Source: Streptomyces sp. MA5143a
GTDB taxonomy: Bacteria > Actinomycetota > Actinomycetes > Streptomycetales > Streptomycetaceae
Reading direction: 5' to 3'
Length of the DNA: 64,000 nucleotides
Assembly (NCBI RefSeq): GCF_900290235.1
Contig: NZ_OLMK01000009.1
Span: 310,001-374,000, forward strand
The position numbers and the translations under genes were made by a program. The first letter of the stretch is position 1. Every line of letters starts with the position of its first letter. Below the pieces are notes generated by a model, which was not told the DNA's origin, did not search any database, and worked only from the letters and a program-made list of their open reading frames with translations. Shown here in pieces: positions 1-64,000 of the stretch.

Positions 1-2
1 CC

Positions 3-431
3 GAGGACTTCCCCGTCGGCGGCAGCAAGGTGCTGCGCGCCTCGGACGACGACCGGCTGACCGTCGTCGCCGCCGGGATCACCGTGCACGAGGCACTGAA
101 GGCCGCCGACGCGCTGGGCCGCGAGGGCATCCCGATCCGGGTGATCGACCTCTACTCGGTCAAGCCCGTCGACCGCCGCACCCTGCGGGAGGCCGCGGAG
201 CGCACCGGCTGCCTCGTCACCGTCGAGGACCACCACGCGGAGGGCGGCCTCGGCGACGCGGTCCTGGAGGCCTTCGCCGACGGGCGGCCGGTGCCCCGAC
301 TGGTGCGCCTCGCGGTGCGGGACATGCCGGGCTCCGCCTCCCCCGAGGAGCAGTTGCACGAGGCGGGCATCGACGCGGAGGCGATCGCGGCAGCGGGCCG
401 CCTCCTGGTGGAGCACGCGATCGCGCCCTGA
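3..431 (+). CDS. Transketolase, C-terminal part (5' end outside window)
   Basis: Transketolase moves two-carbon ketol units between sugar phosphates with thiamine diphosphate in the pentose phosphate pathway. Only the last 142 residues are present. They look like the transketolase C-terminal domain: a beta-alpha fold that begins with the VVAAGITVHEAL segment, followed by IDLYSVKPVD and a VEDHHAEGGLG motif typical of transketolases and related TPP enzymes. The reading frame is open to the first base of the window, so the gene starts upstream. It ends with TGA at 429-431, about 40 nt before the next gene. A dihydroxyacetone synthase or DXP synthase is less likely given the VEDHHAEGG motif, but the catalytic domains are not visible. 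Confidence 0.85.
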   Translation, partial: EDFPVGGSKVLRASDDDRLTVVAAGITVHEALKAADALGREGIPIRVIDLYSVKPVDRRTLREAAERTGCLVTVEDHHAEGGLGDAVLEAFADGRPVPRLVRLAVRDMPGSASPEEQLHEAGIDAEAIAAAGRLLVEHAIAP

Positions 432-473
432 CCGGCGCGCCGGGAACGGTCCGTACGGAGTGAGGAGTTGACC

Positions 474-1433
474 ATGGGGGCCGCACGCACCCTGCGGGTC
501 GGTCGGCGCGGCGTGGAGATCCACCGCCCCGAGAAGGTGCTCTTCCCCGCGGACGGCGGTGGTGGCAGCGGTGACGGCGGTGGGCAGGGGCAGGGCGGCG
601 GCAAGGAGTACACCAAGGGTGACCTCGTGGCGTACTACCGGGCCGTCGCCCCGTTCATGCTGCCGCATCTGCGTGGGCGCCCGCTGATGCTGGAGCGGCA
701 CCCCGACGGCCTCGGCGGCCCCACCTTCATGCAGAAGAACACCCCCGACCACTATCCCGACTGGATCGAGCGGGTGGAGGTGGCCAAGGAGGGCGGCACG
801 GTCGTCCACGCGGTCTGCGACGACACTGCCACCCTCGTCTACCTCGCCGACCAGGCCTGCGTCACCCTGCACCGCTGGCTGTCCCGGACCGGCCGGATCG
901 ACCGGCCCGACCGGATGGTCCTCGACCTGGACCCGGCCGAGGACGACTTCGGCCAGGTCCGCCGAGCGGCCCGCGACGTCAAGGAGCTGCTCGACGAGCT
1001 GGGGCTGCCGTCGGCGCCGATGACCACCGGCTCCAAGGGCCTGCACGTCGTCGTGCCGGTGAACGGGCACGACGACTTCGACGCGGTGCGCGACGTCGCC
1101 CGGGAGATCGCCGAGGAACTGGTCCGCGCCCATCCCGAGCGGCTCACCACCGCCGTCCGCAAGAAGGACCGGGGAGGGCGCCTCTACCTCGACATCCAGC
1201 GCAACGCCTACGCCCAGACCGCGGTCGTCCCCTTCACCGTACGGGCCCGTCCCGGTGCCCCCGTCGCCACACCGATCACCTGGGAGCAGCTCGACGACCC
1301 CGCCGTCGACGCGCGCCGCTGGACGATCGAGGACGCCGTCGACCAGGCCCGCACCGACCCCTGGGCCGGGGTGATGCGTCGGGCCCGTGCCCTCGGACCG
1401 GCCCGACGGCGGCTCGGCACGCTGCGCGGTTGA
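474..1433 (+). CDS. ligD: Stand-alone LigD polymerase/primase domain (NHEJ)
   Basis: This protein belongs to the polymerase domain (PolDom, archaeo-eukaryotic primase fold) of the bacterial non-homologous end-joining enzyme LigD, which fills or extends DNA ends with a preference for ribonucleotides. It carries the domain's signatures: the metal-binding LDLDP at residues 150-154, SKGLHV at 187-192, and a third acidic site in YLDIQRNAYAQT near residue 240. No ligase or 3'-phosphoesterase domain is attached, so it must act with a separate ligase and Ku, neither of which is in the window. The ATG at 474 follows a GGAGTGAGGAG ribosome site; an in-frame TTG at 468 is less likely. An odd Gly-rich insert sits at about residues 28-43. 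Confidence 0.9.
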   Translation: MGAARTLRVGRRGVEIHRPEKVLFPADGGGGSGDGGGQGQGGGKEYTKGDLVAYYRAVAPFMLPHLRGRPLMLERHPDGLGGPTFMQKNTPDHYPDWIERVEVAKEGGTVVHAVCDDTATLVYLADQACVTLHRWLSRTGRIDRPDRMVLDLDPAEDDFGQVRRAARDVKELLDELGLPSAPMTTGSKGLHVVVPVNGHDDFDAVRDVAREIAEELVRAHPERLTTAVRKKDRGGRLYLDIQRNAYAQTAVVPFTVRARPGAPVATPITWEQLDDPAVDARRWTIEDAVDQARTDPWAGVMRRARALGPARRRLGTLRG

Positions 1434-1495
1434 GACCGTACGCACCCGGAAGGTTTGGCCAACGGCCGGAGGGCCACTCGGTGTTCGAGGTGGCC

Positions 1496-1912
1496 ATGTC
1501 GAACACATCCAGCACATCCAAGACACAGCGTTCACAGAAAAGTCAGACAACGCAGAAGAATCAGACATCACGGGAAGCGGACGAACCGGAGGAGGGGCGG
1601 GAGTCGTCCGGGTCCTCCCGGGACGAGGCGGCCGAGAGCCGTCCCACCCCCATGCAGATACTGCGCCACGCGCGGACCCAGCTCGCGGAGCTGACCGGCA
1701 TGGCGCCCGAGTCCGTGTCGTCCTTCGAACAGACCGAGGACGGCTGGACGTTGGAGGTCGAGGTCCTGGAGATGGCCAGGGTGCCCGACACCATGAGCCT
1801 GCTCGCGAGCTACCAGGTGGAGCTCGACGCGGACGGTGAGCTCACCGGTTACCGGCGCGTCCGCCGCTACGAGCGCGGGAGGGCCGACCCACGTCGTTCC
1901 GGCGGCCGCTAG
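1496..1912 (+). CDS. gvpO: Gas vesicle protein GvpO
   Basis: GvpO is an accessory gas-vesicle protein that is needed for vesicle formation in haloarchaea and is the first gene of Streptomyces gvp clusters. The C-terminal half (from about residue 50: ILRHARTQLAELTG, then DGWTLEVEVLEMARVPDTMS and a YRRVRRYERGR tail) is the conserved GvpO domain. The first 45 residues are a Ser/Thr/Gln-rich, disordered-looking leader made largely of SQK/TQK-like units. The ATG at 1496 has GAGGTGG just upstream; a GTG at 1430 would extend the protein into sequence that overlaps the previous gene's end. It leads the gvp operon, with 123 nt to gvpA. Confidence 0.88.
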   Translation: MSNTSSTSKTQRSQKSQTTQKNQTSREADEPEEGRESSGSSRDEAAESRPTPMQILRHARTQLAELTGMAPESVSSFEQTEDGWTLEVEVLEMARVPDTMSLLASYQVELDADGELTGYRRVRRYERGRADPRRSGGR

Positions 1913-1952
1913 GCCGTCGTCCGGCATCGGCATCCCGTGACACCGGCATCAC

Positions 1953-2016
1953 AGACGTCGGCGTCACCAGACATCAGCAACCCCAGACATCAGCAACCCC
2001 AGACACCAGCATCCCC
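1953..2016 (+). repeat. 16-bp tandem repeats upstream of gvpA
   Basis: Four back-to-back 16-bp units lie at 1953-1968, 1969-1984, 1985-2000 and 2001-2016. The second and third are identical (agacatcagcaacccc) and the outer ones are diverged. A further degenerate copy may lie at 1938-1953. The array ends a few bases before the AGAAGGAGG ribosome site of gvpA and sits between gvpO and gvpA. It may be a leader mRNA or protein-binding element. Confidence 0.8.
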
Positions 2017-2035
2017 AGAAGGAGGAACGGCCGGC

Positions 2036-2461
2036 ATGACCGTAGTCCCGGCACAGCAGTCCGGTGGTGGAGGCGGCAGCAGCGGTCTCTACGACGTCCT
2101 GGAACTGGTCCTCGACCGAGGACTGGTCATCGACGCCTTCGTACGGGTCTCCCTCGTGGGCATCGAGATTCTGAAGATCGACGTGCGGGTCGTCGTCGCG
2201 AGCGTCGACACCTATCTGCGCTTCGCCGAGGCGTGCAACCGGCTCGACCTGGAGGCCGGGCCGCGCAAGGACCCCGGCCTGCCGGACCTCGTCGGTGAGA
2301 TCACCGAGTCCGGCGCACGCGGCAAGTCGAAGGGGGCGCTGTCCGGCGCCGCGGAGACGATCTCCGATGCCTTCAAGCAGGCCCGCGACGACGGCCAGAC
2401 CGAATCGCGACCCCGGGCCCGCAAGTCCACCAGCTCGCGCAAGAGGGAGGAACAGGAGTGA
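2036..2461 (+). CDS. gvpA: Major gas vesicle structural protein GvpA
   Basis: GvpA is the small hydrophobic protein that polymerises into the ribbed wall of gas vesicles. Residues 18-72 hold the family core: an alpha1 segment LYDVLELVLDRGLVID, two beta strands around VRVSLVGIEILKIDVRVVVAS, and an alpha2 segment ending near LDLEAG. Unlike the roughly 70-residue GvpA of cyanobacteria, it has a 65-residue Lys/Arg/Ser-rich C-terminal tail, as in other Streptomyces GvpA proteins. The ATG at 2036 follows a strong AAGGAGGAA site; an upstream in-frame GTG at 1937 would only translate the 16-bp repeats. The stop overlaps the gvpF start (GTGA). Confidence 0.92.
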   Translation: MTVVPAQQSGGGGGSSGLYDVLELVLDRGLVIDAFVRVSLVGIEILKIDVRVVVASVDTYLRFAEACNRLDLEAGPRKDPGLPDLVGEITESGARGKSKGALSGAAETISDAFKQARDDGQTESRPRARKSTSSRKREEQE

Positions 2462-3219
2462 GCACGTACGTCTACGGCATCACGGCCGGCTCGCACACCG
2501 CTCTCCCCGAGGGCATGGGCGGGGTCGGTGACCCGCCGCGCCCCGTGCGCATCCTGAAGGAGGGCGAGCTGGCGGCGATCGTCAGCGACGCCCCCGAGGG
2601 GCTGCGCCCCAAGCGCAGGGACCTGCTCGCCCACCAGAACGTGCTGAGCGAGGCGGGCGGTGGCGGCTCCGTGCTGCCCATGCGGTTCGGCAGCGTCGCC
2701 CAGGACGACGCGGCCGTCACCGGGGTGCTCGCCGAGCGCGCCGAGCACTACCGGGAGCGGCTGGGAGCCCTCGACGGCAAGGTCGAGTACAACGTCAAGG
2801 CCAGCCACGACGAGCAGGGTGTGCTGCACCGCGTGATGAGTGAGAACGCCGAGCTGCGGGCGCTGGCGGAGGCCAATCGCAAGGCCGACGGCGGCACCTA
2901 CGAGGACCGGCTGCGGCTCGGTGAGATGGTCGCCGGCGCGGTGCAGCAGCGGGAGGCCGAGGACGCGGCGGAGCTCCGGCGGGCGCTGGAGGAGGCCGCG
3001 ACCGCCGTGAGTGTGGGCCCCGAGTCCACCGGCTGGCTGGCCAACCTCTCGTACCTGGTCGACCGGCGGTCGGCCGAGGTGTTCCTCGCCGCCGTGGAGC
3101 AGCTCCGCAAGAGCCATCCGCACGTCGAACTGCGGGTCAACGGTCCGCTGCCGCCGTACAGCTTCGTCGAGCCGGGTCCCGCCCAGCACGCGGAGGCGGA
3201 GACGGAAGCGGCGCACTGA
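2458..3219 (+). CDS. gvpF: Gas vesicle protein GvpF (GvpL/GvpF family)
   Basis: This 253-residue member of the GvpL/GvpF family is an assembly factor; family members contact GvpA and occur at the gas-vesicle surface in cyanobacteria. The start YVYGITAG, the PMRFGSVAQDD segment near residue 80, the WLANLSYLVDRR block near 195 and the C-terminal ELRVNGPLPPYSFVE are family hallmarks. A charged alpha-helical central stretch covers about residues 85-185. Translation starts at a GTG that overlaps the gvpA stop. A paralogue, gvpL, lies at 5793-6593. Confidence 0.92.
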   Translation: MSTYVYGITAGSHTALPEGMGGVGDPPRPVRILKEGELAAIVSDAPEGLRPKRRDLLAHQNVLSEAGGGGSVLPMRFGSVAQDDAAVTGVLAERAEHYRERLGALDGKVEYNVKASHDEQGVLHRVMSENAELRALAEANRKADGGTYEDRLRLGEMVAGAVQQREAEDAAELRRALEEAATAVSVGPESTGWLANLSYLVDRRSAEVFLAAVEQLRKSHPHVELRVNGPLPPYSFVEPGPAQHAEAETEAAH

Positions 3220-3262
3220 GCGCGCCGCGCGCACGGCGCACGAGGTCGAAGGAGGCGAGTGC

Positions 3263-3523
3263 ATGGGTCTGATCTCCGAGGTGCTGCTGCTGCCGTTCGC
3301 ACCGGTGCGCGGCAGCCTCTGGGCGGTGGGACAGGTGCTGGCCGAGGCCGAGCGCCAGTACTACGACCCGGCGGCCGTCCGCGCCGAACTCGCCCGCCTC
3401 GAGCAGCGGCTCGACGCGGGCGAGATCGATGAGGAGGAGTTCGACCGCTTGGAGGACGAGCTTCTGGAGCGGCTGGAGATCAGCGCGCGCAGGGGCACGG
3501 GAAACGGCGACGGGACGACATGA
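3263..3523 (+). CDS. gvpG: Gas vesicle protein GvpG
   Basis: GvpG is a minor protein required for gas-vesicle assembly. The 86 residues match the family: an N-terminal hydrophobic segment (LISEVLLLPFAPVRGSLWAV) followed by a charged helix with the LARLEQRLDAGEIDEEEFDRLE pattern. The ATG at 3263 follows GAAGGAGGCGAG. The stop overlaps the gvpY start (ATGA), so the two are probably translationally coupled. Confidence 0.9.
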   Translation: MGLISEVLLLPFAPVRGSLWAVGQVLAEAERQYYDPAAVRAELARLEQRLDAGEIDEEEFDRLEDELLERLEISARRGTGNGDGTT

Positions 3524-4212
3524 TGAACCGAGTGGGACTGGGCCTCGCTGTCGGGGCCGGATACGTCCTCGGACGTACGAAGAAACTGAAGCTCGCCTTC
3601 GCGGTCGGCACCATGGTGGCGGGCAAGCGGCTGAACCTGGGGCCGCGGGCGATCGCGGACCTGGTGTCCCAGCAGCTGAAGGACAATCCGCAGTTCAAGG
3701 AGATCGGCGACCAGCTGCGCGGTGATCTGCGCGGAGTCGGCAAGGCGGCCACCGGAGCCCTGGTCGAACGCCAGATCGAAGGTCTGGCGGACCGGCTCCA
3801 CGGCCGCACCTCCCAGGTGCGCGACCAGCTCTCCGCAGCCGCCCCCGGGCGGTCGGACCGCGACGAGGACGCGTACGAGGACGAGGACGCGTACGAGGAC
3901 GAGCGCGCCGAAGCGTCCGACGAGGACGACGAGGGCGACGAGGAGGGTGCCGACGCCCGGTCCGACGCGGACGACGCCGAGGCCGGCGACGGGGGCGAGG
4001 AACCGGAGCGTGAGCGTCCGGCGAGGAAGACCGCCGGGCGGGCCGCGAAGAAGGCCCCCGCGAAGAAGACCGCCGCCCCGGCCGCGCGCAAGGGCACGGC
4101 GAAGAAGACCGCCGCCAAGAAGACGGCCGCCAGGAAGACCACCCCGGCCAAGAAGACCGCCCGCAAGGCCACCCGGTCGCGGGCCACGAGGGGAGGCGGT
4201 GGCGATGACTGA
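3520..4212 (+). CDS. gvpY: Gas vesicle cluster protein GvpY with acidic and histone-like tails
   Basis: GvpY is an actinobacterial gas-vesicle cluster protein whose function is not established. The first 110 residues begin with a Gly-rich hydrophobic stretch (GLGLAVGAGYVLGRTKK) and carry a mixed helical region. Residues 111-162 are strongly acidic (repeated DEDAYE). Residues 165-225 are Lys/Ala/Thr-rich with repeated AKKTA units, like the tail of histone H1 or bacterial H1-like proteins. Oppositely charged blocks in one chain suggest a flexible interaction scaffold, but that is inference. The gene overlaps gvpG by 4 nt and gvpZ by 8 nt. The assignment rests on position and the Streptomyces gene order. 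Confidence 0.75.
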   Translation: MMNRVGLGLAVGAGYVLGRTKKLKLAFAVGTMVAGKRLNLGPRAIADLVSQQLKDNPQFKEIGDQLRGDLRGVGKAATGALVERQIEGLADRLHGRTSQVRDQLSAAAPGRSDRDEDAYEDEDAYEDERAEASDEDDEGDEEGADARSDADDAEAGDGGEEPERERPARKTAGRAAKKAPAKKTAAPAARKGTAKKTAAKKTAARKTTPAKKTARKATRSRATRGGGGDD

Positions 4213-5434
4213 GACCGTGGGCGCGGCGACCGGCCGCGCGACGAGGACGGCGAAGGGCGCCACCGACACGGCGAAGGGCGCGGCGAGCGGCAGCCCGCTC
4301 TCCGACCTCGCCCACAGCCCCGCCGTCGACCATCTGAAGGAGGAGGCGCGGGAATTCCTCTCCGCGCAGGCCCAGCGGATGCTGGTGGGCCTCGGCCGCA
4401 AGCTCGGCGAGACCACCGGCAAGCTGAACGACATCGCCGACGGCAACAGCCCCGGCTTCGCCCAGCTCGCCCTGGAGGGCGGCCGCAAGCTCGCCGAGGG
4501 CAAGGGGCCGCTGCGCACCGCCCTGGAGGTCGGCGCGGGCCGGGCCAAGGACAACGTGCTGGGCGCCCTGAAGAACCTCGGCGGCGGCAAGGGCGGCCGC
4601 GGGGGCGGGGCGGGCAGCAAGCCCACGGTCATCCTGGAGTCCATAGACGTGGGCGTGCCCGTGCGCACGGCGTACGACCGGTGGACCCGCTACCAGGACT
4701 TCAGCACCTTCGCCAAGGGCGTCAAGAGCGCCGGCCGGGCCGACGACACCCACTCCGACTGGCAGCTGAAGGTCTTCTGGTCCAATCGCAGCTGGAAGGC
4801 CCACACAACCGAACAAGTGCCCGATGACCGGATCACCTGGACGTCCGAGGGCGCCAAGGGCACCACGAAGGGCACGGTCTCCTTCCACGCGCTCGCGGAC
4901 AACCTCACGCGGGTGCTGCTGGTGATCGAGTACTACCCGAAGGGCCTGTTCGAGAAGACCGGCAACCTCTGGCGCGCCCAGGGCCGCCGCGCTCGGCTCG
5001 ACCTCAAACATTTCGCCCGCTTTGTCACTCTTAAGGGTGAAGCGGAGGAGGGTTGGCGCGGGGAGATCCGTGACGGCGAGGTCGTGCGCTCCCACGAGGA
5101 CGTGGTGGCGGAGGAGGAGCGCGAGGAGTCCCGCGACGACGACGAGGCCCGCGACGAGCCCGAGGACGCCGAGGACGCCTACGAGGACGACGAGGGCGCC
5201 TACGACGAGGAGGAGCCCGACGACGAGCCCCGGGACGCGGACGAGGCCGACGAGGAGCCCGACGAGGACGAGTACGCGGACGACGAGGGCGCCGAGGGCG
5301 CGTACGAGGAGGACCCCGAGGGCACCGACGAGGCGGAGGACGCGTACGAGGACGACGTCGAGGAGGACAGCGACGAGGAACCGTACGACTATGAGGACGA
5401 GGAACAGGCCGCCGTGGGCGGGAGCCGCCGGTGA
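4205..5434 (+). CDS. gvpZ: Gas vesicle cluster protein GvpZ (SRPBCC domain, acidic tail)
   Basis: This 409-residue protein has three parts. The N-terminal region (to about 135) contains helices and a Gly-rich linker. A SRPBCC/START-like ligand-binding domain covers about residues 140-275 (ILESIDVGVPVRTAYDRWT at its start, LLVIEYYPKGLFEK near 245). From 300 to the end is an extreme Asp/Glu tail with DAYEDD repeats. The SRPBCC fold usually binds a hydrophobic molecule in a closed pocket; the ligand here is unknown. The ATG at 4205 overlaps the gvpY end, and the stop overlaps the gvpJ GTG. The acidic tail is complementary to the basic tail of GvpY. Confidence 0.75.
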   Translation: MTETVGAATGRATRTAKGATDTAKGAASGSPLSDLAHSPAVDHLKEEAREFLSAQAQRMLVGLGRKLGETTGKLNDIADGNSPGFAQLALEGGRKLAEGKGPLRTALEVGAGRAKDNVLGALKNLGGGKGGRGGGAGSKPTVILESIDVGVPVRTAYDRWTRYQDFSTFAKGVKSAGRADDTHSDWQLKVFWSNRSWKAHTTEQVPDDRITWTSEGAKGTTKGTVSFHALADNLTRVLLVIEYYPKGLFEKTGNLWRAQGRRARLDLKHFARFVTLKGEAEEGWRGEIRDGEVVRSHEDVVAEEEREESRDDDEARDEPEDAEDAYEDDEGAYDEEEPDDEPRDADEADEEPDEDEYADDEGAEGAYEEDPEGTDEAEDAYEDDVEEDSDEEPYDYEDEEQAAVGGSRR

Positions 5435-5796
5435 CCTTCCCCAGCCGAGTCCCCGAGCCGTACGGCCAGAACGGCAGCGCCAACCTCGCCGACATCCTGG
5501 AGCGTGTACTGGACAAAGGTCTGGTGATCGCGGGCGACATCCGGATCAACCTGCTCGACATCGAACTGCTCACCATCAAGCTGCGCCTCATCGTCGCCTC
5601 CGTCGACAAGGCCAAGGAGATGGGCATCGACTGGTGGGAGACCGACCCGGCCCTGTCGTCGCACGCCCGCCGCGACGAACTCTCCCGGGAGAACGCCGAG
5701 TTGCGCGCCCGGCTCGCCGAGCTGGACGACGGCCGTCCCCGGCGTGAGCCGGAGCCGGCCGTCGAGCGCGGCCGTGCCAGAGAGGAGCCCTCATGA
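5431..5796 (+). CDS. gvpJ: Gas vesicle protein GvpJ (GvpA-like)
   Basis: GvpJ is a GvpA paralogue thought to form the conical tips or nucleus of the vesicle. The core at about residues 18-72 (LADILERVLDKGLVIAGDIR, then LLDIELLTIKLRLIVASVDKA) is clearly GvpA-like. It is followed by a GIDWWETDP motif and a charged coiled-coil-like tail with SRENAELRARLAEL. The tail replaces the long basic tail of GvpA. GTG start and both ends overlap the neighbours by 4 nt. Confidence 0.88.
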   Translation: MTFPSRVPEPYGQNGSANLADILERVLDKGLVIAGDIRINLLDIELLTIKLRLIVASVDKAKEMGIDWWETDPALSSHARRDELSRENAELRARLAELDDGRPRREPEPAVERGRAREEPS

Positions 5797-6593
5797 CCGG
5801 ACTGCGCTACGTGTACGCCGTGTGCCGACCCTTCGACGCGCCGCTCCAGTCCCAGATCACGGGGGTCGGGGGCGCCCCTCCCCGGCTGCTGCGCCACCGC
5901 GACCTGATCGCCGTCGTCAGCGAGGTGCCCGAGCGGGACTTCGCGGAGCAGCCGCTCCGCGCCCACCTGGAGGACCTCGACTGGCTGACCGAGACCGCCC
6001 ACGCCCACCAGAACGTGATCGACGCGCTCACGGTGGTCACCACCCCGCTCCCGCTGCGCCTCGGCACCGTCTTCCACGACGACAGCGGTGTACGGGTCAT
6101 GCTGGAGGCCCGCGAGGAGGGCTTCCTGCGCACCCTGGACCGGCTGTCGGGCCGGGTGGAGTGGGGCGTCAAGGTGTACGCGGAACCGGAGGCCGAGGCC
6201 GAGGAGCAGCCCCGGGAGCCGGTGAAGGCCACCAGCGGGCGGGACTATCTGCGGCAGCGGCGGCGCAGCCGGCAGGCCCACGAGGAGATGTGGGAGAAGG
6301 CCGACCGGTTCGCCCGCCGACTGCACGAGACCCTCTCGGAATGCGCCGAGGACACCCGGCTGCACGCACCCCAGAATTCCGCGCTCTCCGGTGCGCCCGG
6401 CCGCAATGTACTGAACGCGGCCTATCTGGTGCCGCGCCGGAATTCCGAGGAGTTCGTGGAACTCGTGGACCGCACGAAGAACGAGGAACCCGGATTGCGC
6501 GTGGAACTCACCGGACCCTGGGCCGCCTATTCCTTCAGTGGTGAGGAGCCCGGCGACAGGGAATCCGACGGCATGAGCGGAGAGAATTCGTGA
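5793..6593 (+). CDS. gvpL: Gas vesicle protein GvpL (GvpL/GvpF family)
   Basis: This is the second GvpL/GvpF family assembly protein of the cluster, 266 residues. It shares with gvpF the start RYVYAVCRP, the LPLRLGTVFHDD segment near residue 85, the LNAAYLVPRRN block and the C-terminal LRVELTGPWAAYSFS. A basic loop rich in Arg and Gln (DYLRQRRRSRQAHEEM) sits near 150-165. It is translationally coupled to gvpJ and gvpS by 4-nt overlaps. Confidence 0.9.
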   Translation: MTGLRYVYAVCRPFDAPLQSQITGVGGAPPRLLRHRDLIAVVSEVPERDFAEQPLRAHLEDLDWLTETAHAHQNVIDALTVVTTPLPLRLGTVFHDDSGVRVMLEAREEGFLRTLDRLSGRVEWGVKVYAEPEAEAEEQPREPVKATSGRDYLRQRRRSRQAHEEMWEKADRFARRLHETLSECAEDTRLHAPQNSALSGAPGRNVLNAAYLVPRRNSEEFVELVDRTKNEEPGLRVELTGPWAAYSFSGEEPGDRESDGMSGENS

Positions 6594-6778
6594 CCGTCAT
6601 AGAACGCCGGGAGGTGGCCCTCGTCGACCTGCTCGACCGGCTGCTCGCCGGCGGGGTCGTCATCACCGGTGACCTCACCCTGCGCATCGCGGACGTCGAC
6701 CTCGTCCGTATCGACCTGAACGCGCTCATCAGCTCCGTGAACGCGAATGTGCCCGCACCCTGGGGAGGCAGCGAGTGA
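6590..6778 (+). CDS. gvpS: Gas vesicle protein GvpS (short GvpA-like)
   Basis: At 62 residues this is essentially a bare GvpA-type domain: EVALVDLLDRLLAGGVVITG, then DLTLRIADVDLVRIDLNALISSV. It lacks the tails seen in GvpA and GvpJ. It is probably a minor structural component, as proposed for GvpS and GvpM proteins. GTG start and 4-nt overlaps on both sides. Confidence 0.88.
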   Translation: MTVIERREVALVDLLDRLLAGGVVITGDLTLRIADVDLVRIDLNALISSVNANVPAPWGGSE

Positions 6779-7056
6779 CCGGCCGCAACCGTCTCGAACT
6801 GGAGCCCGACACGGTGGAACGCGACCTGGTCAAGCTGGTCCTCACCGTCGTCGAGCTGCTCCGTCAGCTCATGGAGCGGCAGGCGGTGCGCCGGTTCGAC
6901 ACCGGGGAGCTCACCGAGGAGCAGGAGGAGCGCATCGGGCTCACCCTGATGCTGCTCGACGACCGGATGACCGAGCTGCGCGAGCGCTACGGCCTGCGGC
7001 CCGAGGACCTCAATCTGGACCTCGGGCCGCTCGGGCCGCTGCTCCCCAGGGACTGA
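6775..7056 (+). CDS. gvpK: Gas vesicle protein GvpK
   Basis: GvpK is an accessory gas-vesicle protein needed for proper vesicle assembly in several systems. The 93 residues fit the family: VERDLVKLVLTVVELLRQLMERQAVRR, then LTEEQEERIGLTLMLLDDRM and a LNLDLGPLGPLL end. It is the last gene of the ten-gene gvp run. The next gene is on the opposite strand, 12 nt away, and no clear hairpin separates them. Confidence 0.92.
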   Translation: MTGRNRLELEPDTVERDLVKLVLTVVELLRQLMERQAVRRFDTGELTEEQEERIGLTLMLLDDRMTELRERYGLRPEDLNLDLGPLGPLLPRD

Positions 7057-7068
7057 GCCTTCCCGGAT

Positions 7069-7890
7069 TCAGGCGGGCTTACGGCAGAGGATCTCTCCGT
7101 GCAGTACGGCGAACCAGCCGTCCTCCCGCCGCCCCCATTCCCGCCACGCCGCCTCGATCGTCCGCAGCTGCTCCTCGGTGGCGTGACCGCCCTCGGTGGC
7201 CCGCTCGGCGTACGCGGAGGCGACCGTGCGGTCCGCCCACAGCCCGCTCCACCAGGCCCGCTCCTCGGCGGTGGAGTACGTCCACGTGGAGGAGGAGGCC
7301 GTGATGTCGGTGAGCCCGGCCCGCAGGGCCCAGGACTTCAGCCGGCGCCCGGCGTCCGGCTCGCCGCCGTTCGCCCGGGCCACCCGCCGGTACAGGTCGA
7401 GCCAGTCGTCCATGCCCGCCGACCGCGGGAACCACGTCATCGCCGCGTAGTCCGAGTCGCGGACGGCGATCAGGCCGCCGGGCCTGGTCACCCGCGCCAT
7501 CTCACGCAGCGCCTGCACGGGGTCGCCGACGTGCTGGAGCACCTGGTGGGCGTGGACCACACAGAAGGTGTCGTCCGGATGGTCCAGCGCGTGGACGTCG
7601 GCGACCGCGAAGTCCACGTTGGCCAGGCCCCGTTCGGCGGCCGTGGCCCGTGCCTGCTCCAGGATGCCGGGGGCGTGGTCGACGCCGGTGACGTGACCGT
7701 CCGGGACCAGGGCGGCGAGGTCCGCGGTGATGGTGCCGGGGCCGCACCCGATGTCCAGGACCTTCATGTGCGGCTTCAGCGAACCGAGGAGGTACGCCGC
7801 CGAGTTGGCGGCCGTCCGCCAGGTGTGCGACCGCAGTACCGACTCATGGTGCCCGTGCGTGTAGACGGCGGTCTCCCGCGCTTTCGACAT
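7069..7890 (-). CDS. Class I SAM-dependent methyltransferase
   Basis: A 273-residue Rossmann-fold methyltransferase of the UbiE/methyltransf_11 type. Motif I is VLDIGCGPGT near residue 43; the acidic residue that binds the SAM ribose is in VTGVDHAPG; motif II is FAVADVHALDHPDD, and motif IV follows with VVHAHQVLQHVGDP. The C-terminal part resembles the ligand-binding half of small-molecule methyltransferases, but no substrate can be assigned. The ATG at 7890 follows GGGAAGGG; an in-frame start at 7935 is less likely. It converges with gvpK and sits apart from other genes. Confidence 0.85.
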   Translation of the reverse strand: MSKARETAVYTHGHHESVLRSHTWRTAANSAAYLLGSLKPHMKVLDIGCGPGTITADLAALVPDGHVTGVDHAPGILEQARATAAERGLANVDFAVADVHALDHPDDTFCVVHAHQVLQHVGDPVQALREMARVTRPGGLIAVRDSDYAAMTWFPRSAGMDDWLDLYRRVARANGGEPDAGRRLKSWALRAGLTDITASSSTWTYSTAEERAWWSGLWADRTVASAYAERATEGGHATEEQLRTIEAAWREWGRREDGWFAVLHGEILCRKPA

Positions 7891-7980
7891 GGCCCTTCCC
7901 CTTCTCCAGGTCTTGGGGGAACCGTACGCGCCCATGCCGAATATTGAGACCGCCGTCTTGAATGTTGGACGAGCCTGAAT

Positions 7981-8022
7981 GGGCGGGAGGCCGCCGGACC
8001 GCCCGCCGGGCCGCCCGCCCGG
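7981..8022 (-). terminator. GC-rich hairpin after the PAP2-kinase gene
   Basis: Sequence just beyond the minus-strand stop at 8025 can pair gggcgg at its left side with ccgccc at its right side over about 40 nt. It has no T-run, as is usual for Streptomyces terminators. It lies between two same-strand genes, the PAP2-kinase and the methyltransferase. Confidence 0.35.
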
Positions 8023-8024
8023 GG

Positions 8025-9512
8025 TCAGTCGAGAGGCCGGTAGACCGTGAGCGCCTCCGGGAGCTTTCGCAGCGTCAGATCGCCGTGCACCTCGGTGACT
8101 TCGCCGTCGTACGCCAGTGGGGTGCCCGGTGTGACGCCCTCGACGCGGAGCCGGTTCACCCGGACCGCGGCGTGTGCGGGGGAGCGGGTCAGCGGGCCGG
8201 CGAGGGCCGCCGCCAGCAGCCGCAGCGCCGGGCGGCGCCCGCCGTGCACGACCCGGACGTCCAACAGCCCGTCGGCGAGGTCGAAACGGTGGCCGGGGGC
8301 CAGGCCCAGCCGGTGGTACGTGCCGTTGCCCGCGAACAGCAGCCAGATCGGGTGCGGCCGGCCCTGGAACGTGGCCTGGAGCGGGTGCCGGTCGGAGCGC
8401 AGGACACGCACCGCCGCGATCACCCCGGCCGGCCAGCCGCCGAGCATCCGCTCCCAGCGCTCGCGCTCCCGCACCAGCTCCGGGTACACGCCCACGCTGA
8501 AGGTGTTGACGAAGTGGCCCTCCGTCTCACCGGACCGGAAGTGGCCCACGTCCACCCGGACGGCCTCGCCCCGGCGCAGGGCGCGGCCGAGATCGCGGAC
8601 GTCCTCCACGCCGAGGTCGTGCGCGAAGTGGTTGAGCGTGCCGCCGGGCAGGACCGCCAGGGGCAGGCCGTGGCGCAGGGCGACCTCGGCGGCGGCGTTC
8701 ACCGTGCCGTCGCCGCCGCACACGCCGAGCACCCGGGCGTGGGTGGCCGCCTTCTCCAACTCGGCGCGCAGGTCCTCCGGTTCGCACTCCACGGTCTCGG
8801 CGCCGGGGAGCGCGTCCCGCAGGGCGCGTACCCGGTCGGCCGTGCCGGAGGCGGTGTTGGCGACCATGACCAGGCCCTCGCCGTCCGGCAGCGCGGGCGC
8901 GTCCGCGCGGGGGCGGCCGGGGGGCGCGAGCTGGTCGCGGGTCGGCACCATGCCCCGGACGGCGTAGGCGGCGCCCACGCCGAACGCGGCGCCGACCAGG
9001 ACGTCGCTCGGGAAGTGCACGCCCGTGTACACACGTGACAGCGCGACGGCGGTCGCGAGCGGGGCGACCGCCGCGCCCCAGCCTCGGGACTCCAGGGCGA
9101 CGCCGGTCGCGAAGGCGGCGGCGGAGGCCGAGTGACCCGACGGGAACGACGTCGTGATCGGCTGGCGCTTCAGCCGGCGCATGGCGGGGACGTTGTCGAG
9201 GACCGGGCGGGGGCGGCGCACCGTGCGCTTGCCGAGGGTGTTGATCGTCGCCGAGGCGAGGGCGAGGGAGGCCACGCCGCGGGCGGCGGCCCGGCGGGCC
9301 CTCGGGCTGCGGGTCGCGGCGATCACGGCCGCCGTGGCGAACCAGAGGACGCCGTGGTTGGCGGCGCGGCTCAGCCTCGGCAGCATGGGGTGGGCGCCCG
9401 GCCACTCGCGGGTCGCCACCGCGTTGAAGAGGCGGCTGTCCGCGGCGAGGAAACGGTCCCGGAGGATGTGGTGGCCCGGCGGGCGGACGGTGAGGTCGAC
9501 GTCTGCGGTCAT
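8025..9512 (-). CDS. PAP2 phosphatase fused to diacylglycerol/lipid kinase domain
   Basis: The 495-residue protein joins two lipid-metabolism domains. Residues 20-190 are a membrane PAP2-type phosphatase with all three signature motifs: KxxxxxxRP at 95-102, PSGH at 124-127, and SRxxxxxHxxxD at 159-170. Residues 213-495 are a diacylglycerol/sphingosine-kinase-like catalytic domain with GGDGT at 266-270 and PGGTLNHFA near 290. Such fusions are common in actinomycetes and probably act on phosphatidic acid or prenyl or diacylglycerol phosphates at the membrane. The ATG at 9512 is the first start that leaves a conserved N-terminus; the frame stays open upstream without coding character. Confidence 0.88.
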   Translation of the reverse strand: MTADVDLTVRPPGHHILRDRFLAADSRLFNAVATREWPGAHPMLPRLSRAANHGVLWFATAAVIAATRSPRARRAAARGVASLALASATINTLGKRTVRRPRPVLDNVPAMRRLKRQPITTSFPSGHSASAAAFATGVALESRGWGAAVAPLATAVALSRVYTGVHFPSDVLVGAAFGVGAAYAVRGMVPTRDQLAPPGRPRADAPALPDGEGLVMVANTASGTADRVRALRDALPGAETVECEPEDLRAELEKAATHARVLGVCGGDGTVNAAAEVALRHGLPLAVLPGGTLNHFAHDLGVEDVRDLGRALRRGEAVRVDVGHFRSGETEGHFVNTFSVGVYPELVRERERWERMLGGWPAGVIAAVRVLRSDRHPLQATFQGRPHPIWLLFAGNGTYHRLGLAPGHRFDLADGLLDVRVVHGGRRPALRLLAAALAGPLTRSPAHAAVRVNRLRVEGVTPGTPLAYDGEVTEVHGDLTLRKLPEALTVYRPLD

Positions 9513-9757
9513 GGCTCCACGGGTACCCCATGGTGCGCAAACCGTGTCAGGCGGGGGTGCCCTCGGGCCACCGGCCCGCCGGAGCCGGATGCGGCCCGCC
9601 CGGGACGCGAACGGGGCCCGGAGGCCCTGCCGCCCGTGGCGGGCCGGGAAAGCGCGGCCCTGTCGCGGCTGGGGGAGCCGGCCGGGCGGGAGCACCGACC
9701 CGCAGCAGGGTCACTGACCGCTCCCGGTCTCACAGCCGGGCCGCCGGGGCGCTGCCG

Positions 9758-10090
9758 CTCGTGCCGTGGCCGGGGCGCCGGGCCTGTGGCCGGGTGCCGG
9801 GCGCTGCCACCCGTATCGCGGCCAGGCTGCCGGACGGTGCCCCCCGTGTCGTGGCCGGGTGCCTGGCGCCGTCGCTCGTGTCGTGGCCGGGGTGCCTGGC
9901 GGTGCCCCCCGCATCGCGGCCGTGGCGCCGCTCGGTGTCGCTCGTGTCGCGGCCGTGGCGCTGGGCGGTTCCGGGCTTGTGGCCGGGTGCCGGGCGCTGC
10001 AACTCGTGTCGTGGTCGGGGTGCTGCCGCTGGCCCCCGTATCGCGGCCGTGGCGCCGGGCGGTGCCACCCGTGCCGTGGCCGGGGCGTCG
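9758..10090. repeat. Degenerate GC-rich tandem repeat (about 33-bp period)
   Basis: Between two genes lie about ten imperfect units, each carrying ctcgtgtcgtggcc or cccgtatcgcggcc followed by ggggtgcc- or gtggcgcc-like sequence. Most units are 32-34 bp and two are shortened to about 27 bp. The unit length near a multiple of three keeps several frames open, which makes long false ORFs on both strands. The flanks 9513-9757 and 10091-10148 hold nothing recognisable except the start region of the ABC-F gene. It looks like a minisatellite. Confidence 0.7.
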
Positions 10091-10148
10091 GTGGCGGGGT
10101 GGCTTATCGGTTTGCTTCCGGGTTCGTGGGGCTCGGAGAATGCGCCGC

Positions 10149-11768
10149 ATGGGATATCTCGAAGCGGCGCATCTGGAGTACTACCTTCCTGACGGGAGGG
10201 CCTTGCTCGGCGATGTGTCGTTCCGGGTGGGCGAGGGCGCCGTGGTCGCCCTCGTGGGTCCCAACGGCGCCGGGAAGACCACTCTGCTGCGGTTGATCTC
10301 CGGGGAGCTGAAGCCCCACGGGGGATCGGTCACCGTGACCGGCGGGCTCGGCGTGATGCGCCAGTTCGTGGGCTCCGTACGCGACGAGACGACCGTCCGG
10401 GACCTGCTCGTGTCCGTGGCGCAGCCCGGCATCAGGGAGGCCGCCCGCGCCGTCGACACGGCCGAGCACGGGATCATGACCGTCGACGACGAGGCGGCCC
10501 AGCTCGCCTACGCCCAGGCCCTCTCCGACTGGGCCGAGGTCCGCGGCTACGAGGCCGAGACCCTCTGGGACATCTGCACCACGGCCGCCCTCGGCATGCC
10601 GTACGAGAAGGCGCAGTGGCGGCAGGTGCGGACCCTGTCCGGCGGTGAGCAGAAGCGGCTCGTGCTGGAGGCGCTGCTGCGCGGCACCGACGAGGTGCTC
10701 CTTCTCGACGAGCCCGACAACTACCTCGACGTTCCCGGCAAGCGCTGGCTGGAGGAGCGGCTCGCGGAGACCCGCAAGACCGTCCTGTTCGTCTCCCACG
10801 ACCGGGAACTCCTCTCCCGCGCCGCCCAGAAGATCGTGAGCGTGGAACCGGGCCCCGCGGGCGCCGACGCCTGGGTGCACGGCGGCGGGTTCGACACGTA
10901 CCACGAGGCCCGCCGGCAGCGGTTCGAGCGGTTCGAGGAACTGCGCCGCCGCTGGGACGAGAAGCACGCCCAGCTGAAGAAGCTCGTACTGACGCTCCGG
11001 CAGGCCGCCGCGGTCAGCCATGAGATGGCCTCGCGGTACGCCGCCGCCCAGACCCGGCTGCGCAAGTTCGAGGAGGCAGGGCCGCCGCCCGAGCCGCCGC
11101 GCGAGCAGGACATCACCATGCGGCTCAAGGGCGGCCGCACCGGCGTACGGGCCGTGACCTGCGCCGGGCTCGAACTGACGGGCCTGATGAAACCCTTCGA
11201 CCTGGAGGTCTTCTACGGCGAGCGGGTCGCCGTCCTCGGCTCCAACGGCTCCGGCAAGTCGCACTTCCTGCGGCTGCTCGCCGGTGAGGACGTGGCCCAC
11301 TCGGGCCAGTGGAAGCTCGGCGCCCGGGTCGTCCCCGGGCACTTCGCGCAGACGCACGCCCATCCGGAGCTGGAGGGGCGGACCCTGCTCGACATCCTGT
11401 GGAAGGAGCATGCGCAGGACCGGGGCGCCGCCATGTCACGGCTGCGCCGCTACGAGCTGACCAGACAGGCCGAGCAGCCCTTCGACCGGCTCTCCGGCGG
11501 CCAGCAGGCCCGCTTCCAGATCCTCCTCCTGGAACTCCAGGGAGTCACCGCCCTGCTCCTCGACGAGCCGACCGACAACCTCGACCTGGAGTCGGCGGAG
11601 GCACTCCAGGAGGGCCTGGAGGCCTTCGAGGGCACGGTGCTCGCGGTCACCCACGACCGCTGGTTCGCGCGTTCGTTCGATCGCTATCTCGTGTTCGGTT
11701 CCGACGGCCGGGTCCGGGAGACCCCGGAGCCGGTGTGGGACGAGCGCCGGGTGGAGCGCGCCCGCTAG
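10149..11768 (+). CDS. ABC-F family ATPase (EttA/Uup-like)
   Basis: ABC-F proteins are soluble tandem ABC ATPases that act on the ribosome, either in translation control or antibiotic resistance. Two nucleotide-binding domains are present. The first has Walker A GPNGAGKTT (near residue 38), signature LSGGEQKR (near 170) and Walker B VLLLDEPDNYLD. The second has Walker A GSNGSGKSH (near 365), signature LSGGQQAR and Walker B ALLLDEPTDNLD. The charged linker between them (about 260-320) is typical. No transmembrane part is present. The ATG at 10149 has GGAG 10 nt upstream; the ATG at 10140 is too close to that site. The open frame back to 9132 runs through repeats and is not coding. Confidence 0.9.
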   Translation: MGYLEAAHLEYYLPDGRALLGDVSFRVGEGAVVALVGPNGAGKTTLLRLISGELKPHGGSVTVTGGLGVMRQFVGSVRDETTVRDLLVSVAQPGIREAARAVDTAEHGIMTVDDEAAQLAYAQALSDWAEVRGYEAETLWDICTTAALGMPYEKAQWRQVRTLSGGEQKRLVLEALLRGTDEVLLLDEPDNYLDVPGKRWLEERLAETRKTVLFVSHDRELLSRAAQKIVSVEPGPAGADAWVHGGGFDTYHEARRQRFERFEELRRRWDEKHAQLKKLVLTLRQAAAVSHEMASRYAAAQTRLRKFEEAGPPPEPPREQDITMRLKGGRTGVRAVTCAGLELTGLMKPFDLEVFYGERVAVLGSNGSGKSHFLRLLAGEDVAHSGQWKLGARVVPGHFAQTHAHPELEGRTLLDILWKEHAQDRGAAMSRLRRYELTRQAEQPFDRLSGGQQARFQILLLELQGVTALLLDEPTDNLDLESAEALQEGLEAFEGTVLAVTHDRWFARSFDRYLVFGSDGRVRETPEPVWDERRVERAR

Positions 11769-11795
11769 AACACACGCCGTCCGGGGGGCGGCGCG

Positions 11796-12356
11796 TCACC
11801 CGTCCCCGGCGCGTGGCGAGCCACCGCGCAGCGGAGCAGCCGGTGTCGCGGCGGGTGTCACGGCCGGTGTCACGGCGGGTGTCACGTCCGGCGCAGCAGC
11901 GCGCCGAGGCCGCCGCCCGGCCACCGGCCCGGCGTCCTCGCCGCCGGGGGCGCCGCGCAGCTCGAAGCGGGCCCCCCGCCGGTCCACGTACGCCACCACG
12001 CACACCGGGTCCTCCCCGGCGGGGTCCAGCAGGGGAGCCGTCCGCGGCAGCGGCGCCCAGAAGGCCCGGTTCGCCGGGGGAGGCGCGGCCAGCGGCGGAT
12101 CGAGGACCACCCGCCCGTCATGGGCGAACAGCGCACGGCCGTGCGGCTCGGTGTCGGGCCGCAGCTCCTCCACCGCCCGGTGCACGGCCCGGCACGTCGC
12201 CTCGTCCGCCCCCTGCTCGACGAGCTCATGGGAGACGGCGGCCGCCGCCAGGGACCGCTCCCGCCCCATGGACTCGGAGGGCGCGGCCGTACCGGCGTAC
12301 ACGGAGGCCCAGGGCCCCGGATGTTCGTACAGTGGATGGAGGAACGCGAGATCCAT
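11796..12356 (-). CDS. Truncated baeRF2/Rv2629-like protein with VTPA repeats
   Basis: The first 140 residues (MDLAFLHPLYEHPGPWASVY, then GADEATCRAVHRAVEEL, GRALFAHDGRVVLDPPL and VCVVAYVDRRGARFELRG) match the N-terminal part of actinobacterial Rv2629/baeRF2-type proteins, which are distant relatives of release factor eRF1 and normally about 370 residues. After EDAGPVAGR the family sequence stops and a low-complexity tail with VTPAVTPAVTPAATPA takes over. That tail is encoded by a 12-bp repeat at about 11848-11895. The gene therefore appears to have lost its central and C-terminal domains and is probably not functional as an eRF1-like protein. Confidence 0.6.
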   Translation of the reverse strand: MDLAFLHPLYEHPGPWASVYAGTAAPSESMGRERSLAAAAVSHELVEQGADEATCRAVHRAVEELRPDTEPHGRALFAHDGRVVLDPPLAAPPPANRAFWAPLPRTAPLLDPAGEDPVCVVAYVDRRGARFELRGAPGGEDAGPVAGRRPRRAAAPDVTPAVTPAVTPAATPAAPLRGGSPRAGDG

Positions 12357-12443
12357 GGCTCCCTCCCGGACGCCGCTCGGGGTGACGCTTGCCGGGCGGG
12401 TACCCGGACCTCATTGGAGGCATACGAAGATCGGGGTACCACC

Positions 12444-12677
12444 ATGACCGGAGTGCACCCGGACCAGCTGGACGACCAGCAGTTGATGAAGGAGCTGGAG
12501 TCGATCCACCGGACGCGTCACGACACGCTGCTGCATGGATCGGCCGAAGCGCTGCGCACCCACAACGAGCGGATGGCGCAACTGGAGGGCGAGTACCTGC
12601 GCCGTCATCCGCGCCGCCCGGTGGTCTCCGGGCGCACCCGCGAGGGCGCACGGGACCGGGGACCGGGGCCGTCATGA
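12444..12677 (+). CDS. Small DUF6158-family protein
   Basis: A 77-residue charged protein with the pattern PDQLDDQQLMKELESIHRTRHDT, followed by a helix ending in EYLRRHPRR, which matches a small family common in Streptomyces (DUF6158). The function is unknown. The first 55 residues should form two amphipathic helices, and the tail is basic. The ATG at 12444 starts the conserved part. It overlaps the following gene by ATGA, so the two may be translated together. Confidence 0.72.
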   Translation: MTGVHPDQLDDQQLMKELESIHRTRHDTLLHGSAEALRTHNERMAQLEGEYLRRHPRRPVVSGRTREGARDRGPGPS

Positions 12678-13294
12678 CGCGTACCACGTCCGACCCGGCC
12701 GGCGACACGTCCGGCTCGGCGGAGCCCCATCCACTGCTCGCCCGGCACGCCGAGGCCCAGGACCTCTTCGGCGACCGGGTGCACGCCGTCCGCGACGACC
12801 AGTGGGGCGCCGCCACCCCGTGCGCCGAGTGGACGGTCCGCGACCTCGTCAACCATCTCGTCTCCGAGCAGCTGTGGGTGCCGCCGCTGGTCCGGGACAG
12901 CCGCATGATCGAGGAGGTCGGCGACACGTTCGACGGGGACCTGCTGGGGCCCGACCCGGCCGCGTCCTGGGACACGGCGGCCCGCTCCGCGCGGGAGGCG
13001 TTCGCCGCGCCGGGAGCGCTCGAACGCACCGTCCACCTGTCGTACGGGGACACCCCGGCCACCGCGTACTGCGCGCAGATGATCGCGGACCTCGTCGTCC
13101 ACGCCTGGGACCTGTCCCGCGCGATCGGCGCGGACGAGCGTCTCCCCGAGGAACTCGTGACGTTCACGACGCAGGAGATCGCCCCGTACGCGGGGGATCT
13201 GGAGAAGAGCGGACTGTTCGCGGCCCCCGTGGAGCCGCCGGCGGGCGCCGACGCGCAGACCGCGCTGCTGTGCCTGCTCGGCCGCCGGCCGTAG
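12674..13294 (+). CDS. TIGR03086-type metal-binding protein (DinB/MDMPI fold)
   Basis: A 206-residue member of the DinB/mycothiol-dependent maleylpyruvate isomerase-like superfamily, TIGR03086 type. The family marker is the early PCAEWTVRDLVNHLVSEQLW block (about residues 51-72), where the His is a likely metal ligand. A second possible metal-site His lies in DLVVHAWDLSRA near 142-146. These four-helix proteins bind a divalent metal and often use mycothiol; the specific reaction is unknown. The ATG overlaps the stop of the preceding gene. A strong hairpin follows the stop. Confidence 0.82.
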   Translation: MTRTTSDPAGDTSGSAEPHPLLARHAEAQDLFGDRVHAVRDDQWGAATPCAEWTVRDLVNHLVSEQLWVPPLVRDSRMIEEVGDTFDGDLLGPDPAASWDTAARSAREAFAAPGALERTVHLSYGDTPATAYCAQMIADLVVHAWDLSRAIGADERLPEELVTFTTQEIAPYAGDLEKSGLFAAPVEPPAGADAQTALLCLLGRRP

Positions 13295-13306
13295 CGGCGC
13301 GATGAG

Positions 13307-13342
13307 CAGGGGGCGCCCGCACGTCTGTGCGAGCGCCCCCTG
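13307..13342. terminator. Bidirectional hairpin between convergent genes
   Basis: The stem is cagggggcgc (13307-13316) with gcgccccctg (13333-13342), extended inside by gcac/gtgc pairing around a GTCT loop. It lies between convergent stops at 13294 and 13376 and can serve both strands. Confidence 0.8.
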
Positions 13343-13370
13343 TGTCGTGCTGTGTCGTGCTGTGTCGTGC
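13341..13370. repeat. Three perfect 10-bp tandem repeats
   Basis: The unit tgtgtcgtgc is repeated exactly three times, directly after the terminator stem and a few bases from the stop of the minus-strand PfpI gene. Confidence 0.9.
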
Positions 13371-13375
13371 CGGGC

Positions 13376-13918
13376 TCAGACGCCGGCTGTCTGGAAGACG
13401 TCGAGGAAGGCCTCGCAGAACGCCTTCAGGTCGTCGGGCTTGCGGCTGGTGATCAGCTTGTTGGGCCCGTGGTCGCAGACCCTCACCTGCTCGTCGACCC
13501 ATTCGCCGCCCGCGTTGCGGATGTCCGTGCGCAGGCTGGGCCACGAGGTGAGGACCCGGCCGCGGACCACGTCCGCCTCGACCAGCGTCCACGGCGCGTG
13601 ACAGATCGCGGCGACCGGCCGGCCCCGCTCGAAGAACTCCCGCACGAACGAGACGGCCTTCTCGTCCATCCGCAGGAAGTCCGGGTTGGCCACGCCGCCG
13701 GGCAGCACCAGCGCGTCGAACGACTCGGCAGGCACCTCGCCCACCACGTCGTCCACGGCGAACGTGTCCGCCTTGTCCAGGTGGTCGAACGCCTGGACGT
13801 GGCCCGGCCGCGTCGACACCAGCACCGGCTCGTGACCGGCGTCCTTCACCGCCTGCCAGGGCTCGGTCAGTTCGATCTGCTCCACACCCTCCGGTGCGGT
13901 CAGGAATGCGATACGCAT
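13376..13918 (-). CDS. DJ-1/PfpI family protein (type 1 glutamine amidotransferase-like)
   Basis: A 180-residue DJ-1/PfpI superfamily protein. The nucleophile elbow is AAICHAPW (Cys near residue 107), and the acidic partner is likely the Glu in QIELTEPW near 18. The LVLPGGVANPDFLR motif near 72 and the late ITSRKPDDLKAFCEAF helix are typical of the PfpI branch. Members act as deglycases, chaperones or peptidases; the exact role is open. The ATG at 13918 follows AAAGGAGA. A DUF2795 gene lies 56 nt upstream on the same strand and may be co-transcribed. Confidence 0.88.
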   Translation of the reverse strand: MRIAFLTAPEGVEQIELTEPWQAVKDAGHEPVLVSTRPGHVQAFDHLDKADTFAVDDVVGEVPAESFDALVLPGGVANPDFLRMDEKAVSFVREFFERGRPVAAICHAPWTLVEADVVRGRVLTSWPSLRTDIRNAGGEWVDEQVRVCDHGPNKLITSRKPDDLKAFCEAFLDVFQTAGV

Positions 13919-13974
13919 AGCGTTCGGTCTCCTTTCTTCTTGGACGTCGCAGGTCGGACGGGGTTCCCGTCCGG

Positions 13975-14370
13975 TCAGCCCTGGCCGTCGCCGTCCCGGG
14001 TGCCGGCCACCGCCTGCGCGAGCTGGTGCACGGAGTCGTAGCGGTCCTTCTTCGGCAGCCGCTCCAACGGCTCGACGAGGCTGTCCGGAGCGTGCTTGTC
14101 GCGCATGACGCCGATCAGCTCGCCGGGCCGCGCCGGGAACGAGGTGCGGCCCAGAACCCGGGCCAGCTCCAGGCGCAGCGTCTCCACCCGGGCGGGTGCG
14201 CGGCTCGGTGTCACCGGCCCGTGCGCGACCTCCGGGTCGTCCTCGGCGTACGGCTCCGGGTCGTGCCACTCCTCCGTCCGGGTGGGGTGCCCGGACCGGA
14301 GCAGCCCCTGAAGTTCGTGCTTCATCTCGTCGTCGCGGTGGACGTTCAGCCGGTCGCTGCCTCGCTGCAT
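13975..14370 (-). CDS. DUF2795 domain protein
   Basis: A 131-residue soluble protein. Its C-terminal half (RPGELIGVMRDKHAPDSLVEPLERLPKKDRY and DSVHQLAQAV) matches the DUF2795 fold, a small helical domain common in actinobacteria without a known function. The N-terminal half is charged, with a DDEMKHELQGLLRSGHPTR helix. The ATG at 14370 follows GGAGGGGAG. It is the likely first gene of a two-gene unit with the PfpI gene. Confidence 0.78.
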   Translation of the reverse strand: MQRGSDRLNVHRDDEMKHELQGLLRSGHPTRTEEWHDPEPYAEDDPEVAHGPVTPSRAPARVETLRLELARVLGRTSFPARPGELIGVMRDKHAPDSLVEPLERLPKKDRYDSVHQLAQAVAGTRDGDGQG

Positions 14371-14451
14371 GACTCCCCTCCATGGTTGGCGTGGCCCCCG
14401 CGTACCCGAGGACCCGGCGTCGACACGGGCGATCCGGCGGCGGCCGGTTCC

Positions 14452-14483
14452 GTTCCTCGTACGGGGTTGTTCCTCGTACGGGG
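14452..14483. repeat. Direct repeat in a divergent promoter region
   Basis: The 15-bp sequence gttcctcgtacgggg occurs at 14452-14466 and again at 14469-14483. It lies in the 203-nt gap between divergent genes starting at 14370 and 14574, so it may be a regulatory site for either gene. CGTACG inside each copy is itself palindromic. Confidence 0.6.
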
Positions 14484-14573
14484 CTCCGCTTGCCGTCCGG
14501 GTTTGCCCGCCCGCGCCGGGGAGACCCGCCCTGACACCCCCCACCGCACATTCCCTGGGGAAGGACCGGGCCC

Positions 14574-14702
14574 ATGGCGGTGATCGCCGTGATCATTCCG
14601 ATGCTGATGCTCTGCGCCGTTCTGGCGCTGGGCCGCTACGAGGAGGTACTGCTGCCACCCGTCGAGGACCCCGACCCCGACCCGGCGGTACCGGCCCGCT
14701 GA
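14574..14702 (+). CDS. Small single-pass membrane protein (42 aa)
   Basis: The 42-residue frame starts at ATG 14574, 8 nt after AAGGA, and codes for one hydrophobic helix (MAVIAVIIPMLMLCAVLALG) followed by a short acidic tail with EDPDPDP and a TGA at 14700-14702. The layout of a single transmembrane helix with a charged tail is common among small Streptomyces proteins. The function is unknown. It is the last chromosomal gene before the Tn7-like element end at 14816. Confidence 0.6.
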   Translation: MAVIAVIIPMLMLCAVLALGRYEEVLLPPVEDPDPDPAVPAR

Positions 14703-14815
14703 CCACCCCGCGGACGGACACCGTGCTGGGCGTACGCGGCCCGGCCCCGCCTTCTGCAGGGCTGTGAACGTGCTGCGCTCGGCGGCGCCCCGGCCGGGGC
14801 GCCGGTCGCGTCACT

Positions 14816-14920
14816 TGTCGGACGAAAGGAAATAGTTCAGTCCCCGTGGCCCTGACCTGGGCACTGAACTCTTCTCTGCATGGAAGGAAGTAGCGACCCT
14901 CGCGCGGAACAGTTCAGTGC
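14816..14920. repeat. Candidate transposon end with TnsB-type sites
   Basis: The sequence TGTCGGACGAAAGGAAATAG at 14816 resembles the TGTGGGCGGACAAAATAG end of Tn7. The octamer AGTTCAGT occurs three times within 85 bp: at 14834-14841, inverted at 14863-14870, and at 14911-14918. Each is embedded in a longer match (gaaatagttcagtcc, agaagagttcagtgc in the inverted copy, ggaacagttcagtgc). The third overlaps the tniQ1 stop codon. Repeated sites at an end are the pattern expected for TnsB binding. Confidence 0.55.
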
Positions 14921-16803
14921 GCAGACCACGATCGCACCGGGCCGCCCACGGCACCAGCGGCTCTCGAGTCAGGCTGGGGTCCAGTGCCCTTCTCGTCCAG
15001 CCATTCCAGCCCCCACAGCGTCAATGCCCTGGCGGCGGATTCCGGAACGCGTTCGTGGAACTTCCGCCGGGCTTCGGTCACCGAGGCCGCGCTCTGTCCC
15101 TCCCAGCCTCCGGCGTAGACAGGGGAGCCGTGGGCTGGGCTGCCGGTGAGGGCTTGCCAGATCCACGCTGCGGCGTGGCGTTGCCGCTGACGAGTAACGC
15201 CCATCCGTACTGGACGGAAGATCGAGAACAGGCTGTCATAAGGGACTTCGAGAAGTTCGGATAGCGCTCTCCGGCGAGCGGCGTAGTCAATGGCTCCTCG
15301 TTTCCGCAATAGATCGGCCAAAGTGCGAATTCCGCTCCAAAAAGCCTGAGAGTCAGGGATTCGCTGGGTAGTTTTTCCCCAATTTCCTTTGCGGCGCTGT
15401 GGAGCGTCTAGCGAGTCTTCGGCTTGGGCCCAAGTCTCTGCCCCGGCCAGGCGAGCGAGCGCGAGGGAGCAGAAGTGCCTGCCGATGACAGGTGTGGTTC
15501 CGGGAAGGTGAACGGCCATGACGTTGCGGTAGTCATCAGCGTCTATCAGATTCGGAATATGCCGGAACTCCAGGGCGACGGATGATCCAGTGGGAACGGC
15601 GCCGGCGATTCGTCTCTGGTGGGGAACGATCGCCGTCATCATGCGATGTAGTCCCGCCGGGTGCTGGATGCCGCGCAGCGGGTTGCGGCCACTGTGCCTG
15701 GTTTGCCGTTCTGCGGCCAACCTGCGCGCCCAAGGAGCAAGATGGCGTGCGCCAGCACCCCAGTCGGAGGCGTTCAGGATGGGTTCCGCGAGTGCGAGAG
15801 CGGCGGCAGCTTCGGACGCGGTGCCCGGCATCGCGCTGGCCCCACCGGGTACTGCGCGAGGGCTGAGTGCGCGCTGTGTGCGGACGGCGGCGAATGTGTC
15901 CGCGGCGAACCCGGGAAGTTCCGCGAGTTCGTCATCGTGGACGACCAGTCGCGCAGCTGCCGTCAGGTAGCGCAGAGCATCGAACCATTCGGCGCCGGAG
16001 ACAGGCTCGCCGGCCAGCCGGGCCGCACCGCCGTCGGCAATGGCGAGCGCGCGCACTTGCAGATCAACCAACGCATGTGGGACCGAGAGAGTGGGGATGT
16101 CTGCGATCCGCTGGCGGCATACTTCCGGCTGGCTCGCTGCCACCGGGTTCGGCGAGCGGTTTCCGCATTCCTGCGTGTCCCGTGCGTAATGGGTCCCTGT
16201 AGGGAGACCTGTAGGCTTCTTGTTCCCGCCTCCGCGCCGCAATCTGACGCCGCAGGCAGGGCATATGTCGACGAGAAGGCACCGATGGACGGGACATACG
16301 GCTGCGATGCCCAGGCGCCACCACACCGGCCATACCCCACTCCCTGAAAGGCAATGTGGGCAGGCGCGACTTTGGTAGGCCAGGAACCACTGGTGGCGAG
16401 TCAGACGAGGCAGGGTTGTTACGTCGTTTACGTCAAGACGCGAAAAATTGAGGGCAGTTCCGTCATATCGAGCAAGCTGCATCTGTCGCAGTGTTTTGGT
16501 GGTCAGCCCAGTCGTCAGCTGCAGGCCAGCCAGGCTGGCCGGTGTAAGGGTGACGCCGAAGAATAGCGGTCGCCTCATTTTCCCTGCCGAGCTGAATTCA
16601 AGTCCCAGTACCCGGGCTGCGATACCCGGCGGCACGTCCAATTTGATGGCAGCGCGATCCACCCAGGAGTGGAACGCTTCGCCTTCCACAGGGGCGGGCA
16701 CAACGGGAAGTCGGCGGAGCCGCGTCGCGTGAGCTGACAGCTGGGGGTGGACGACGTCCCGCCGTCGGGCAGTGGTAGGTTCCGCCAAGTGCTCGTTTCT
16801 CAT
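14914..16803 (-). CDS. tniQ: TniQ/TnsD-type targeting protein 1
   Basis: TniQ/TnsD proteins choose the insertion site of Tn7-like transposons and recruit TnsC. This 629-residue copy begins with the TniQ block (RRLPVVPAPVEGEAFHSWVDR at about 31-50) and the FFGVTLTP segment. A Cys/His cluster for zinc follows: CPHC (148-151), CPVHRC (170-175) and CPAC (181-184). A long C-terminal part with HLPGTTPVIGRHFCSLALARLAG and RQRQRHAAAWIWQALTG completes a TnsD-sized protein. The ATG at 16803 lies 2 nt after the tnsC stop. It is a paralogue of tniQ2 (20778-22700), with strong similarity along the whole length. Confidence 0.88.
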   Translation of the reverse strand: MRNEHLAEPTTARRRDVVHPQLSAHATRLRRLPVVPAPVEGEAFHSWVDRAAIKLDVPPGIAARVLGLEFSSAGKMRRPLFFGVTLTPASLAGLQLTTGLTTKTLRQMQLARYDGTALNFSRLDVNDVTTLPRLTRHQWFLAYQSRACPHCLSGSGVWPVWWRLGIAAVCPVHRCLLVDICPACGVRLRRGGGNKKPTGLPTGTHYARDTQECGNRSPNPVAASQPEVCRQRIADIPTLSVPHALVDLQVRALAIADGGAARLAGEPVSGAEWFDALRYLTAAARLVVHDDELAELPGFAADTFAAVRTQRALSPRAVPGGASAMPGTASEAAAALALAEPILNASDWGAGARHLAPWARRLAAERQTRHSGRNPLRGIQHPAGLHRMMTAIVPHQRRIAGAVPTGSSVALEFRHIPNLIDADDYRNVMAVHLPGTTPVIGRHFCSLALARLAGAETWAQAEDSLDAPQRRKGNWGKTTQRIPDSQAFWSGIRTLADLLRKRGAIDYAARRRALSELLEVPYDSLFSIFRPVRMGVTRQRQRHAAAWIWQALTGSPAHGSPVYAGGWEGQSAASVTEARRKFHERVPESAARALTLWGLEWLDEKGTGPQPDSRAAGAVGGPVRSWSAH

Positions 16804-16805
16804 GT

Positions 16806-17918
16806 CTAGCTTGCCGCCACCTTCGATCCTACTGCGGCTTTCTGGCGGCGCTGCTGTACGACTTTCCGGTACGTGGCCTGGGCGTATTCGCTAATCTCGA
16901 TGCGGTCCATGAGCTTGCGTGTGATCGCCTCCTCCCCGCTCATGACTGCTTCGATTGCGGATTCACGGAACAGATCGGTGAGGGCGCAGATGCTGCCATC
17001 GGTACGATCGTAGAAGTACGAGCAAAGCTTCACGAGTTGGCCGGGCCTGTGCCTGTACAGCACGAGAGTGTCCTCCAGTGCTTTGACGGTCTCCGCCCAT
17101 TCGAGCTTTTCCTGAGCAGTTTTGCATCCGAACTTGCGGACCGGGTAGCGAGTGTTTCGTCCTGAGGTTTGGGTGGCCCGCGAGGCAGCCTGGCCTTCGA
17201 GGAACAGTCCGGATTTCTCAAGGTCGACGCCGGTGTAGACGAACGTTGCCGCGGTTTCGTTGGCGATGTACTTCAAGTGATCGTTGACCACTCGTCCCTC
17301 TTTTGCCGACATGTCCAAGAAGTGCACATCATCAATGATCACGAGCTCCGTGCCGACGTCCGACAGGACGGAGAGCACGTGGTTGGTGATGTCGGTCTGG
17401 GTATCCCGGCCGCGTTGCACCATGCCGAGATAGTCGGCCAACAGTACCGAGAGGTCCTTGGGCGTGGCTCTGGCCGGAATGCTGAGATAGACGACGGGTG
17501 TGTAGTCGATGACCATCCCGTTGGATTCATAACCGTCCTGAAACCTTTCTGGGTGCTTGCGGCGCAGCCGTCTCTCATAGCGGGCGGCAAACAACTTGAC
17601 GAGGGTGGACTTGCCGACAGTGGGAGGGCCATCGAAGACAAGGCCGGCTCTGGCCCCCGCAGCCCGCCGGGCGTTGGCCTTCATCCTGCGCTCCATCAGG
17701 TAGTGCAGACGCTTGACCTGGGAAGTGTCGATGATCGCGAGGGCACTGTGATAGTTGTCGCGATCCTCATTGAGGTCGTCCTTGTCGTCATCCGACAGCT
17801 TCAAGTACTCCTCGTACGGCGGCATGACGGGCTGCTCGGGGGCGCGACTATCGCGGTAGCGCCGCCATTCCTCCTTGTTGCGGGGTTCGGCTAGGCCGGG
17901 GTGTCGGAAGGTGCTCAC
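16806..17918 (-). CDS. tnsC: TnsC/TniB-type AAA+ ATPase
   Basis: TnsC is the ATP-dependent regulator that forms filaments or rings on target DNA and links TniQ to the TnsAB transposase. The 370-residue protein has Walker A GPPTVGKST at 97-105, Walker B ELVIIDDVHF near 191-200 and a sensor region TFVYTGVDL. Its N-terminal 60 residues are charged. The chosen GTG at 17918 has GGAG 5 nt upstream, overlapping the tnsB stop region; an earlier ATG at 17990 would lie inside tnsB. It stands between tnsB and tniQ1, as expected for a Tn7-type operon. Confidence 0.88.
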   Translation of the reverse strand: MSTFRHPGLAEPRNKEEWRRYRDSRAPEQPVMPPYEEYLKLSDDDKDDLNEDRDNYHSALAIIDTSQVKRLHYLMERRMKANARRAAGARAGLVFDGPPTVGKSTLVKLFAARYERRLRRKHPERFQDGYESNGMVIDYTPVVYLSIPARATPKDLSVLLADYLGMVQRGRDTQTDITNHVLSVLSDVGTELVIIDDVHFLDMSAKEGRVVNDHLKYIANETAATFVYTGVDLEKSGLFLEGQAASRATQTSGRNTRYPVRKFGCKTAQEKLEWAETVKALEDTLVLYRHRPGQLVKLCSYFYDRTDGSICALTDLFRESAIEAVMSGEEAITRKLMDRIEISEYAQATYRKVVQQRRQKAAVGSKVAAS

Positions 17919-17926
17919 ACAGGCTC

Positions 17927-20017
17927 CTAGATCGCGTCGGGGTCCCAGACCTCTGCGGCCCTGACCTTGCTCAAGTCGAGGTCGCCCCATTCGCCGGGCT
18001 CTGTTTCCTCGTCCGCAGCGTCGGGCACGGCGGTCAGCGGAGGGTGGCTGTTGACGGGGGCGTCGTCACGCTGCATGTCGCGGCTCTGTGCCGCACCTCG
18101 GTGTTCGTCCCGCGTGTGACGCTTGCGGTCGGCAGCGGTCCAGGTCTCTGGTGCGTCTGTGCGGTTCTGTAGGTCGGTCAGAGCCTGAGCTACCGCTTCT
18201 TGGTCCTCGGGTGCGCGGCCGCGCAGGGTGATGAGCCGTTTCGCCTCCCGCAGCGTGATGTCGGTGAACGGCTGGTGCTCTCCGAGCGCATGGGTCCAGC
18301 GCAGTACGTGCCAGCGGCCGTCGGAGGGATCGAGGAAGTAGGCGTGCAACAGGTTCCGCGGGTCGTAGCGGATGGGCCACAGTTCGCCGGGGTAGGGAGC
18401 CTTGGCCTTCCGGTAGCGGTACAGGATGTCGGCGTTGTACGTCAGGTGGTTCAGCTCGACCCCGTAGGGGTGGATTACGCGCTTGGCAATCGGCAGCAGC
18501 TCGAAGTACACGTTGGCTTCGCGGGGACAGTCCACGTAGCCAGCCGAGCCGAGCGCCATGGCGTACGCCTCGTTCGGGGAGACGCGCAGGTCTGGGAAGC
18601 CGTGCAGGGTGAGCCCACGATGATGTCTGCGCTGGTAGACAGCGATGACGTACTCCGCGAAGAACTCGGTGAGTTCGTCGATGGTCCACCGGGCCTGCTC
18701 TTCGGCAGTGCGGCCGCGGTGTGCGACGTTGAAGCCCTTGTAGCTGGCTACGTGCTCGGCGAATTGCTCGCGGATGGTCTTGAAGAGTCTTTCCACGTTC
18801 GGCTTGTCAGTGGGTTTGAGCTTGCGCGCGTCCTGAAGGTCGATCTTCCAGCGGGTGCAGGCGCGCCAGACAACGTCGGACTTGTAGGGCTTGCCGTGGT
18901 CGTAGAGCAGCGTCTCGGGGTAGATGACCGGCCGAGCGGCGGCCTCGGCCAGACGCTCGTCCACGGTCAGCAGCCGCTCGTATGGGACGCGGAGCATCTG
19001 ATAGCGCAGGGCATCAGACCAGCCGGGTCGCATCATTTCAGGCGTCATGACGTCGGCCAACAACAGACCGATGTCGATGGCCTTGGTCCCCTCGGGCGTG
19101 AGCCGCCAAGCCAGGAGGGAACGGGTGGCCACGTCGAGGGCGACGGTGAGTTCCACGCGGATCGTGCTCGTGGTACCGGGGTCGAAGGCGAGGACGTCGA
19201 GCGGGGTGGTGTCGAGCATGACCACTTCGCCGGGGCGGGTGGCGATGACGTTGCCGAAGGGCCGGTCGGGCTGGTTCGCGGCCGAGGACCGCTGGTAGGC
19301 CAGGGCAGAGGGGCTGATGTCCAGCAAGTGGGCGACCGCGCGTCGGAAGATGTCCCGGCTTGGCAGCGCAACGGCACCGGCGCCGTGGTCGGCATCGAGA
19401 CGGTTCTGAGTACGCCGGTAGAAGCGGTTGCCGATGGTCGCGGAGCTGTCAGCGCGTTCGGCGGCCGCCTGATCACGAATGGCCTGGACCACACGTGGAT
19501 CGAGGTTCCTCAAGGGGTTTGGCACGCGGGCCTTGCGCTTGTCCACGAGCCCCCAGAGACCGTTCTCCGCGCGCCGTGCCCACAGCTTCCACATCCACCG
19601 TTCCGTCACGCCGAGCTCCTGTGCCTTGGCCTGAACACGGACGACTTGGGGGAGCGCAGGATCGTATTGCGGGCGGGGCTCGTCCGCGGCAGCGCTGAGC
19701 GGGTCACCGGAGCGGTAGCCCGTCATGGCCTCCAGTAGATGGGCCTCTAGTTTCAGTGCGGCCTCCTTCACAGCTTTGTCCAGGCTTGCCAGGACGCCGG
19801 CTGGATCGGGGTGGGCATCGGCATCCATCAGTGCCGTGGGCGGCGGTTCGACCGCCTCACGGAAGCTGCTGTCAGCGAGCAGGACCGACAGCATGATGGT
19901 CTGCACGCGGCCGTTCTCCGACCGCAGGCGCACGGTGGCACCGTCGAGCCCCGCGACCTGGTGCCGTTCCTCCTCGAACTCGATCCAGTCGGTGACGGCG
20001 AGCCGGTGGCTGCTCAT
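17927..20017 (-). CDS. tnsB: TnsB/TniA-type DDE transposase
   Basis: TnsB binds the transposon ends and carries out 3'-end cleavage and strand transfer. The 696-residue protein has an N-terminal DNA-binding region with a helix-turn-helix-like part around 125-170 (AKAQELGVTERWMWKLWARR), then an RNase H-fold DDE core with Asp269 (EVVMLDTTPLD), Asp373 (ETLLYDHGKPYKS) and Glu409 (KPNVERLFKTI). A Mu-transposase-type C-terminal beta barrel follows (RVIHPYGVELNHLTYN). The ATG at 20017 overlaps the tnsA stop by ATGA; a longer frame upstream lies inside tnsA and is not used. Confidence 0.9.
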   Translation of the reverse strand: MSSHRLAVTDWIEFEEERHQVAGLDGATVRLRSENGRVQTIMLSVLLADSSFREAVEPPPTALMDADAHPDPAGVLASLDKAVKEAALKLEAHLLEAMTGYRSGDPLSAAADEPRPQYDPALPQVVRVQAKAQELGVTERWMWKLWARRAENGLWGLVDKRKARVPNPLRNLDPRVVQAIRDQAAAERADSSATIGNRFYRRTQNRLDADHGAGAVALPSRDIFRRAVAHLLDISPSALAYQRSSAANQPDRPFGNVIATRPGEVVMLDTTPLDVLAFDPGTTSTIRVELTVALDVATRSLLAWRLTPEGTKAIDIGLLLADVMTPEMMRPGWSDALRYQMLRVPYERLLTVDERLAEAAARPVIYPETLLYDHGKPYKSDVVWRACTRWKIDLQDARKLKPTDKPNVERLFKTIREQFAEHVASYKGFNVAHRGRTAEEQARWTIDELTEFFAEYVIAVYQRRHHRGLTLHGFPDLRVSPNEAYAMALGSAGYVDCPREANVYFELLPIAKRVIHPYGVELNHLTYNADILYRYRKAKAPYPGELWPIRYDPRNLLHAYFLDPSDGRWHVLRWTHALGEHQPFTDITLREAKRLITLRGRAPEDQEAVAQALTDLQNRTDAPETWTAADRKRHTRDEHRGAAQSRDMQRDDAPVNSHPPLTAVPDAADEETEPGEWGDLDLSKVRAAEVWDPDAI

Positions 20018-20781
20018 GCGGGACTCCGTAGGTCTGCGGCTCGCACATGGGTGTGATCGCGCAGAGGGCGGGTCTGGTCGAAGGCAAGCCGGTGGTGCCA
20101 CATGAGGTGGTAGATCACGGACCGCGCGAGTTCGGGCACGGGCTGGAAGCTCACCAAGTCGCCAATGGCCACGGATCTTTGGGCGAGTATTAGCAGGCGA
20201 TCGACGAGAGCCTTCCCGGCCAACAGGGGCCGGCGGTAGCCGGCGAGCCAGGAAACGATGGCCCAGCGCAGCGCATCGGGTTCGCCCACCATGGCGTAGT
20301 CCCAGCCGATCCGCTGGCACAGCTCGGCTGTCCGACGGGCCTGGCAGATAACGGCGGGCACTGCCATACGCCCGTCTTCCTTCACGTCCAGCAGCAGCAC
20401 CGAGCCGTCGCGCCGACGAGCGAAAAGATCTGGCGTGTGCCGCCAGGGGCCCTCAGTATCGTGGCCGTCGATGGTGAAGGGCTGGGCGCTGAATGAAACC
20501 ACCTCAGGGGCGAAGTCGAGCAGCTTCATCCATTTCGACTCCAGGTACGACTCGTAGTCGATCATCCGGTCTGTCGTCGCCGACCAGTAGTGGCCGGGGG
20601 TGTGGTGTTGTCCTGCATGAGAGGGGATCTTGCGGACGGGGAGTGCGTCCTCGAAGGTCACTGCGGCAGCCTGGGAGGCAGGGATGAGGCGTTCCGTGCC
20701 GCAGGGGTCGTAGTACTGGAGGAAAGTTCGGTCGGGAGCGGCGCGCACCGGTCGAAGCGTGCGTGTTCGCCGTGGGCTCAT
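20014..20781 (-). CDS. tnsA: TnsA-type 5'-end endonuclease
   Basis: TnsA cuts the non-transferred strand at the transposon ends and makes Tn7-like elements move by cut-and-paste. The 255-residue protein has the TnsA nuclease signature: DYESYLESKWMKLLDF with Glu77/Glu81, then HTPDLFARR with Asp118 and LLLDVKED with Asp132 and Lys134 (PD-(D/E)xK type). The C-terminal region (LSDL-like DALRWAIVSWLAGYRRP onward) would bind TnsC. The ATG at 20781 overlaps the tniQ2 stop. Its presence separates this element from Tn5053/Tn402 relatives, which lack TnsA. Confidence 0.85.
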   Translation of the reverse strand: MSPRRTRTLRPVRAAPDRTFLQYYDPCGTERLIPASQAAAVTFEDALPVRKIPSHAGQHHTPGHYWSATTDRMIDYESYLESKWMKLLDFAPEVVSFSAQPFTIDGHDTEGPWRHTPDLFARRRDGSVLLLDVKEDGRMAVPAVICQARRTAELCQRIGWDYAMVGEPDALRWAIVSWLAGYRRPLLAGKALVDRLLILAQRSVAIGDLVSFQPVPELARSVIYHLMWHHRLAFDQTRPLRDHTHVRAADLRSPA

Positions 20782-22700
20782 GAGATCCCCTTGTCGGAAA
20801 GGTGGGTCGTCCCCCAGACAACGAGGGCAGTAGCGGCTTGCGGGGGCAGACGGGTTTGGAAGCGCCACCAGCCCACGCGTATCGATTCCGCCGTGGCGTT
20901 ACCCCATTCCTGCCTGTAGGCGGGCGCCTCGTGCGGATCACCACTGGTGAAGCGCTGCCAGATCCAGGCCGCAGCGTGGCGCCGTCGCTGAGGAGTGACG
21001 GACATCCCAAGGGGACGGAAGACAGGCGTGAGTACGCCCGCGGGGAGTTCACACAGGTCTGCAAGAGCAGCTCTGCGGGCGGCATAGTCGACCAGCCCGC
21101 GTTCCTGAAGACGTTCCGCCACCAGCGTCACCGACTCCCAGAACGCGTCCGCGTCGGAGATTCGCCGGACAACCTTGGTGGCGGCACGTATGGCCTTGCC
21201 GCCGTCCATGTCCAATACCTCCGCGGCGCGCGGCCAACTGGATGCGCCCGCCAGGCGGGCCAGGGCCAGGGCGGTGAACCGCCTTCCCCACAACGGACTG
21301 GTTCCGGGCAGATGCGCGGCAACCAGCTCGCTGTAGTCCGCAGCATCAGTGAGATGAGGAACGTGACAGGGACTGATTCCCACTGGTCTTACGGCTGTGA
21401 GGGCGCCGACAACACGTGAGGAACGAGGAGCAACGGCAGCCATCATTTCGTTGATGACGGTGGGGCGGCGCATCTTGCGAAGCCGGTCTCCGACACCGGC
21501 GGCCCGTTGCAGGTCCGCCAGGCGCCGGGCCCATGGAGCCAGTACTTGTGCACCGCTCTCGAAGTTCGGGGCATCGAGGACAGCGGAAGCCAGCGCCAAA
21601 TAGGCCATGGCGTGAGCGGCTGTTGCAGGCATTGCTCCGAGGTGACTCGCACTACCGCTGCGGATGGCCTGGCGCCGTCGACGGTCTTCTGCCACCGCTT
21701 GGGCCATGTAGCCCGGGAAGACGGAGACATCGGTCTCATCAGAGGCGAGACGGGCCATGGCTGTCAGCAGTCGTAGGGAAGCAAACCATTCGCTCGAGGA
21801 GACAGACGTACCTGCCACGGACCCTTCAGCTCCGTCTGCGATGGCAAGTACCCGCAGCTGGAGAACAGCTAAGGAGTCGTTCACGGCTACTGTCGGCATG
21901 TCCTTGTACTGCTGCGGGCACAGTCCGCCGCGGCGACCACCACGGGCTGACGGCCCGCCAGGTGGACGATTGCCGCATTCACCGGGACCAGGCAGCGGAG
22001 GCCGCGAGAGCAGGCCACGTTGGTTGCTGTGGTTGCCGCGCCTGAGCCGGATGCCGCACGTGGGGCAGAGATCGATCAGCAGGCAACGGTGGACGGGGCA
22101 TACTGCCGCGATCCCAAGACGCCACCACAGCGGCCATACCGGTCTCTCTGCAAGGCAGCACGGGCAGGCCCGACTTGACGTGGTCAACATCCATTCACGA
22201 AGAGCGACAAGCCGCATCGACGTCCGGTCGCTCGGCTCCAGGCCCGCGAAGTCGAGTGCGGTCCCGTCATACCGGGCGAGCTGCATGGCCTGAAGCGTTC
22301 GGACCGGCAACCCTGTCGCATCGCGCAGGCCGCTGAGGCTCTCAGGGGTGAGAATGACTCCGAAAAACACGGGCCGAGTGATTGCCGCGCCTTCGGAACA
22401 CTCCAACCCCAGTGCGTGGGCAGCCCGGCCGGGAGGAACGCTCAGCGTGCCCGCAACACGATCTACCCAGGAGGAGAAAGCCTCGCCGCTAACCGGCTTC
22501 GGGACGACAGGAAGCCGGCGGGCACGGGGTACGGCAACAGGACTACGCGCAGGCACTTGTGGGATCGTGTGTCTCGCAAGCACGTGCGCTGCCGCCAATG
22601 CCGCCCCCTCCCACTTGCGCGTCCGTCTCAGGGTCTTTCGGCGGCCTCTCCTGACGAACGCGTGAACACCGGCCCCAGTAGGCCACTTGACGTTATTCAT
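20778..22700 (-). CDS. tniQ: TniQ/TnsD-type targeting protein 2
   Basis: The second, larger TniQ (640 residues) opens the operon. After a basic 55-residue leader it shows the same blocks as tniQ1: RRLPVVPKPVSGEAFSSWVDR, FFGVILTPESLSGL, MQLARYDGTALDF, then the zinc cluster CPCC, CPVHRC and CPTC around residues 175-215, and HLPGTSPLWGRRFTALALARLAG further on. Two full TnsD-sized paralogues in one operon suggest separate target choices or a heteromeric targeting complex. The ATG at 22700 follows GGGGA and is the last good start before sequence without coding character. Confidence 0.87.
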   Translation of the reverse strand: MNNVKWPTGAGVHAFVRRGRRKTLRRTRKWEGAALAAAHVLARHTIPQVPARSPVAVPRARRLPVVPKPVSGEAFSSWVDRVAGTLSVPPGRAAHALGLECSEGAAITRPVFFGVILTPESLSGLRDATGLPVRTLQAMQLARYDGTALDFAGLEPSDRTSMRLVALREWMLTTSSRACPCCLAERPVWPLWWRLGIAAVCPVHRCLLIDLCPTCGIRLRRGNHSNQRGLLSRPPLPGPGECGNRPPGGPSARGGRRGGLCPQQYKDMPTVAVNDSLAVLQLRVLAIADGAEGSVAGTSVSSSEWFASLRLLTAMARLASDETDVSVFPGYMAQAVAEDRRRRQAIRSGSASHLGAMPATAAHAMAYLALASAVLDAPNFESGAQVLAPWARRLADLQRAAGVGDRLRKMRRPTVINEMMAAVAPRSSRVVGALTAVRPVGISPCHVPHLTDAADYSELVAAHLPGTSPLWGRRFTALALARLAGASSWPRAAEVLDMDGGKAIRAATKVVRRISDADAFWESVTLVAERLQERGLVDYAARRAALADLCELPAGVLTPVFRPLGMSVTPQRRRHAAAWIWQRFTSGDPHEAPAYRQEWGNATAESIRVGWWRFQTRLPPQAATALVVWGTTHLSDKGIS

Positions 22701-22889
22701 TCCCCGATGTCCACGACGAGAACCCGTCTGAGGTAGTGGCCTCGCACGCGGTGGCCGTCGCCTTTGAGGTAGACCATTCGGTATGGCGGACGAGGCGGTC
22801 AACCAATGCAGTCCGAGACCCCGCCTGTCAGTGAGCGTTTTCAGCTCGGCCACTGATCGGGTGACGCTGGTGGTGTGCGCAACGCACGA

Positions 22890-22945
22890 GGCTCCCGTGC
22901 CGTTGGGGGAGGTGTTCGAAGTCTCAACCCAAAGGCACAGGAGCC
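22890..22945. terminator. Long hairpin before the IS transposase
   Basis: The arm ggctcccgtgccgttggg (22890-22907) pairs with cccaaaggcacaggagcc (22928-22945), with two mismatches, around a 20-nt loop. It lies just inside the IS, upstream of the transposase start. Such hairpins can stop read-through transcription into a transposase; that role is inferred. Confidence 0.6.
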
Positions 22946-22948
22946 GCG

Positions 22949-23702
22949 TTGGTTCCGTATTCTGCCGCGCTCGACCTGCCTCACGCCCTGGCCGAGTGGG
23001 TCACCGTCACCATGCTCATCGTCACCCGCGAGGGTGACCGCCGCTGCAAACTCCCGCCGCACCAACGTGCCCTGGTCGGTCTGGTGTACCTGCGTCGGCA
23101 CGACACTCTGGCGCAGATCGCGGCCGGGTTCGGCATATCTGTCGGCACCGCCCACGCCTACACGGCCTCTGTCATCGATCTGCTCGCCGACCGGGCCCGG
23201 CCTGCTCCGTGCCCTGCGTGAAGCCGACCCGGAGTACGTCCTGCTGGACGACACCCTCGCGGAGTGCGACCGGGTCGGCGACAGCCGAGCCGACTATTCC
23301 CACAAACACCGCCGACACGGGGTGAACGTGCAGGTGGTCACTGATCCAGACTGCCAGCTGCTGTGGATCTCACCCGCACGCCCCGGCCGCGCCCACGACC
23401 TGACGACGGCGCGCAACCACCGGATCATCCGGATCTGCGTACGCCAAGGCGTCCCAGTCCTCGCTGACCGGGCTTACATGGGAGCTGGCTCATGGGTGAC
23501 GACACCCCTCAGGCGCCCGCCGGGCCGCGAGCTCACACTGACCCAGCAAACCGTCAACCGCGCGCTGTCCGCAGCCCGGGCCCCGGTCGAGCGCGGCGTC
23601 GCACGGCTGAAGTCCTGGGCCATCTTCCGCCGGTCCCGCTGCAGCCCGAATCGAATGACGTCAATCGCCGCTGCCGTCCTCACGCCGGAGCGGCAACGCT
23701 GA
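22949..23702 (+). pseudogene. IS5-family transposase, frameshifted
   Basis: Reading starts at TTG 22949 after AGGAG and gives an N-terminal helix-turn-helix part ([20 protein letters not shown], then [14 protein letters not shown]). It ends at a premature TGA at 23219-23221. The rest continues in another frame from about 23197 ([20 protein letters not shown]), with the DDE core: Asp in VLLDDTLAEC, Asp in VLADRAYMGAG and Glu in APVERGVARLK, ending ERQR. Compared with intact relatives, about two bases are missing near 23196 (gaccgggcccggcc), so the gene is probably dead; programmed frameshifting cannot be excluded. Confidence 0.8.
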
Positions 23703-23762
23703 AAGAGCTCAATCACCCCGATCACGACCGACCGGCCAATTGCCCGTTACTGACCCACGCTC

Positions 23763-25904
23763 CTAGCCCTCGGCCTCGGCGGGGTTCTCCTCGCCCAGCT
23801 CGGCCCAGACCGTCTTGCCTTGCCTGGCATGGCGCGTTCCCCAGCGCTCGGCAAGCTGGGCGACGAGGAACAGGCCGCGTCCTCCCTCGTCGAAGACCCG
23901 GGCCCGGCGCAGGTGGGGCGTGGTGCTGCTGGCGTCGGACACTTCACACAGCAGGGAGCGGTCACGGATGAGGCGCAGACGGATGGGAGGCCGACCGTAG
24001 CGGATGGCGTTGGTGACCAGTTCGCTGACCACCAGTTCGGTGGTGAAGTCGAGTTCCTCCAGTCCCCAGGCGGTCAGCTGCCGGGCAGCATTCGAACGGG
24101 CTCGGGTGACGGCTGCCGGGTCGGCGTCCACGTCCCAGGCTGCGACCTGGGTGTCCCCGAGGGCGCGGGTGCGGGCCAGCAGCAGGGCGACGTCGTCGTC
24201 GGCTCGGCCTGCGGGCAGTAGGGCTTCGAGCACGGTGTCGCACGCGGCCTCCAGCGAGGCGCAGGGCTGGGCCAGGGCGTGGCACAGGAGGGTGAGGCCT
24301 GCCTCGATATCGCGGTCGCGGGCTTCGACCAGGCCGTCGGTGTACAGGGCGAGGAGACTGCCTTCGGGCAGGTCGACCTCCGCCGCCTCGAACGGCAGGC
24401 CACCCAGGCCCAGCGGCGGGCCGGGCGGGAGATCGAGGAGGTCGACGGTTGCGTCGCCGGTCACCACGGCGGGCGGCACGTGGCCCGCGCGTGCCAGGTA
24501 ACAGCGGCCGTCCACGGGATCGTAGACGGCGTACAGACATGTGGCACCGATGTCCCCGGGCGCTTCCACGTCCGGGTCGGCCGAGACTTCGGAGGACAGC
24601 CGAATGACGACGTCGTCCAGATGTGTCAGCAGTTCCTCGGGAGGCAGGTCGATGTCGGCGAGGGTACGGACCGCGCTCCGCAGGCGCCCCATCGTGGCGG
24701 CGGCGTGGATACCGTGGCCAACCACATCGCCCACCACCAGGGCGACCCGGGCGCCGGACAGCGGGATGACGTCGTACCAGTCGCCGCCCACACCGGCCTG
24801 GGCACCGGCGGGCAGGTAGCGGCAGGCAACGTCGACGGCGGACTGCTCCGCCGTACGACGTGGGAGGAGACTGCGCTGCAGGGTGACGGCCGTGGCATGG
24901 GCGTGCGTGTAGCGGCGGGCGTTGTCGATGGCCACGGCCGCCCTGGCCGCGATCTCCTGGGCGAGGATCAGGTCTTCGTCGTCGAACAGGTCGGGGTTGC
25001 TGTGACGGGAAAACCGCGCGACGCCAAGGGTGGCACCGCGGGCGCTCAGCGGCACCACCAGCATCGAGCGGGTGGGGTGGCTGACGAAGGCATCGGCCGG
25101 ATCGGTCGGCGCCGCCGTGTGCCGGGACGGCTGACCGGTGGCCAGGGCGCGAGCCGAGGGCGATCCGCCCGGGCAGGTGTGGCGCTCCCCCAGCCGAATC
25201 GTCGGCTCCTGACCGCCCCGCGCCGACGACGCCTGGGCAACCCGGTGCAGTACGAGCTGGCCCGCCGCCGGACTGCCGCCCCCGTGGTCCACGGGGTCGA
25301 GCAGGTCGACAGTGACGAGGTCGGCGAAGTGACCGATGGCGAGATCCGCCAGCTCCTGGGTGGTGCGAGCGATGTCCAGGGTGGTCCCGACGCGTTTGCC
25401 GGCCTCGTTCACCAGGGACAGCCGCCACTGCAGTCGCCGGTCCCGCTCCTCCTGGTACGCCGTGACGCCCTGCTCAGATGTGTGGTCGACGTATCCGCTT
25501 GTCGCCAGCAGCCAGCGCGACGCCGCACTGATCAGCTCCGCATTCTTCGTCAGTCGCGGCATTTCCGCGAGCAGTCTGTCGAGGACGATGCGCTGACCGA
25601 GCCGGTAGGCCCGCAGCATCACACTGACGGGCATACCGCGCCGGGCCAGCCGGCGTGCGCGTTCCATCTCCGCGGCCGGCGGTTCGATCTCGCTCGGCTC
25701 GATGCCGTATTGCAGGCCCCGCAGCACGCCGACGACGTTTTCGGTGACGCCCTCGGAGGTCCTACGGGCGAGATCCGGGTCGTTCCACAGTTCGGGAACC
25801 TCATGCCGAAGGCACCGCACCACGTCGGCGATCAGCTCGTCCGCCTTCGGTCCGAGCTCGCCGGCGACCCGGGACACAAAGCTGGCGGCCGTGTACTCCA
25901 CCAC
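23763..25904 (-). CDS. SpoIIE-type PP2C phosphatase with RsbRD-N, GAF and HATPase domains
   Basis: A 713-residue signalling protein of the partner-switching type that controls sigma factors through anti-anti-sigma proteins. In order: an RsbRD/PucR-type N-terminal helical domain (about 10-165, with RARRLARRGMPVSVMLRAYRL), a GAF sensor domain (about 185-350), a SpoIIE/PP2C phosphatase (about 375-570, with GGDWYDV, VVGDVVGHG and ALYTDGLVEARD), and a HATPase_c anti-sigma kinase domain (about 590-705, with ELVTNAIRYG and GGRGLFLVAQLAERWG). Phosphatase and kinase in one chain are common in Streptomyces. The GTG at 25904 is chosen by homologous start; the next GTG at 25901 is equally possible. No partner gene is adjacent. 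Confidence 0.88.
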   Translation of the reverse strand: MVEYTAASFVSRVAGELGPKADELIADVVRCLRHEVPELWNDPDLARRTSEGVTENVVGVLRGLQYGIEPSEIEPPAAEMERARRLARRGMPVSVMLRAYRLGQRIVLDRLLAEMPRLTKNAELISAASRWLLATSGYVDHTSEQGVTAYQEERDRRLQWRLSLVNEAGKRVGTTLDIARTTQELADLAIGHFADLVTVDLLDPVDHGGGSPAAGQLVLHRVAQASSARGGQEPTIRLGERHTCPGGSPSARALATGQPSRHTAAPTDPADAFVSHPTRSMLVVPLSARGATLGVARFSRHSNPDLFDDEDLILAQEIAARAAVAIDNARRYTHAHATAVTLQRSLLPRRTAEQSAVDVACRYLPAGAQAGVGGDWYDVIPLSGARVALVVGDVVGHGIHAAATMGRLRSAVRTLADIDLPPEELLTHLDDVVIRLSSEVSADPDVEAPGDIGATCLYAVYDPVDGRCYLARAGHVPPAVVTGDATVDLLDLPPGPPLGLGGLPFEAAEVDLPEGSLLALYTDGLVEARDRDIEAGLTLLCHALAQPCASLEAACDTVLEALLPAGRADDDVALLLARTRALGDTQVAAWDVDADPAAVTRARSNAARQLTAWGLEELDFTTELVVSELVTNAIRYGRPPIRLRLIRDRSLLCEVSDASSTTPHLRRARVFDEGGRGLFLVAQLAERWGTRHARQGKTVWAELGEENPAEAEG

Positions 25905-26149
25905 ACTGTCGACTCTACGCCGAGCGGGCGACCCGTGAGCGGTCCGGCGTGACGAGCTCCCGCGCGAGACGGCGCACGCCCCGGCTGTCAGCCGGACCGC
26001 GGCGTACGCCACCGCCGTCAGGGCCGGCACGGCGGCGGGCTGGGCCCGCACGGGCGAGCCGCTGTTACTCAGGTGGGCCACAGCGGCCGCGAAGCCGGAC
26101 GCTTGCCAAGTCACCACAGAGCCGGGCGGACCATGCGGCGTTCACCACG

Positions 26150-26560
26150 GGCTTCCCGCATCTGCCGAAGCCGGGGGATCAAGCGGACCACGCCGGCGAG
26201 CCGACCGCCACCGAACCGCGGACGCACACACTCCCCGGCCACCACGATCCTCGGAGCCGTCTCGGCGGCCAGGTCGTAGGCCGCCAGGCAGTCATCCAGA
26301 CCGGCGGGGAAGGGGTTCTCGGGCGCGAGACGGTATGCGCGGGAAGCAGCACGCGCGCGCCTGCGGCCAGCGCCACTTGAGCGCCCAGGGAGCGCGCCCC
26401 GGCAGCGGATCCGACCCGGAAGCCGCCCTCGTGCAGGTCGAGGATGACAAGGTCTTCGGGGGCGCCTTGCGGTGTCAGGAGCCACGATCCGGGGCCTGAG
26501 TTCCGCGACCTCCTCATGGGTGGGCGACTCCCGCCAATGGCTGGTACATGCCGACGAACG
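26150..26560 (-). pseudogene. Remnant of an alpha/beta hydrolase (HSL-type esterase)
   Basis: Two minus-strand frames carry consecutive pieces of one esterase. The first has EDLVILDLHEGGFRVGSAAG, where LHEGGF stands for the HGGGF oxyanion-hole motif. The second resumes with AYRLAPENPFPAGLDDCLAAYD, the usual YRLAPE motif, then RIVVAGE, where the GDSAG nucleophile should follow but is lost. Frameshifts and missing ends make it a pseudogene. Sequence at 25905-26149 shows nothing recognisable. Confidence 0.7.
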
Positions 26561-26807
26561 CGTCCACCCCTCGCGTTCCGACGCGAGGCTCACGGGGCCG
26601 TTGGTCCGGGCCGACTCCTGATGCCACCCATCCATCAGGGCGAACGTGGCGCTGGGCATGGTCGTGCTCCTCACTGTCCCCCGAGGGGGCTTTCAATGGA
26701 ATTGGCCACGGCGGCCGGACGTACCGGCGAGCCGATGGGAAAGACGTCAGACTCCGCACAGACGGGATAGCCGGTCACTCGAGCTCAGGAGACTTCAGTA
26801 CCGGCGG

Positions 26808-27303
26808 TCAGCGTGGTGAACCGCCCTTCCAGGTCGGCCAGGAAATTCTCGCCGTCGGGCAGCATTCCGGCGATCGCCTGTACGGTGGTCCGGCCGGAGC
26901 TCCGGAGCCGCTCTCGACGAACTCTGCGGCCTCCGGGAAGTACGAGACGAGCAAGTCCTTGAAGACACGGACCGCATCTTCGCGGTCCATGAGTTCCCCC
27001 ATCGTCATGTCCAGGGACAACGGTGCCTGCTCAACCGTGTGTGCCCCCAACGCCACTGTCCACGTGTGCCTCCCGGAGCCCACCTCGATGACGCCCTGCC
27101 GTCCGGCAGGACAACGTCGGCCGTGGTGTTCGGAGGGACGACGTGGCCTCCACGGTGAGTTCACGCCCGGAGAGCGCCCAGGACACCTCGGCGGTGCCGT
27201 ACGGCGTGTGCAGACGTGCTCCAGCCTGGGTGATACCGCCACCCGGAAGGGGAGCGATCCGCAGGCGGCGGTATCCCGGCGCGGCGGGAGCCAGGCCGGC
27301 CAC
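26808..27303 (-). pseudogene. Remnant of alpha-L-rhamnosidase (GH78), C-terminus
   Basis: Read on the minus strand, one frame gives VAGLAPAAPGYRRLRIAPLP and LHTPYGTAEVSWALSGRELT, the C-terminal beta-sandwich of bacterial GH78 rhamnosidases. A second frame continues with GSGRHTWTV and then LSLDMTMGELMDREDAVRVF. The (alpha/alpha)6 catalytic domain is absent. With its frameshift and truncation it is a fossil; it lies next to the esterase remnant. Confidence 0.65.
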
Positions 27304-27331
27304 CGTACGGTGGCACGGCCCCGGGCGGACT

Positions 27332-27946
27332 TCAGCGGGCGAGCAGCCCGCGGAGAACCACCCTTTCCACAGCTGCGACGAGTTCCGTCAAGTGGGAGGC
27401 GTCAGCGCGGAGTCGGTCCGCGCGCCAGGAGAGGCCGAGAACGCCGTTCATGGCAGCCCACAACGCGGTGGCGGTGGTGACGGGATCGAGGTCGGCGGCG
27501 AGCGAGCCGTCGGCCACCCCGTCGGCCAGGGCGGCGGCGAGTTTGGCGTTCTGCTCGTCGACGAGCGCGGCGACCCGTTCCAGGGCCGCGGGTTCGTCCG
27601 GCGGCTCGGCCAGCAGGCGGAACTGGTGTGGGCGCTCGGCGGCGAAGCGGACGTACGCGGCCGAGGCGGCCCTGATGCGTTCCACGGGGGTGCCCGGGGC
27701 AGCGTAGGCGTCGTCCATGTAGGTCCGGTTGTCCTCGAGTGCCCGCTCGGCAACCGCGATGAGAACGGCCGCGCGGCCGCCCACGCGGTTGTACACCGTC
27801 TGCACGGCGACATCCGCGCGTTCGGCGATGCCTTCCAAGGTGACCGCGTCGGGGCCTCCGGAGGCCAGCAGCTCCTCGGCGGCGTCGACGATGGCCGCAC
27901 GGGTTGCGGCGGCCCGACGTGTCGTGCGTGTGACCTTGATTGTCAT
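27332..27946 (-). CDS. TetR family transcriptional regulator
   Basis: A 204-residue TetR repressor. The N-terminal helix-turn-helix is ATRAAIVDAAEELLASGG, then LEGIAERADVAVQTVYNRVGG (residues about 14-65). The C-terminal ligand domain is of the type with FAAERPHQFRLLAEPP. It is the fourth gene of a minus-strand row (hydrolase, SDR, SDR, tetR), so it probably reports on the substrate of those enzymes and represses the row through the palindromic sites at 30770-30808. Confidence 0.88.
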   Translation of the reverse strand: MTIKVTRTTRRAAATRAAIVDAAEELLASGGPDAVTLEGIAERADVAVQTVYNRVGGRAAVLIAVAERALEDNRTYMDDAYAAPGTPVERIRAASAAYVRFAAERPHQFRLLAEPPDEPAALERVAALVDEQNAKLAAALADGVADGSLAADLDPVTTATALWAAMNGVLGLSWRADRLRADASHLTELVAAVERVVLRGLLAR

Positions 27947-28014
27947 GGTCTCCGCTACTTTACGTGGTGCTTGAAACGGCCGGACCCTCTCGGCCGCTTC
28001 CTTCAGCCCGGAAT

Positions 28015-28896
28015 TCAGCGGGAACCGGCCTGGTGGCGCTCATGCACCGCCGGGTCGTGCCAGCCCGACGCCGAGGCGAGGCCGAGGGCGCGCTGGACCG
28101 TCTGAGGGCGGAAACCGACGCGTTCGAGTATCGGCCGGAACAGGCCGGGAGCGTTCGCGGTCAGGGTGAGGGACCTGGGGACGACGACGCGGTCCGCACG
28201 GCGCTCGATGCCGCGGACGATACCGGCGACGACCTTCTCCAGCGGCACCATCTTCCACACCCCCTTGGAGTTGCCGCCCCAGAGGGCGTGCCCGGCCGGG
28301 TCCGCGGTCACGTCGTCCATCATCGGAGTGCGGAAGAACGTGGGGTGGGCGCTGCCGACACCGACACCCAGGTGGCGAACCTCCAGGCGAAGGCTGTCGC
28401 ACATCGCCCACACGCCGGCCTTGCTCGCGGTGTAGGAGATCTGGAGCGGCGAGTGCACGAAGGCGGCCATGGAGGAGATCGCGAGGAGATAGCCACGTTG
28501 GGCCTCGACGTGGGGCAGAGCCGCACGGAAGGTGCGCCAGACCCCGTTGAGGTTGACGTCGATGACACGTTCGTAGGCCGACGGGTCGATGGTCGCCATC
28601 GGGGCCATGGTGTCGATCCCGGCGCCTGCGATGACGATGTCGAGGCGCCCGAAGTGCGAGGCGGCCTCGTCCATGGCTTGCTGCAGGCCGGCGAGGTCGC
28701 GTACGTCGGCGTGCCAGCCACGGGCGACTGTTTCGTCTCCCAGGTCCTGCGCTTGGGCAGTGCTGGCCGCGAGGCTGAGGTCGAGCAGCGCGAGGTTGGC
28801 GCCGCGCCCGCGCAGGGCCTGGGCGAGGGCGGCGCCCAGGCCGCCGGTGGAGCCAGTGAGGACGACGGTGCGCCCGGCCAGGTCGTAACGGGTCAT
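28015..28896 (-). CDS. Short-chain dehydrogenase/reductase A
   Basis: A 293-residue classical SDR that oxidises an alcohol or reduces a carbonyl with NAD(P). The cofactor motif is TGSTGGLG at residues 14-21, with a following VIAGAGI in place of NNAG, catalytic Ser in LLAISSMAAF and YTASKAG (Tyr-x-x-x-Lys). The Asp at the end of beta2 (LALLDLS) favours NAD. The C-terminal 60 residues (VVPRSLTLTANAPGLF) match SDRs paired with alpha/beta hydrolases in actinomycetes. It follows SDR B with a 6-nt gap. Confidence 0.87.
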   Translation of the reverse strand: MTRYDLAGRTVVLTGSTGGLGAALAQALRGRGANLALLDLSLAASTAQAQDLGDETVARGWHADVRDLAGLQQAMDEAASHFGRLDIVIAGAGIDTMAPMATIDPSAYERVIDVNLNGVWRTFRAALPHVEAQRGYLLAISSMAAFVHSPLQISYTASKAGVWAMCDSLRLEVRHLGVGVGSAHPTFFRTPMMDDVTADPAGHALWGGNSKGVWKMVPLEKVVAGIVRGIERRADRVVVPRSLTLTANAPGLFRPILERVGFRPQTVQRALGLASASGWHDPAVHERHQAGSR

Positions 28897-28902
28897 GACA
28901 AC

Positions 28903-29787
28903 CTACCTCGGTGAGTCGGTCTGCGGGGACTTGCCTGTGGGGCCGGCGGATTCCTCGAGTCGGCGCAGGAGTCGGCGCAGTTCGGGGTGGCGTTCGGCGA
29001 TGAGATCGGTGACGGGGTTAAGGACGCCGCGCAGGGCCGAAATCGGTACCCACCTGCGGGGGACCATGACACGGGCCGAGCGGTTCTCGATGCCGCGGAC
29101 GACGGCGTCCGCGACGCGCGTGGGGGCGATGGCTTTGCCGAGCAGGGATGGGAAGGCGATCTCGCGCATGCGGGTGGTGATGTCGTTGCTTCCGAAGGCT
29201 GCCCCAGCGATGGGCGTGTGGACCCAGCCGGGGTAGAGGACCCCGGCGCTGGCGCCGTGGATGCCGAGTTCGGCGCGCAGGGCGCGGCCGAATTGCTCGA
29301 CGCCGGCCTTCGACATGGCGTAGGGGGCGTTGGTCATACCGTTGAAGTAGGCGTACACCGAAGCGGTGACCAGGACGTGCCCGCGCGCCGCGATGACGTG
29401 CGGCAGTGCGGCGCGAACGGTGCGCCAGACGCCCAGCAGGTCCACTTCGACGACGCGCTCGAACATGGCCGGGTCGATGGTGGCGATCGCCGCCGGCGGA
29501 TCGGCCGCGATCCCCGCGTTGGCGAAGACGACATCCAGGCCGCCGAACCGGTCGACCGTACGGTCCACCGCGTCGGCCAGTGCGGCGCTGTCGGTGACAT
29601 CCACCGACAGCGTCAGTGTCCTGTCGCCGCCGAGGTCGCGGGCGAGGGCCGATGTGGCGTCGATGCCCCGGTCGGCGAGGACCACGTTGGCTCCGCGCGA
29701 GTGCAGCGTGCGGGCGGTGGCCGCACCGATGCCTCCGGCTGCGCCGGTGATGAAGACGGTCTTCCCCGCAATCGGGTAGGTGAGCAT
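28903..29787 (-). CDS. Short-chain dehydrogenase/reductase B
   Basis: A 294-residue SDR that is a paralogue of SDR A, with similar length and C-terminus. It has TGAAGGIG at 14-21, FANAGIAADPPA, the catalytic Ser in LVTASVYAYF and YAMSKAG. VVLADRG (Asp) suggests NAD preference. The late VPRRWVPISALRGVLNPVTD segment is shared with SDR A. Two similar SDRs with one hydrolase suggest stepwise handling of an alcohol/ketone and an ester or lactone; the substrate is unknown. Confidence 0.87.
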   Translation of the reverse strand: MLTYPIAGKTVFITGAAGGIGAATARTLHSRGANVVLADRGIDATSALARDLGGDRTLTLSVDVTDSAALADAVDRTVDRFGGLDVVFANAGIAADPPAAIATIDPAMFERVVEVDLLGVWRTVRAALPHVIAARGHVLVTASVYAYFNGMTNAPYAMSKAGVEQFGRALRAELGIHGASAGVLYPGWVHTPIAGAAFGSNDITTRMREIAFPSLLGKAIAPTRVADAVVRGIENRSARVMVPRRWVPISALRGVLNPVTDLIAERHPELRRLLRRLEESAGPTGKSPQTDSPR

Positions 29788-29799
29788 CTCGTACCTCTT

Positions 29800-30726
29800 T
29801 CAGGGTGTCGTGGGTCTCGGGGCTTCACCGGGTGCGGAGCCGATGGGGACGTGCCGCGTCAGGAAGGCGAGCTGGTCCGTGACAACGCGTTCGAAGGGCT
29901 CGCCGAGGTAGATGTCGAAGTGGCCGTCGGGGTAGAGGCGGATCTCGCCGCGCGGGGCCCTGCGGGCATGGCGCAGGGTCGGCCGCGCGGGGGCCACGCT
30001 GTCGTGCTCGCATACGCAGAACAGCACCGGGCATGCGATCTTCGCGGTCCGGCGGCCCGGCCGGTAGCGGAGGATGTCCAGGGCGAACCGCGCCGCAACC
30101 TGGTTGGAGAAGGGCACGTCGTTGGGCACGAGGGCCAGGTAGCCGGGCTCGGCGTCCGCAGCGGTCATCAACGCGGCGGATCCGGGCGGCCCCGCCGTCG
30201 CGACCATGACGGGAGGGCGCCCGAGGCGGGCGCCGACCATGTCACGGACCGCGCGGGCCATCACCTTCACCGAGGTGTCCGGGCGCATCGCCAGGGCAGA
30301 GGCGACACCGTCGGTGAACAGGCCCTGGGCGATGACGGCGGCGACGGCCGGGTCCTGGGCGGCTGTCGCCAGGACATGGCCGCCGCCGAAAGAGGTGCCC
30401 CACAGCACCACGCGCCGGGGATCGGTCTCCGGCCGGGAGCGCGCGTACGCCACGGCGGCCCGCCAGTCCTGGAGCTGTCGTCTGATGCTCAGGAGCTGTC
30501 GCGGCTGACCGCCGCTGGCCCCGAAGTGCCGGTAGTCGAACACCAGGCACGCGTAGCCGGCGGCGGCGAAACGCTCGGCGTAGGCGTCCAGCCGCATCTC
30601 GCGGACCCCACCGAGACCGTGTGCCATGACCACCACGGGGCGCCGACCCCCGCCCTCGGGCAGGTACAGCCAGGCGTGACACTCGTCCGGCCCCGAAGGA
30701 AACGTCACATTCAGTCGGTCGGTCAT
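29800..30726 (-). CDS. Alpha/beta hydrolase (dienelactone-hydrolase-like)
   Basis: A 308-residue serine hydrolase, first gene of the TetR-linked operon. The nucleophile elbow is VVLWGTSFGGGH near residue 113, with VVVMAHGLGGVREMRLDAYA as the oxyanion-hole strand near 33-50 and ARPTLR..YPDGHFDIYLG carrying the His near the C-terminus (about 278). The subfamily includes uncharacterised hydrolases resembling dienelactone hydrolases. The ATG at 30726 follows GGAGGT. Operator-like palindromes lie 44-82 nt upstream. Confidence 0.85.
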   Translation of the reverse strand: MTDRLNVTFPSGPDECHAWLYLPEGGGRRPVVVMAHGLGGVREMRLDAYAERFAAAGYACLVFDYRHFGASGGQPRQLLSIRRQLQDWRAAVAYARSRPETDPRRVVLWGTSFGGGHVLATAAQDPAVAAVIAQGLFTDGVASALAMRPDTSVKVMARAVRDMVGARLGRPPVMVATAGPPGSAALMTAADAEPGYLALVPNDVPFSNQVAARFALDILRYRPGRRTAKIACPVLFCVCEHDSVAPARPTLRHARRAPRGEIRLYPDGHFDIYLGEPFERVVTDQLAFLTRHVPIGSAPGEAPRPTTP

Positions 30727-30769
30727 CGGACCTCCGTAACACGGCTCGCATCGTTGGGCTCGCGGATAC

Positions 30770-30808
30770 TTGGAACTGCTTCCAATGTTGGAAGTTAATC
30801 CAACATTG
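30770..30808. promoter_or_regulatory. Nested palindromic operator upstream of the hydrolase-SDR-tetR operon
   Basis: Half-sites alternate: TTGGAA (30770-30775), TTCCAA (30780-30785), TTGGAA (30788-30793) and TCCAA (30799-30803). The inner pair forms a perfect 10-bp inverted repeat, caatgttgga (30783-30792) and tccaacattg (30799-30808), with a 6-bp AT-rich spacer. It lies in the 282-nt gap upstream of 30726. Binding by the TetR protein of the same operon is the simplest reading. The rest of the gap (30809-31008) shows no gene. Confidence 0.75.
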
Positions 30809-31017
30809 CGGGGCTGTAAAGCAAACCGACGGCAACGACCCCGTCACGTCTCCGCTGGGTTCTGAGTCACGCCCTACTTCAGCGCCGCACCGGGCGAAGA
30901 ACGGCCGACGGTTCGAGTGCGCGGGGTGTGTCCGACAGGTGATCGCTCGGGGCCAGGCCGAGCTGTGCCCTTTGACGTGCCGAGGGGGCGGCGCAAGCTT
31001 GCCCCCTATTGGGGGCG

Positions 31018-31470
31018 GACGAGGGTTTGTGGGACGCAGCCCGCGAGGCGCGCCTGATCCCGCCGACGCTGCTGATCGACGTCCCCGACGACGCGGAGAT
31101 CACCCGCGAGGAGATCTTCGGACCGGTGCTGACCATCCACCCCTACGACGATCTGGCCGAGGCGATCGCGTTCATCAACGACCGTCCGGCCGCTCTGGCG
31201 GCGTATTGGTACGGCGAGGACGGCGACGACTTCCGCCGCTTCCTGCAGGACACCACCTCCGGCGGTGTCACCCGCAACGACGGCCTCCTGCACGCCTCCC
31301 TCAGCAACGCCCCGTTCGGCGGAGTGGGAGGCTCCGGCACAGGCGCACGGCGGCAAGGCCGGCTTCGACGAGTTCACCCACCAGCGCACCGTGGCCGCCC
31401 AGACCGGCCCCCAGGGGTTCACCGACGGGATGGTCGGCTCCGCGCTGCCGGCTCCGGAACTTACAGCCGG
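31018..31470 (+). pseudogene. Remnant of an aldehyde dehydrogenase (coniferyl-aldehyde type), C-terminus
   Basis: The frame from 31018 encodes a typical ALDH C-terminal half: ARLIPPTLLIDVPDDAEITR, EEIFGPVLTIHPYDDLAEAI and NAPFGGVGGSGTGA. At about 31340 the family sequence shifts frame and continues as GGKAGFDEFTHQRTV. The N-terminal and catalytic parts are missing. The closest pattern is coniferyl/coniferaldehyde dehydrogenase, which fits the aromatic-catabolism setting. It is non-functional. Confidence 0.75.
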
Positions 31471-31943
31471 GATCGACCAGGCCATCACCGGGGTCGCCGT
31501 TGAAATTCGGACCCGACCGGGTCGGTGACACCGGGATGCCGTGACTCGTCCACCCACCCGGTTTGCGGCCCTTCGCGAGGAAGGTCGACGACTCAGCAGG
31601 GGCGAACTCGTCCTTCCACGCGCCGCTACGGAATGCGAGGGCCGCGCAAGAGGACGGTGACCCGGGTAGACCCTGCGGTGGTGTTTGAGTTCGTCGACGG
31701 CCTCAACCCGGTTCTCGCCGGTCTCCGGCTTCTGTGCGGCCTTAGAAGCCATCCGCTTACCGATCAAGTCGGCGCATGAAGGCAGGGCCTCGCGGTAGCT
31801 CGGGGGTGTCGAAGCCAACCCCGGACCGGTCGCCGACCTGATCGAAGAGGCGGCCGAGGCAAGCGCCTGACAGCGGGTGGCCACCATGGTCATCACTGTC
31901 ATCCGACCGTGCAAGCGCCGGCCGGCGATCGTTCCCACCTGGC
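31471..31943. other. No recognisable gene
   Basis: This stretch of about 470 nt between the ALDH remnant and the AraC gene shows no family-like protein in any frame. It may be further eroded gene debris. No tandem repeat or strong hairpin was noticed. Confidence 0.5.
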
Positions 31944-32900
31944 TCAGCCCGCGAGCCTTCTGCGGTACTCGCGCGGGCTGAACCCGTGGCGGTCCTTGAA
32001 GGCGCGGGTGAAGTGCGAGGCGTCCTTGAAGCCGACGGCGTAGGCGATGTCCGTGACACTGCGGCCCGCCCGGCCCGGGTCGGCGAGCAGCCCGGCGGCC
32101 CTGTCGATCCGCTGTTGCAGGATCCAGCGAGACGGTGAGGTGTCCTCGGCTCTGAAGATCGCGTGCAGGTAGCGGACGGAGATTCCCAGCGCCCGGGCGA
32201 CCATGGCGGGCGACAGGTCGGGGTCGGCGATGTGGTCGATGATGTACCGGCGGGCGCGGTCCATATGGGCTGCTCTGGGTACGCCGAGCCGGGCGCCTGA
32301 ATCGGTTCGCTCGGACAGAGCTGTGGCCAGCAGCTCCAGCAGCGTGGCGCCGATCCGTGCCCTCGCGTCGGGAGACAGACCGGCGGAGTGGCCGGTCAAA
32401 GAGTGGAAGAAGGGCGCGAAGAGCGCGCCCACCCCGTGGTCGCCCGGCACCGTGGTCGCCATCGCGTCCCGCGCCAGCGGGCAGTGCGCGTCGAACAGCG
32501 GCCTGGGCACCTTCAGCACCAGCAGTTCGAACGGGTCGGCGCAGACGATACGGCAGGGCCGGGCACTGTCGTAGACGGTGAAGTCGCCTGGGCGCAAGAC
32601 CGCGTCCCGCTCCTGCTGGGAGACCGTCACACAGCCCTGGACGGCCAGGTTGACCAGGAGGTCGTCCTCGCCCGATCTCCGGATCAGCGTCGGGGACCGG
32701 AACACCGTGTGGGGGTCGGAGACCACCCTCGCGACGCCCAGGTCTCCGAGCGTCTGGGCCGTGACCCTGCCCCGGAACCCGGCGGACGTGGGCTGCGGCA
32801 CGTCCATCTCGTACTGGACGAACGTCGTGCAGACCACCTCACGCCAGTAGTCGAGCCGAGCTCGGCCTTCGAGTGGCGCCGTGGAGAAGTCGAGCGTCAT
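31944..32900 (-). CDS. AraC family transcriptional activator
   Basis: A 318-residue regulator. The N-terminal 200 residues resemble the AraC-binding-like domain of the NphR/AlkS type (RLDYWREVVCTTFVQYEMDV at the start). The C-terminal 100 residues hold two helix-turn-helix units: LSPAMVARALGISVRYLHAIF and GRSVTDIAYAVGFKDASHFT, then FSPREYRRR. It is divergent from the cupin gene at 33050, with a 149-nt shared promoter region, and likely activates it. A broken relative of its C-terminus lies at 55.6-55.8 kb. Confidence 0.87.
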   Translation of the reverse strand: MTLDFSTAPLEGRARLDYWREVVCTTFVQYEMDVPQPTSAGFRGRVTAQTLGDLGVARVVSDPHTVFRSPTLIRRSGEDDLLVNLAVQGCVTVSQQERDAVLRPGDFTVYDSARPCRIVCADPFELLVLKVPRPLFDAHCPLARDAMATTVPGDHGVGALFAPFFHSLTGHSAGLSPDARARIGATLLELLATALSERTDSGARLGVPRAAHMDRARRYIIDHIADPDLSPAMVARALGISVRYLHAIFRAEDTSPSRWILQQRIDRAAGLLADPGRAGRSVTDIAYAVGFKDASHFTRAFKDRHGFSPREYRRRLAG

Positions 32901-33049
32901 ACCGGTGCCACCTCACTGCGCACCTTCCGGGGACCCGGTCGTGGGTGCGCTCAGGTTCAAGTAACCGTGCGGCCTCAGTCAAGCCCCCGCCGCAGGTCGG
33001 ACCGTACGTTCGCACCCACAGACCCACCCAGGCAATGAGGCAAGGTGAC

Positions 33050-33562
33050 ATGACTACGTCCGAAGAGATCATGGCGCAGTACGTCGCGACCGAGGCGCGC
33101 GTGGACCGCATGCGGGACAAGTACGCCTTGGAGGAGGGGTACATCAGCGAGGACAGCAGTCCGTGGGTGCCGTTCGTGCCCAACGTGTTCATCAAGCACC
33201 TCACCTTTGACGTCCGCGGCAGCAGCGCCGCCAACGTGCTGTGGGTGCAGGAGGGCGGCACGCTGGGCCGCCACCGGCATCGTGGCCCGGTCTCCGGCTA
33301 CGTCCTCGAAGGCAGCTGGCGCTACCTGGAGTACGACTGGGTCGGGAAGCCCGGGGACTTCGTCCGGGAGAGCCCGGGGCGCAGCCATACCCTCTACTCC
33401 GAGCACGGGATGAAGACGATGTTCTGGCTCAACGGTCCGCTGGAGTTCCTCGACGAGGAGGACCGCGTGATGGAGACGGTGGACGTGTTCTGGTTCATCG
33501 ATCACTACGAGAACTACTGCCGGGAGAACGGTCTGAAGATCAACGAACGTCTCTATCTCTGA
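33050..33562 (+). CDS. Cupin dioxygenase, 2,4'-dihydroxyacetophenone dioxygenase (DAD)-like
   Basis: A 170-residue cupin. DAD cleaves the bond between the carbonyl and hydroxymethyl carbons of 2,4'-dihydroxyacetophenone, giving 4-hydroxybenzoate and formate. The core here (GRHRHRGPVSGYVLEGSW, then RYLEYDWVGKPGDFV and SHTLYSEHG) follows the DAD pattern, with the HRH metal ligands and a later His in SHTL. The ATG at 33050 follows AAGG; one 15 nt upstream is possible. It is divergent from an AraC gene. Anthranilate/phenylacetone-type cupins are alternatives. With the hydroxyacetophenone genes at 45-54 kb, a role in hydroxyaryl-ketone breakdown is plausible. Confidence 0.72.
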   Translation: MTTSEEIMAQYVATEARVDRMRDKYALEEGYISEDSSPWVPFVPNVFIKHLTFDVRGSSAANVLWVQEGGTLGRHRHRGPVSGYVLEGSWRYLEYDWVGKPGDFVRESPGRSHTLYSEHGMKTMFWLNGPLEFLDEEDRVMETVDVFWFIDHYENYCRENGLKINERLYL

Positions 33563-33604
33563 GCACGCCGATGCTTTCCCGACCCTCGCCGACGACGCAC
33601 CCGG

Positions 33605-33805
33605 TCAACCGCGCCAGCGGATCACTTCGGGGGCGGCGGCGACGGCGGTGACGTTGTCGGCAAGGGGGCGGGGCAGCAGGTCGTCGGCGGGGGGGGCAGG
33701 CGGCGCAGCACGGTGTTGCGGTGAGTGAAGAGCCGCTCGGCGGTGCGCGTGGTGCTGCATTGCTCGCGGAGGTAGGTGTCCAGGGTCTGGCGGGCCTTGC
33801 AGGAG
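33605..33805 (-). pseudogene. Fragment of a PucR/CdaR-type regulator, C-terminus
   Basis: The minus strand encodes LDTYLREQCSTTRTAERLFT and HRNTVLRRL, the HTH end of PucR/CdaR regulators, then shifts frame to DDLLPRPLADNVTAVAAAPE. Only the last 65 or so residues remain. It is fused directly to the transporter fragment upstream. Confidence 0.65.
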
Positions 33806-34045
33806 TGACAGCGGCGTCACGATCGCCGCGCCGACACCCTGCACGGCGCGGGCGGCGATCAGCTCGCTCATGCCCGGAGCCAGCGTGGCGGCGGCCGAAG
33901 CTGCGGTGAAGATCCCGAGTCCGAGGACGAACAGTCTGCGGCGCCCGAAACGGTCTCCCAGAGAGGCACCGAACATCAGCAGCACCGCGAAAGTGAGGGT
34001 GTAGGCGCTCACCGTCCATTCGAGGTCTTCGATGGTGTTACGTGA
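33806..34045 (-). pseudogene. Fragment of an MFS (DHA2/EmrB-type) transporter, N-terminus
   Basis: The minus strand encodes EWTVSAYTLTFAVLLMFGAS, LGDRFGRRRLFVLGLGIFT and APGMSELIAARAVQGVGAAI, covering transmembrane helices 2-4 of a drug-type MFS exporter with its GDRFGRRR loop. The first helix and all after helix 4 are missing. The reading frame runs on into the PucR fragment, so two broken genes are joined near 33805. Nothing recognisable lies at 34046-34340. Confidence 0.7.
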
Positions 34046-34340
34046 CCTGTACGGGTGTCTCAGACCTAGGGTGTCTCAGGCAGCGCTTCTTTGACGGGAC
34101 TGGCCTTGGAGAACATCGGTACAGCCTTGGTGCTGAGATTGATCATGGTTCTGAGCTGAGATGGCCCACTGCGGACACCGAGTAGACGGTCTCGGCGTGA
34201 CCGCCAACATCTCCGCGTGTGCGGAGACCTCACGCGGCTGTGACCCCGGAAGAAGCCGCTTGGGTTCCACCGGTCGCCCGGTCGGCGGAACCCGCCTGTC
34301 ATGGGCTGGGAGCAGGCGGTAAGGGACGGTGTCGGTGGTG

Positions 34341-35510
34341 CTACTTGGTGCCGACTGCGCGCAGTGTGGCGAGCACCAGTGCCCGGGTGACGGTGACGAT
34401 GTCGCTGACGTGGACCTGTTCCTGCGGGCCGTGCGCGAGGCGTACGTCGCCGGGGCCGTACTGCAGTGTGGGGATGCCCGTCCCCGAGTACAGCCGCAGG
34501 TCGCTGCCGTAGGGGGCGCCTCGTTCCGGCGGTCGTGGGCCGCCGGTGACGTCGGCGTGCGCGTCGCCTACCAGGGCTGCGAGCGGGTGTTCGGCGTGCA
34601 GCCGTCCGCTGGCGAACTGACCTCCGGGCCACGTCACCGTGGCGGGGTGAGAGCGCAGCCACGGGTCGTCCGCGCAGGCTTCGGCCACGCACGCCTCCAG
34701 TTCGGTGCGCGCCTGGGCCGGATCCTCGCCCAGCCGGACACCCAGTCTTCCCTCGGCCACCAGCAGGTCGGGCACGCTGCTGGCCCAGTCGCCGGCCCGG
34801 ACGGTGCCCACGGACAGCGGGTAGGCAATGGGGTACTCCGCCATCAGGGGGTCGGTGCCGGTGTTGCGGCGGGCTTCGAGACGGGCGAGCGCGTGGTGGA
34901 TGGGCAGGTATGCGTCGATGGCGCTCATGCCCGCGTACCGGGTGCTGCCGTGGGTGGCGCGGCCGGGTACCTCGATGCGGAAAGTCAGGGCGCCGGCGTT
35001 CGCGGTCATGAGGGTGCCGCTGGTCGGCTCCGTGATGATGCAGGCATCACCGGTGTGGCCTCGTTCGAGGGTTCCGAACGCTCCAAGCCCTCCGTCCTCC
35101 TCGCTGACGACGAAGTGCGTGGCCACTTGGCCACGCAGCTTCGCGCCCGCTCCCCGTATCGCGGCCAAGGCGGCGAGGATCGCCACCACGCCGGCCTTCA
35201 TGTCGCACGCTCCCCGGCCATGCACCACGTCTGCGCCGACCCGAGGACGGAAGGGGTCTCCCTCCCATTGCGCCAGGTCCCCGGGAGGGACGACGTCGAC
35301 ATGGCCCTGAACAACCAGGATCGGCCCGTCGCCCTGCTGCTGCGTGCCTCCCACCAGGCCCCATGCCTCCGTGCGTGGGGCTTCGCCGCCCGGGAAGCGG
35401 GGTGCGCACGCAGCTCGGGCAGGTTCATGGACCACAGGTCGACATCGAGATCCAACCGCTCCAGGTGCCGGGCCAGGATGTGCTGCAACTCGGACTCCGC
35501 GGCACTCTGG
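34341..35510 (-). pseudogene. M20-family peptidase/deacylase, truncated and frameshifted
   Basis: From about residue 60 the protein is a typical M20 (ArgE/DapE/CPG2) metallopeptidase: ILVVQGHVDVVPPGD (first metal His and Asp), GRGACDMKAGVVAILAAL (bridging Asp), VVSEEDGGLGAF (catalytic Glu and metal Glu), the lid domain, and GSDLRLYSGTGIPTLQYGPG near the end. The N-terminus is out of frame: ELQHILARHLERLDLDVDLW and ELRAHP lie in one frame and FPGGEAPRTEAWG in another, with the shift near 35400. An in-frame stop just upstream removes the first 40 residues. A single-base error could mimic the shift, but the missing start would remain. Confidence 0.65.
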
Positions 35511-35538
35511 CTTCACGCTCGTACAGTCGCCTCTCCTG

Positions 35539-36864
35539 TCAGGACGGGTATCCGGCCACTGCCAGCCGCAGCGCGAGGTGGGTCTCCAGGGTCCGTTCGG
35601 CGGTCGTCCGTCCCAGCAGTTCCTCGGCCCGGCGCAGCCGGTAGACCACCGTGTTGCGGTGGACGTGCAGCGCCTCGGCGGCCCGCACGAGGCTGCTGCC
35701 CCGGTCGAGGTAGGCGAGCAGGGTGACGCGCAGGTCGGCCGTGGCGCGGTCAGGGGCGGCGAGGGCGCCCAGCTCCTCCGCGACGAACCAGGCGGCGCGT
35801 TCGGAGTCGGTGGATGAAAGGGAGATCAGGGCCACCTCGTCGTAACGGGTCACCGGCTCGGATGGGCGGGACCGAAGGGCCGCGCGCCGGGCGTCGAGCG
35901 CGGCGAGGTGTGTGCGCCGGAAACCGGCCGGGCCGCGGGCGCTGCGGCCGACCGCGAGCCGGACGCCGGTAGCGCCGTCGACGCACGCCATGGTCAGCGC
36001 GCCGGCGTCCAGCGGGCGGGGCGAGGTGGCCCACGCCCAGAGCGTGGTGGCGTCCGCCTCGACACTGAGCAGGTCGGCGGCATGCAGCGCCACGGCGGCG
36101 GAATGCAGGGCTTCTTCGAGCAGGTGCCGGGCGTCTTCGGGGCGCGCACCGGCCCGGGACGCCGGCTTTCCGAGCCAGGCCACCAGGCCCAGGTGGTGAG
36201 CCGTCAGGTCCTTCTCCAGGACCCGGCCGGCCGTGGCGGCGTCCACGCTCTCGCCGTCCAGCAGCGAGCGGATCACACCCCGCTGGTCGGCCAGCCTGCG
36301 GGCGAGGAGCCGCCGGCTCTGGCCGAGGTGCTCGACGGTGATCGCGTCGGTCGTCTTGTCGAAGAAGTCATTGACCACTTCGGTCAGTTCCCGTGTCACC
36401 GGCGCGCGACGCGAGGCCGGCAGCAGGGCCTCGGCCTCGTCCAGCAGGGCCCCCGTGCACACCCGCCGTACGATCCGCAGCCCTTCGACGATCCTCTCGT
36501 AGGAGATCCCCTCTCCCGCCAGGTAGGCGGTGATGGCCACCTCGCCCGCGTTGAGCGAGAAGGTCCTGGCCCGGCCGCCGAGGGTCAGCAGGAGTTCCAG
36601 CACCATGTTCTCGATCGCGGGCGCCAGCCGGGAGGCGAGCGGCATGCGCCGCTCCTCGGGAATGTTCGGGAGCACCTCGCCCATCGCCTGGCGGGCCAGT
36701 GCCACCGCCCACCGGACCGGTGCGGGTCCGAGCTCCGCCACCACCGGCTCGGTCACCGCCGCGTCGCAGGCGGGCTCGTCGCCCGGTGGTGCGGACAACC
36801 CGAGGACGAGCCCCGACAGGAATTGCGCTTTGGCCACCAACACAGTCGGGATTGTACGAAACAT
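35539..36864 (-). CDS. PucR/CdaR-type transcriptional regulator
   Basis: A 441-residue regulator. Residues 60-180 form an RsbRD-like helical domain (AGEVAITAYLAGEGISYERI), the middle is a GGDEF-like CdaR domain, and the C-terminus has the PucR helix-turn-helix (GSSLVRAAEALHVHRNTVVYRL, near 390-412). It is divergent from the carotenoid-oxygenase operon, with starts 102 nt apart. PucR-type proteins often activate adjacent aromatic catabolic operons, so it is the best candidate regulator of 36966-43989. The ATG at 36864 follows GAAGG. Confidence 0.87.
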   Translation of the reverse strand: MFRTIPTVLVAKAQFLSGLVLGLSAPPGDEPACDAAVTEPVVAELGPAPVRWAVALARQAMGEVLPNIPEERRMPLASRLAPAIENMVLELLLTLGGRARTFSLNAGEVAITAYLAGEGISYERIVEGLRIVRRVCTGALLDEAEALLPASRRAPVTRELTEVVNDFFDKTTDAITVEHLGQSRRLLARRLADQRGVIRSLLDGESVDAATAGRVLEKDLTAHHLGLVAWLGKPASRAGARPEDARHLLEEALHSAAVALHAADLLSVEADATTLWAWATSPRPLDAGALTMACVDGATGVRLAVGRSARGPAGFRRTHLAALDARRAALRSRPSEPVTRYDEVALISLSSTDSERAAWFVAEELGALAAPDRATADLRVTLLAYLDRGSSLVRAAEALHVHRNTVVYRLRRAEELLGRTTAERTLETHLALRLAVAGYPS

Positions 36865-36965
36865 ACACGGGCCTTCGCGTTTTTGGATTCCCGGCCCAGT
36901 GACCGGGCCGGTACCCGGCTCGACGATCGGGAGCGCACCGCAGACGTACGGAAGGCGTCCCCCTG

Positions 36966-38381
36966 ATGACGAGCACCGAACCGCAGCGCCCCACCGCCGG
37001 GGCCGGCTCCCAGCAGCCAGGCAACCAGTTCCTGAAGGGGCCGTTCGCCCCGGTCGACCAGGAGATCACCGTTCATGACCTGAAGGTGACGGGCACGATC
37101 CCGGCCGAGCTGAACGGCCGCCTGCTGAGGGTCGGCCCCAATCCGATCGACCCCGAGGACCCGGTGACGTACAACTGGTTCTCCGGCAACGGCATGGTGC
37201 ACGGGGTCCGGCTCCGGGACGGCCGTGCCGAGTGGTACCGCAATCGCTTTGTACGCGACGACCAGGTCACCGCCAGCCGCGGCTGGCCGAAGACCCCCGG
37301 CCCGGAGGCCCCCGCCCCGGGCCCCGCCTATGTGGTGCGGCAGACGGCCAACACCAACGTCCTCTCCCAGGGCGGCCACACGTTCGCGTTCATGGAGGGC
37401 GGACAGCTCCCCTATGAGTTGACGTACGAGCTGGAGACGATCGCCCGCACCAACTTCGAGAACACGTGGAACGGCGCCTGGACCGGTCACCCGCACCGCG
37501 ACGCCACCACCGGCGAACTGCACGGTGTGGCCTACCGCTGGGACTGGAACTTCGCCCAGTACGTGGTGCTGGACATCGCCGGCCGGGTCCGCAGGACGGT
37601 GGACGTGCCGCTCGAAGGCCGTCCGATCATCCACGACATGGCGCTCAGCTCGCGCTACTGCGTCTTCTACAACGGCCCCGTCCAGGCCCATCCGGGCATG
37701 CTGGAGAAGGGCTACGACTTCCCCTACGCGTGGGACTTCGACCACCGTCCGGCCTGGGCCCTGCTGCCCCGGGAGGGCAGCGCCGACCAGGTCGTGTGGT
37801 GCGAGACGGAACCGGCCGCCGTCTTCCACATCCTCGGCGCCTTCGACCTGCCGGACGGACGGGTCGCGGTCGACGTGTGCAGCAACGAGCGTCTCTTCCA
37901 CACCGACCCCACCGGTCCCACAGACACACCGTCCCGACTGGACCGCTACTTCCTCGACCCGGCCACCGGTCGCTGCACGGTCAGGCGGCTCGACGACACC
38001 CCGCAGGAGATGCCCCGCCTGGACGAGCGGCTCATCGGTGTGGGTGAACACCGCTACGGCTACTTCTCCTCGCGCGCCAAGAACGCCGACAGTGCCCTGC
38101 TCAAACAGGACCTGCTGCGCGGCACCTCCGAGTCGTACACCTACGGACCCGGCCGCTTCGGCATGGAGGCCGTCTTCGTGCCGCGGACCGCCGACTCGGC
38201 GGAGGACGACGGCTGGCTGATGACCTACGTCTCCGACCTCGCCAACGGCAACGCCGAGGTCCTGATCCTGCACTCCCAGGACCTGTCGGGCGGCCCGGTC
38301 GCCCGCATCCACATCCCGCAGCGCGTACCGCTGGGCTTCCACGGCAACTGGGTGCCCGACGAGGACCTGGAGGGCAAGTGA
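36966..38381 (+). CDS. Carotenoid oxygenase family; probable lignostilbene-type dioxygenase
   Basis: The 471-residue protein belongs to the Fe(II) carotenoid cleavage oxygenase family. Four iron-binding His are recognisable: His175 (or 177) in TGHPHRD, His223 in IIHDMAL, His290 in VFHILGAFD and His459 in GFHGNW. The beta-propeller phrases RVGPNPIDPED and WFSGNGMVHGV are also present. In bacteria the family includes lignostilbene dioxygenases, which split a 4-hydroxystilbene double bond to give two aldehydes such as vanillin. The downstream aldehyde dehydrogenase and vanillate demethylase support this over carotenoid cleavage. It starts a six-gene plus-strand row. Confidence 0.85.
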   Translation: MTSTEPQRPTAGAGSQQPGNQFLKGPFAPVDQEITVHDLKVTGTIPAELNGRLLRVGPNPIDPEDPVTYNWFSGNGMVHGVRLRDGRAEWYRNRFVRDDQVTASRGWPKTPGPEAPAPGPAYVVRQTANTNVLSQGGHTFAFMEGGQLPYELTYELETIARTNFENTWNGAWTGHPHRDATTGELHGVAYRWDWNFAQYVVLDIAGRVRRTVDVPLEGRPIIHDMALSSRYCVFYNGPVQAHPGMLEKGYDFPYAWDFDHRPAWALLPREGSADQVVWCETEPAAVFHILGAFDLPDGRVAVDVCSNERLFHTDPTGPTDTPSRLDRYFLDPATGRCTVRRLDDTPQEMPRLDERLIGVGEHRYGYFSSRAKNADSALLKQDLLRGTSESYTYGPGRFGMEAVFVPRTADSAEDDGWLMTYVSDLANGNAEVLILHSQDLSGGPVARIHIPQRVPLGFHGNWVPDEDLEGK

Positions 38382-39238
38382 CCACCCGTCATGAGGCGGT
38401 CATCCGGAGCACGCCCGCCGAGGTGACCCCGGAGCTGATCCAGGGCATGTGGGCATTGTTCGCGCGAGACCACCGGGAACGCGGCTACGAGGCACCGGTG
38501 GTCGTCACCGACGAGTCGTACGGCACTCATCCGAGGCAGCGGCTCGACGTCCATCGGGCGTTCGAGCCGCCGGCCGGCGCGCCGGTGCTGCTGTTCGCGC
38601 CCGGCGGCGGCTTCGTCGCCGGGGACAAGGACACCGCCGGTTTCCCGTTCTACCGCCATATCGGCCGCTGGGCGGCGGACCGCGGGCTCGTCGCCGTGAC
38701 CATGAACTACCGGCTCGCCCCGGAGCACCGATGGCCCGCCGGGGCGCAGGACGTCGCCGACGCGGTGGCCTGGGTGCGGGCGAACATCGCGGAGCACGGG
38801 GGCGATCCGGAGCGGATCGTGCTCGTCGGGCACTCTGCGGGAGCCGCCCACGTGGCCGGATACCTGGCCTGCCACGGCGGTACGCGACCCCGGGTGGCCG
38901 CGGCCGGCCTGCTGTCGGGCATCTACGACCTGCGTGAGCTCCGGCAGAACGAACTGCTGCTCTCCTACTACGGCTCCGATCCCGCCGAACTCCCCGCCCG
39001 CGAGGCGCTGCCCGGGCTGCGTGACTGCGCCATCCCGCTGCTGGCCTGTGTGGCCGAGCTCGACCCCCCGGACTTCCATGCCCAGGCCGAGGCGGTACGG
39101 GACTTCGTCTCCTCCTTCGTGCACGTCACGGGCCACAACCACATCTCCGAGATCGTCGCCCTCGGCGTCGACGACGCCCCGCTCGGCGAGCCGCTGCTGC
39201 GGTTCATCGAGGAATACGCCGTGAGGAGCACCGCATGA
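38378..39238 (+). CDS. Alpha/beta hydrolase (HSL/carboxylesterase type)
   Basis: A 286-residue hydrolase of the hormone-sensitive-lipase type. The oxyanion loop is FAPGGGF (the usual HGGG reads PGGG), the YRLAPEHRWPAG motif lies near 111-122, and the nucleophile is Ser153 in GHSAGAAH. Asp in AELDPPDFH and His in VTGHNHIS complete the triad. Kynurenine formamidase-like enzymes share this pattern. It overlaps the oxygenase by GTGA and the aldehyde dehydrogenase by ATGA, so it belongs to the same unit; it may remove ester-linked groups from lignin-derived compounds. Confidence 0.83.
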   Translation: MTTRHEAVIRSTPAEVTPELIQGMWALFARDHRERGYEAPVVVTDESYGTHPRQRLDVHRAFEPPAGAPVLLFAPGGGFVAGDKDTAGFPFYRHIGRWAADRGLVAVTMNYRLAPEHRWPAGAQDVADAVAWVRANIAEHGGDPERIVLVGHSAGAAHVAGYLACHGGTRPRVAAAGLLSGIYDLRELRQNELLLSYYGSDPAELPAREALPGLRDCAIPLLACVAELDPPDFHAQAEAVRDFVSSFVHVTGHNHISEIVALGVDDAPLGEPLLRFIEEYAVRSTA

Positions 39239-40758
39239 GCGCGATCCGCGCATCCGTCCTGGTCGGCGGCGAGGAGGTCACCACCGGGTTCGCGCCGGTG
39301 CTCAATCCGGCGCGGATCAGCGAGGTCGTCGGCGAGTTCGCCCTGGGCGGGGCCGGGGAGATCGACCTCGCGGCCCGCGCGGCGGCGTCCGCCTTCCCCG
39401 GCTGGGCCGCGCTGAGCCCGGCCGAGCGTGCCGCGTACCTGGTGAAGGCCGCCGACGCGCTGGAGGCCGAGGTTCCCGAGCTGGCCGCGCTGCTCACCCG
39501 CGAGGTGGGCAAGGTGCTGCACGAGTCGTACGGCGACGCGGGCGGCGCGCCCCGGCTGCTGCGGTACTTCGCGGGGCTGGCCGAGGACATCGCCGCCGCC
39601 GAGGAACCGGCCGAACTCCCTTGGCCGGGCCGCGCGGTGACCCGGCATGTGCCGATGGGCCCGGTCGGGGTCATCGCGCCGTGGAACACCCCGGTGTTCC
39701 TGGCGTTCATGTCGATCGGCCCGGCCCTGATGGCGGGCAACCCGGTGATCGTCAAGCCGCCGGAGGAGGCTCCGCTGGCCCTGAGCCGGGCCGTCGCGGT
39801 ACTCGCCGACGCCCTCCCGTCCGGAGTCGTCGGCCGCGTACCCGGGCTCGGCCCGGACGCGGGTGCCGCGCTGTCCGAACATCCCGCCGTGCGGCGGCTG
39901 ATGTTCACCGGCTCGGTCGCGACCGGGTCCCGAGTGCTGGCGTCCGCCGCGCCGACCATCAAGAACGTCACGCTCGAACTCGGCGGAAACGACCCGGCGT
40001 TGGTTCTGCACGACGCGGTCATCGACGAGACGATGCTCCGCGAGCTGGTCGCCGGCGTGTTCGGCCTCAGCGGGCAGATCTGCTACAACGTCAAGCGGAT
40101 CTACGTCCACCGCAGCCGCCTCGCCGAATTCACCGACGGGTTCACGGAGTTGGTCTCCCGGATCCGGGTGGGCGAGGGCAGCGACCCCCGGGCCACCATC
40201 GGGCCGGTCACCACCCGTGCCCAGTACCACCGCGTGCTCGCCCTGCGCGACGCCACCGCGGCCGCCGGCGCCAAGGTCACCGTCGTCGGCGAGCAGTTGG
40301 ACCCCGTCGGCTGGAACGAGGGCTACTTCATCCTCCCGAGCGTCGTCACGGACATCGCTCCCGACGCGCCGCTGGTCACCGAGGAGCAGTTCGGGCCCAT
40401 CGTGCCGATCCTGCCCTTCGACGACGAGGAGGAGGCCGTCCGGCTGGCCAACTCGACCGACTACGGCCTGGCCGCGTCCGTCTGGTCCGCCGACACCGAC
40501 CGCGCCTGGGCACTGGCCCGCCGCCTGGAGGCCGGGACCGCCTTCGTCAACGTCCACCGCGTAGGCGCCTCGCCGATGTCCGTGCCGTTCGGCGGCATCA
40601 AGCACAGCGGCATCGGCCGCACCCACGGCCTGACCTCCGTCCTGGAGTGCATGGAACAGCAGGCCGTGGTCACCTACGACGACCCGTCGCTGCTGCCCGG
40701 CACCGACCACTGGAACACCCTGCTGCGCGCCGCGGAAGGAGCCGACGACCATGCCTGA
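39235..40758 (+). CDS. Aldehyde dehydrogenase (probable vanillin dehydrogenase)
   Basis: A 507-residue NAD(P)-dependent aldehyde dehydrogenase. The catalytic Cys283 is in LSGQICYNVKR, the general-base Glu is in LELGGNDPALV near 247, and the late TEEQFGPIVPILPF block is present. In the operon context it would oxidise the benzaldehyde released by stilbene cleavage, for example vanillin to vanillate. The family is broad, so the substrate is inferred. It overlaps the hydrolase by 4 nt and the decarboxylase by 8 nt. Confidence 0.85.
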   Translation: MSAIRASVLVGGEEVTTGFAPVLNPARISEVVGEFALGGAGEIDLAARAAASAFPGWAALSPAERAAYLVKAADALEAEVPELAALLTREVGKVLHESYGDAGGAPRLLRYFAGLAEDIAAAEEPAELPWPGRAVTRHVPMGPVGVIAPWNTPVFLAFMSIGPALMAGNPVIVKPPEEAPLALSRAVAVLADALPSGVVGRVPGLGPDAGAALSEHPAVRRLMFTGSVATGSRVLASAAPTIKNVTLELGGNDPALVLHDAVIDETMLRELVAGVFGLSGQICYNVKRIYVHRSRLAEFTDGFTELVSRIRVGEGSDPRATIGPVTTRAQYHRVLALRDATAAAGAKVTVVGEQLDPVGWNEGYFILPSVVTDIAPDAPLVTEEQFGPIVPILPFDDEEEAVRLANSTDYGLAASVWSADTDRAWALARRLEAGTAFVNVHRVGASPMSVPFGGIKHSGIGRTHGLTSVLECMEQQAVVTYDDPSLLPGTDHWNTLLRAAEGADDHA

Positions 40759-41782
40759 CTACGCACGCATCGCCACCGAGGAGGCGTTCGCTCCGCAGGA
40801 ACTCATCGATCTGTGGCGGGACATGATCAAGCGGAACGACCACGGCGACCCGGGCTTCGACAGCCTGATGGGCTTCTACGTCAACCACCGCAGCGCACGC
40901 ACCGACTTCATCCTCGAACGCCTCCCCGACCTCGGCGAGCGACGGCTGGCCGACATGGACGCCGCGGGCGTCGACCGCCAGGTCATCTCGCTCACCTCCC
41001 CCGGCACGCAGATCCTGCCGCGGTCCGAGGCGGTCGCCATCGCCGAACTCGCCAACAACCGGCTCGCCGAGGCGATCCGCAGCCACCCCGACCGCTTCAG
41101 CGGCCTCACCGCCGTCGCCCCACAGGACCCGGAGCACGCCGCCCACGAGATCGAACGCGGCCATCGTGACCTGGGGCTGAAGGGCGTCATCATCAACTCG
41201 CACACCCACGGCGAGTACTTGGACGACCCCAAGTTCTGGCCCATCTTCGAGGCGGCCGAGGCCCACGACACCCCGATCTACCTCCACCCCAACACGCCTT
41301 CCCCCGCGATGATCGGGCCACTGCTGGAAGCGGGTCTGGACGGCGCGATCTACGGCTTCGCCGTCGAGACCGGCATGCACCTGCTGCGCATCATCACTTC
41401 CGGCGTCTTCGACCGCTTCCCACGCCTCAAGATCGTCGTCGGACACCTCGGCGAAGCCCTGCCGTTCTGGCTCTACCGCCTGGACTACATGCACGAGGCC
41501 ACCGTCCGCGCCAAGCGCTACCCCGTCATCAAGCCCCTCCAGCGCAAGGTCAGCGACTACCTGCGGGAGAACGTCTGGGTCACCACCAGCGGCATGCCCT
41601 GGGCCCCCGCGATCATGTTCTGCCGCGAAGTCCTCGGAGCCGGCCGGGTGCTGTACGCCATGGACTACCCGTACCAGTACGCCCCGGACGAGGTCACCGC
41701 CCAGGACGACCTCCCGCTCGGCACCGCCGGGCTGAAGGCCTTCTTCCAGACCACCGCCGAGAATCTCTTCCAGCTCCGCTGA
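40751..41782 (+). CDS. Amidohydrolase-fold decarboxylase, LigW-like (5-carboxyvanillate)
   Basis: A 343-residue member of the ACMSD/amidohydrolase decarboxylase family. The start RIATEEAF (Glu10/11 where other members have HxH), His179 in IYLHPN, His232 in VVGHLGEALPFW and Asp305 in YAMDYPYQY fit the Mn-binding pattern of LigW (5-carboxyvanillate decarboxylase) and gamma-resorcylate decarboxylase. EEAF, rather than EEHF, is closer to LigW. LigW turns 5-carboxyvanillate, from biphenyl lignin units, into vanillate, the substrate of the next enzyme. Other resorcylate-type acids are possible. The ATG at 40751 overlaps the ALDH end by 8 nt. Confidence 0.82.
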   Translation: MPDYARIATEEAFAPQELIDLWRDMIKRNDHGDPGFDSLMGFYVNHRSARTDFILERLPDLGERRLADMDAAGVDRQVISLTSPGTQILPRSEAVAIAELANNRLAEAIRSHPDRFSGLTAVAPQDPEHAAHEIERGHRDLGLKGVIINSHTHGEYLDDPKFWPIFEAAEAHDTPIYLHPNTPSPAMIGPLLEAGLDGAIYGFAVETGMHLLRIITSGVFDRFPRLKIVVGHLGEALPFWLYRLDYMHEATVRAKRYPVIKPLQRKVSDYLRENVWVTTSGMPWAPAIMFCREVLGAGRVLYAMDYPYQYAPDEVTAQDDLPLGTAGLKAFFQTTAENLFQLR

Positions 41783-41823
41783 GCCCAGAACGCCCAGAGC
41801 CCGCACCAATCCCAAGGGACGAC

Positions 41824-43107
41824 ATGAAATACACCGTCAGCAGCATGCGCACTCCACCGGAGGGCTACGCATGGAGCCGGTTCGGACAGCCCGAGTACAC
41901 CGACTGGCTCGACGAGAGCATGTCCTGGAAGGACGCCTGCTACATCGGGGACTGGTCGTTTCTGTGGCAGCACCGGATCACCGGCCCCGACGCGCTCACC
42001 ATGCTCGGCGACATCACCGTCAACACCCTCGCGAACTTCGCCCTCGGCCAGTCCAAGCACGCCATCCACACCAACCAGGACGGCAAGGTCATCCACGAGG
42101 GCATCCTCACCCGCTTCGGCGACGAGGAGTTCATGCTGCACGGCCGCGGTGGCTTCTGGGTCCGCAACTACCTGGGCACGACCGACTACGACGTCAAGGT
42201 GGAGCGGGACGACTGGTTCATCCTCCAGGTCTCCGGCCCCAATTCGGTGAAGCTCCTCGAAAAGGTCTCGGGCTCATCGAACCTGCGCGAGACCAAGTTC
42301 ATGTGGGTCAACTCCCTGAAGATCGCCGACCACGAGCTGTACGCGCTGCGGCAAGGCATGGCCGGGGAAATCGGCTTCGAGCTCCAGGGCCCCATGGCCG
42401 CCAAGCAGGACATCTACGACGCCATCCTCGATGCCGGTCAGGAGTTCGGGATCCGCAAGCTCGGTGCCCGCGCCACCATGATCAACCACCTGGAGGCGTG
42501 CTTCCCGACCATCGCCACCGACTACATCCCTGCCATCTTCGACGAGGACATGAAGAGCTACCGCGAGTTCTTCACCTCCTCCATGCCGTCCTTCGCGCAG
42601 CCGGCCTACATCGCCGGTTCCTACGACGGCGCCGAGATCAGCGACTACTACCGCAGCCCGGTGGAGCTGGGCTGGGCCCGCAACATCAACTTCGACCACG
42701 ACTTCCTGGGCCGCGAGGCGCTGGAGGCGGAGAAGGCCGCGCCCCGGCGCGTCATGCGGACCCTGGTGTGGAACGGCAACGACGTGGCGGACGTCTTCGC
42801 GTCGATGTTCCGACCGGGCGAGCACTACCCGTTCATGGACATGCCCCGTGACCAGCGCGGCTTCATGTGGGCGGACAAGGTCACCGCCGGCGACGACCTC
42901 GTTGGGATCGCCACCTCCCGCGGCTACAGCTACTACTACCGGCAAATGCTCTCGCTATGCACTGTCGACGTCGCGCACAGCGAGCCGGGCACCGAGGTCA
43001 CCGTCCACTGGGGAGAGCCCGGCGGACCGCAGAAGGCGATCCGGGCGACCGTCGCCGCCGCGCCCTACAAGCCCGACCGGCGCCGCGCCGACCTGCACCA
43101 AGCGTGA
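41824..43107 (+). CDS. ligM: Tetrahydrofolate-dependent aromatic O-demethylase, LigM/DesA-like
   Basis: The 427-residue protein has a GcvT-type (aminomethyltransferase) fold. Markers shared with LigM include IEDYY/ISDYYRSPVELGWARN, NFDHDFLGREALEAE near residue 295, LRQGMAGEIGFELQGP near 180 and YSYYYRQMLSLCTVD near the end. LigM moves the methyl group of vanillate or 3-O-methylgallate to tetrahydrofolate, giving protocatechuate or gallate. It is a little shorter than LigM of Sphingobium (about 470). The next gene, purU, releases tetrahydrofolate, which supports this role over dimethylsulfoniopropionate demethylation. Confidence 0.83.
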   Translation: MKYTVSSMRTPPEGYAWSRFGQPEYTDWLDESMSWKDACYIGDWSFLWQHRITGPDALTMLGDITVNTLANFALGQSKHAIHTNQDGKVIHEGILTRFGDEEFMLHGRGGFWVRNYLGTTDYDVKVERDDWFILQVSGPNSVKLLEKVSGSSNLRETKFMWVNSLKIADHELYALRQGMAGEIGFELQGPMAAKQDIYDAILDAGQEFGIRKLGARATMINHLEACFPTIATDYIPAIFDEDMKSYREFFTSSMPSFAQPAYIAGSYDGAEISDYYRSPVELGWARNINFDHDFLGREALEAEKAAPRRVMRTLVWNGNDVADVFASMFRPGEHYPFMDMPRDQRGFMWADKVTAGDDLVGIATSRGYSYYYRQMLSLCTVDVAHSEPGTEVTVHWGEPGGPQKAIRATVAAAPYKPDRRRADLHQA

Positions 43108-43131
43108 CCCCGGAAAGGAACGGCGACCGTC

Positions 43132-43989
43132 ATGTCCACCGCTTTCACTCTGAAGTTCGCCTGCGACGACCGGCCCGGCATCGTCAGCCGGGTCACCACG
43201 GGCCTCGCCGCGATCGGCGGCAACATCCAGGAGGCCAGCCACTTCAACGACCAGCTCACCGGCCGGTTCTTCTGCCGACTCGCCTTCACCGTCCCGGCCG
43301 GAGTGACCGAAACCACCGTCCGGGAGAACGTCTCCGACGGTCTCACCCAGCTGGCAGCCACTTGGTCGGTGACCGGGGACCGGTCCCGTATGCGGGTCCT
43401 CATCATGGCCTCGAAGCTCGATCACTGCCTCGCGGACCTTCTCTACCGGTGGCGTATCGGCGAGTTGCCTATGGATGTGGTCGGCGTGGTGTCCAACCAT
43501 CCCTGCGAGGTCTACCAGCACATCGACCTGTCCGACGTCCCGTTCCATCACCTGCCGGTGACCAAGGAGAACAAGCCGGAGCAGGAAGCCAAACTGCTCG
43601 CGATCGTCGACGAGTACGAGGTCGACCTCGTGGTCCTCGCCCGCTACATGCAGATCCTGTCGGACGAGCTGTCCGCCAGCCTGGCAGGCCGCTGCATCAA
43701 CATCCACCACTCGTTCCTGCCGGGCTTCAAGGGCGCCAAGCCCTACCACCAGGCGTACGAGCGCGGGGTGAAGCTGATCGGGGCGACAGCGCACTACGTG
43801 ACCGGCGACCTAGATGAGGGCCCGATCATCGCCCAGGACGTCGAGCCCGTCACCCACCGGGACACGCCCGAGCAACTGGTCCGCAAGGGGCGGGACATCG
43901 AGCGGCGCGTGCTGGCCAGGGCTGTCCGCCATCATCTGGAGAGCCAAGTGCTCCTCAACGGACGTACGACCGTGGTTTTTCCGGACTGA
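43132..43989 (+). CDS. purU: Formyltetrahydrofolate deformylase
   Basis: PurU hydrolyses 10-formyl-THF to formate and THF. The 285-residue protein has an N-terminal ACT domain (FTLKFACDDRPGIVSRVTTG) and a formyltransferase-type catalytic domain. The catalytic Asn/His are in CINIHHSFLPGFKGA near residue 190, and Asp is in YVTGDLDEGPIIAQD near 228. Placed after ligM, it would refill the THF pool that the demethylase uses. The ATG at 43132 follows AAAGGAA; a 24-nt gap separates it from ligM. A strong hairpin follows. Confidence 0.92.
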   Translation: MSTAFTLKFACDDRPGIVSRVTTGLAAIGGNIQEASHFNDQLTGRFFCRLAFTVPAGVTETTVRENVSDGLTQLAATWSVTGDRSRMRVLIMASKLDHCLADLLYRWRIGELPMDVVGVVSNHPCEVYQHIDLSDVPFHHLPVTKENKPEQEAKLLAIVDEYEVDLVVLARYMQILSDELSASLAGRCINIHHSFLPGFKGAKPYHQAYERGVKLIGATAHYVTGDLDEGPIIAQDVEPVTHRDTPEQLVRKGRDIERRVLARAVRHHLESQVLLNGRTTVVFPD

Positions 43990-43997
43990 CGGTTCCG

Positions 43998-44028
43998 TTG
44001 CGGGCGCCGCCTGGCGCAGCGCCCGCAA
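43998..44028 (+). terminator. Hairpin after purU
   Basis: The 10-bp perfect stem ttgcgggcgc (43998-44007) with gcgcccgcaa (44019-44028) begins 8 nt after the purU stop. It ends the carotenoid-oxygenase to purU operon. There is no T-run. Confidence 0.75.
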
Positions 44029-44199
44029 CAGTCCGTCCTGGCCTCCGAGCAACGGCAGCGCGGTGCAGCCGTGCTCCTGGCAGAGGCGGTGGAAGATCTC
44101 CTCCGCAGGCCGCTGCTCATGGCCGTCGGCGACGAGCAGCGTTGAGCGACTACGGCCTCCGGCTCGAGTGAGGCGCCCCCAGGGCTTCCGCAACAGCCG

Positions 44200-44412
44200 A
44201 TCGGACTCGACACCGGATCGCGTCTGCTGGCCGATCTCACTGATGCCACCGGCCTGACCAGCGCCTTCACCACCGCTCTGCGCAGGCTGCGCCCGCGCGG
44301 CACCGGCCACGAGCCGGGCCGGGTCGCGGTCGATCTCGCCGTGATGCTCGCCGACGGCGGCGAGACCATCACCGAGCCGAAGGGCACGCGCGCAAAAGCT
44401 GGACTTCGACAC
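44200..44412 (+). pseudogene. N-terminal fragment of an IS1380-family transposase
   Basis: The plus-strand frame reads TGSRLLADLTDATGLTSAFT, then RPRGTGHEPGRVAVDLAVML and ADGGETITE, the start of IS1380-type transposases, and then loses similarity before a TGA at 44410-44412. The catalytic domain is missing. It lies in the 680-nt gap between the two facing operons. At 44029-44170 the minus strand holds an unidentified C-terminal fragment (LVADGHEQRPAEEIFHRLCQ), and 44413-44671 shows nothing. Confidence 0.65.
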
Positions 44413-44671
44413 GCTGGTGTCTGATCTGCAGGCACAGGCGTTGCGTCTTTCTCAGACGGACTCAGTACACCTTCGACCCATGGTGATCACCATTCCGCGA
44501 CCGCACAGACAAGGAGATCGCTGAGTCCGCGTTGTGCCTTTGCTACCCGCGCAGCTTGACAGAACTGCCATCAAGATCGATTCCCGTGTCGGAACCGGTC
44601 AAGCGCCTTGCGCAGCGCGCGGCGGCCGCGGCTCTGGCCGTACCAGGAACCTCATACGAGCACCGGCGTTT

Positions 44672-45280
44672 TCACTCTTCAGGGGCCGCTGTCGACGCCA
44701 CGCCTCGCCAGACGAGTGGCAGCAGTCCTGCCGCCAGGGCGGTCTTGAGCGCGTCGGTGATGAGGAACGGGGTGACTCCCAAAGCGATGGCCTGTTGGGC
44801 GCCGAGGTGCAGGTCCATGGCCAGCCACACGGTTCCCGCCAGGTAGATGACTGCATTGCCCAGCGTCATCATCCCGACGGTTCCCAGGATGCCTCGGTCG
44901 TTGCCGCGGCGGGCGAGTTCGCCGACGAGGGCGGCGGCGAGGACGAAACCGACGACATAGCCGAAGCTGGGGCCGCCCAGGCCATGGGTGTGGTTGGCGA
45001 ACCAGGGCACTCCGGCGGCGCTGGTGGCGAGATAGACCAGCATGGCCGCCGCCCCGCGAACGGTACCGAGCGCGGTGCCGACCAGCAGGACCGCGAGGGT
45101 CTGCAGGGTGAAGGGCACGGGGCTGAGCGGGGTGTGCAGGGAGACCTGGGCGCAGAGGCCGGTGAGGCCCGCGCCGCCGACGACGAGAAGCGTGTTCCGC
45201 AGGAGGGCGGATCCGGGGACTAGGTCGGCAAGGACTCCGGGATGGGCGCTCGGTCGCAGGGAGGCGGTCGTGGTGGTCAT
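44672..45280 (-). CDS. bioY: Biotin transporter BioY
   Basis: BioY is the substrate-binding membrane subunit of energy-coupling-factor biotin transporters and can also work alone. The 202-residue protein has about six hydrophobic helices and the BioY marker segments AQVSLHTPLSPVPFTLQTLA, VYLATSAAGVPWFA, GGPSFGYVVGFVLAA and TLGNAVIYLAGTVWL. It is the last gene of the minus-strand operon that encodes a biotin-dependent carboxylase, 34 nt after the phosphatase stop. No ECF ATPase is adjacent. The placement suggests biotin supply for the carboxylase. Confidence 0.9.
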   Translation of the reverse strand: MTTTTASLRPSAHPGVLADLVPGSALLRNTLLVVGGAGLTGLCAQVSLHTPLSPVPFTLQTLAVLLVGTALGTVRGAAAMLVYLATSAAGVPWFANHTHGLGGPSFGYVVGFVLAAALVGELARRGNDRGILGTVGMMTLGNAVIYLAGTVWLAMDLHLGAQQAIALGVTPFLITDALKTALAAGLLPLVWRGVASTAAPEE

Positions 45281-45314
45281 GTCGGTACGGGTCCGTTCTC
45301 GATGGGGTGGGAGT

Positions 45315-46208
45315 TCAGGCGGGCAACAGGGTGGTCAGCCCGCCCACACCCTCGACGGTGAGATGCGGGCGCTGCTCCGTCGGCAGAGTGGCGAAGTGGT
45401 TCGCCGCGTGGATGCCGGTGGTCACCGCGATGCCGAGAGCCCCGGCACGCCGGGCCATCGCCATCTCCAGTTCCGGGTCGTCTCCGACGACGGCGAGGTG
45501 TTGCGGGGCGACGCCCAGTCGGCGCGCGGCGCAGCGCAGGCCGGTGAGTGAGGGCTTGCCCACGACCTGTTCGGTGACGCCCGTGACACTGCTGATCATG
45601 GCGCAGATGGCCCGGGACGTGCCCAGTGCTCGACCGTCGGCGCTGGCAAAGAACACCGACTGTGAGCTGCTGTACAGGGTGGCGCCTCCGAAGACGGCGT
45701 GGCAGGCGGCTTCCAGGTCGTCCATCGTGAACTCGCGGTACCAGCCGACGAGCACGGCGTCGGCTTCCGGCTTGCCCTTGGGCTCGACGATCTCGATGCC
45801 GGCTTGACGAAGCGGCTCCTTCAGGCCGTCGCCGCCGAGCACCAGCGCGCTGCGGTGTCCCATGTCCAGGAAGTGGTCGACGGCGCTGGTCGCCGGAGTG
45901 AGCATGGCGTCGTCCGGCAGGTCGAACCCGATGCGGCGCAGCGTCTCGGCGTAGGCCGACGGAGTACGCGTGGTGCCGTTGGTGAAGGTGACCCAGGGCA
46001 GGCCGCGGGCGGTGAGGTCGGCCGTGACTTCCAGGGCTCCGGGGAGGGGAGTGAGCCCGTGGTTGCGTCGGTCGCCCAGGACCAGCGTGCCATCCATGTC
46101 GAAGACGACGCCCCGCACGGCCCGCAGACGGCCAGTCAGGTCGTCGATCTCATCAGCCGTTTCGGCGGTTACGCAGGCGGCAGCCTCGTCAGACCGGTCG
46201 GCGGTCAC
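45315..46208 (-). CDS. HAD-superfamily phosphatase (NagD-like); candidate HpeD function
   Basis: A 297-residue HAD hydrolase of the IIA (NagD/4-nitrophenylphosphatase) type. The nucleophile motif is VVFDMDGT (Asp37, Asp39), motif II is VTFTNGTTR near 80, and motif IV is LAVVGDDPELEMAMA near 250. It overlaps the carboxyltransferase gene by 20 nt, so it belongs to the operon. In the Hpe pathway a phosphatase (HpeD) removes phosphate from the carboxylated phospho-aryl ketone; this protein is the best candidate here. A general sugar-phosphate phosphatase is the alternative. Confidence 0.85.
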   Translation of the reverse strand: MTADRSDEAAACVTAETADEIDDLTGRLRAVRGVVFDMDGTLVLGDRRNHGLTPLPGALEVTADLTARGLPWVTFTNGTTRTPSAYAETLRRIGFDLPDDAMLTPATSAVDHFLDMGHRSALVLGGDGLKEPLRQAGIEIVEPKGKPEADAVLVGWYREFTMDDLEAACHAVFGGATLYSSSQSVFFASADGRALGTSRAICAMISSVTGVTEQVVGKPSLTGLRCAARRLGVAPQHLAVVGDDPELEMAMARRAGALGIAVTTGIHAANHFATLPTEQRPHLTVEGVGGLTTLLPA

Positions 46209-47656
46209 GGTGCAGCTCCAGTCGGAAGTCGGGCCGGTCGAGAATCAGTTCGGGTGTCGCCGGGCGTGTCCGTAGGCCTTGGAGCAGGTCGAGCACCGGT
46301 TTGACGTCGGGGTTGTAGTGCTGTCGGGCCGGACCGGCGGCCACCATGGCGTCCACCTGCTCGGCGGGCATGGTGGCCCGTAGGAGCAGTTCCTCGTCGC
46401 TGATGCCGCGCGGGAGGCGCCGGCGCAGTTCTGCGACGGTGGGCGGGGGCGGTTCGGCGGCGAGTTCCTTCGCTCGTGGCCGGCCCAGGATGCGGTCGGC
46501 GACCTGCGGGTCCACGGGGGCGGTGGGGCGGCCGAAACTGCCCAGCACGTACCGGATCACCGGGTCGGAGACGTTCTCGTAGCGTTCGGTGCCGATGACG
46601 TTGTAGAGGGCCTGGGTGCACACCATCTGCGGGAACGGGGTGACCATGATGGGGTGGCCGAGCTCGGCGCGGACGCGGGTCACCTCCTCGATGACCGCGT
46701 CGAAGCGGTCGCTGAAACCGAGTTCGTCGAGCTGCCGGTGCAGGGTGGTCATGACGCCGCCTGCGACCTGGTGACGCATGAACGCGGCGTCGTAGTCCCG
46801 GGGGCCACCGACGGGCAGCCCCTCGGCCGCCGCCATGCCGTCGAAGTAGTCGGCGACCACGCCCAGCAGCCGGTCGTCGACGTCCACGGTGTGGCCGATT
46901 TCGCGCAGATTGGCCACGACCTGCTGGGCGTTGGGCAGGGACGTGCCGCCCGCAAGAGCCCCGCAGGCCACCTGAAGGGCCTGTACGCCCAGGTCGGCGG
47001 CCTTGAGGTAGGTCAGGCCCGGCAGACCGATCGTGCAGTGGGAGTGCAGCTCCAGCGGTGTGCCGACGAGCTTGCCCAGGACTGCCGGGATCAGTGTGGC
47101 GGCGCGTTCCGACGTCAGCAGCCCCCCAGGATCCTTGATGTAGACCCGGTCGATGTCCGGGCAGTCGGCCATCTGCGCCGCGAGCGAGGCGTAGTGGGCG
47201 TCGTCGTGGACGTCGCTGACAGTGAAGGTCAGTGCTCCGACGATCTCGGTGGCCCCGGCTGCTCGGATCATGCGGGCGGACTCGCGTACGGCGTCCATGT
47301 CGTGCATGGGGTCCAGGACGACGTAGCGGGTGACCCCGTTGGCCACCAGCCGGTCGTAGACCAGTTGCATGAACTCGGGGTGGGCGGCCTCCCAGGAGAT
47401 GAAGCGCAGCCCGGTGCCGATGAACTGCAGAGGGGTGTTGGGCATGGCGCGGTGCGTCAGCCGTATCCGCTCCCATGGGTCCTCGCGGTGGGTGCGCACC
47501 GCCATGCCCATGTGGGTGCTGGAGGTGTAGTCGAGGGCGCGGAAGCCGACCCGGTCCAGGACCGGCGCGATCTGGAGGATCTTGCCGGTGTCGAGTCCGG
47601 TGGCGCTCCACAGGCTCTGGTTGCCGTCGCGCAGCGACACGTCGACGAGCTGGATG

Positions 47657-47664
<8 letters not shown>
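46189..47664 (-). CDS. Biotin-dependent carboxyltransferase subunit (HpeC/A-type, PycB/OadA-like)
   Basis: A 491-residue TIM-barrel carboxyltransferase of the pyruvate carboxylase/oxaloacetate decarboxylase/transcarboxylase 5S family. Metal and catalytic sites: Asp13 in SLRDGNQSLW, Lys177 in YIKDPGG (the lysine that is carboxylated), and His207/His209 in LELHSHC. The normal acceptor in the family is pyruvate; in the Hpe/Acv systems it is the methyl group of a phospho-aryl ketone. It overlaps the biotin carboxylase by 8 nt and the phosphatase by 20 nt. No biotinyl domain is fused to it; that is supplied by the gene at 49018. Confidence 0.88.
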
Positions 47665-49017
<1,353 letters not shown>

Positions 49018-49021
<4 letters not shown>

Positions 49022-49512
49022 GGCGCCACCCCTGCCGCCTGTGTGTCGATGAACATGAGCACGGCACCCTGCTCGGCGAACTCTCCGTCGCCCAAGACGA
49101 TTTCGGCCACCGTGCCGGAGGCCTCCGCGTACACGGAGTTCATCAGTTTCATCGTCTCGACGATCCCGACGACCGTGGTCTCGGTGACCTCGTCCCCGAT
49201 CTCGACGAAGGGGGCCGCGCCGGGTTTCGGCGCCCGGTAGAAGGCACCGGGCAAAGGTGTAAGGACCCCGGTCAGACCCTCGCGGGCGGGCTCAGTCTGC
49301 TCGTCCGCAGCTGCCACGCCCTGGACCGCGGGTACTTCACGGCCATCGACCAGCACCGGTTCGGCTGTCGTGCGCGCGGACTGTGTCCACGCGCCGTCGT
49401 CGCCACGGCAAAGCGACAGTTCGAACCGACCCGTGCGCAGATGGAGGCGGTCGACCTCCATGCCGTCGATGATCCGCAGGATGTCCTGGACGTCCTCGCC
49501 GGTCAGGTTCAC
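49018..49512 (-). CDS. Biotin carboxyl carrier protein
   Basis: A 164-residue AccB-like carrier. The first 40 residues (LTGEDVQDILRIIDGMEVDR) match the N-terminus of AccB-type BCCP, followed by a linker with several Ala/Glu/Pro. The biotinyl domain has Lys122 in VETMKLMNSV (usual EAMKMMN) and the final VLMFIDTQ. The GTG at 49512 overlaps the kinase stop by GTGA; longer upstream starts would lie inside that gene. It carries the biotin between the carboxylase and carboxyltransferase subunits. Confidence 0.88.
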
Positions 49513-50609
49513 TTCGTACTCCCACCGGGGCCGGAGCCCGCGCCGCCGAGCAGCGACAGGACGTGGTCGAACGCCCTGGCCTTCGGCGCGGCCGTCGGGG
49601 CCTTCTCGCGGCTCGCCCAGACGGTCTCGGGGCGGCTTTGGAGCAGGTAGATGTTGTGGCCGGGTACGAGGTTGCGGGAGATCGCCCACTCGATGTCCTG
49701 GGGTGTTCCGTAGTGGGACTCGACCTGCCGGCCGAGCCGTACGAGTTCGTGGATCTCCTCGTCGGACAGGCAGGGTTCGTCCCGGAGGTATTCCGGTACG
49801 TCCTCTTCCAGCACACCGGAGCCGCTGGGGTCCATCCGGTGCTGTCGCAGCTTCGCCGAGACGGTACGGGAGCAGATGTCCCCGGTCACCTTGCTGACCA
49901 CGTACTTGTCGGGTGTCACGTCACCGCTGACGAGAGCGGACCCCAGGCCCCAGGACGCTTCCAGGGCGACGACCGAGCGGTCCCCGGTGAGCGGGCTGCG
50001 GGTGAACATGACACCGGCGCAGCGCGGGTCGATCATGCGCTGGACGACGACGGCCATGGCGAGGTCGTGTTCCGGCAGGCCGAGGCGACGCCGGTAGCTG
50101 ACCGACTCGACGCTGTAGAGGCTGGCCCAGCAGCGGCGGACGTTCTCGACGAGGGAGTCCTTGCCGCGCACCCACAGGTAGGTGTCCTGGAGGCCGGCGA
50201 AGCTGGCGTCCTCCGCGTCTTCGCTGGTGGCGCTGGAGCGTACGGCGACGGGGGCGGGCTCCCCCGGGGTGTCGGACTCGCTGTCCAGGTCGCGGTAGTG
50301 GCCGCGGATCGCCGCCGCCACCTCTTCGGGCAGTTCGGCCGCCTCGATGCGCTCCCTGACGGGTGTGACCACGCGGGTGATCGCCTCGGTGTCCTCGGAG
50401 TCCAGCGCCTCGATGGCGGTGCGGATCTCGCCGTCCGGGTCGAGGGCGGCGAGGAAGGCCTCGAAGGCCGTGGTGGTGACGACGTAGCCGGGCGGTACGG
50501 GCGCGCCGGCGAAGGTGAGTTCACCGAGGCTGGCGCCCTTGCCGCCGACCGTGGGCCGGTCCGACAGCCGCAGTTCCGCGAACCGGCGGACATGGGGTGA
50601 GGTGTTCAT
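49509..50609 (-). CDS. PEP-synthase-like ATP-binding subunit (HpeHI/AcvA-B-type kinase)
   Basis: The 366-residue protein is the N-terminal ATP-grasp domain of PEP synthase/pyruvate phosphate dikinase as a separate chain. It has VGGKGASLGEL near 22, VAVRSSATSEDAEDASFAGL near 122, PRCAGVMFTRSPLTG near 195 and the IEWAI..GHNIYLLQSRPE end. In phenylphosphate synthase and in the Hpe and Acv systems this domain phosphorylates the histidine of a partner, which passes the phosphate to a phenol. The partner is the next gene upstream. The ATG at 50609 has GGAG 8 nt before it; an ATG at 50624 is possible. Confidence 0.87.
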   Translation of the reverse strand: MNTSPHVRRFAELRLSDRPTVGGKGASLGELTFAGAPVPPGYVVTTTAFEAFLAALDPDGEIRTAIEALDSEDTEAITRVVTPVRERIEAAELPEEVAAAIRGHYRDLDSESDTPGEPAPVAVRSSATSEDAEDASFAGLQDTYLWVRGKDSLVENVRRCWASLYSVESVSYRRRLGLPEHDLAMAVVVQRMIDPRCAGVMFTRSPLTGDRSVVALEASWGLGSALVSGDVTPDKYVVSKVTGDICSRTVSAKLRQHRMDPSGSGVLEEDVPEYLRDEPCLSDEEIHELVRLGRQVESHYGTPQDIEWAISRNLVPGHNIYLLQSRPETVWASREKAPTAAPKARAFDHVLSLLGGAGSGPGGSTK

Positions 50610-50626
50610 TGTCGTGCTCCCCATGC

Positions 50627-52447
50627 TCAGTCGAGGATGGTGACGATGCCGCGGTCGCCGTCCACGCGCAGCCGCTGGCCGGTGGTGATCCGCTTGGTGG
50701 CGTGGCCGGTGCCGACGACGGCGGGCAGCCCGTACTCACGGGCCACGATCGCCGCGTGCGACATGGTGCCGCCGATGTCCGAGACGGCGGCCGCGATCTT
50801 GCCGAAGACCGGGCCCCAGCTGGGCGCGGTCACCGGACAGACCAGCACCTCGCCCTCCCGGACCTGGCCGATGTCGTTGGCGCTGAGCAGCACCCGGGCG
50901 GTGCCCTCGACGACGCCCGGCGAGGCGGCGAAGCCGCGCACCTCGTGATCGCCGTCCGCGGTCGGTGTGGACCAGGCCTGGATGGTCTCGGCGGTGATGC
51001 CCCACAGCATGCGGACCGCCGGGTCGTTGAGTGCCTCGGGGACGGGGCCCAGCGCGGGCGGCGGGGACCAGCCCGCGAGGGCTTCCAGCATCCGCTTGCG
51101 CTCAGCGACCGTCTCGCGCACGTGTGCCGAGCCCACCGGCTTGCTCCCGGCCGCCCAGGCGAGCATCACGTCGGTCAGGGCCTGGCCGACCTCGGTGTGG
51201 TTCAGCTGGAAGACGTCCTCGGCGTCGGCCAGGACACCCTGATCGCACAGCAGCTCGCCGAATTCGCGGACCTTGGCGAAGAACTTCGTGGTGAAGTAGT
51301 GCTCGCAGTAGAAGTTGTGGTCCTCCACGAAGGGGAACACCACCCGGGCCAGCCCGAGCATCTGGTCGAAGGCGGCCCGTTCCTCCTCCCCGGCCAGCAG
51401 GGAGCGGTACTCCTGGGCGATGCGCTCGCGCTCGGCCGTGAGCTGTTCGGTGGGGCGGTCGAGCAGCTCGCCCCTCCTGGCCTGGTCGACATAGCCGGGC
51501 AGCGCCGCGAACGGCACCGTGAGGTCGTCGTTCCAGCTGCGGTGGTGATGGTAGAAACCGGCGCCGGTCGACATGTTGAACCACGGCTCGCGCACGGCGT
51601 CCATCGCCTCCAGCCAGCTTCGGCCGCCGTCCCCGCGGGCGGCGAGCGCGGCCAGCACCTTGCCCGGCTCGCAGCCCTCGACGAAGAGATCGTCGACGCC
51701 GTACTCGACCGCCAGCTTCGCCAGCTTCTTCAGCTCGTCGTCCGGGCGGTAGAGGATGACGTCGATGCCCGCGACCATGCGGGCCACGTCCTGGTCGGGG
51801 ATCTCCGGGAACGACGTCTTGCAGAATTCGAAGAACACGACGTAGGCGCCGTAGCCGAGCATCAGGAACTCGGAGTGGTGGTGCCACATCTTGGAGTACA
51901 GGTCGATCAGCCGGTGGTAGTTCTCCCGGACGTAGTGGTTCTGGGCCACACCCTTGGCCTGGAACACGACCTCCGGGTCCTCGAACTCGGGCAGCCGGGG
52001 CACCTCGATCCGCTGCACCTCGTCGATCAGCGCGGTGATGCGGGCGACCCAGCCCTGGTAGAGCTCGTCCCAGTTCTCGTAGTAGTACCCCGCCCGCTCA
52101 CTGAACTCCGCGAGCCTGTGCTGGATCTCCTCGGGGTCGGTGACCGGATTGGCGGTGATGTAGACCCGGCCGTTGACGATGCGGTGCTCGATGCCGAGCG
52201 TGGTGGGGAAGACGAACATGCGCGCGGTGTTCGCGCCGATAGCGGTGTAGGGCGCCTCGGCAGTGATGGCGTCGAACGCGGGCATGGGCTCGGGGAAGTG
52301 CATCGCGTTGTAGAACCAGAACCGCTGGTCGTCCCCGGGCTGGAACCGGGTGTAGTACGGGTACATCGACGCCCAGCCTTCGGCGCCCGCGACGTCGGTC
52401 AGTTCCGAGGGCAGTGGGAAGAGGGGGGCGGGTCTGGCATCGTTCAC
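50627..52447 (-). CDS. PEP-utilising mobile-domain subunit (HpeHI/AcvA-B-type kinase)
   Basis: A 606-residue protein with the phosphohistidine mobile domain of PEP-utilising enzymes at its C-terminus (His564 in GGTMSHAAIVAREYG, then LPAVVGTGHATKRI). The first 500 residues lack the ATP-grasp domain and look helical, with Trp/Tyr/His-rich stretches (SKMWHHHSEF, FYHHHRSWNDDL). They probably form the phenol-binding catalytic part. With the ATP-binding subunit it would phosphorylate 4-hydroxyacetophenone or acetovanillone on the phenol oxygen. It lies 17 nt before its partner and 59 nt after the CoA ligase. Confidence 0.85.
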   Translation of the reverse strand: MNDARPAPLFPLPSELTDVAGAEGWASMYPYYTRFQPGDDQRFWFYNAMHFPEPMPAFDAITAEAPYTAIGANTARMFVFPTTLGIEHRIVNGRVYITANPVTDPEEIQHRLAEFSERAGYYYENWDELYQGWVARITALIDEVQRIEVPRLPEFEDPEVVFQAKGVAQNHYVRENYHRLIDLYSKMWHHHSEFLMLGYGAYVVFFEFCKTSFPEIPDQDVARMVAGIDVILYRPDDELKKLAKLAVEYGVDDLFVEGCEPGKVLAALAARGDGGRSWLEAMDAVREPWFNMSTGAGFYHHHRSWNDDLTVPFAALPGYVDQARRGELLDRPTEQLTAERERIAQEYRSLLAGEEERAAFDQMLGLARVVFPFVEDHNFYCEHYFTTKFFAKVREFGELLCDQGVLADAEDVFQLNHTEVGQALTDVMLAWAAGSKPVGSAHVRETVAERKRMLEALAGWSPPPALGPVPEALNDPAVRMLWGITAETIQAWSTPTADGDHEVRGFAASPGVVEGTARVLLSANDIGQVREGEVLVCPVTAPSWGPVFGKIAAAVSDIGGTMSHAAIVAREYGLPAVVGTGHATKRITTGQRLRVDGDRGIVTILD

Positions 52448-52506
52448 GGGGCTCTCCAGGGTGTGCGGCTCAGGCGTAGGGAGCGGGGATCCGAGGGTGG
52501 TGCGGC

Positions 52507-54582
52507 TCAGACGGTGGCGGTGGCCAGGGGGTAGTCGCGCTGGGTACGGGCGTAGCGGGCGAGGGCGTCGAGCGCGCGCGGGTCGGCGACCGCGCTCGGG
52601 TCGGCCGCCTGATCAACGGGGGTGCCGAGCAGGATGCGGCGCGCCGGCACCTCGAGCTTCTTGCCGGTCAGGGTGGTCGGGACGGCCGGGACCTGGATGA
52701 TGCGATCCGGCACGTGACGGGGGCTGTACTCGCGGCGGAGTCGGTCCCGGATCGTCTGCTGTAGGCCTTCGTCGAGGGTGGCGCCGTCGGTCAGGGCGAC
52801 GAACAGCGGCATGAAGAACTTCTCGTCCGGCAGGTCGAGGCTGACCACCAGGGCTCCCGTGACCTGGTCGAGGGCTTCGACGACCCGGTAGATCTCCGCG
52901 GTGCCGATGCGTACGCCCTGCCGGTTGAGGGTGGCGTCGGCGCGGCCGAGTACGAAGCAGCCGCCGCGAGCGTTGACCTTGAAGAAGTCGCCGTGTCGCC
53001 AGGCGCCCGGGAAGTCCTCGAAGTACGCACGGCGGTACCGCTCGTCCCCGTCCGGGCCCCAGAACGTGACCGGCATGGACGGCAGCGGCTCCGTGATCAC
53101 CAGCTCGCCGACCTCGTCCACGACCTGGCGGCCGTGTTCGTCGTAGGCGTACGCGGCGACCCCCAGCGAGCGGGCCTGCATCTCGCCGGCGTACACGGGC
53201 AGGGTGGGCACACCGCCGACGAAGCCGGTGCAGCAGTCGGTGCCGCCGCTGCCGGTGGCGATCCACAGGTCCGCCTTGACGTTGCCGTAGAACCAGGCGG
53301 TGCACTGGGGCGACACCGGTGAGCCGGCGGGCATGACCGTGCGCAGGGCGGACAGGTCGTAGCGTTCGCCGGGGACGATGCCGGCCTTGGTCATGAGGTC
53401 GACGTAGGCGGGGCTGGCGCCGAAGAAGGTGGTCCGGGTGTCCTGCGCGATCCGCCACAGCACGTCCGGCTCCGGGTGGGCGGGGTTGCCGTCGTAGAGC
53501 ACCGGGCAGGCGCCGACCAGCAGGGAGCTGATCAGGAAGTTCCACATCATCCAGCCGGTGGTGGTGAAGAACAGCGGCCGGTCGCCCTCGCGCAGGTCCA
53601 TGTGGAAGGTCTGCAGCTTCAGCTGTTCCAGCAGGATGCCGCCGTGCCCGTGGATGATCGCCTTGGGCAGTCCGGTCGTACCGGAGGAGAACAGCACCCA
53701 CAGCGGGTGGTCGAAGGGGACATGCTCGAATTCGAAGTCTTCGGCGGCAACGGGCGGGTGGTCGAGGACCTCGTCCCAGCGCAGGCCGCCGACGGCCAGC
53801 GGCTCGTCGTCCCCGTCGTCGAGGACGGGAAGGTGGATCACCTGCTCCAGGCCGGGAAGCGCGTCGGCGATGCGGCGCACCTCGTCCCGGCGGTCGAAGG
53901 TCTTTCCGCCGTAACGGTAGCCGTCGACGCAGAAGAGGACCTTCGGCCTGAGCTGGCCGAACCGGTCGATGACGCCTCGCGACCCGAAGTCGGGGGAAGC
54001 GCTCGCCCATACGGCCCCGACGGCCGTCGTCGCGAGCATCGCGATCGCGGCCTGGGGCACGTTCGGCAGATATCCGCAGACCCGGTCGCCGGGGCGTACG
54101 CCGAGCCCGCGCAGCCGGGTCGCCAGGATGCGTACCCGGCCCGCGAAGTCCTCCCACGGAAGGCCGACGGGAGCGGCGCTCTCGGAGCCGAACACCACGG
54201 CGTCGGTGCCCGACCGTTCGTTTCGCAGGACGTGCTCGGCGTAGTTCAGCCGCGCCCCGGGAAACCACCGCGCCCCCGGCATGTCCCGGCCGTCGAGCAC
54301 CGAGGAGTACGGGGTCGTCGACCGAATGCCGAAGTAGTCCCACAGGGCGCCCCAGAATCCCCCCAGGTCGGTGACGGACCAGTTCCACAGCTCGTCGTAG
54401 CCGTCGAACCGCAGCCCCCGTTCCCGGGACAGCCAGTCCGCGAACCGCGTGACATTGGCCTCCGCGACCCGCCGCGGGCCGGGCGTCCACAGCAGCTCGC
54501 CTTCGGCCACCACGGCGGCCCTGCCGGCTGCGCCGTGTGCCCGACCAGTGGCAGGGAAGCCCCCTGCTGCCTCGACGGTCAT
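52507..54582 (-). CDS. Acetoacetyl-CoA synthetase-like beta-keto acid CoA ligase
   Basis: A 691-residue adenylate-forming enzyme of the acetoacetate-CoA ligase type. It has the N-terminal DYFGIRST..DMPGARWFPGARLNYAEH block, the AMP/ATP motif LFSSGTTGLPKAII near 295, and the C-terminal Gly-rich RQGVRIGTAEIYRVVE with the catalytic Lys in TLTGKKLEVP near 655. Acetoacetate is a beta-keto acid; in this operon the likely substrate is the aroylacetate made by carboxylating and dephosphorylating an aryl methyl ketone. No thiolase is present in the operon. The ATG at 54582 follows GGAGGCGAC. Confidence 0.83.
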   Translation of the reverse strand: MTVEAAGGFPATGRAHGAAGRAAVVAEGELLWTPGPRRVAEANVTRFADWLSRERGLRFDGYDELWNWSVTDLGGFWGALWDYFGIRSTTPYSSVLDGRDMPGARWFPGARLNYAEHVLRNERSGTDAVVFGSESAAPVGLPWEDFAGRVRILATRLRGLGVRPGDRVCGYLPNVPQAAIAMLATTAVGAVWASASPDFGSRGVIDRFGQLRPKVLFCVDGYRYGGKTFDRRDEVRRIADALPGLEQVIHLPVLDDGDDEPLAVGGLRWDEVLDHPPVAAEDFEFEHVPFDHPLWVLFSSGTTGLPKAIIHGHGGILLEQLKLQTFHMDLREGDRPLFFTTTGWMMWNFLISSLLVGACPVLYDGNPAHPEPDVLWRIAQDTRTTFFGASPAYVDLMTKAGIVPGERYDLSALRTVMPAGSPVSPQCTAWFYGNVKADLWIATGSGGTDCCTGFVGGVPTLPVYAGEMQARSLGVAAYAYDEHGRQVVDEVGELVITEPLPSMPVTFWGPDGDERYRRAYFEDFPGAWRHGDFFKVNARGGCFVLGRADATLNRQGVRIGTAEIYRVVEALDQVTGALVVSLDLPDEKFFMPLFVALTDGATLDEGLQQTIRDRLRREYSPRHVPDRIIQVPAVPTTLTGKKLEVPARRILLGTPVDQAADPSAVADPRALDALARYARTQRDYPLATATV

Positions 54583-54653
54583 GTCGCCTCCTCGCGTCAT
54601 GGGAGGAACGGTCTCCGACGAGCCGGGACGCGAGCAACAGTTCCCTGCTAGCT

Positions 54654-54668
54654 TTTCACCTGGTGAAA
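54654..54668. promoter_or_regulatory. Perfect 15-bp palindrome, likely IclR operator
   Basis: TTTCACC-T-GGTGAAA at 54654-54668 is a perfect inverted repeat in the 120-nt gap between the minus-strand CoA ligase (start 54582) and the plus-strand iclR (start 54703). A further half-site GGTGAAA lies at 54717-54723, just inside iclR. IclR proteins bind 12-15-bp palindromes, so this is the likely operator for both promoters. Confidence 0.75.
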
Positions 54669-54702
54669 TCCGCTCTCCATCTTCGCAGGTGAGGGTCGTC
54701 TC

Positions 54703-55515
54703 ATGCGGCAGTACCAGGTGAAAACGATCAGCTCTCTCGAGCGTGGCCTACAGGTGCTGAAGGCCCTGGAGGAGATGCGTGCTGCCAGCCTGCACGACCT
54801 GCACCAGGTCACCGGCATCCCCAAAGCCACCCTGATCCGCATCCTCCATACCTGCAACCAGGAGGGCCTGGTCTGGCAGCGGCTCGCCGATGGGGCTTTC
54901 GTCGCGAGCCTCAGACCCCAGAGGGCCCCGTACAACGACGTCGAGTGGCTCGGCGAGCTGGCGTCGTCGGTCCTGGAGGAGCTGTGCGAGCGCGTGATGT
55001 GGCCGTCGGTGCTGACCGTGCCCCGGCTGGACTACATGGAGACGATCGACACCAACAGCCCCAAGGCGTACTTCGACGAGGTGGTCCCCGTTGCGCCCAT
55101 CGGTTTCCGTTCGCACATGCTGCTCGGCGCCTCGGGCCGGGCCTACATCGCCTTCTGCGCCGAGCGGGAGCGGGAGGCGGTCCTGCGCCGCCTGCGCGAG
55201 CACGACGCTCCGGGCAACGCATACGCCCACGACCCGGGCTGGCTGCGGCGTCTGCTGGCGACCACCCGGTCCCGCGGCTACAGCGTGCGCGCACCGGAGT
55301 ACGACTTCGACGGTCGCAACTCGATCGCCGTACCGATCCGCCTGCACGGGGAGGTCCTGGGATGCGTCAACGTGACCTGGCGCAAGACGGTCATGTCCGC
55401 GCAGGAAGTGGCGCGGCGCCACCTGGACGACCTGCGGGCCGCAGTGCACCGGATCGAAGAGCGGGCTTCGGCGGCCGTCCCGCAACGACACGGGCCCGGC
55501 GGCGACGAGATCTGA
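54703..55515 (+). CDS. IclR family transcriptional regulator
   Basis: A 270-residue IclR regulator. The winged HTH occupies residues 1-70 (ISSLERGLQVLKALEEMRAA, then LHQVTGIPKATLIRILHTC). The effector domain follows, with the LGASGRAYIAF block near 150 and DGRNSIAVPIRLHGEVLG near 205. IclR proteins of this branch (MhpR/PcaR-like) often control aromatic catabolism. It is divergent from the CoA ligase to bioY operon across the palindrome at 54654. The ATG at 54703 is preceded by GGTGAGGG. Confidence 0.9.
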   Translation: MRQYQVKTISSLERGLQVLKALEEMRAASLHDLHQVTGIPKATLIRILHTCNQEGLVWQRLADGAFVASLRPQRAPYNDVEWLGELASSVLEELCERVMWPSVLTVPRLDYMETIDTNSPKAYFDEVVPVAPIGFRSHMLLGASGRAYIAFCAEREREAVLRRLREHDAPGNAYAHDPGWLRRLLATTRSRGYSVRAPEYDFDGRNSIAVPIRLHGEVLGCVNVTWRKTVMSAQEVARRHLDDLRAAVHRIEERASAAVPQRHGPGGDEI

Positions 55516-55594
55516 AGACGAGGAAAAAGAGACCATACGCCGTCTTCCAGTCTCCACCAGCCACCGGAAAGGCTATGCGCCAGGCCCCTGTGGA

Positions 55595-55790
55595 GCAGCC
55601 GAGTGGTCCCTGCGATACTCACGCGGGCTGACGCAGTGGCGGCTCTTTGAGGCGCGGGCGAAGTGTGAGGTGTCCTTGACGCCGACCGCGTAGGCGATGT
55701 CCGTGACACTCCGGCCCGTCCGGACTGGGTCGGCGGGCAGCCTGGCGGCGATGTCGATCCGCTGCTGCGCCCCGAACAGCAGCAGCACCC
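55595..55790 (-). pseudogene. C-terminal fragment of an AraC regulator
   Basis: The minus strand encodes QQRIDIAARLPADPVRTGRS, VTDIAYAVGVKDTSHFARAS and VSPREYRRD, the second HTH of an AraC protein. It closely resembles the C-terminus of the AraC protein at 31944-32900, with a few poor substitutions (SKSRHC for FKDRHG). No N-terminal part remains. Confidence 0.72.
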
Positions 55791-55811
55791 TGTCACGGGC
55801 GCAGTCGTGGG

Positions 55812-56726
55812 TCAGTCGCTGTGCTCGACGGCACCGGCGGCGGTGGCATCTGCGCCCCAGCTCGCGAGCATGTGCATCGCTTCCGCAGAGGGCGTGTGCG
55901 GCTCGGCGTGGAAAGTGATCAGCACCTGCCCGGAGTCACGTGCCGCGCGGAAGGACTCGAAGGACAAGGTGATCTCGCCGACCAGCGGGTGATGCATCCG
56001 CTTGACCCCGAAGCCCTTGTTCTGGACCTCATGCCGGGCCCATATGCGCCGGAACTCCTCGCTCTTGACCGAGAGCTCCCCCACCAGCGCCGACAGTTGC
56101 AGGTCTCCGGGGTGGCGCCCGGCATCCATCCACAGGTAGCTGACGACCTCCGACGCCTTGTGCTCCCAGTCGACGAACAAGTCCCGGTAGCCGGGGTCCA
56201 GGAAGATCAGGCGTGCCCAGTTGCGCTCGCGCGCGGGCAGCTGTGACCAGTCGCCGAAAAGTGCCGCCGCCATCCCGTTCCACGCCAGTATGTCGGCGCG
56301 GCTCCCGATGACACACGCGGGGACGCCTGTCATGGAGTCGAGCAAGTGGCATAGGCTGCTGCGCACTCTTCGCGGCCTGGTCGCAGGCCTCTTGCGGAAG
56401 GGCCTCTTCGGCCCGGCGAGATGGGTGAGGTGAAGGCTTTCTGCCTCGCTCAGCTGAAGGACGCGTGCGATGGCATCGAGGATCTCCAGCGATGCATTGT
56501 GTACATGTCCCTGTTCCAGGCGCGTGTAGTAGGCCATGGACACGCCAGCCAGCTGGGCCAGCTCCTCACGGCGCAGGCCGGGCACCCGCCGGTAGCGGCT
56601 GTGGTCGACAAGCCCCACGTCACTGGGTTTGAGTCGGGCGCGGCGGCCGCGAAGGAATTCGCTCAGCTCGGCACCGCGCTCCTGGGCCACGCCGGCGTCC
56701 ACAGCGGGATCGGGCTCTTGGATCAT
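55812..56726 (-). CDS. XRE/MmyB-type transcriptional regulator
   Basis: A 304-residue regulator. Residues 20-100 hold an XRE helix-turn-helix (RRVPGLRREELAQLAGVSMA and YYTRLEQGHVHNASLEILDA). The rest is the PAS-like MmyB ligand-binding domain (PACVIGSRADILAWNGMAAALFG, then ERNWARLIFLDP and LSFESFRAARDSGQVLITFHAE). Such proteins commonly control neighbouring oxidoreductases; here the same-strand SDR lies 317 nt upstream. The ATG at 56726 is followed by the conserved region. An inverted repeat lies 28 nt upstream. Confidence 0.88.
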   Translation of the reverse strand: MIQEPDPAVDAGVAQERGAELSEFLRGRRARLKPSDVGLVDHSRYRRVPGLRREELAQLAGVSMAYYTRLEQGHVHNASLEILDAIARVLQLSEAESLHLTHLAGPKRPFRKRPATRPRRVRSSLCHLLDSMTGVPACVIGSRADILAWNGMAAALFGDWSQLPARERNWARLIFLDPGYRDLFVDWEHKASEVVSYLWMDAGRHPGDLQLSALVGELSVKSEEFRRIWARHEVQNKGFGVKRMHHPLVGEITLSFESFRAARDSGQVLITFHAEPHTPSAEAMHMLASWGADATAAGAVEHSD

Positions 56727-56753
56727 GGGGTTCAGTATGAGCAGGCATGGTCG

Positions 56754-56786
56754 GCGCTTCCTGTCCCTGTCAGTGTCAGGAAGCGC
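56754..56786. promoter_or_regulatory. Inverted repeat upstream of the XRE regulator
   Basis: The 10-bp arms gcgcttcctg (56754-56763) and caggaagcgc (56777-56786) are perfectly complementary around a 13-bp centre. It lies 28 nt upstream of the XRE gene start, where an autoregulatory operator would be expected. The remainder of the gap to 57043 shows no gene. Confidence 0.6.
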
Positions 56787-57043
56787 TTACTCGTACGGTC
56801 CGGAGGCGGACCCGGCAGCTGTTACTCCCATGCAACCTCACGCGCCAGGGCTGTACTCAAGCGCGGCGTGTCGATCATCATCAGGTTTCCGGCCGGCTGG
56901 CGCAGTAGGTAAAAGTTCGCGCCTGCGGTGCGCGGCGAGTTGTGCCCGCACAGGTACACGTGCTCGGCAAGGCTAGGGGAAAGGGATCAAGTGCCGGGTG
57001 CGGTCCGCGCGTGCCGTGCCGGATCGATCGGGTGTGGCACACG

Positions 57044-57895
57044 TCAGTTGTTCGCGGGCACGTACTTCCCGGGCACGCCGGTGGCGCGGCGCATGAAGGC
57101 GTCGAAGGTGCGATTGGGCAGCGTGTTGTGCAGGAAGATCATGGGCTTGGCGCCGAAGCCGACGGCGTAACGCGTCTTGGGCCGGCGTGCCCGGACGGAC
57201 TTGACGATGGTCTTGGCGATCAAGTCCGGCGACGACATGCGGCGTTCGTTGGCCTCCGAACTGAGCGAGTCGGCCACAGCGTTGGCCTGCGGGGCGTACG
57301 GGCCGGTGCCGGAGACGGCGCGAGCCTTCTGCGCGGCGATGCCGCCCCACTCGGACTTGACCCCGCCCGGTTCGATCACCACGACGTCGATCCCGAAGGG
57401 CTTGAGCTCCATGCGCAGGCAGTCGCTGAGCGCTTCCAGCGCGAACTTCGTGGCGTGGTACCAGGCTCCCAGTGAGGTGCACATGCGGCCACCGACCGAG
57501 GTGATGTTGACGATGGTTCCCGAGCGCTGCGCCCGCATGTGCGGCAGGACCAGCTGGGTCAGGCGCGCTGCGCCGAACACGTTGACCTCGAACTGTTCCC
57601 TGGCCTCCTGCAGGGGGACGTCCTCGACGGCGCCGTAGGAACCGTAGCCGGCGTTGTTGACGAGGACGTCGAGCCGGCCGGTGTCGGCGATGAGCTTCTC
57701 GACGCCTTCCCGCATGGAAGTGTCGTCGGTGACGTCCATGGCCAGCAGCCGGATCCCCAGCTCGGTCAGGTGTTGCATGCGCTGCACGCGCCGCGCCGCG
57801 CCGTAGACGGTGTAGCCGGCCTCGCGCAGCTTGAGCGCGGTGGCCTCGCCGATCCCGGACGAAGCTCCGGTGACGAGTGCGACCTTGGTGGTCAT
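57044..57895 (-). CDS. Short-chain dehydrogenase/reductase C
   Basis: A 283-residue classical SDR: TGASSGIG at 9-16, NNAGYGSYG near 85, Ser in VNITSVGGR and YHATKFA (Tyr-x-x-x-Lys). The Arg at beta2 (GAARRVQRM) suggests NADPH. Long members of this group (283 residues, with the C-terminal KTRYAVGFGAKPMIFLH) include ketone and retinol-like reductases. It is divergent from the AraC gene at 58082, with 186 nt between starts; XRE or AraC may control it. Confidence 0.87.
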   Translation of the reverse strand: MTTKVALVTGASSGIGEATALKLREAGYTVYGAARRVQRMQHLTELGIRLLAMDVTDDTSMREGVEKLIADTGRLDVLVNNAGYGSYGAVEDVPLQEAREQFEVNVFGAARLTQLVLPHMRAQRSGTIVNITSVGGRMCTSLGAWYHATKFALEALSDCLRMELKPFGIDVVVIEPGGVKSEWGGIAAQKARAVSGTGPYAPQANAVADSLSSEANERRMSSPDLIAKTIVKSVRARRPKTRYAVGFGAKPMIFLHNTLPNRTFDAFMRRATGVPGKYVPANN

Positions 57896-58081
57896 GGTGG
57901 TGATCCTTTCGGTGGACGTGGTGACGTTTCGCTGTGAACGCTAGAAGTGGATCTGCGGCCTGGCACTAGCGTGGCGCGCCAACTCACTTGCGTATGACGC
58001 CAGCTTTCGATGGCGCGCTTGGCGAGAGGAATGGCGCCATCTGCTGGTGTCAGGCATGCCGGCGGCCGTTACGCTCCCGTC

Positions 58082-59083
58082 GTGAGCACCGGACGATTCA
58101 TCCTGGATCCCAGCATCAAAGCCCTGCTGAAGGACCTCGGCGTGTCATCCACCCGGGTGCTCCGGCGCGCTCAGCTGCCTGCCGACCTGTTCGGCCGCGG
58201 CCCGGTCGCCCTCCCTCTCGAGGAGTACTTCCGGCTGTGGGAGGCGCTCGAGGCCGAGAGCGGCGATCCGGACCTGGCTGTCGCGATCGGCCGGTCGATT
58301 TCGGTCGAGATGTTCAACCCGCCGATCTTCGCCGCCCTGTGCAGCCCCGATCTGCGGACCGCAGCTGAGCGCATCGCCATCTACAAGCCCCTCATCGGAC
58401 CCCTGCACCTGCGGCTCGACAACGGCGACGAAGGCTTGACGATCAGCTTCCGGTGGCCGCCGGACACGCCCCCGCCCCCGCCCCAGCTGGCCGCCGCCGA
58501 GATGGTGTTCTGGGTCGCTCTGGCCCGGATCGCGACCCGCCACGACGTCCGGCCGGTCCGGGCCGTCGATCCCTGGCTGTCTGCCGAGCACGCCGGCCTG
58601 GACGACTACCTCGGCGTAGAAGTCCACAAGGGACGGACGCACGCGATCAGCTTCGCGCCCGCCGACGCGAACCGCCCGTTCCTCACCGAGAACGAGCAAC
58701 TCTGGCGGTTCTTCGCCCCGGAACTCCGCCGACGCCTGTCCGACCTGCAGGCGACGGCCAGCGTCGCCGATCGGGTGCGGGCCGCGCTGCACGAAACCCT
58801 TCCCGCCGGCGGAAGCTCCATGACCGCAGTCACCCGTCACCTCGCCGTCAGCAATCGCACGCTGCAACGACAACTGAAGCTCGAAGGAACAAGCTTCCAG
58901 GAAATCCTCGCCACGACCCGCGAAAACCTGGCCCGCCACTACCTCGGCAACAGCACTATGCGCATCGCCGAAATCGCCTACCTACTCGGTTACGACGACA
59001 CCAACTCCTTCTACCGCGCCTTCCGCACCTGGACCGGAACCACTCCCGACGCCCTCCGGACCGCAGCAGTCGCCGGAGTCTGA
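58082..59083 (+). CDS. AraC family regulator (OruR/ArgR-like)
   Basis: A 333-residue AraC protein with the arabinose-binding-like N-terminal domain of PF12625 type (LKDLGVSSTRVLRRAQLPAD, then LPLEEYFRLWEALEAESGDP) and a C-terminal HTH (MTAVTRHLAVSNRTLQRQLK, then AEIAYLLGYDDTNSFYRAFR). A proline run (PPPPPQ) splits the two N-terminal halves. The GTG at 58082 begins the conserved MSTGRFILDPS start; longer forms from 58010 lack family similarity. It is divergent from the SDR at 57044-57895 and probably controls it. Confidence 0.86.
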   Translation: MSTGRFILDPSIKALLKDLGVSSTRVLRRAQLPADLFGRGPVALPLEEYFRLWEALEAESGDPDLAVAIGRSISVEMFNPPIFAALCSPDLRTAAERIAIYKPLIGPLHLRLDNGDEGLTISFRWPPDTPPPPPQLAAAEMVFWVALARIATRHDVRPVRAVDPWLSAEHAGLDDYLGVEVHKGRTHAISFAPADANRPFLTENEQLWRFFAPELRRRLSDLQATASVADRVRAALHETLPAGGSSMTAVTRHLAVSNRTLQRQLKLEGTSFQEILATTRENLARHYLGNSTMRIAEIAYLLGYDDTNSFYRAFRTWTGTTPDALRTAAVAGV

Positions 59084-59781
59084 ACGGGCCGTCGCGGGAC
59101 CTCGACCGGCTCGCTCATGCGGCCCATCAGATCGCGAGCGACGAGATGGCGGCGGAGTCATCAACGAGATCAGGCATGCCGCGTGAGGTGCACCGATGAC
59201 TTATCGAGCGGCGCATGATCGGGCGACCTCGTCCACCTTCCGGGAGCAGGGGTGCCGACCTGGCCTGTCACTCAGCAGGGCTCGGAACCTCCGGTACCGG
59301 GAGCAGGCGTGTTGCAGCAAAGACTCCTCCAGATCGATCAAAATGGCCTCATTGCCGGCGGCGGAACTCGGCAGGGTATGCCACGGGATTGCCGAACAAT
59401 CCTGGGTTCGGCCGACGCACTGTTCCAGCACGATATCGGTCATACGTTTCCCGGAGTTGCGTGGCCGTCATTGTTGTCGATAGGCATGCCCAGCCATAAC
59501 TTCGCCTTCTCTCGAGCCTCCCCGTCAGTGCACCCAGGGCCCGGACTCAGGTTATGGAATTGACCGAATCGACTTCCAACGTTAGCCAGACTCCTGAATT
59601 CGGGATGTATCTGGCCGGGGTGGGGGAAAATGCGCGATTAGTGGATGTCTCGTTAGAGGAGACCAAAAGAATCCAAGAAGTCGGCCCACAACGACGAAGA
59701 CATCGCTTCGCCGCTGGGGCCAGCCGATCATCAGCGGTGGCGAACGCTCGAAAAGGCTTGATATTCGCCTGTTTCGGCATG
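59084..59781. other. Gene-poor stretch, partly lower GC
   Basis: No reading frame in these 700 nt resembles a known family. From about 59540 to 59780 the GC content falls visibly (for example gaatcgacttccaacgttag), which differs from all flanking genes and hints at foreign or decayed DNA. No RNA gene was recognised. Confidence 0.5.
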
Positions 59782-60348
59782 TCAGGGTCGATCGTAGAAG
59801 CCGCCAATCCGTGCGCGGGCCAATGCCTGACCAGCCTCCAGGACAGCCTTCGGCTTCGCCGAGGCCACCGGTTTGCCTGCCACTGTGGAGATTGGTTCGG
59901 CGAGTGCGAACAGCTGGAACGCATAGCGGTGCGGGCCATGACCTTTGATCGGTGCCGGGCCCTGATAGCCGCGCCCTTGGCTCGACCGCAAGATCTGCAC
60001 GCCCGCGTCGAGCGCGCTCGAATCAAGTGCGTTGCACGGTAACTCGGTCACTGCGGGGTCCAGCAGTGCCGCCGCGTGCACCAGCGGGCTTCGCAGCGGT
60101 ACGTCGGGATCTTCGACCACGAGCAGCAACTGCGCGGTCTCGGCCGGTGGCAGCGCCCAGGCCAGCGCCGGCGAAAGATTCTGCCCGCCGAGTCTCTTCA
60201 CCACATGCCGAACAGGAAGCGTGGTTTCGTGGTCGAAATTGGGACTGGTGATGTCGAAGGTGGCCGCAGCGGCCAGATTCGATCGGTGCCAGGCCAGGGT
60301 CTGTTCACCGGCGCGCCGATTGACAAGCAGTTTGCCGATCAGAGACAT
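59782..60348 (-). CDS. PEBP/YbhB-YbcL (Raf kinase inhibitor-like) protein
   Basis: A 188-residue phosphatidylethanolamine-binding-protein relative. The ligand-site motifs are VVEDPDVPL near 80 and GPAPIKGHGPHRYAFQLFAL near 131-150, and SPALAW near 58 matches the YbhB/YbcL family. The roles of bacterial members are poorly known. It heads a minus-strand group with an aldo/keto reductase and a beta-lactamase-fold hydrolase further upstream. Codon use is slightly less GC-biased than that of the Streptomyces core genes. Confidence 0.83.
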   Translation of the reverse strand: MSLIGKLLVNRRAGEQTLAWHRSNLAAAATFDITSPNFDHETTLPVRHVVKRLGGQNLSPALAWALPPAETAQLLLVVEDPDVPLRSPLVHAAALLDPAVTELPCNALDSSALDAGVQILRSSQGRGYQGPAPIKGHGPHRYAFQLFALAEPISTVAGKPVASAKPKAVLEAGQALARARIGGFYDRP

Positions 60349-60364
60349 CGCACTCCGTCGTTGT

Positions 60365-60530
60365 CGGTCGAGGCAGCATCACCCGCGATGACAGTGCCGT
60401 CGAGCAACCCCAGCGCGCGGGTGCCATCGGCGGAGTCGGCCACGGCGACCTCGGTCAGCACCTGGCCATCGGCCGGATCGAACATCGGAAACGTGCGTCC
60501 GTCGATGGCCGGCACCTGTTCACCACCACA
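60365..60530 (-). pseudogene. N-terminal fragment of an aldehyde dehydrogenase
   Basis: The minus strand reads IDGRTFPMFDPADGQVLTEV and AVADSADGTRAL, the opening strand of succinate-semialdehyde-type aldehyde dehydrogenases, and then loses similarity. About 40 residues remain. Together with its flanks it fills the 303-nt gap 60349-60651, which holds no other gene. Confidence 0.55.
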
Positions 60531-60651
60531 GCCCGGTCGGAACCGATGCGATGACTGTGTCCCTGTCGGGCCTTTCTTCTTCTCCTGGTCGGATGATCAC
60601 CGAATGGATGGTGTTGTGGTGCGCGGCCCGGCGGGGCAGCGGCGGGAGGAC

Positions 60652-61632
60652 TCAGATGATTCCGTTGCGGACCAAGGTGTTCGCCGCTTCGAGCTTGGTG
60701 ATCTCCTCGGTGGTGAGTTCGAGTTCGAGACCGGCGACGGCGTCGTCGATATGGCGTTCCTTCGTGGCACCCACAATCGGCGCGGCCACCGGGGATTTAT
60801 TCGCCACCCAGGACGCCGCGACCTGCGCCATCGGCACCCCGCGAGCCTCGGCGACTTCCTGCACAGCGGTCACGACCCGCTTGTGCGATTCCTCGTCGCG
60901 GGTATACAGCTGTGGAGACAGTGTGTCGTTGGCTTCACGCCCGGACCCTTCCGAACCCCACGGCCGGGTGAGCCGTCCGCGTGCGAGCGGGCTCCAGGGC
61001 AGAATTCCCATGCCTGTGGCTTCGGCATAGGGCGCGACCTCGCGTTCCAGATCCCGCGCCAGCAAGTTGTAGTGCAGCTGATTCGACACGAACTTGGTCC
61101 ACCCGTGTCGGTCTGCCGCGTTCTGCATGAGCGCGAGCTGCCACATCAGGAGATTGCATGCGCCTATATAGCGGGCTTTGCCAGCCTTGACCACGTCGTG
61201 CAGTGCTTCCATCGTCTCTTCGATCGGTGTATTCGGATCGAAAGCATGGATTTGATAAAGGTCGACGTAGTCGGTACCAAGGCGGCGCAGCGAGGCGTCG
61301 ATCTCGTGCATGATGGCGACCCGGCTCAGGCCGGAGCCGTTGCGAGACGGGCGTTGATGCCCGTACACCTTCGTCGCGATCTGGAACTCTTCGCGGGGAC
61401 CCAACTCTCTGGTCAGCGTGCCCAGGATTTCCTCACTTGTGCCGCTGGAATATACGTTGGAGGTGTCGAAGGTCGTGATACCCGCCTCGTAGGCGCGGCG
61501 GACGAACGGACGGGCCTCATCGAGGCCGATGGTCCACGACGGGTAGCCCTGCTCGGGGTCACCGTAGGTCATCATGCCCAGGATGACGCCGCTCATCTCC
61601 AGGCCGCTCTTGCCCAGTCGGACAGTTTTCAC
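60652..61632 (-). CDS. Aldo/keto reductase
   Basis: A 326-residue NADPH-dependent aldo/keto reductase of the YajO/Tas-like group. The catalytic tetrad is visible: Asp in TTFDTSNVYSSG near 55, Tyr in NVYSSG near 60, Lys in IATKVYGH near 88 and His in DLYQIHAFD near 128. The NADPH-binding end is PIVGATKERHIDDAV. The substrate is unknown. It shares its strand with the PEBP gene and the beta-lactamase-fold gene upstream, 22 nt away. Confidence 0.88.
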   Translation of the reverse strand: MKTVRLGKSGLEMSGVILGMMTYGDPEQGYPSWTIGLDEARPFVRRAYEAGITTFDTSNVYSSGTSEEILGTLTRELGPREEFQIATKVYGHQRPSRNGSGLSRVAIMHEIDASLRRLGTDYVDLYQIHAFDPNTPIEETMEALHDVVKAGKARYIGACNLLMWQLALMQNAADRHGWTKFVSNQLHYNLLARDLEREVAPYAEATGMGILPWSPLARGRLTRPWGSEGSGREANDTLSPQLYTRDEESHKRVVTAVQEVAEARGVPMAQVAASWVANKSPVAAPIVGATKERHIDDAVAGLELELTTEEITKLEAANTLVRNGII

Positions 61633-61654
61633 CTGTGATTCCTTTCATGTGCGT

Positions 61655-62482
61655 TCAGTTCGTGTGGATTCGGTTGCTCGGGATCGGCTGCCACTGCCGT
61701 GAGCCCTGCTTGTCACGGATGATGCGGCCGCCCTGGGTCCCCGGGAAGTGTGCGCCGAGACCGATAGCTCCGGTACGTTCCATCTCTTGCGCGAGCCGGT
61801 CGCGGGCCCTGGCCGCCGCGGCGCGATCTTCGTCCAGGCGGTCGGTCCACCCATCCTCGACCAGGAGTACGGGGTGATGCGCGGTGTCCCCCAGCAGCAA
61901 TACTCGTGCTTCGCCGGTCTCGATCTCGCCGACGCAGTTGCCGGGCGTGTGACCGGCGAACAGCCGCAGCGCGACCGAATCCGCGATCTCCGTTCGCTCC
62001 CCCTCGGCTAGGCGGAGAAGGTCGGAAACGGCATGGATGGTATCGGTCACCCGGGCCGTGGCAGGGTTGCTGCCGGGATCAGCACGCATCCAGTCGTAAT
62101 CAGCGCGGTGGCAGTGGTGCCGGGCGTGAGTGAAGATCGGTTCACCCGCAGGAGCGACCCAGCCGACGTGGTCCAAGTGCAGGTGGGTGAGCACGACATC
62201 GGTGATCTGCTCGGGTGTGACGCCAAGATCGGCGAGCGAGTCGAACAGCTTTCCGCGCGTTTCGACGATATCGATGTTCGGTCCCAGTCCCGCGTCGACC
62301 AGGATCGTCCGGTCTCCCGATCGCAGCAGGAAACCGCCCATCGGCATGATCCAGCCCGCCCCGTCGAACCACGGCGGCGCGGTCTGCCAATCTTGGCCCG
62401 CGCCGGGCGGAGGGTCGAAGAATTCGCCCGGCGGTACGGGATGCTGAGCATCGAGTACGGGATCGATGCTGGTAACGACCAC
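61655..62482 (-). CDS. Metallo-beta-lactamase-fold hydrolase
   Basis: A 275-residue MBL-fold hydrolase. The HxHxDH motif is LTHLHLDHVGW near 100, with later ligands in LFAGHTPGNCVG and LLLGDTAHHP near 198. The fold with GWIMPMGGFLLRSGDRTILV at the start matches lactonase-like (AttM/quorum-quenching-type) or general esterase MBL enzymes, but the substrate is not clear. Gap to the aldo/keto reductase is 22 nt. The gap 62483-62674 shows no gene. Confidence 0.85.
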   Translation of the reverse strand: MVVTSIDPVLDAQHPVPPGEFFDPPPGAGQDWQTAPPWFDGAGWIMPMGGFLLRSGDRTILVDAGLGPNIDIVETRGKLFDSLADLGVTPEQITDVVLTHLHLDHVGWVAPAGEPIFTHARHHCHRADYDWMRADPGSNPATARVTDTIHAVSDLLRLAEGERTEIADSVALRLFAGHTPGNCVGEIETGEARVLLLGDTAHHPVLLVEDGWTDRLDEDRAAAARARDRLAQEMERTGAIGLGAHFPGTQGGRIIRDKQGSRQWQPIPSNRIHTN

Positions 62483-62674
62483 AAGGTCCTCCTCGGCGTT
62501 GTGTGGCGTGCACCGTGGGCGCCGGCAGTCGGCGGTGCAGCGGCGACGGCACGGGCTTGGACGGCCTCATCGGTTCGCAGATCGTCCCCGCGGTGATGTC
62601 GTCACGGTTTTGTCGGGTGCAGTGCTGCGGGACCTCCGTGCCCGCGAACGAGGGGTGGAGCCGGATGAGAGGGC

Positions 62675-63781
62675 TCAGAAGGTGAAGACGGTTCGCAGGC
62701 CGGTGCCCGACTTCAGGTCGGCGATGGCCTCGTTGATCTCGGCCAGGGGACGACGCCGGGTGATGAGCTCGTCGAGCTTGAGGGTCCCTTCGAGGTACTC
62801 GCGCACCAGAACGGGGAAGTCGCGGGCCGAGTAGCCGCTGCCCATCAGCGAGCCGGTGATCACCTTCTCCTGGAGGATGATGTCGGCGATGTTGTCAAGG
62901 GCGAGTGCGGAGGAGCTGGGCGCCATGCCCAGGAGGACCGCGGTTCCGCCCGGGCGGATTGCGGAGACGGCCTGCACCATGCAGTCCGTCAGACCGGTGC
63001 TCTCGAACGTGAAGTGGGCGCCGAAGGGGCCGGTGACGGCGCGGACGGCGTCGGGTACCTGCACGTGGCGGGCGTCGATGACGTGGGTCGCGCCGAACGC
63101 GGTCGCGGCCGCCAGCTTCTCCTCACTGACGTCGACCGCGATCACGCTGCCGGCGCCCGCCCGTCGTGCCGCCTGGACGATGTTCAGGCCCACTCCGCCG
63201 CAGCCGAGGACCGCGACGTGGTCGCCGGGCCGTACCGTGACCCGGTTGCGGACGGCACCCACTCCCGTGGAGACCGCGCAGCCGATGAGGCACGCGAGGT
63301 CCAGCGGCATGGCCTTGTCGATGGCGATGGCGCATTCCGCGGGCACGATCGTCTCCTCGGTGAACGTGCCGAGGGGGCCGAAGGGGGTCACCGGGGTGCC
63401 GTCGACCGACAGGGCGGGGCCGTTCCCCGTGCGCGGGTCCGCCAGCTGAAGGCTCCGCAGGCACAACGAGGGATGATCGTCCGTACAGAACTCGCACGTG
63501 CCATCGTGCCCCAAGGCGGAGAGGATCACGTGGTCGCCGACGGCGGGGCCCAAGACGCCCGGGCCGACCTCGGTCACCACGCCGGCGCCCTCGTGTCCGG
63601 CGACCGCCGGTGGCGGCATGGTCATGCTGGCGACGCCGCCGTAGAGGGCCTGCACGTCCGTGTGGCACAGGCCGGCGGCGGCCATCCGGACACGGACTTC
63701 TCCAGGACCTGGCGGCCGGACGTCGACCTCGATGAATTCGACGGGGCCGTCTGCCTTTAATTGCACGGCTGCCTTGGTCAT
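62675..63781 (-). CDS. Zinc-dependent alcohol dehydrogenase 1 (MDR superfamily)
   Basis: A 368-residue MDR alcohol dehydrogenase. Catalytic zinc ligands are Cys in GLCHTDVQ near 38 and His in AGHEGAGV near 63, with Cys in LIGCAVSTGVGA near 168. The structural-zinc loop has CEFCTDDHPSLC near 95, and the NAD motif VLGCGGVGLN near 193 completes it. The group includes NDMA/mycothiol- and aryl-alcohol-type enzymes. It is followed upstream by a second ADH on the same strand, 82 nt away. Confidence 0.88.
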   Translation of the reverse strand: MTKAAVQLKADGPVEFIEVDVRPPGPGEVRVRMAAAGLCHTDVQALYGGVASMTMPPPAVAGHEGAGVVTEVGPGVLGPAVGDHVILSALGHDGTCEFCTDDHPSLCLRSLQLADPRTGNGPALSVDGTPVTPFGPLGTFTEETIVPAECAIAIDKAMPLDLACLIGCAVSTGVGAVRNRVTVRPGDHVAVLGCGGVGLNIVQAARRAGAGSVIAVDVSEEKLAAATAFGATHVIDARHVQVPDAVRAVTGPFGAHFTFESTGLTDCMVQAVSAIRPGGTAVLLGMAPSSSALALDNIADIILQEKVITGSLMGSGYSARDFPVLVREYLEGTLKLDELITRRRPLAEINEAIADLKSGTGLRTVFTF

Positions 63782-63863
63782 GTCTGTTTCCTTTCGTGTT
63801 GCTGATGTTGCTGGTGATCTCGTCGGCTGGAGTGCCCCGCTCCCGGCAGCGCGGCGGGAGGGT

Positions 63864-64000
63864 TCAGGGCCGCAGAATGGTCTTGACGAAGTCGCGTGCC
63901 ATGAACGACTGGTAGGTCTCGGCGGCGGCGGACAGGGGGGCTTCGTGGTCGATGACGATGCCCGGCTCGATCCTCCCCGCGGTGATCATGGTGGTGAGGT
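63864..64000 (-). CDS. Zinc-dependent alcohol dehydrogenase 2, C-terminus (cut by window end)
   Basis: Only the last 44 residues lie in the window: TTMITAGRIEPGIVIDHEAP, LSAAAETYQSF and DFVKTILRP, then TGA at 63864-63866. The pattern LSxAxExYxxF...KxxLxP is the C-terminal end of MDR zinc alcohol dehydrogenases, including class III/formaldehyde types. It probably forms a pair with the neighbouring ADH gene. Its reaction cannot be said from this part. Confidence 0.7.
   Translation of the reverse strand, partial: LTTMITAGRIEPGIVIDHEAPLSAAAETYQSFMARDFVKTILRP

What the first reader, a model, noticed from the sequence alone, without database searches (positions are those of the whole stretch)
44672..54582. 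Complete Hpe/Acv-type operon for hydroxyaryl methyl ketones in Streptomyces
Eight minus-strand genes in one run encode a beta-keto acid CoA ligase, a two-chain PEP-synthase-like kinase, a three-chain biotin carboxylase, a HAD phosphatase and BioY. Seen: GTGA overlaps between kinase, carrier and carboxylase genes, and overlaps of 8 and 20 nt downstream. Known: the Hpe pathway of Rhodococcus rhodochrous GD02 and the Acv pathway of Sphingobium SYK-6 convert acetovanillone and 4-hydroxyacetophenone by phosphorylation, then biotin-dependent carboxylation; such pathways are rare. Inferred: this operon does the same in Streptomyces, with added CoA activation and in-operon biotin uptake.
Basis: partly seen in the sequence, partly recalled or inferred. 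Interest (0 to 1): 0.88.

Follow-up and report, generated by a model that had tools for sequence, protein, structure and literature searches.

The report
Streptomyces Acv/Hpe-type hydroxyacetophenone carboxylation operon
A Streptomyces carries the genes of a recently described route by which bacteria phosphorylate and then carboxylate lignin-derived hydroxyacetophenones to use them as food: a known pathway in a new host, beside a second operon that looks made for lignin fragments.

Summary
The eight-gene run is real, with the overlaps described. It encodes an Hpe/Acv-type pathway: two-chain phenol dikinase, three-chain biotin carboxylase, HAD phosphatase and beta-keto-acid CoA ligase. The kinase falls with carboxylase-linked kinases (GD02 HpeI, SYK-6 locus), away from carboxylase-less homologues, and nearer SYK-6 than a GD02-clade locus. 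In related loci a single UPF0261 protein stands in for the dikinase: 47 of 86 have the dikinase, 28 UPF0261, none both. Verdict: known pathway, in a genus where I found no report.

The parts
52507..54582 (-). AMP-forming beta-keto-acid CoA ligase (HpeE-like; acetoacetyl-CoA synthetase family)
   Evidence: TIGR01217 811.2 bits, cut-off 520.9; PRK03584 915.4 bits, cut-off 639; start at 54582 from the alignment
50627..52447 (-). dikinase chain with substrate-binding and swivel domains (HpeH/AcvA-like)
   Evidence: PEP-utilisers mobile domain; phospho-His motif SDIGGTMSH; trees
49509..50624 (-). dikinase ATP-grasp chain (HpeI/AcvB-like)
   Evidence: PPDK_N 8.8e-104; best solved-structure match 9goj, 2.2e-82, which I take for GD02 HpeI; tree
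49018..49512 (-). biotin carboxyl carrier chain
   Evidence: Biotin_lipoyl 8.6e-14; ETMKLM motif and GTGA start
47657..49021 (-). biotin carboxylase chain
   Evidence: Biotin_carb_N, CPSase_L_D2 and Biotin_carb_C
46189..47664 (-). carboxyltransferase chain (pyruvate-carboxylase-like family, phosphophenylethanone type)
   Evidence: PYC_OADA 1.3e-24; 56% to SYK-6 locus L189; tree
45315..46208 (-). HAD-IIA phosphatase (HpeD-like)
   Evidence: Hydrolase_6 6.6e-21; a homologue lies within 4 kb of the carboxyltransferase in 41 of 47 dikinase loci
44672..45280 (-). BioY biotin transporter chain, 34 nt downstream, not a conserved part
   Evidence: BioY 4.8e-36; found in 1 of 86 related loci, S. torulosus L064
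54703..55515 (+). divergent IclR regulator (MhpR / PcaR-PobR-like)
   Evidence: HTH_IclR and IclR_C; PRK09834 and TIGR02431 below cut-off; IclR homologue near 17 of 47 dikinase and 14 of 28 UPF0261 loci
54654..54668 (.). inverted repeat TTTCACC-A-GGTGAAA between regulator and ligase, candidate IclR operator (not tested)
   Evidence: exact in window and two near relatives, imperfect in three more Streptomyces
36966..38381 (+). neighbouring convergent operon: RPE65 / lignostilbene-carotenoid dioxygenase family
   Evidence: RPE65 1.4e-98; best NCBIfam model apo-carotenoid dioxygenase, below cut-off; lignostilbene dioxygenase structures at 2.6e-40
38378..39238 (+). alpha/beta hydrolase of the convergent operon
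   Evidence: Abhydrolase_3 7.1e-22
39235..40758 (+). aldehyde dehydrogenase of the convergent operon
   Evidence: Aldedh 2.4e-134
40751..41782 (+). LigW-like 5-carboxyvanillate decarboxylase
   Evidence: PDB 4inf 9.1e-128
41824..43107 (+). LigM/DesA-like tetrahydrofolate-dependent O-demethylase
   Evidence: PDB 5x1i 2.5e-62; below the NCBIfam equivalog cut-offs
43132..43989 (+). PurU formyltetrahydrofolate deformylase
   Evidence: TIGR00655 325.6 bits, cut-off 285.95

Best explanation
The operon runs an Acv/Hpe-type pathway for 4-hydroxyaryl methyl ketones (4-hydroxyacetophenone, acetovanillone, perhaps acetosyringone). The two-chain dikinase phosphorylates the phenol via a phospho-His; the three-chain biotin carboxylase carboxylates the methyl of the phosphorylated ketone at the cost of one ATP; the HAD phosphatase removes the phosphate, giving a hydroxyaryl beta-keto acid; the ligase makes its CoA ester. 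A hydrolase encoded elsewhere (candidate G000:C83:142197-143063) would split it to acetyl-CoA plus vanillate or 4-hydroxybenzoate, which enter the protocatechuate branch. The divergent IclR protein is the likely regulator. Shown here: gene content, order, motifs, clade. Inferred: every reaction in this strain, the exact substrate, induction, and the role of the distant hydrolase. The order of steps is taken from GD02; for SYK-6 another order has been proposed (PMC13101465, legend of Fig. 1).
For: Gene content and motifs. ATP-grasp chain tree: 18 carboxylase-linked rows, including GD02 HpeI, the SYK-6 locus and the window, split from 7 carboxylase-less rows at 99/96; window with SYK-6 in a 14-row group at 100/99. 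Identity of the window to SYK-6 locus L189: kinase chains 55 and 56%, carrier 43%, biotin carboxylase 62%, carboxyltransferase 56%, phosphatase 43%. Characterised activities: HpeHI, HpeCBA and HpeD of GD02 in vitro (PMC9618137); the SYK-6 genes expressed in RHA1 convert acetovanillone, 4-hydroxyacetophenone and acetosyringone (PMC13101465). Downstream: protocatechuate dioxygenase beta chain over cut-off, PobA-like hydroxylase at 489.2 bits, below the 538.7 cut-off. Independent link to O-demethylation: L055 has kinase to ligase beside formate-THF ligase, FolD and a LigM-like demethylase, and L056 has a LigM-like match on the same side.
Against: Window HpeI is only 44% identical to GD02 HpeI, no nearer than the seven carboxylase-less homologues are to GD02 (41-51%), so identity alone does not fix the substrate; the clade argument does the work. 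One carboxylase-less row, L195, comes from a contig of 7,053 bases, so its lack of a carboxylase is less sure. No HpeF in the operon. No expression or growth data. The ring substituents cannot be read from sequence. That L189 is SYK-6 rests on its 4,199,332-base chromosome, a length I recall for SYK-6; that 9goj is GD02 HpeI is my inference from its length and the published HpeI crystal structure, the PDB name being only 'phosphoenolpyruvate synthase'.
Confidence: 0.85

Rival explanations
1. Same chemistry, but the physiological substrate is another hydroxyaryl ketone made in the neighbourhood, for example a ketone released from a lignin dimer by the convergent dioxygenase operon, rather than free acetovanillone or 4-hydroxyacetophenone.
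For: Convergent operon with dioxygenase, aldehyde dehydrogenase, LigW- and LigM-like genes; the same operon is linked to hpe in S. stelliscabiei; LigW homologues at 73% and 76% (the latter over residues 108-342) on other contigs of two hpe-bearing actinobacterial MAGs, G688 and G684; plasmid pBAR1 has a carotenoid oxygenase and aldehyde dehydrogenase just upstream of a hydroxyacetophenone-type cluster.
Against: The five other hpe-bearing Streptomyces tested have LigW matches of only 37-41%, and two hpe-type genomes (G685, G686) have none at E<=1e-40, so hpe works without it.
Confidence: 0.1
2. A phenol or cresol kinase pathway (CreHI or phenylphosphate-synthase type) that happens to sit beside an unrelated carboxylase.
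For: Carboxylase-less homologues are about 45% identical to the window pair, not far below the GD02-clade locus at 48-49%.
Against: Trees place the window with carboxylase-linked kinases at 99/96; the kinase-carboxylase-phosphatase order recurs across phyla. CreHI itself was not in the trees.
Confidence: 0.03
3. A pyruvate-, acetone- or acyl-CoA-type carboxylase with acetoacetate activation, unconnected with aromatics.
For: Carboxyltransferase and ligase fall in pyruvate-carboxylase and acetoacetyl-CoA-synthetase families; the ligase passes the acetoacetate-CoA ligase cut-offs.
Against: The carboxyltransferase is 56% identical to the SYK-6 locus but scores only 287 bits against the pyruvate carboxylase subunit B model, cut-off 402; the closest characterised homologue of GD02 HpeE is also of the acsA2 type.
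Confidence: 0.02

Closest known systems
Acv pathway, acvABCDEF, Sphingobium lignivorans SYK-6
   Same: Six homologous genes in the same order; nearest characterised relatives found of the kinase, biotin carboxylase and carboxyltransferase chains (55-62%; carrier and phosphatase 43%).
   Different: SYK-6 has no CoA ligase in the operon (PMC9618137, PMC13101465); the window has one, plus an IclR neighbour and BioY.
Hpe pathway, hpeHICBADEF, Rhodococcus rhodochrous GD02
   Same: Kinase, carboxylase, phosphatase and CoA ligase; same logic.
   Different: Ligase first instead of after the phosphatase; no HpeF in the operon; HpeI 44% identical and in another subclade.
MarK pathway, Novosphingobium aromaticivorans DSM12444
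   Same: Described as very similar to Hpe/Acv (PMC13101465); probably the UPF0261-type clusters of my, whose carboxyltransferases are up to 71% identical to the window's.
   Different: Started by a single-component kinase; the window has the two-chain dikinase. The MarK paper is not held, so MarK = UPF0261 is my inference.
XccABC carboxylase, Aromatoleum aromaticum EbN1
   Same: Homologue of HpeCBA, involved in anaerobic catabolism of 4-hydroxyacetophenone (PMC9618137, passage).
   Different: Not compared here; its sequence was not reached.
CreHI 4-cresol kinase and phenylphosphate synthase
   Same: Same two-chain dikinase family (PMC12167813).
   Different: Carboxylase-less homologues in Streptomyces fall in a separate clade; they were not shown to be CreHI.

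Membership tests
Hpe/Acv pathway | two-chain small-molecule dikinase with phospho-His motif, in the carboxylase-linked clade | tested here: met
Hpe/Acv pathway | three-chain biotin carboxylase with PYC-type carboxyltransferase, adjacent to the kinase | tested here: met
Hpe/Acv pathway | HAD phosphatase directly downstream | tested here: met
Hpe (GD02) operon | beta-keto-acid CoA ligase in the operon | tested here: met
   at the 5' end, not after the phosphatase
Hpe (GD02) operon | HpeF beta-ketoacyl-CoA hydrolase in the operon | tested here: not met
   eight genes only; a candidate amidohydrolase is on contig C83. SYK-6 also encodes the last two steps elsewhere (PMC13101465)
Hpe/Acv pathway | kinase acts on acetovanillone / 4-hydroxyacetophenone and carboxylase only on the phosphate | not testable with these tools
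   needs enzymes and substrates
CreHI / phenylphosphate synthase | kinase groups with CreHI or PpsAB | tested here: inconclusive
   the window is apart from carboxylase-less homologues, but CreHI and PpsAB sequences were not reached
MarK pathway | single-component kinase in place of the dikinase | tested here: not met
   the window locus has the two-chain dikinase, and none of the 20 neighbouring proteins scanned is UPF0261
Biotin uptake as pathway part | BioY conserved in related operons | tested here: not met
   1 of 86 loci

The most novel reading that the evidence does not exclude
The two convergent operons of the window form one catabolic island for lignin dimers: the RPE65-family dioxygenase splits a lignin-derived stilbene, the aldehyde half is handled by the aldehyde dehydrogenase, LigW-like decarboxylase and LigM-like demethylase, and, where the stilbene carries a methyl group, the other half is a hydroxyaryl methyl ketone that the Acv/Hpe operon consumes. 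That would parallel bisphenol A breakdown, where a methylstilbene gives 4-hydroxybenzaldehyde and 4-hydroxyacetophenone (PMC9733184), with a carotenoid oxygenase and an aldehyde dehydrogenase beside a ketone cluster on pBAR1. For: the linkage survives a rearrangement in S. stelliscabiei. Against: five other hpe-bearing Streptomyces lack a close LigW, and the dioxygenase is best matched by an apo-carotenoid model. My earlier boldest reading, UPF0261 as an alternative hydroxyacetophenone kinase, is no longer offered as new: MarK is published. I now hold that reading at about 0.9 instead of 0.55, but as known.
Probability: 0.12. Interest if true: 0.6.

Novelty: new member of a known kind. Interest (0 to 1): 0.4.

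Why it matters
It extends an unusual carboxylating route for lignin-derived hydroxyacetophenones to Streptomyces, and provides actinobacterial enzyme sets nearer to the SYK-6 type than to GD02, useful for building lignin-converting strains: the three sets tested so far in RHA1 differ up to about 97-fold in activity (PMC13101465). The comparison shows how often the first enzyme of this pathway has been exchanged while the carboxylase stayed (at least 5 changes on my tree).

Tried and rejected
Rejected: cresol/phenol kinase reading (window apart from carboxylase-less homologues); pyruvate-type carboxylase reading; BioY as a pathway gene; the amidohydrolase 40751-41782 as the missing HpeF, my first thought: it matches LigW 5-carboxyvanillate decarboxylase. 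My paper searches had missed the MarK work because they used the family names UPF0261 and Tm-1 and because that paper is not held; the references and the introduction of PMC13101465 showed it. The interest score went from 0.5 to 0.4 for this reason.

Led nowhere or was redone: alignment A1 had four rows on the wrong strand and was replaced by A2. The first kinase trees used untrimmed rows; the trimmed ones are those I rely on, where row L057 of the alpha chain was dropped as short. No kinase over 48% identical to GD02 HpeI in 348 genomes of the order sampled from a Pseudonocardia centre; one at 60% in 200 genomes of the family of the Thermomonosporaceae MAG, but where hpeEF would be that locus (L188) has, judged by eye, formate-dehydrogenase-like genes, so it is not proven to be Actinomadura macra. 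EbN1 XccABC, CreHI, PpsAB, CouO, HpeF and MarK sequences were not reached. Whether the carboxylase-less Streptomyces kinases are CreHI was not tested; 6 of the 9 full-length 45-46% hits were looked at in wider context. No structure was predicted. The one passage of PMC9233362 that names acetovanillone lists it as a medium component.
Full report
OBSERVATION. The carrier starts at GTG 49512. The ligase starts most likely at 54582: a GAGGAGG stretch precedes it in six aligned Streptomyces loci, while the codon at 54600 varies (ATG 2, GTG 3, CTG 1). Catalytic motifs are present; SDIGGTMSH fits the T/SXXGGXXXH rule, with Met two places before the His as in HpeH (PMC12167813, structural section).

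WHAT IT IS. The Hpe pathway of Rhodococcus rhodochrous GD02 (PMC9618137: abstract, two of three parts of Results, Discussion, note and passages) phosphorylates 4-hydroxyacetophenone or acetovanillone (HpeHI), carboxylates the phosphate (HpeCBA, one ATP to ADP), dephosphorylates (HpeD) and is proposed to use a CoA ligase (HpeE) and hydrolase (HpeF). SYK-6 has the first six genes, acvABCDEF. The window has those six in the same order, with the ligase first and no hydrolase. PMC13101465 (abstract, introduction, section on three pathways, passages, first part of references) notes that another order of reactions was proposed for SYK-6, and that the SYK-6 kinase prefers acetosyringone while MarK and HpeHI prefer acetovanillone; in its own resting-cell assays all three sets preferred acetovanillone and 4-hydroxyacetophenone.

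PHYLOGENY. On trimmed alignments the ATP-grasp chain splits into 18 carboxylase-linked rows (window, GD02 HpeI from PDB 9goj, the SYK-6 locus and others) and 7 carboxylase-less rows, at 99/96; the window sits with SYK-6 in a 14-row group at 100/99, GD02 with L188 at 100/99. A quick tree of the other chain agrees, without GD02, whose HpeH was not reached, as does the first, untrimmed careful tree. Identities of the window to the SYK-6 locus are 55, 56, 43, 62, 56 and 43% for the six proteins in operon order; to the GD02-clade locus L188 48, 49, carrier not found, 53, 46 and 41%. L189 is called SYK-6 because its contig is 4,199,332 bases, the chromosome length I recall.

DISTRIBUTION. In a sample of 295 genomes of the genus, 13 have a kinase alpha homologue at E<=1e-30: 3 (own included) are over 90% identical, 9 are full length at 45-46%, one is partial. 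Named Streptomyces carriers of the carboxyltransferase at 92-98% are S. torulosus, S. stelliscabiei, S. caniscabiei and S. ipomoeae. The S. caniscabiei copy is decayed: the first 116 residues of IclR, the ligase and kinase alpha have no match, and the phosphatase is matched in two pieces. Beyond Streptomyces the fetched loci come from four phyla. A published survey found kinase and carboxylase genes together in 52 of 836 cases (PMC13101465); my set, being the nearest relatives of one carboxyltransferase, is not comparable with that.

MISSING STEP AND LOWER PATHWAY. P. putida YC-AE1 has an Amidohydro_2 protein directly after the phosphatase of its cluster. The window's genome has a 64% homologue at C83:142197-143063, between ORFs that read, by eye, as a short-chain dehydrogenase and an acyl-CoA synthetase, like a hydroxycinnamate cluster. 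That CouO/HpeF are of this family is recalled, not from a call. Protocatechuate dioxygenase is present over cut-off; a PobA-like hydroxylase scores below it.

NEIGHBOURHOOD. Convergent with the operon lies a six-gene plus-strand run (36966-43989) with overlaps of 4, 4 and 8 nt among its first four genes: RPE65-family dioxygenase, alpha/beta hydrolase, aldehyde dehydrogenase, LigW-like decarboxylase, LigM-like demethylase, PurU. In Novosphingobium, LsdD, FerD and LigW turn a beta-5 lignin stilbene into vanillin and ferulate (PMC11323797, passages), so this may be a beta-5 dimer module; but the dioxygenase's best NCBIfam model is an apo-carotenoid enzyme, below cut-off. In S. stelliscabiei the same six genes at 99-100% lie on the other side of hpe, beyond the IclR gene; in five other hpe-bearing Streptomyces the best LigW matches are 37-41%; two hpe-bearing actinobacterial MAGs have LigW homologues of 73 and 76% on other contigs. 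Separately, L055 carries kinase to ligase plus formate-THF ligase, FolD, a cyclodeaminase-domain protein and a LigM-like protein, an independent link to folate-dependent O-demethylation.

KINASE SWAP. In 28 of 28 the UPF0261 gene lies on the same strand directly before the carrier match. Pfam was run on three of them. A phosphatase homologue is within 4 kb of the carboxyltransferase in 25 of 28 UPF0261 loci, and 4.8-9.4 kb away in the other three; in dikinase loci 41 of 47 within 4 kb, two more at 4.7 and 5.6 kb, four without a match. An IclR homologue is near in 14 of 28 and 17 of 47. The state changes at least 5 times on the carboxyltransferase tree of 100 rows, a quick tree with some weak forks. 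Outside the 86, such clusters are on plasmid pBAR1 of Sphingomonas bisphenolicum AO1, with pobA, a carotenoid oxygenase, an aldehyde dehydrogenase, a thioesterase and a beta-keto acid cleavage enzyme, and on a plasmid of P. putida YC-AE1, a bisphenol A degrader reported to remove 4-hydroxyacetophenone fully in 24 h, data not shown there (PMC9733184, passages); the same passages list 4'-hydroxyphenyl acetate and hydroquinone as intermediates, which points to another route. I had read this as a new kinase. The introduction of PMC13101465 says that a very similar pathway in N. aromaticivorans starts with MarK, a single-component kinase (Hall et al. 2025, not held). Since UPF0261 clusters are frequent in Novosphingobium, and a UPF0261 structure of unstated function, 9mpy, is close to these proteins (1.5e-134), UPF0261 is very probably the MarK family. 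What remains of mine is the count of exclusive occurrence and of exchanges on the tree; the MarK paper may hold the same.

NOVELTY. For the window: a new member of a known kind. 'Streptomyces' occurs 0 times in the three Hpe papers listed; titles listed (12 of 19 papers in the last) show no hpe or acv operon in Streptomyces. Supplements, the MarK survey and the SYK-6 paper were not seen, so an earlier listing of Streptomyces homologues is possible.

Noticed in passing
L069 6820-8109; L075 5617-6864; L116 6928-8202 and 25 further loci: UPF0261 protein directly upstream of the carrier gene in place of the kinase pair, never together with it in 86 loci; very probably the published single-component kinase MarK (paper not held).
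   Followed up: partly
window 36966-43989 (+), PucR-type regulator 35539-36864 (-): Lignin-type operon: RPE65-family dioxygenase, hydrolase, aldehyde dehydrogenase, LigW-like, LigM-like, PurU; possible beta-5 dimer module, linked to hpe also in S. stelliscabiei but on the other flank.
   Followed up: partly
L055 1350-16449: Hpe-type genes beside formate-THF ligase, FolD, a cyclodeaminase-domain protein, a LigM-like protein and an MTHFR-like protein in a 3 Mb genome of the same phylum.
   Followed up: partly
G254:C1 311350-313167 and 11227666-11229483: Two equally scoring copies at mirror-image distances from the chromosome ends, so the operon probably lies in a terminal inverted repeat.
   Followed up: no
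L066 6542-12310: S. caniscabiei copy is decayed: first part of IclR, ligase and kinase alpha without a match, phosphatase matched in two pieces.
   Followed up: partly
L130, L131, L132, L133: Four loci from different sphingomonads have identical carboxyltransferases over the aligned part, pointing to recent transfer.
   Followed up: no
L200 10588-11915: pBAR1 has a thioesterase plus a beta-keto acid cleavage enzyme where others have ligase plus amidohydrolase: the back end of the pathway seems swappable too.
   Followed up: no
PMC9618137 Table 1 versus L188, L189 and window: The paper names HpeB carboxyltransferase and HpeA biotin carboxylase, but in the loci compared here the biotin carboxylase precedes the carboxyltransferase, and the paper's masses (HpeB 49.3, HpeA 57.4 kDa) would fit the reverse; I use functional names.
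   Followed up: no
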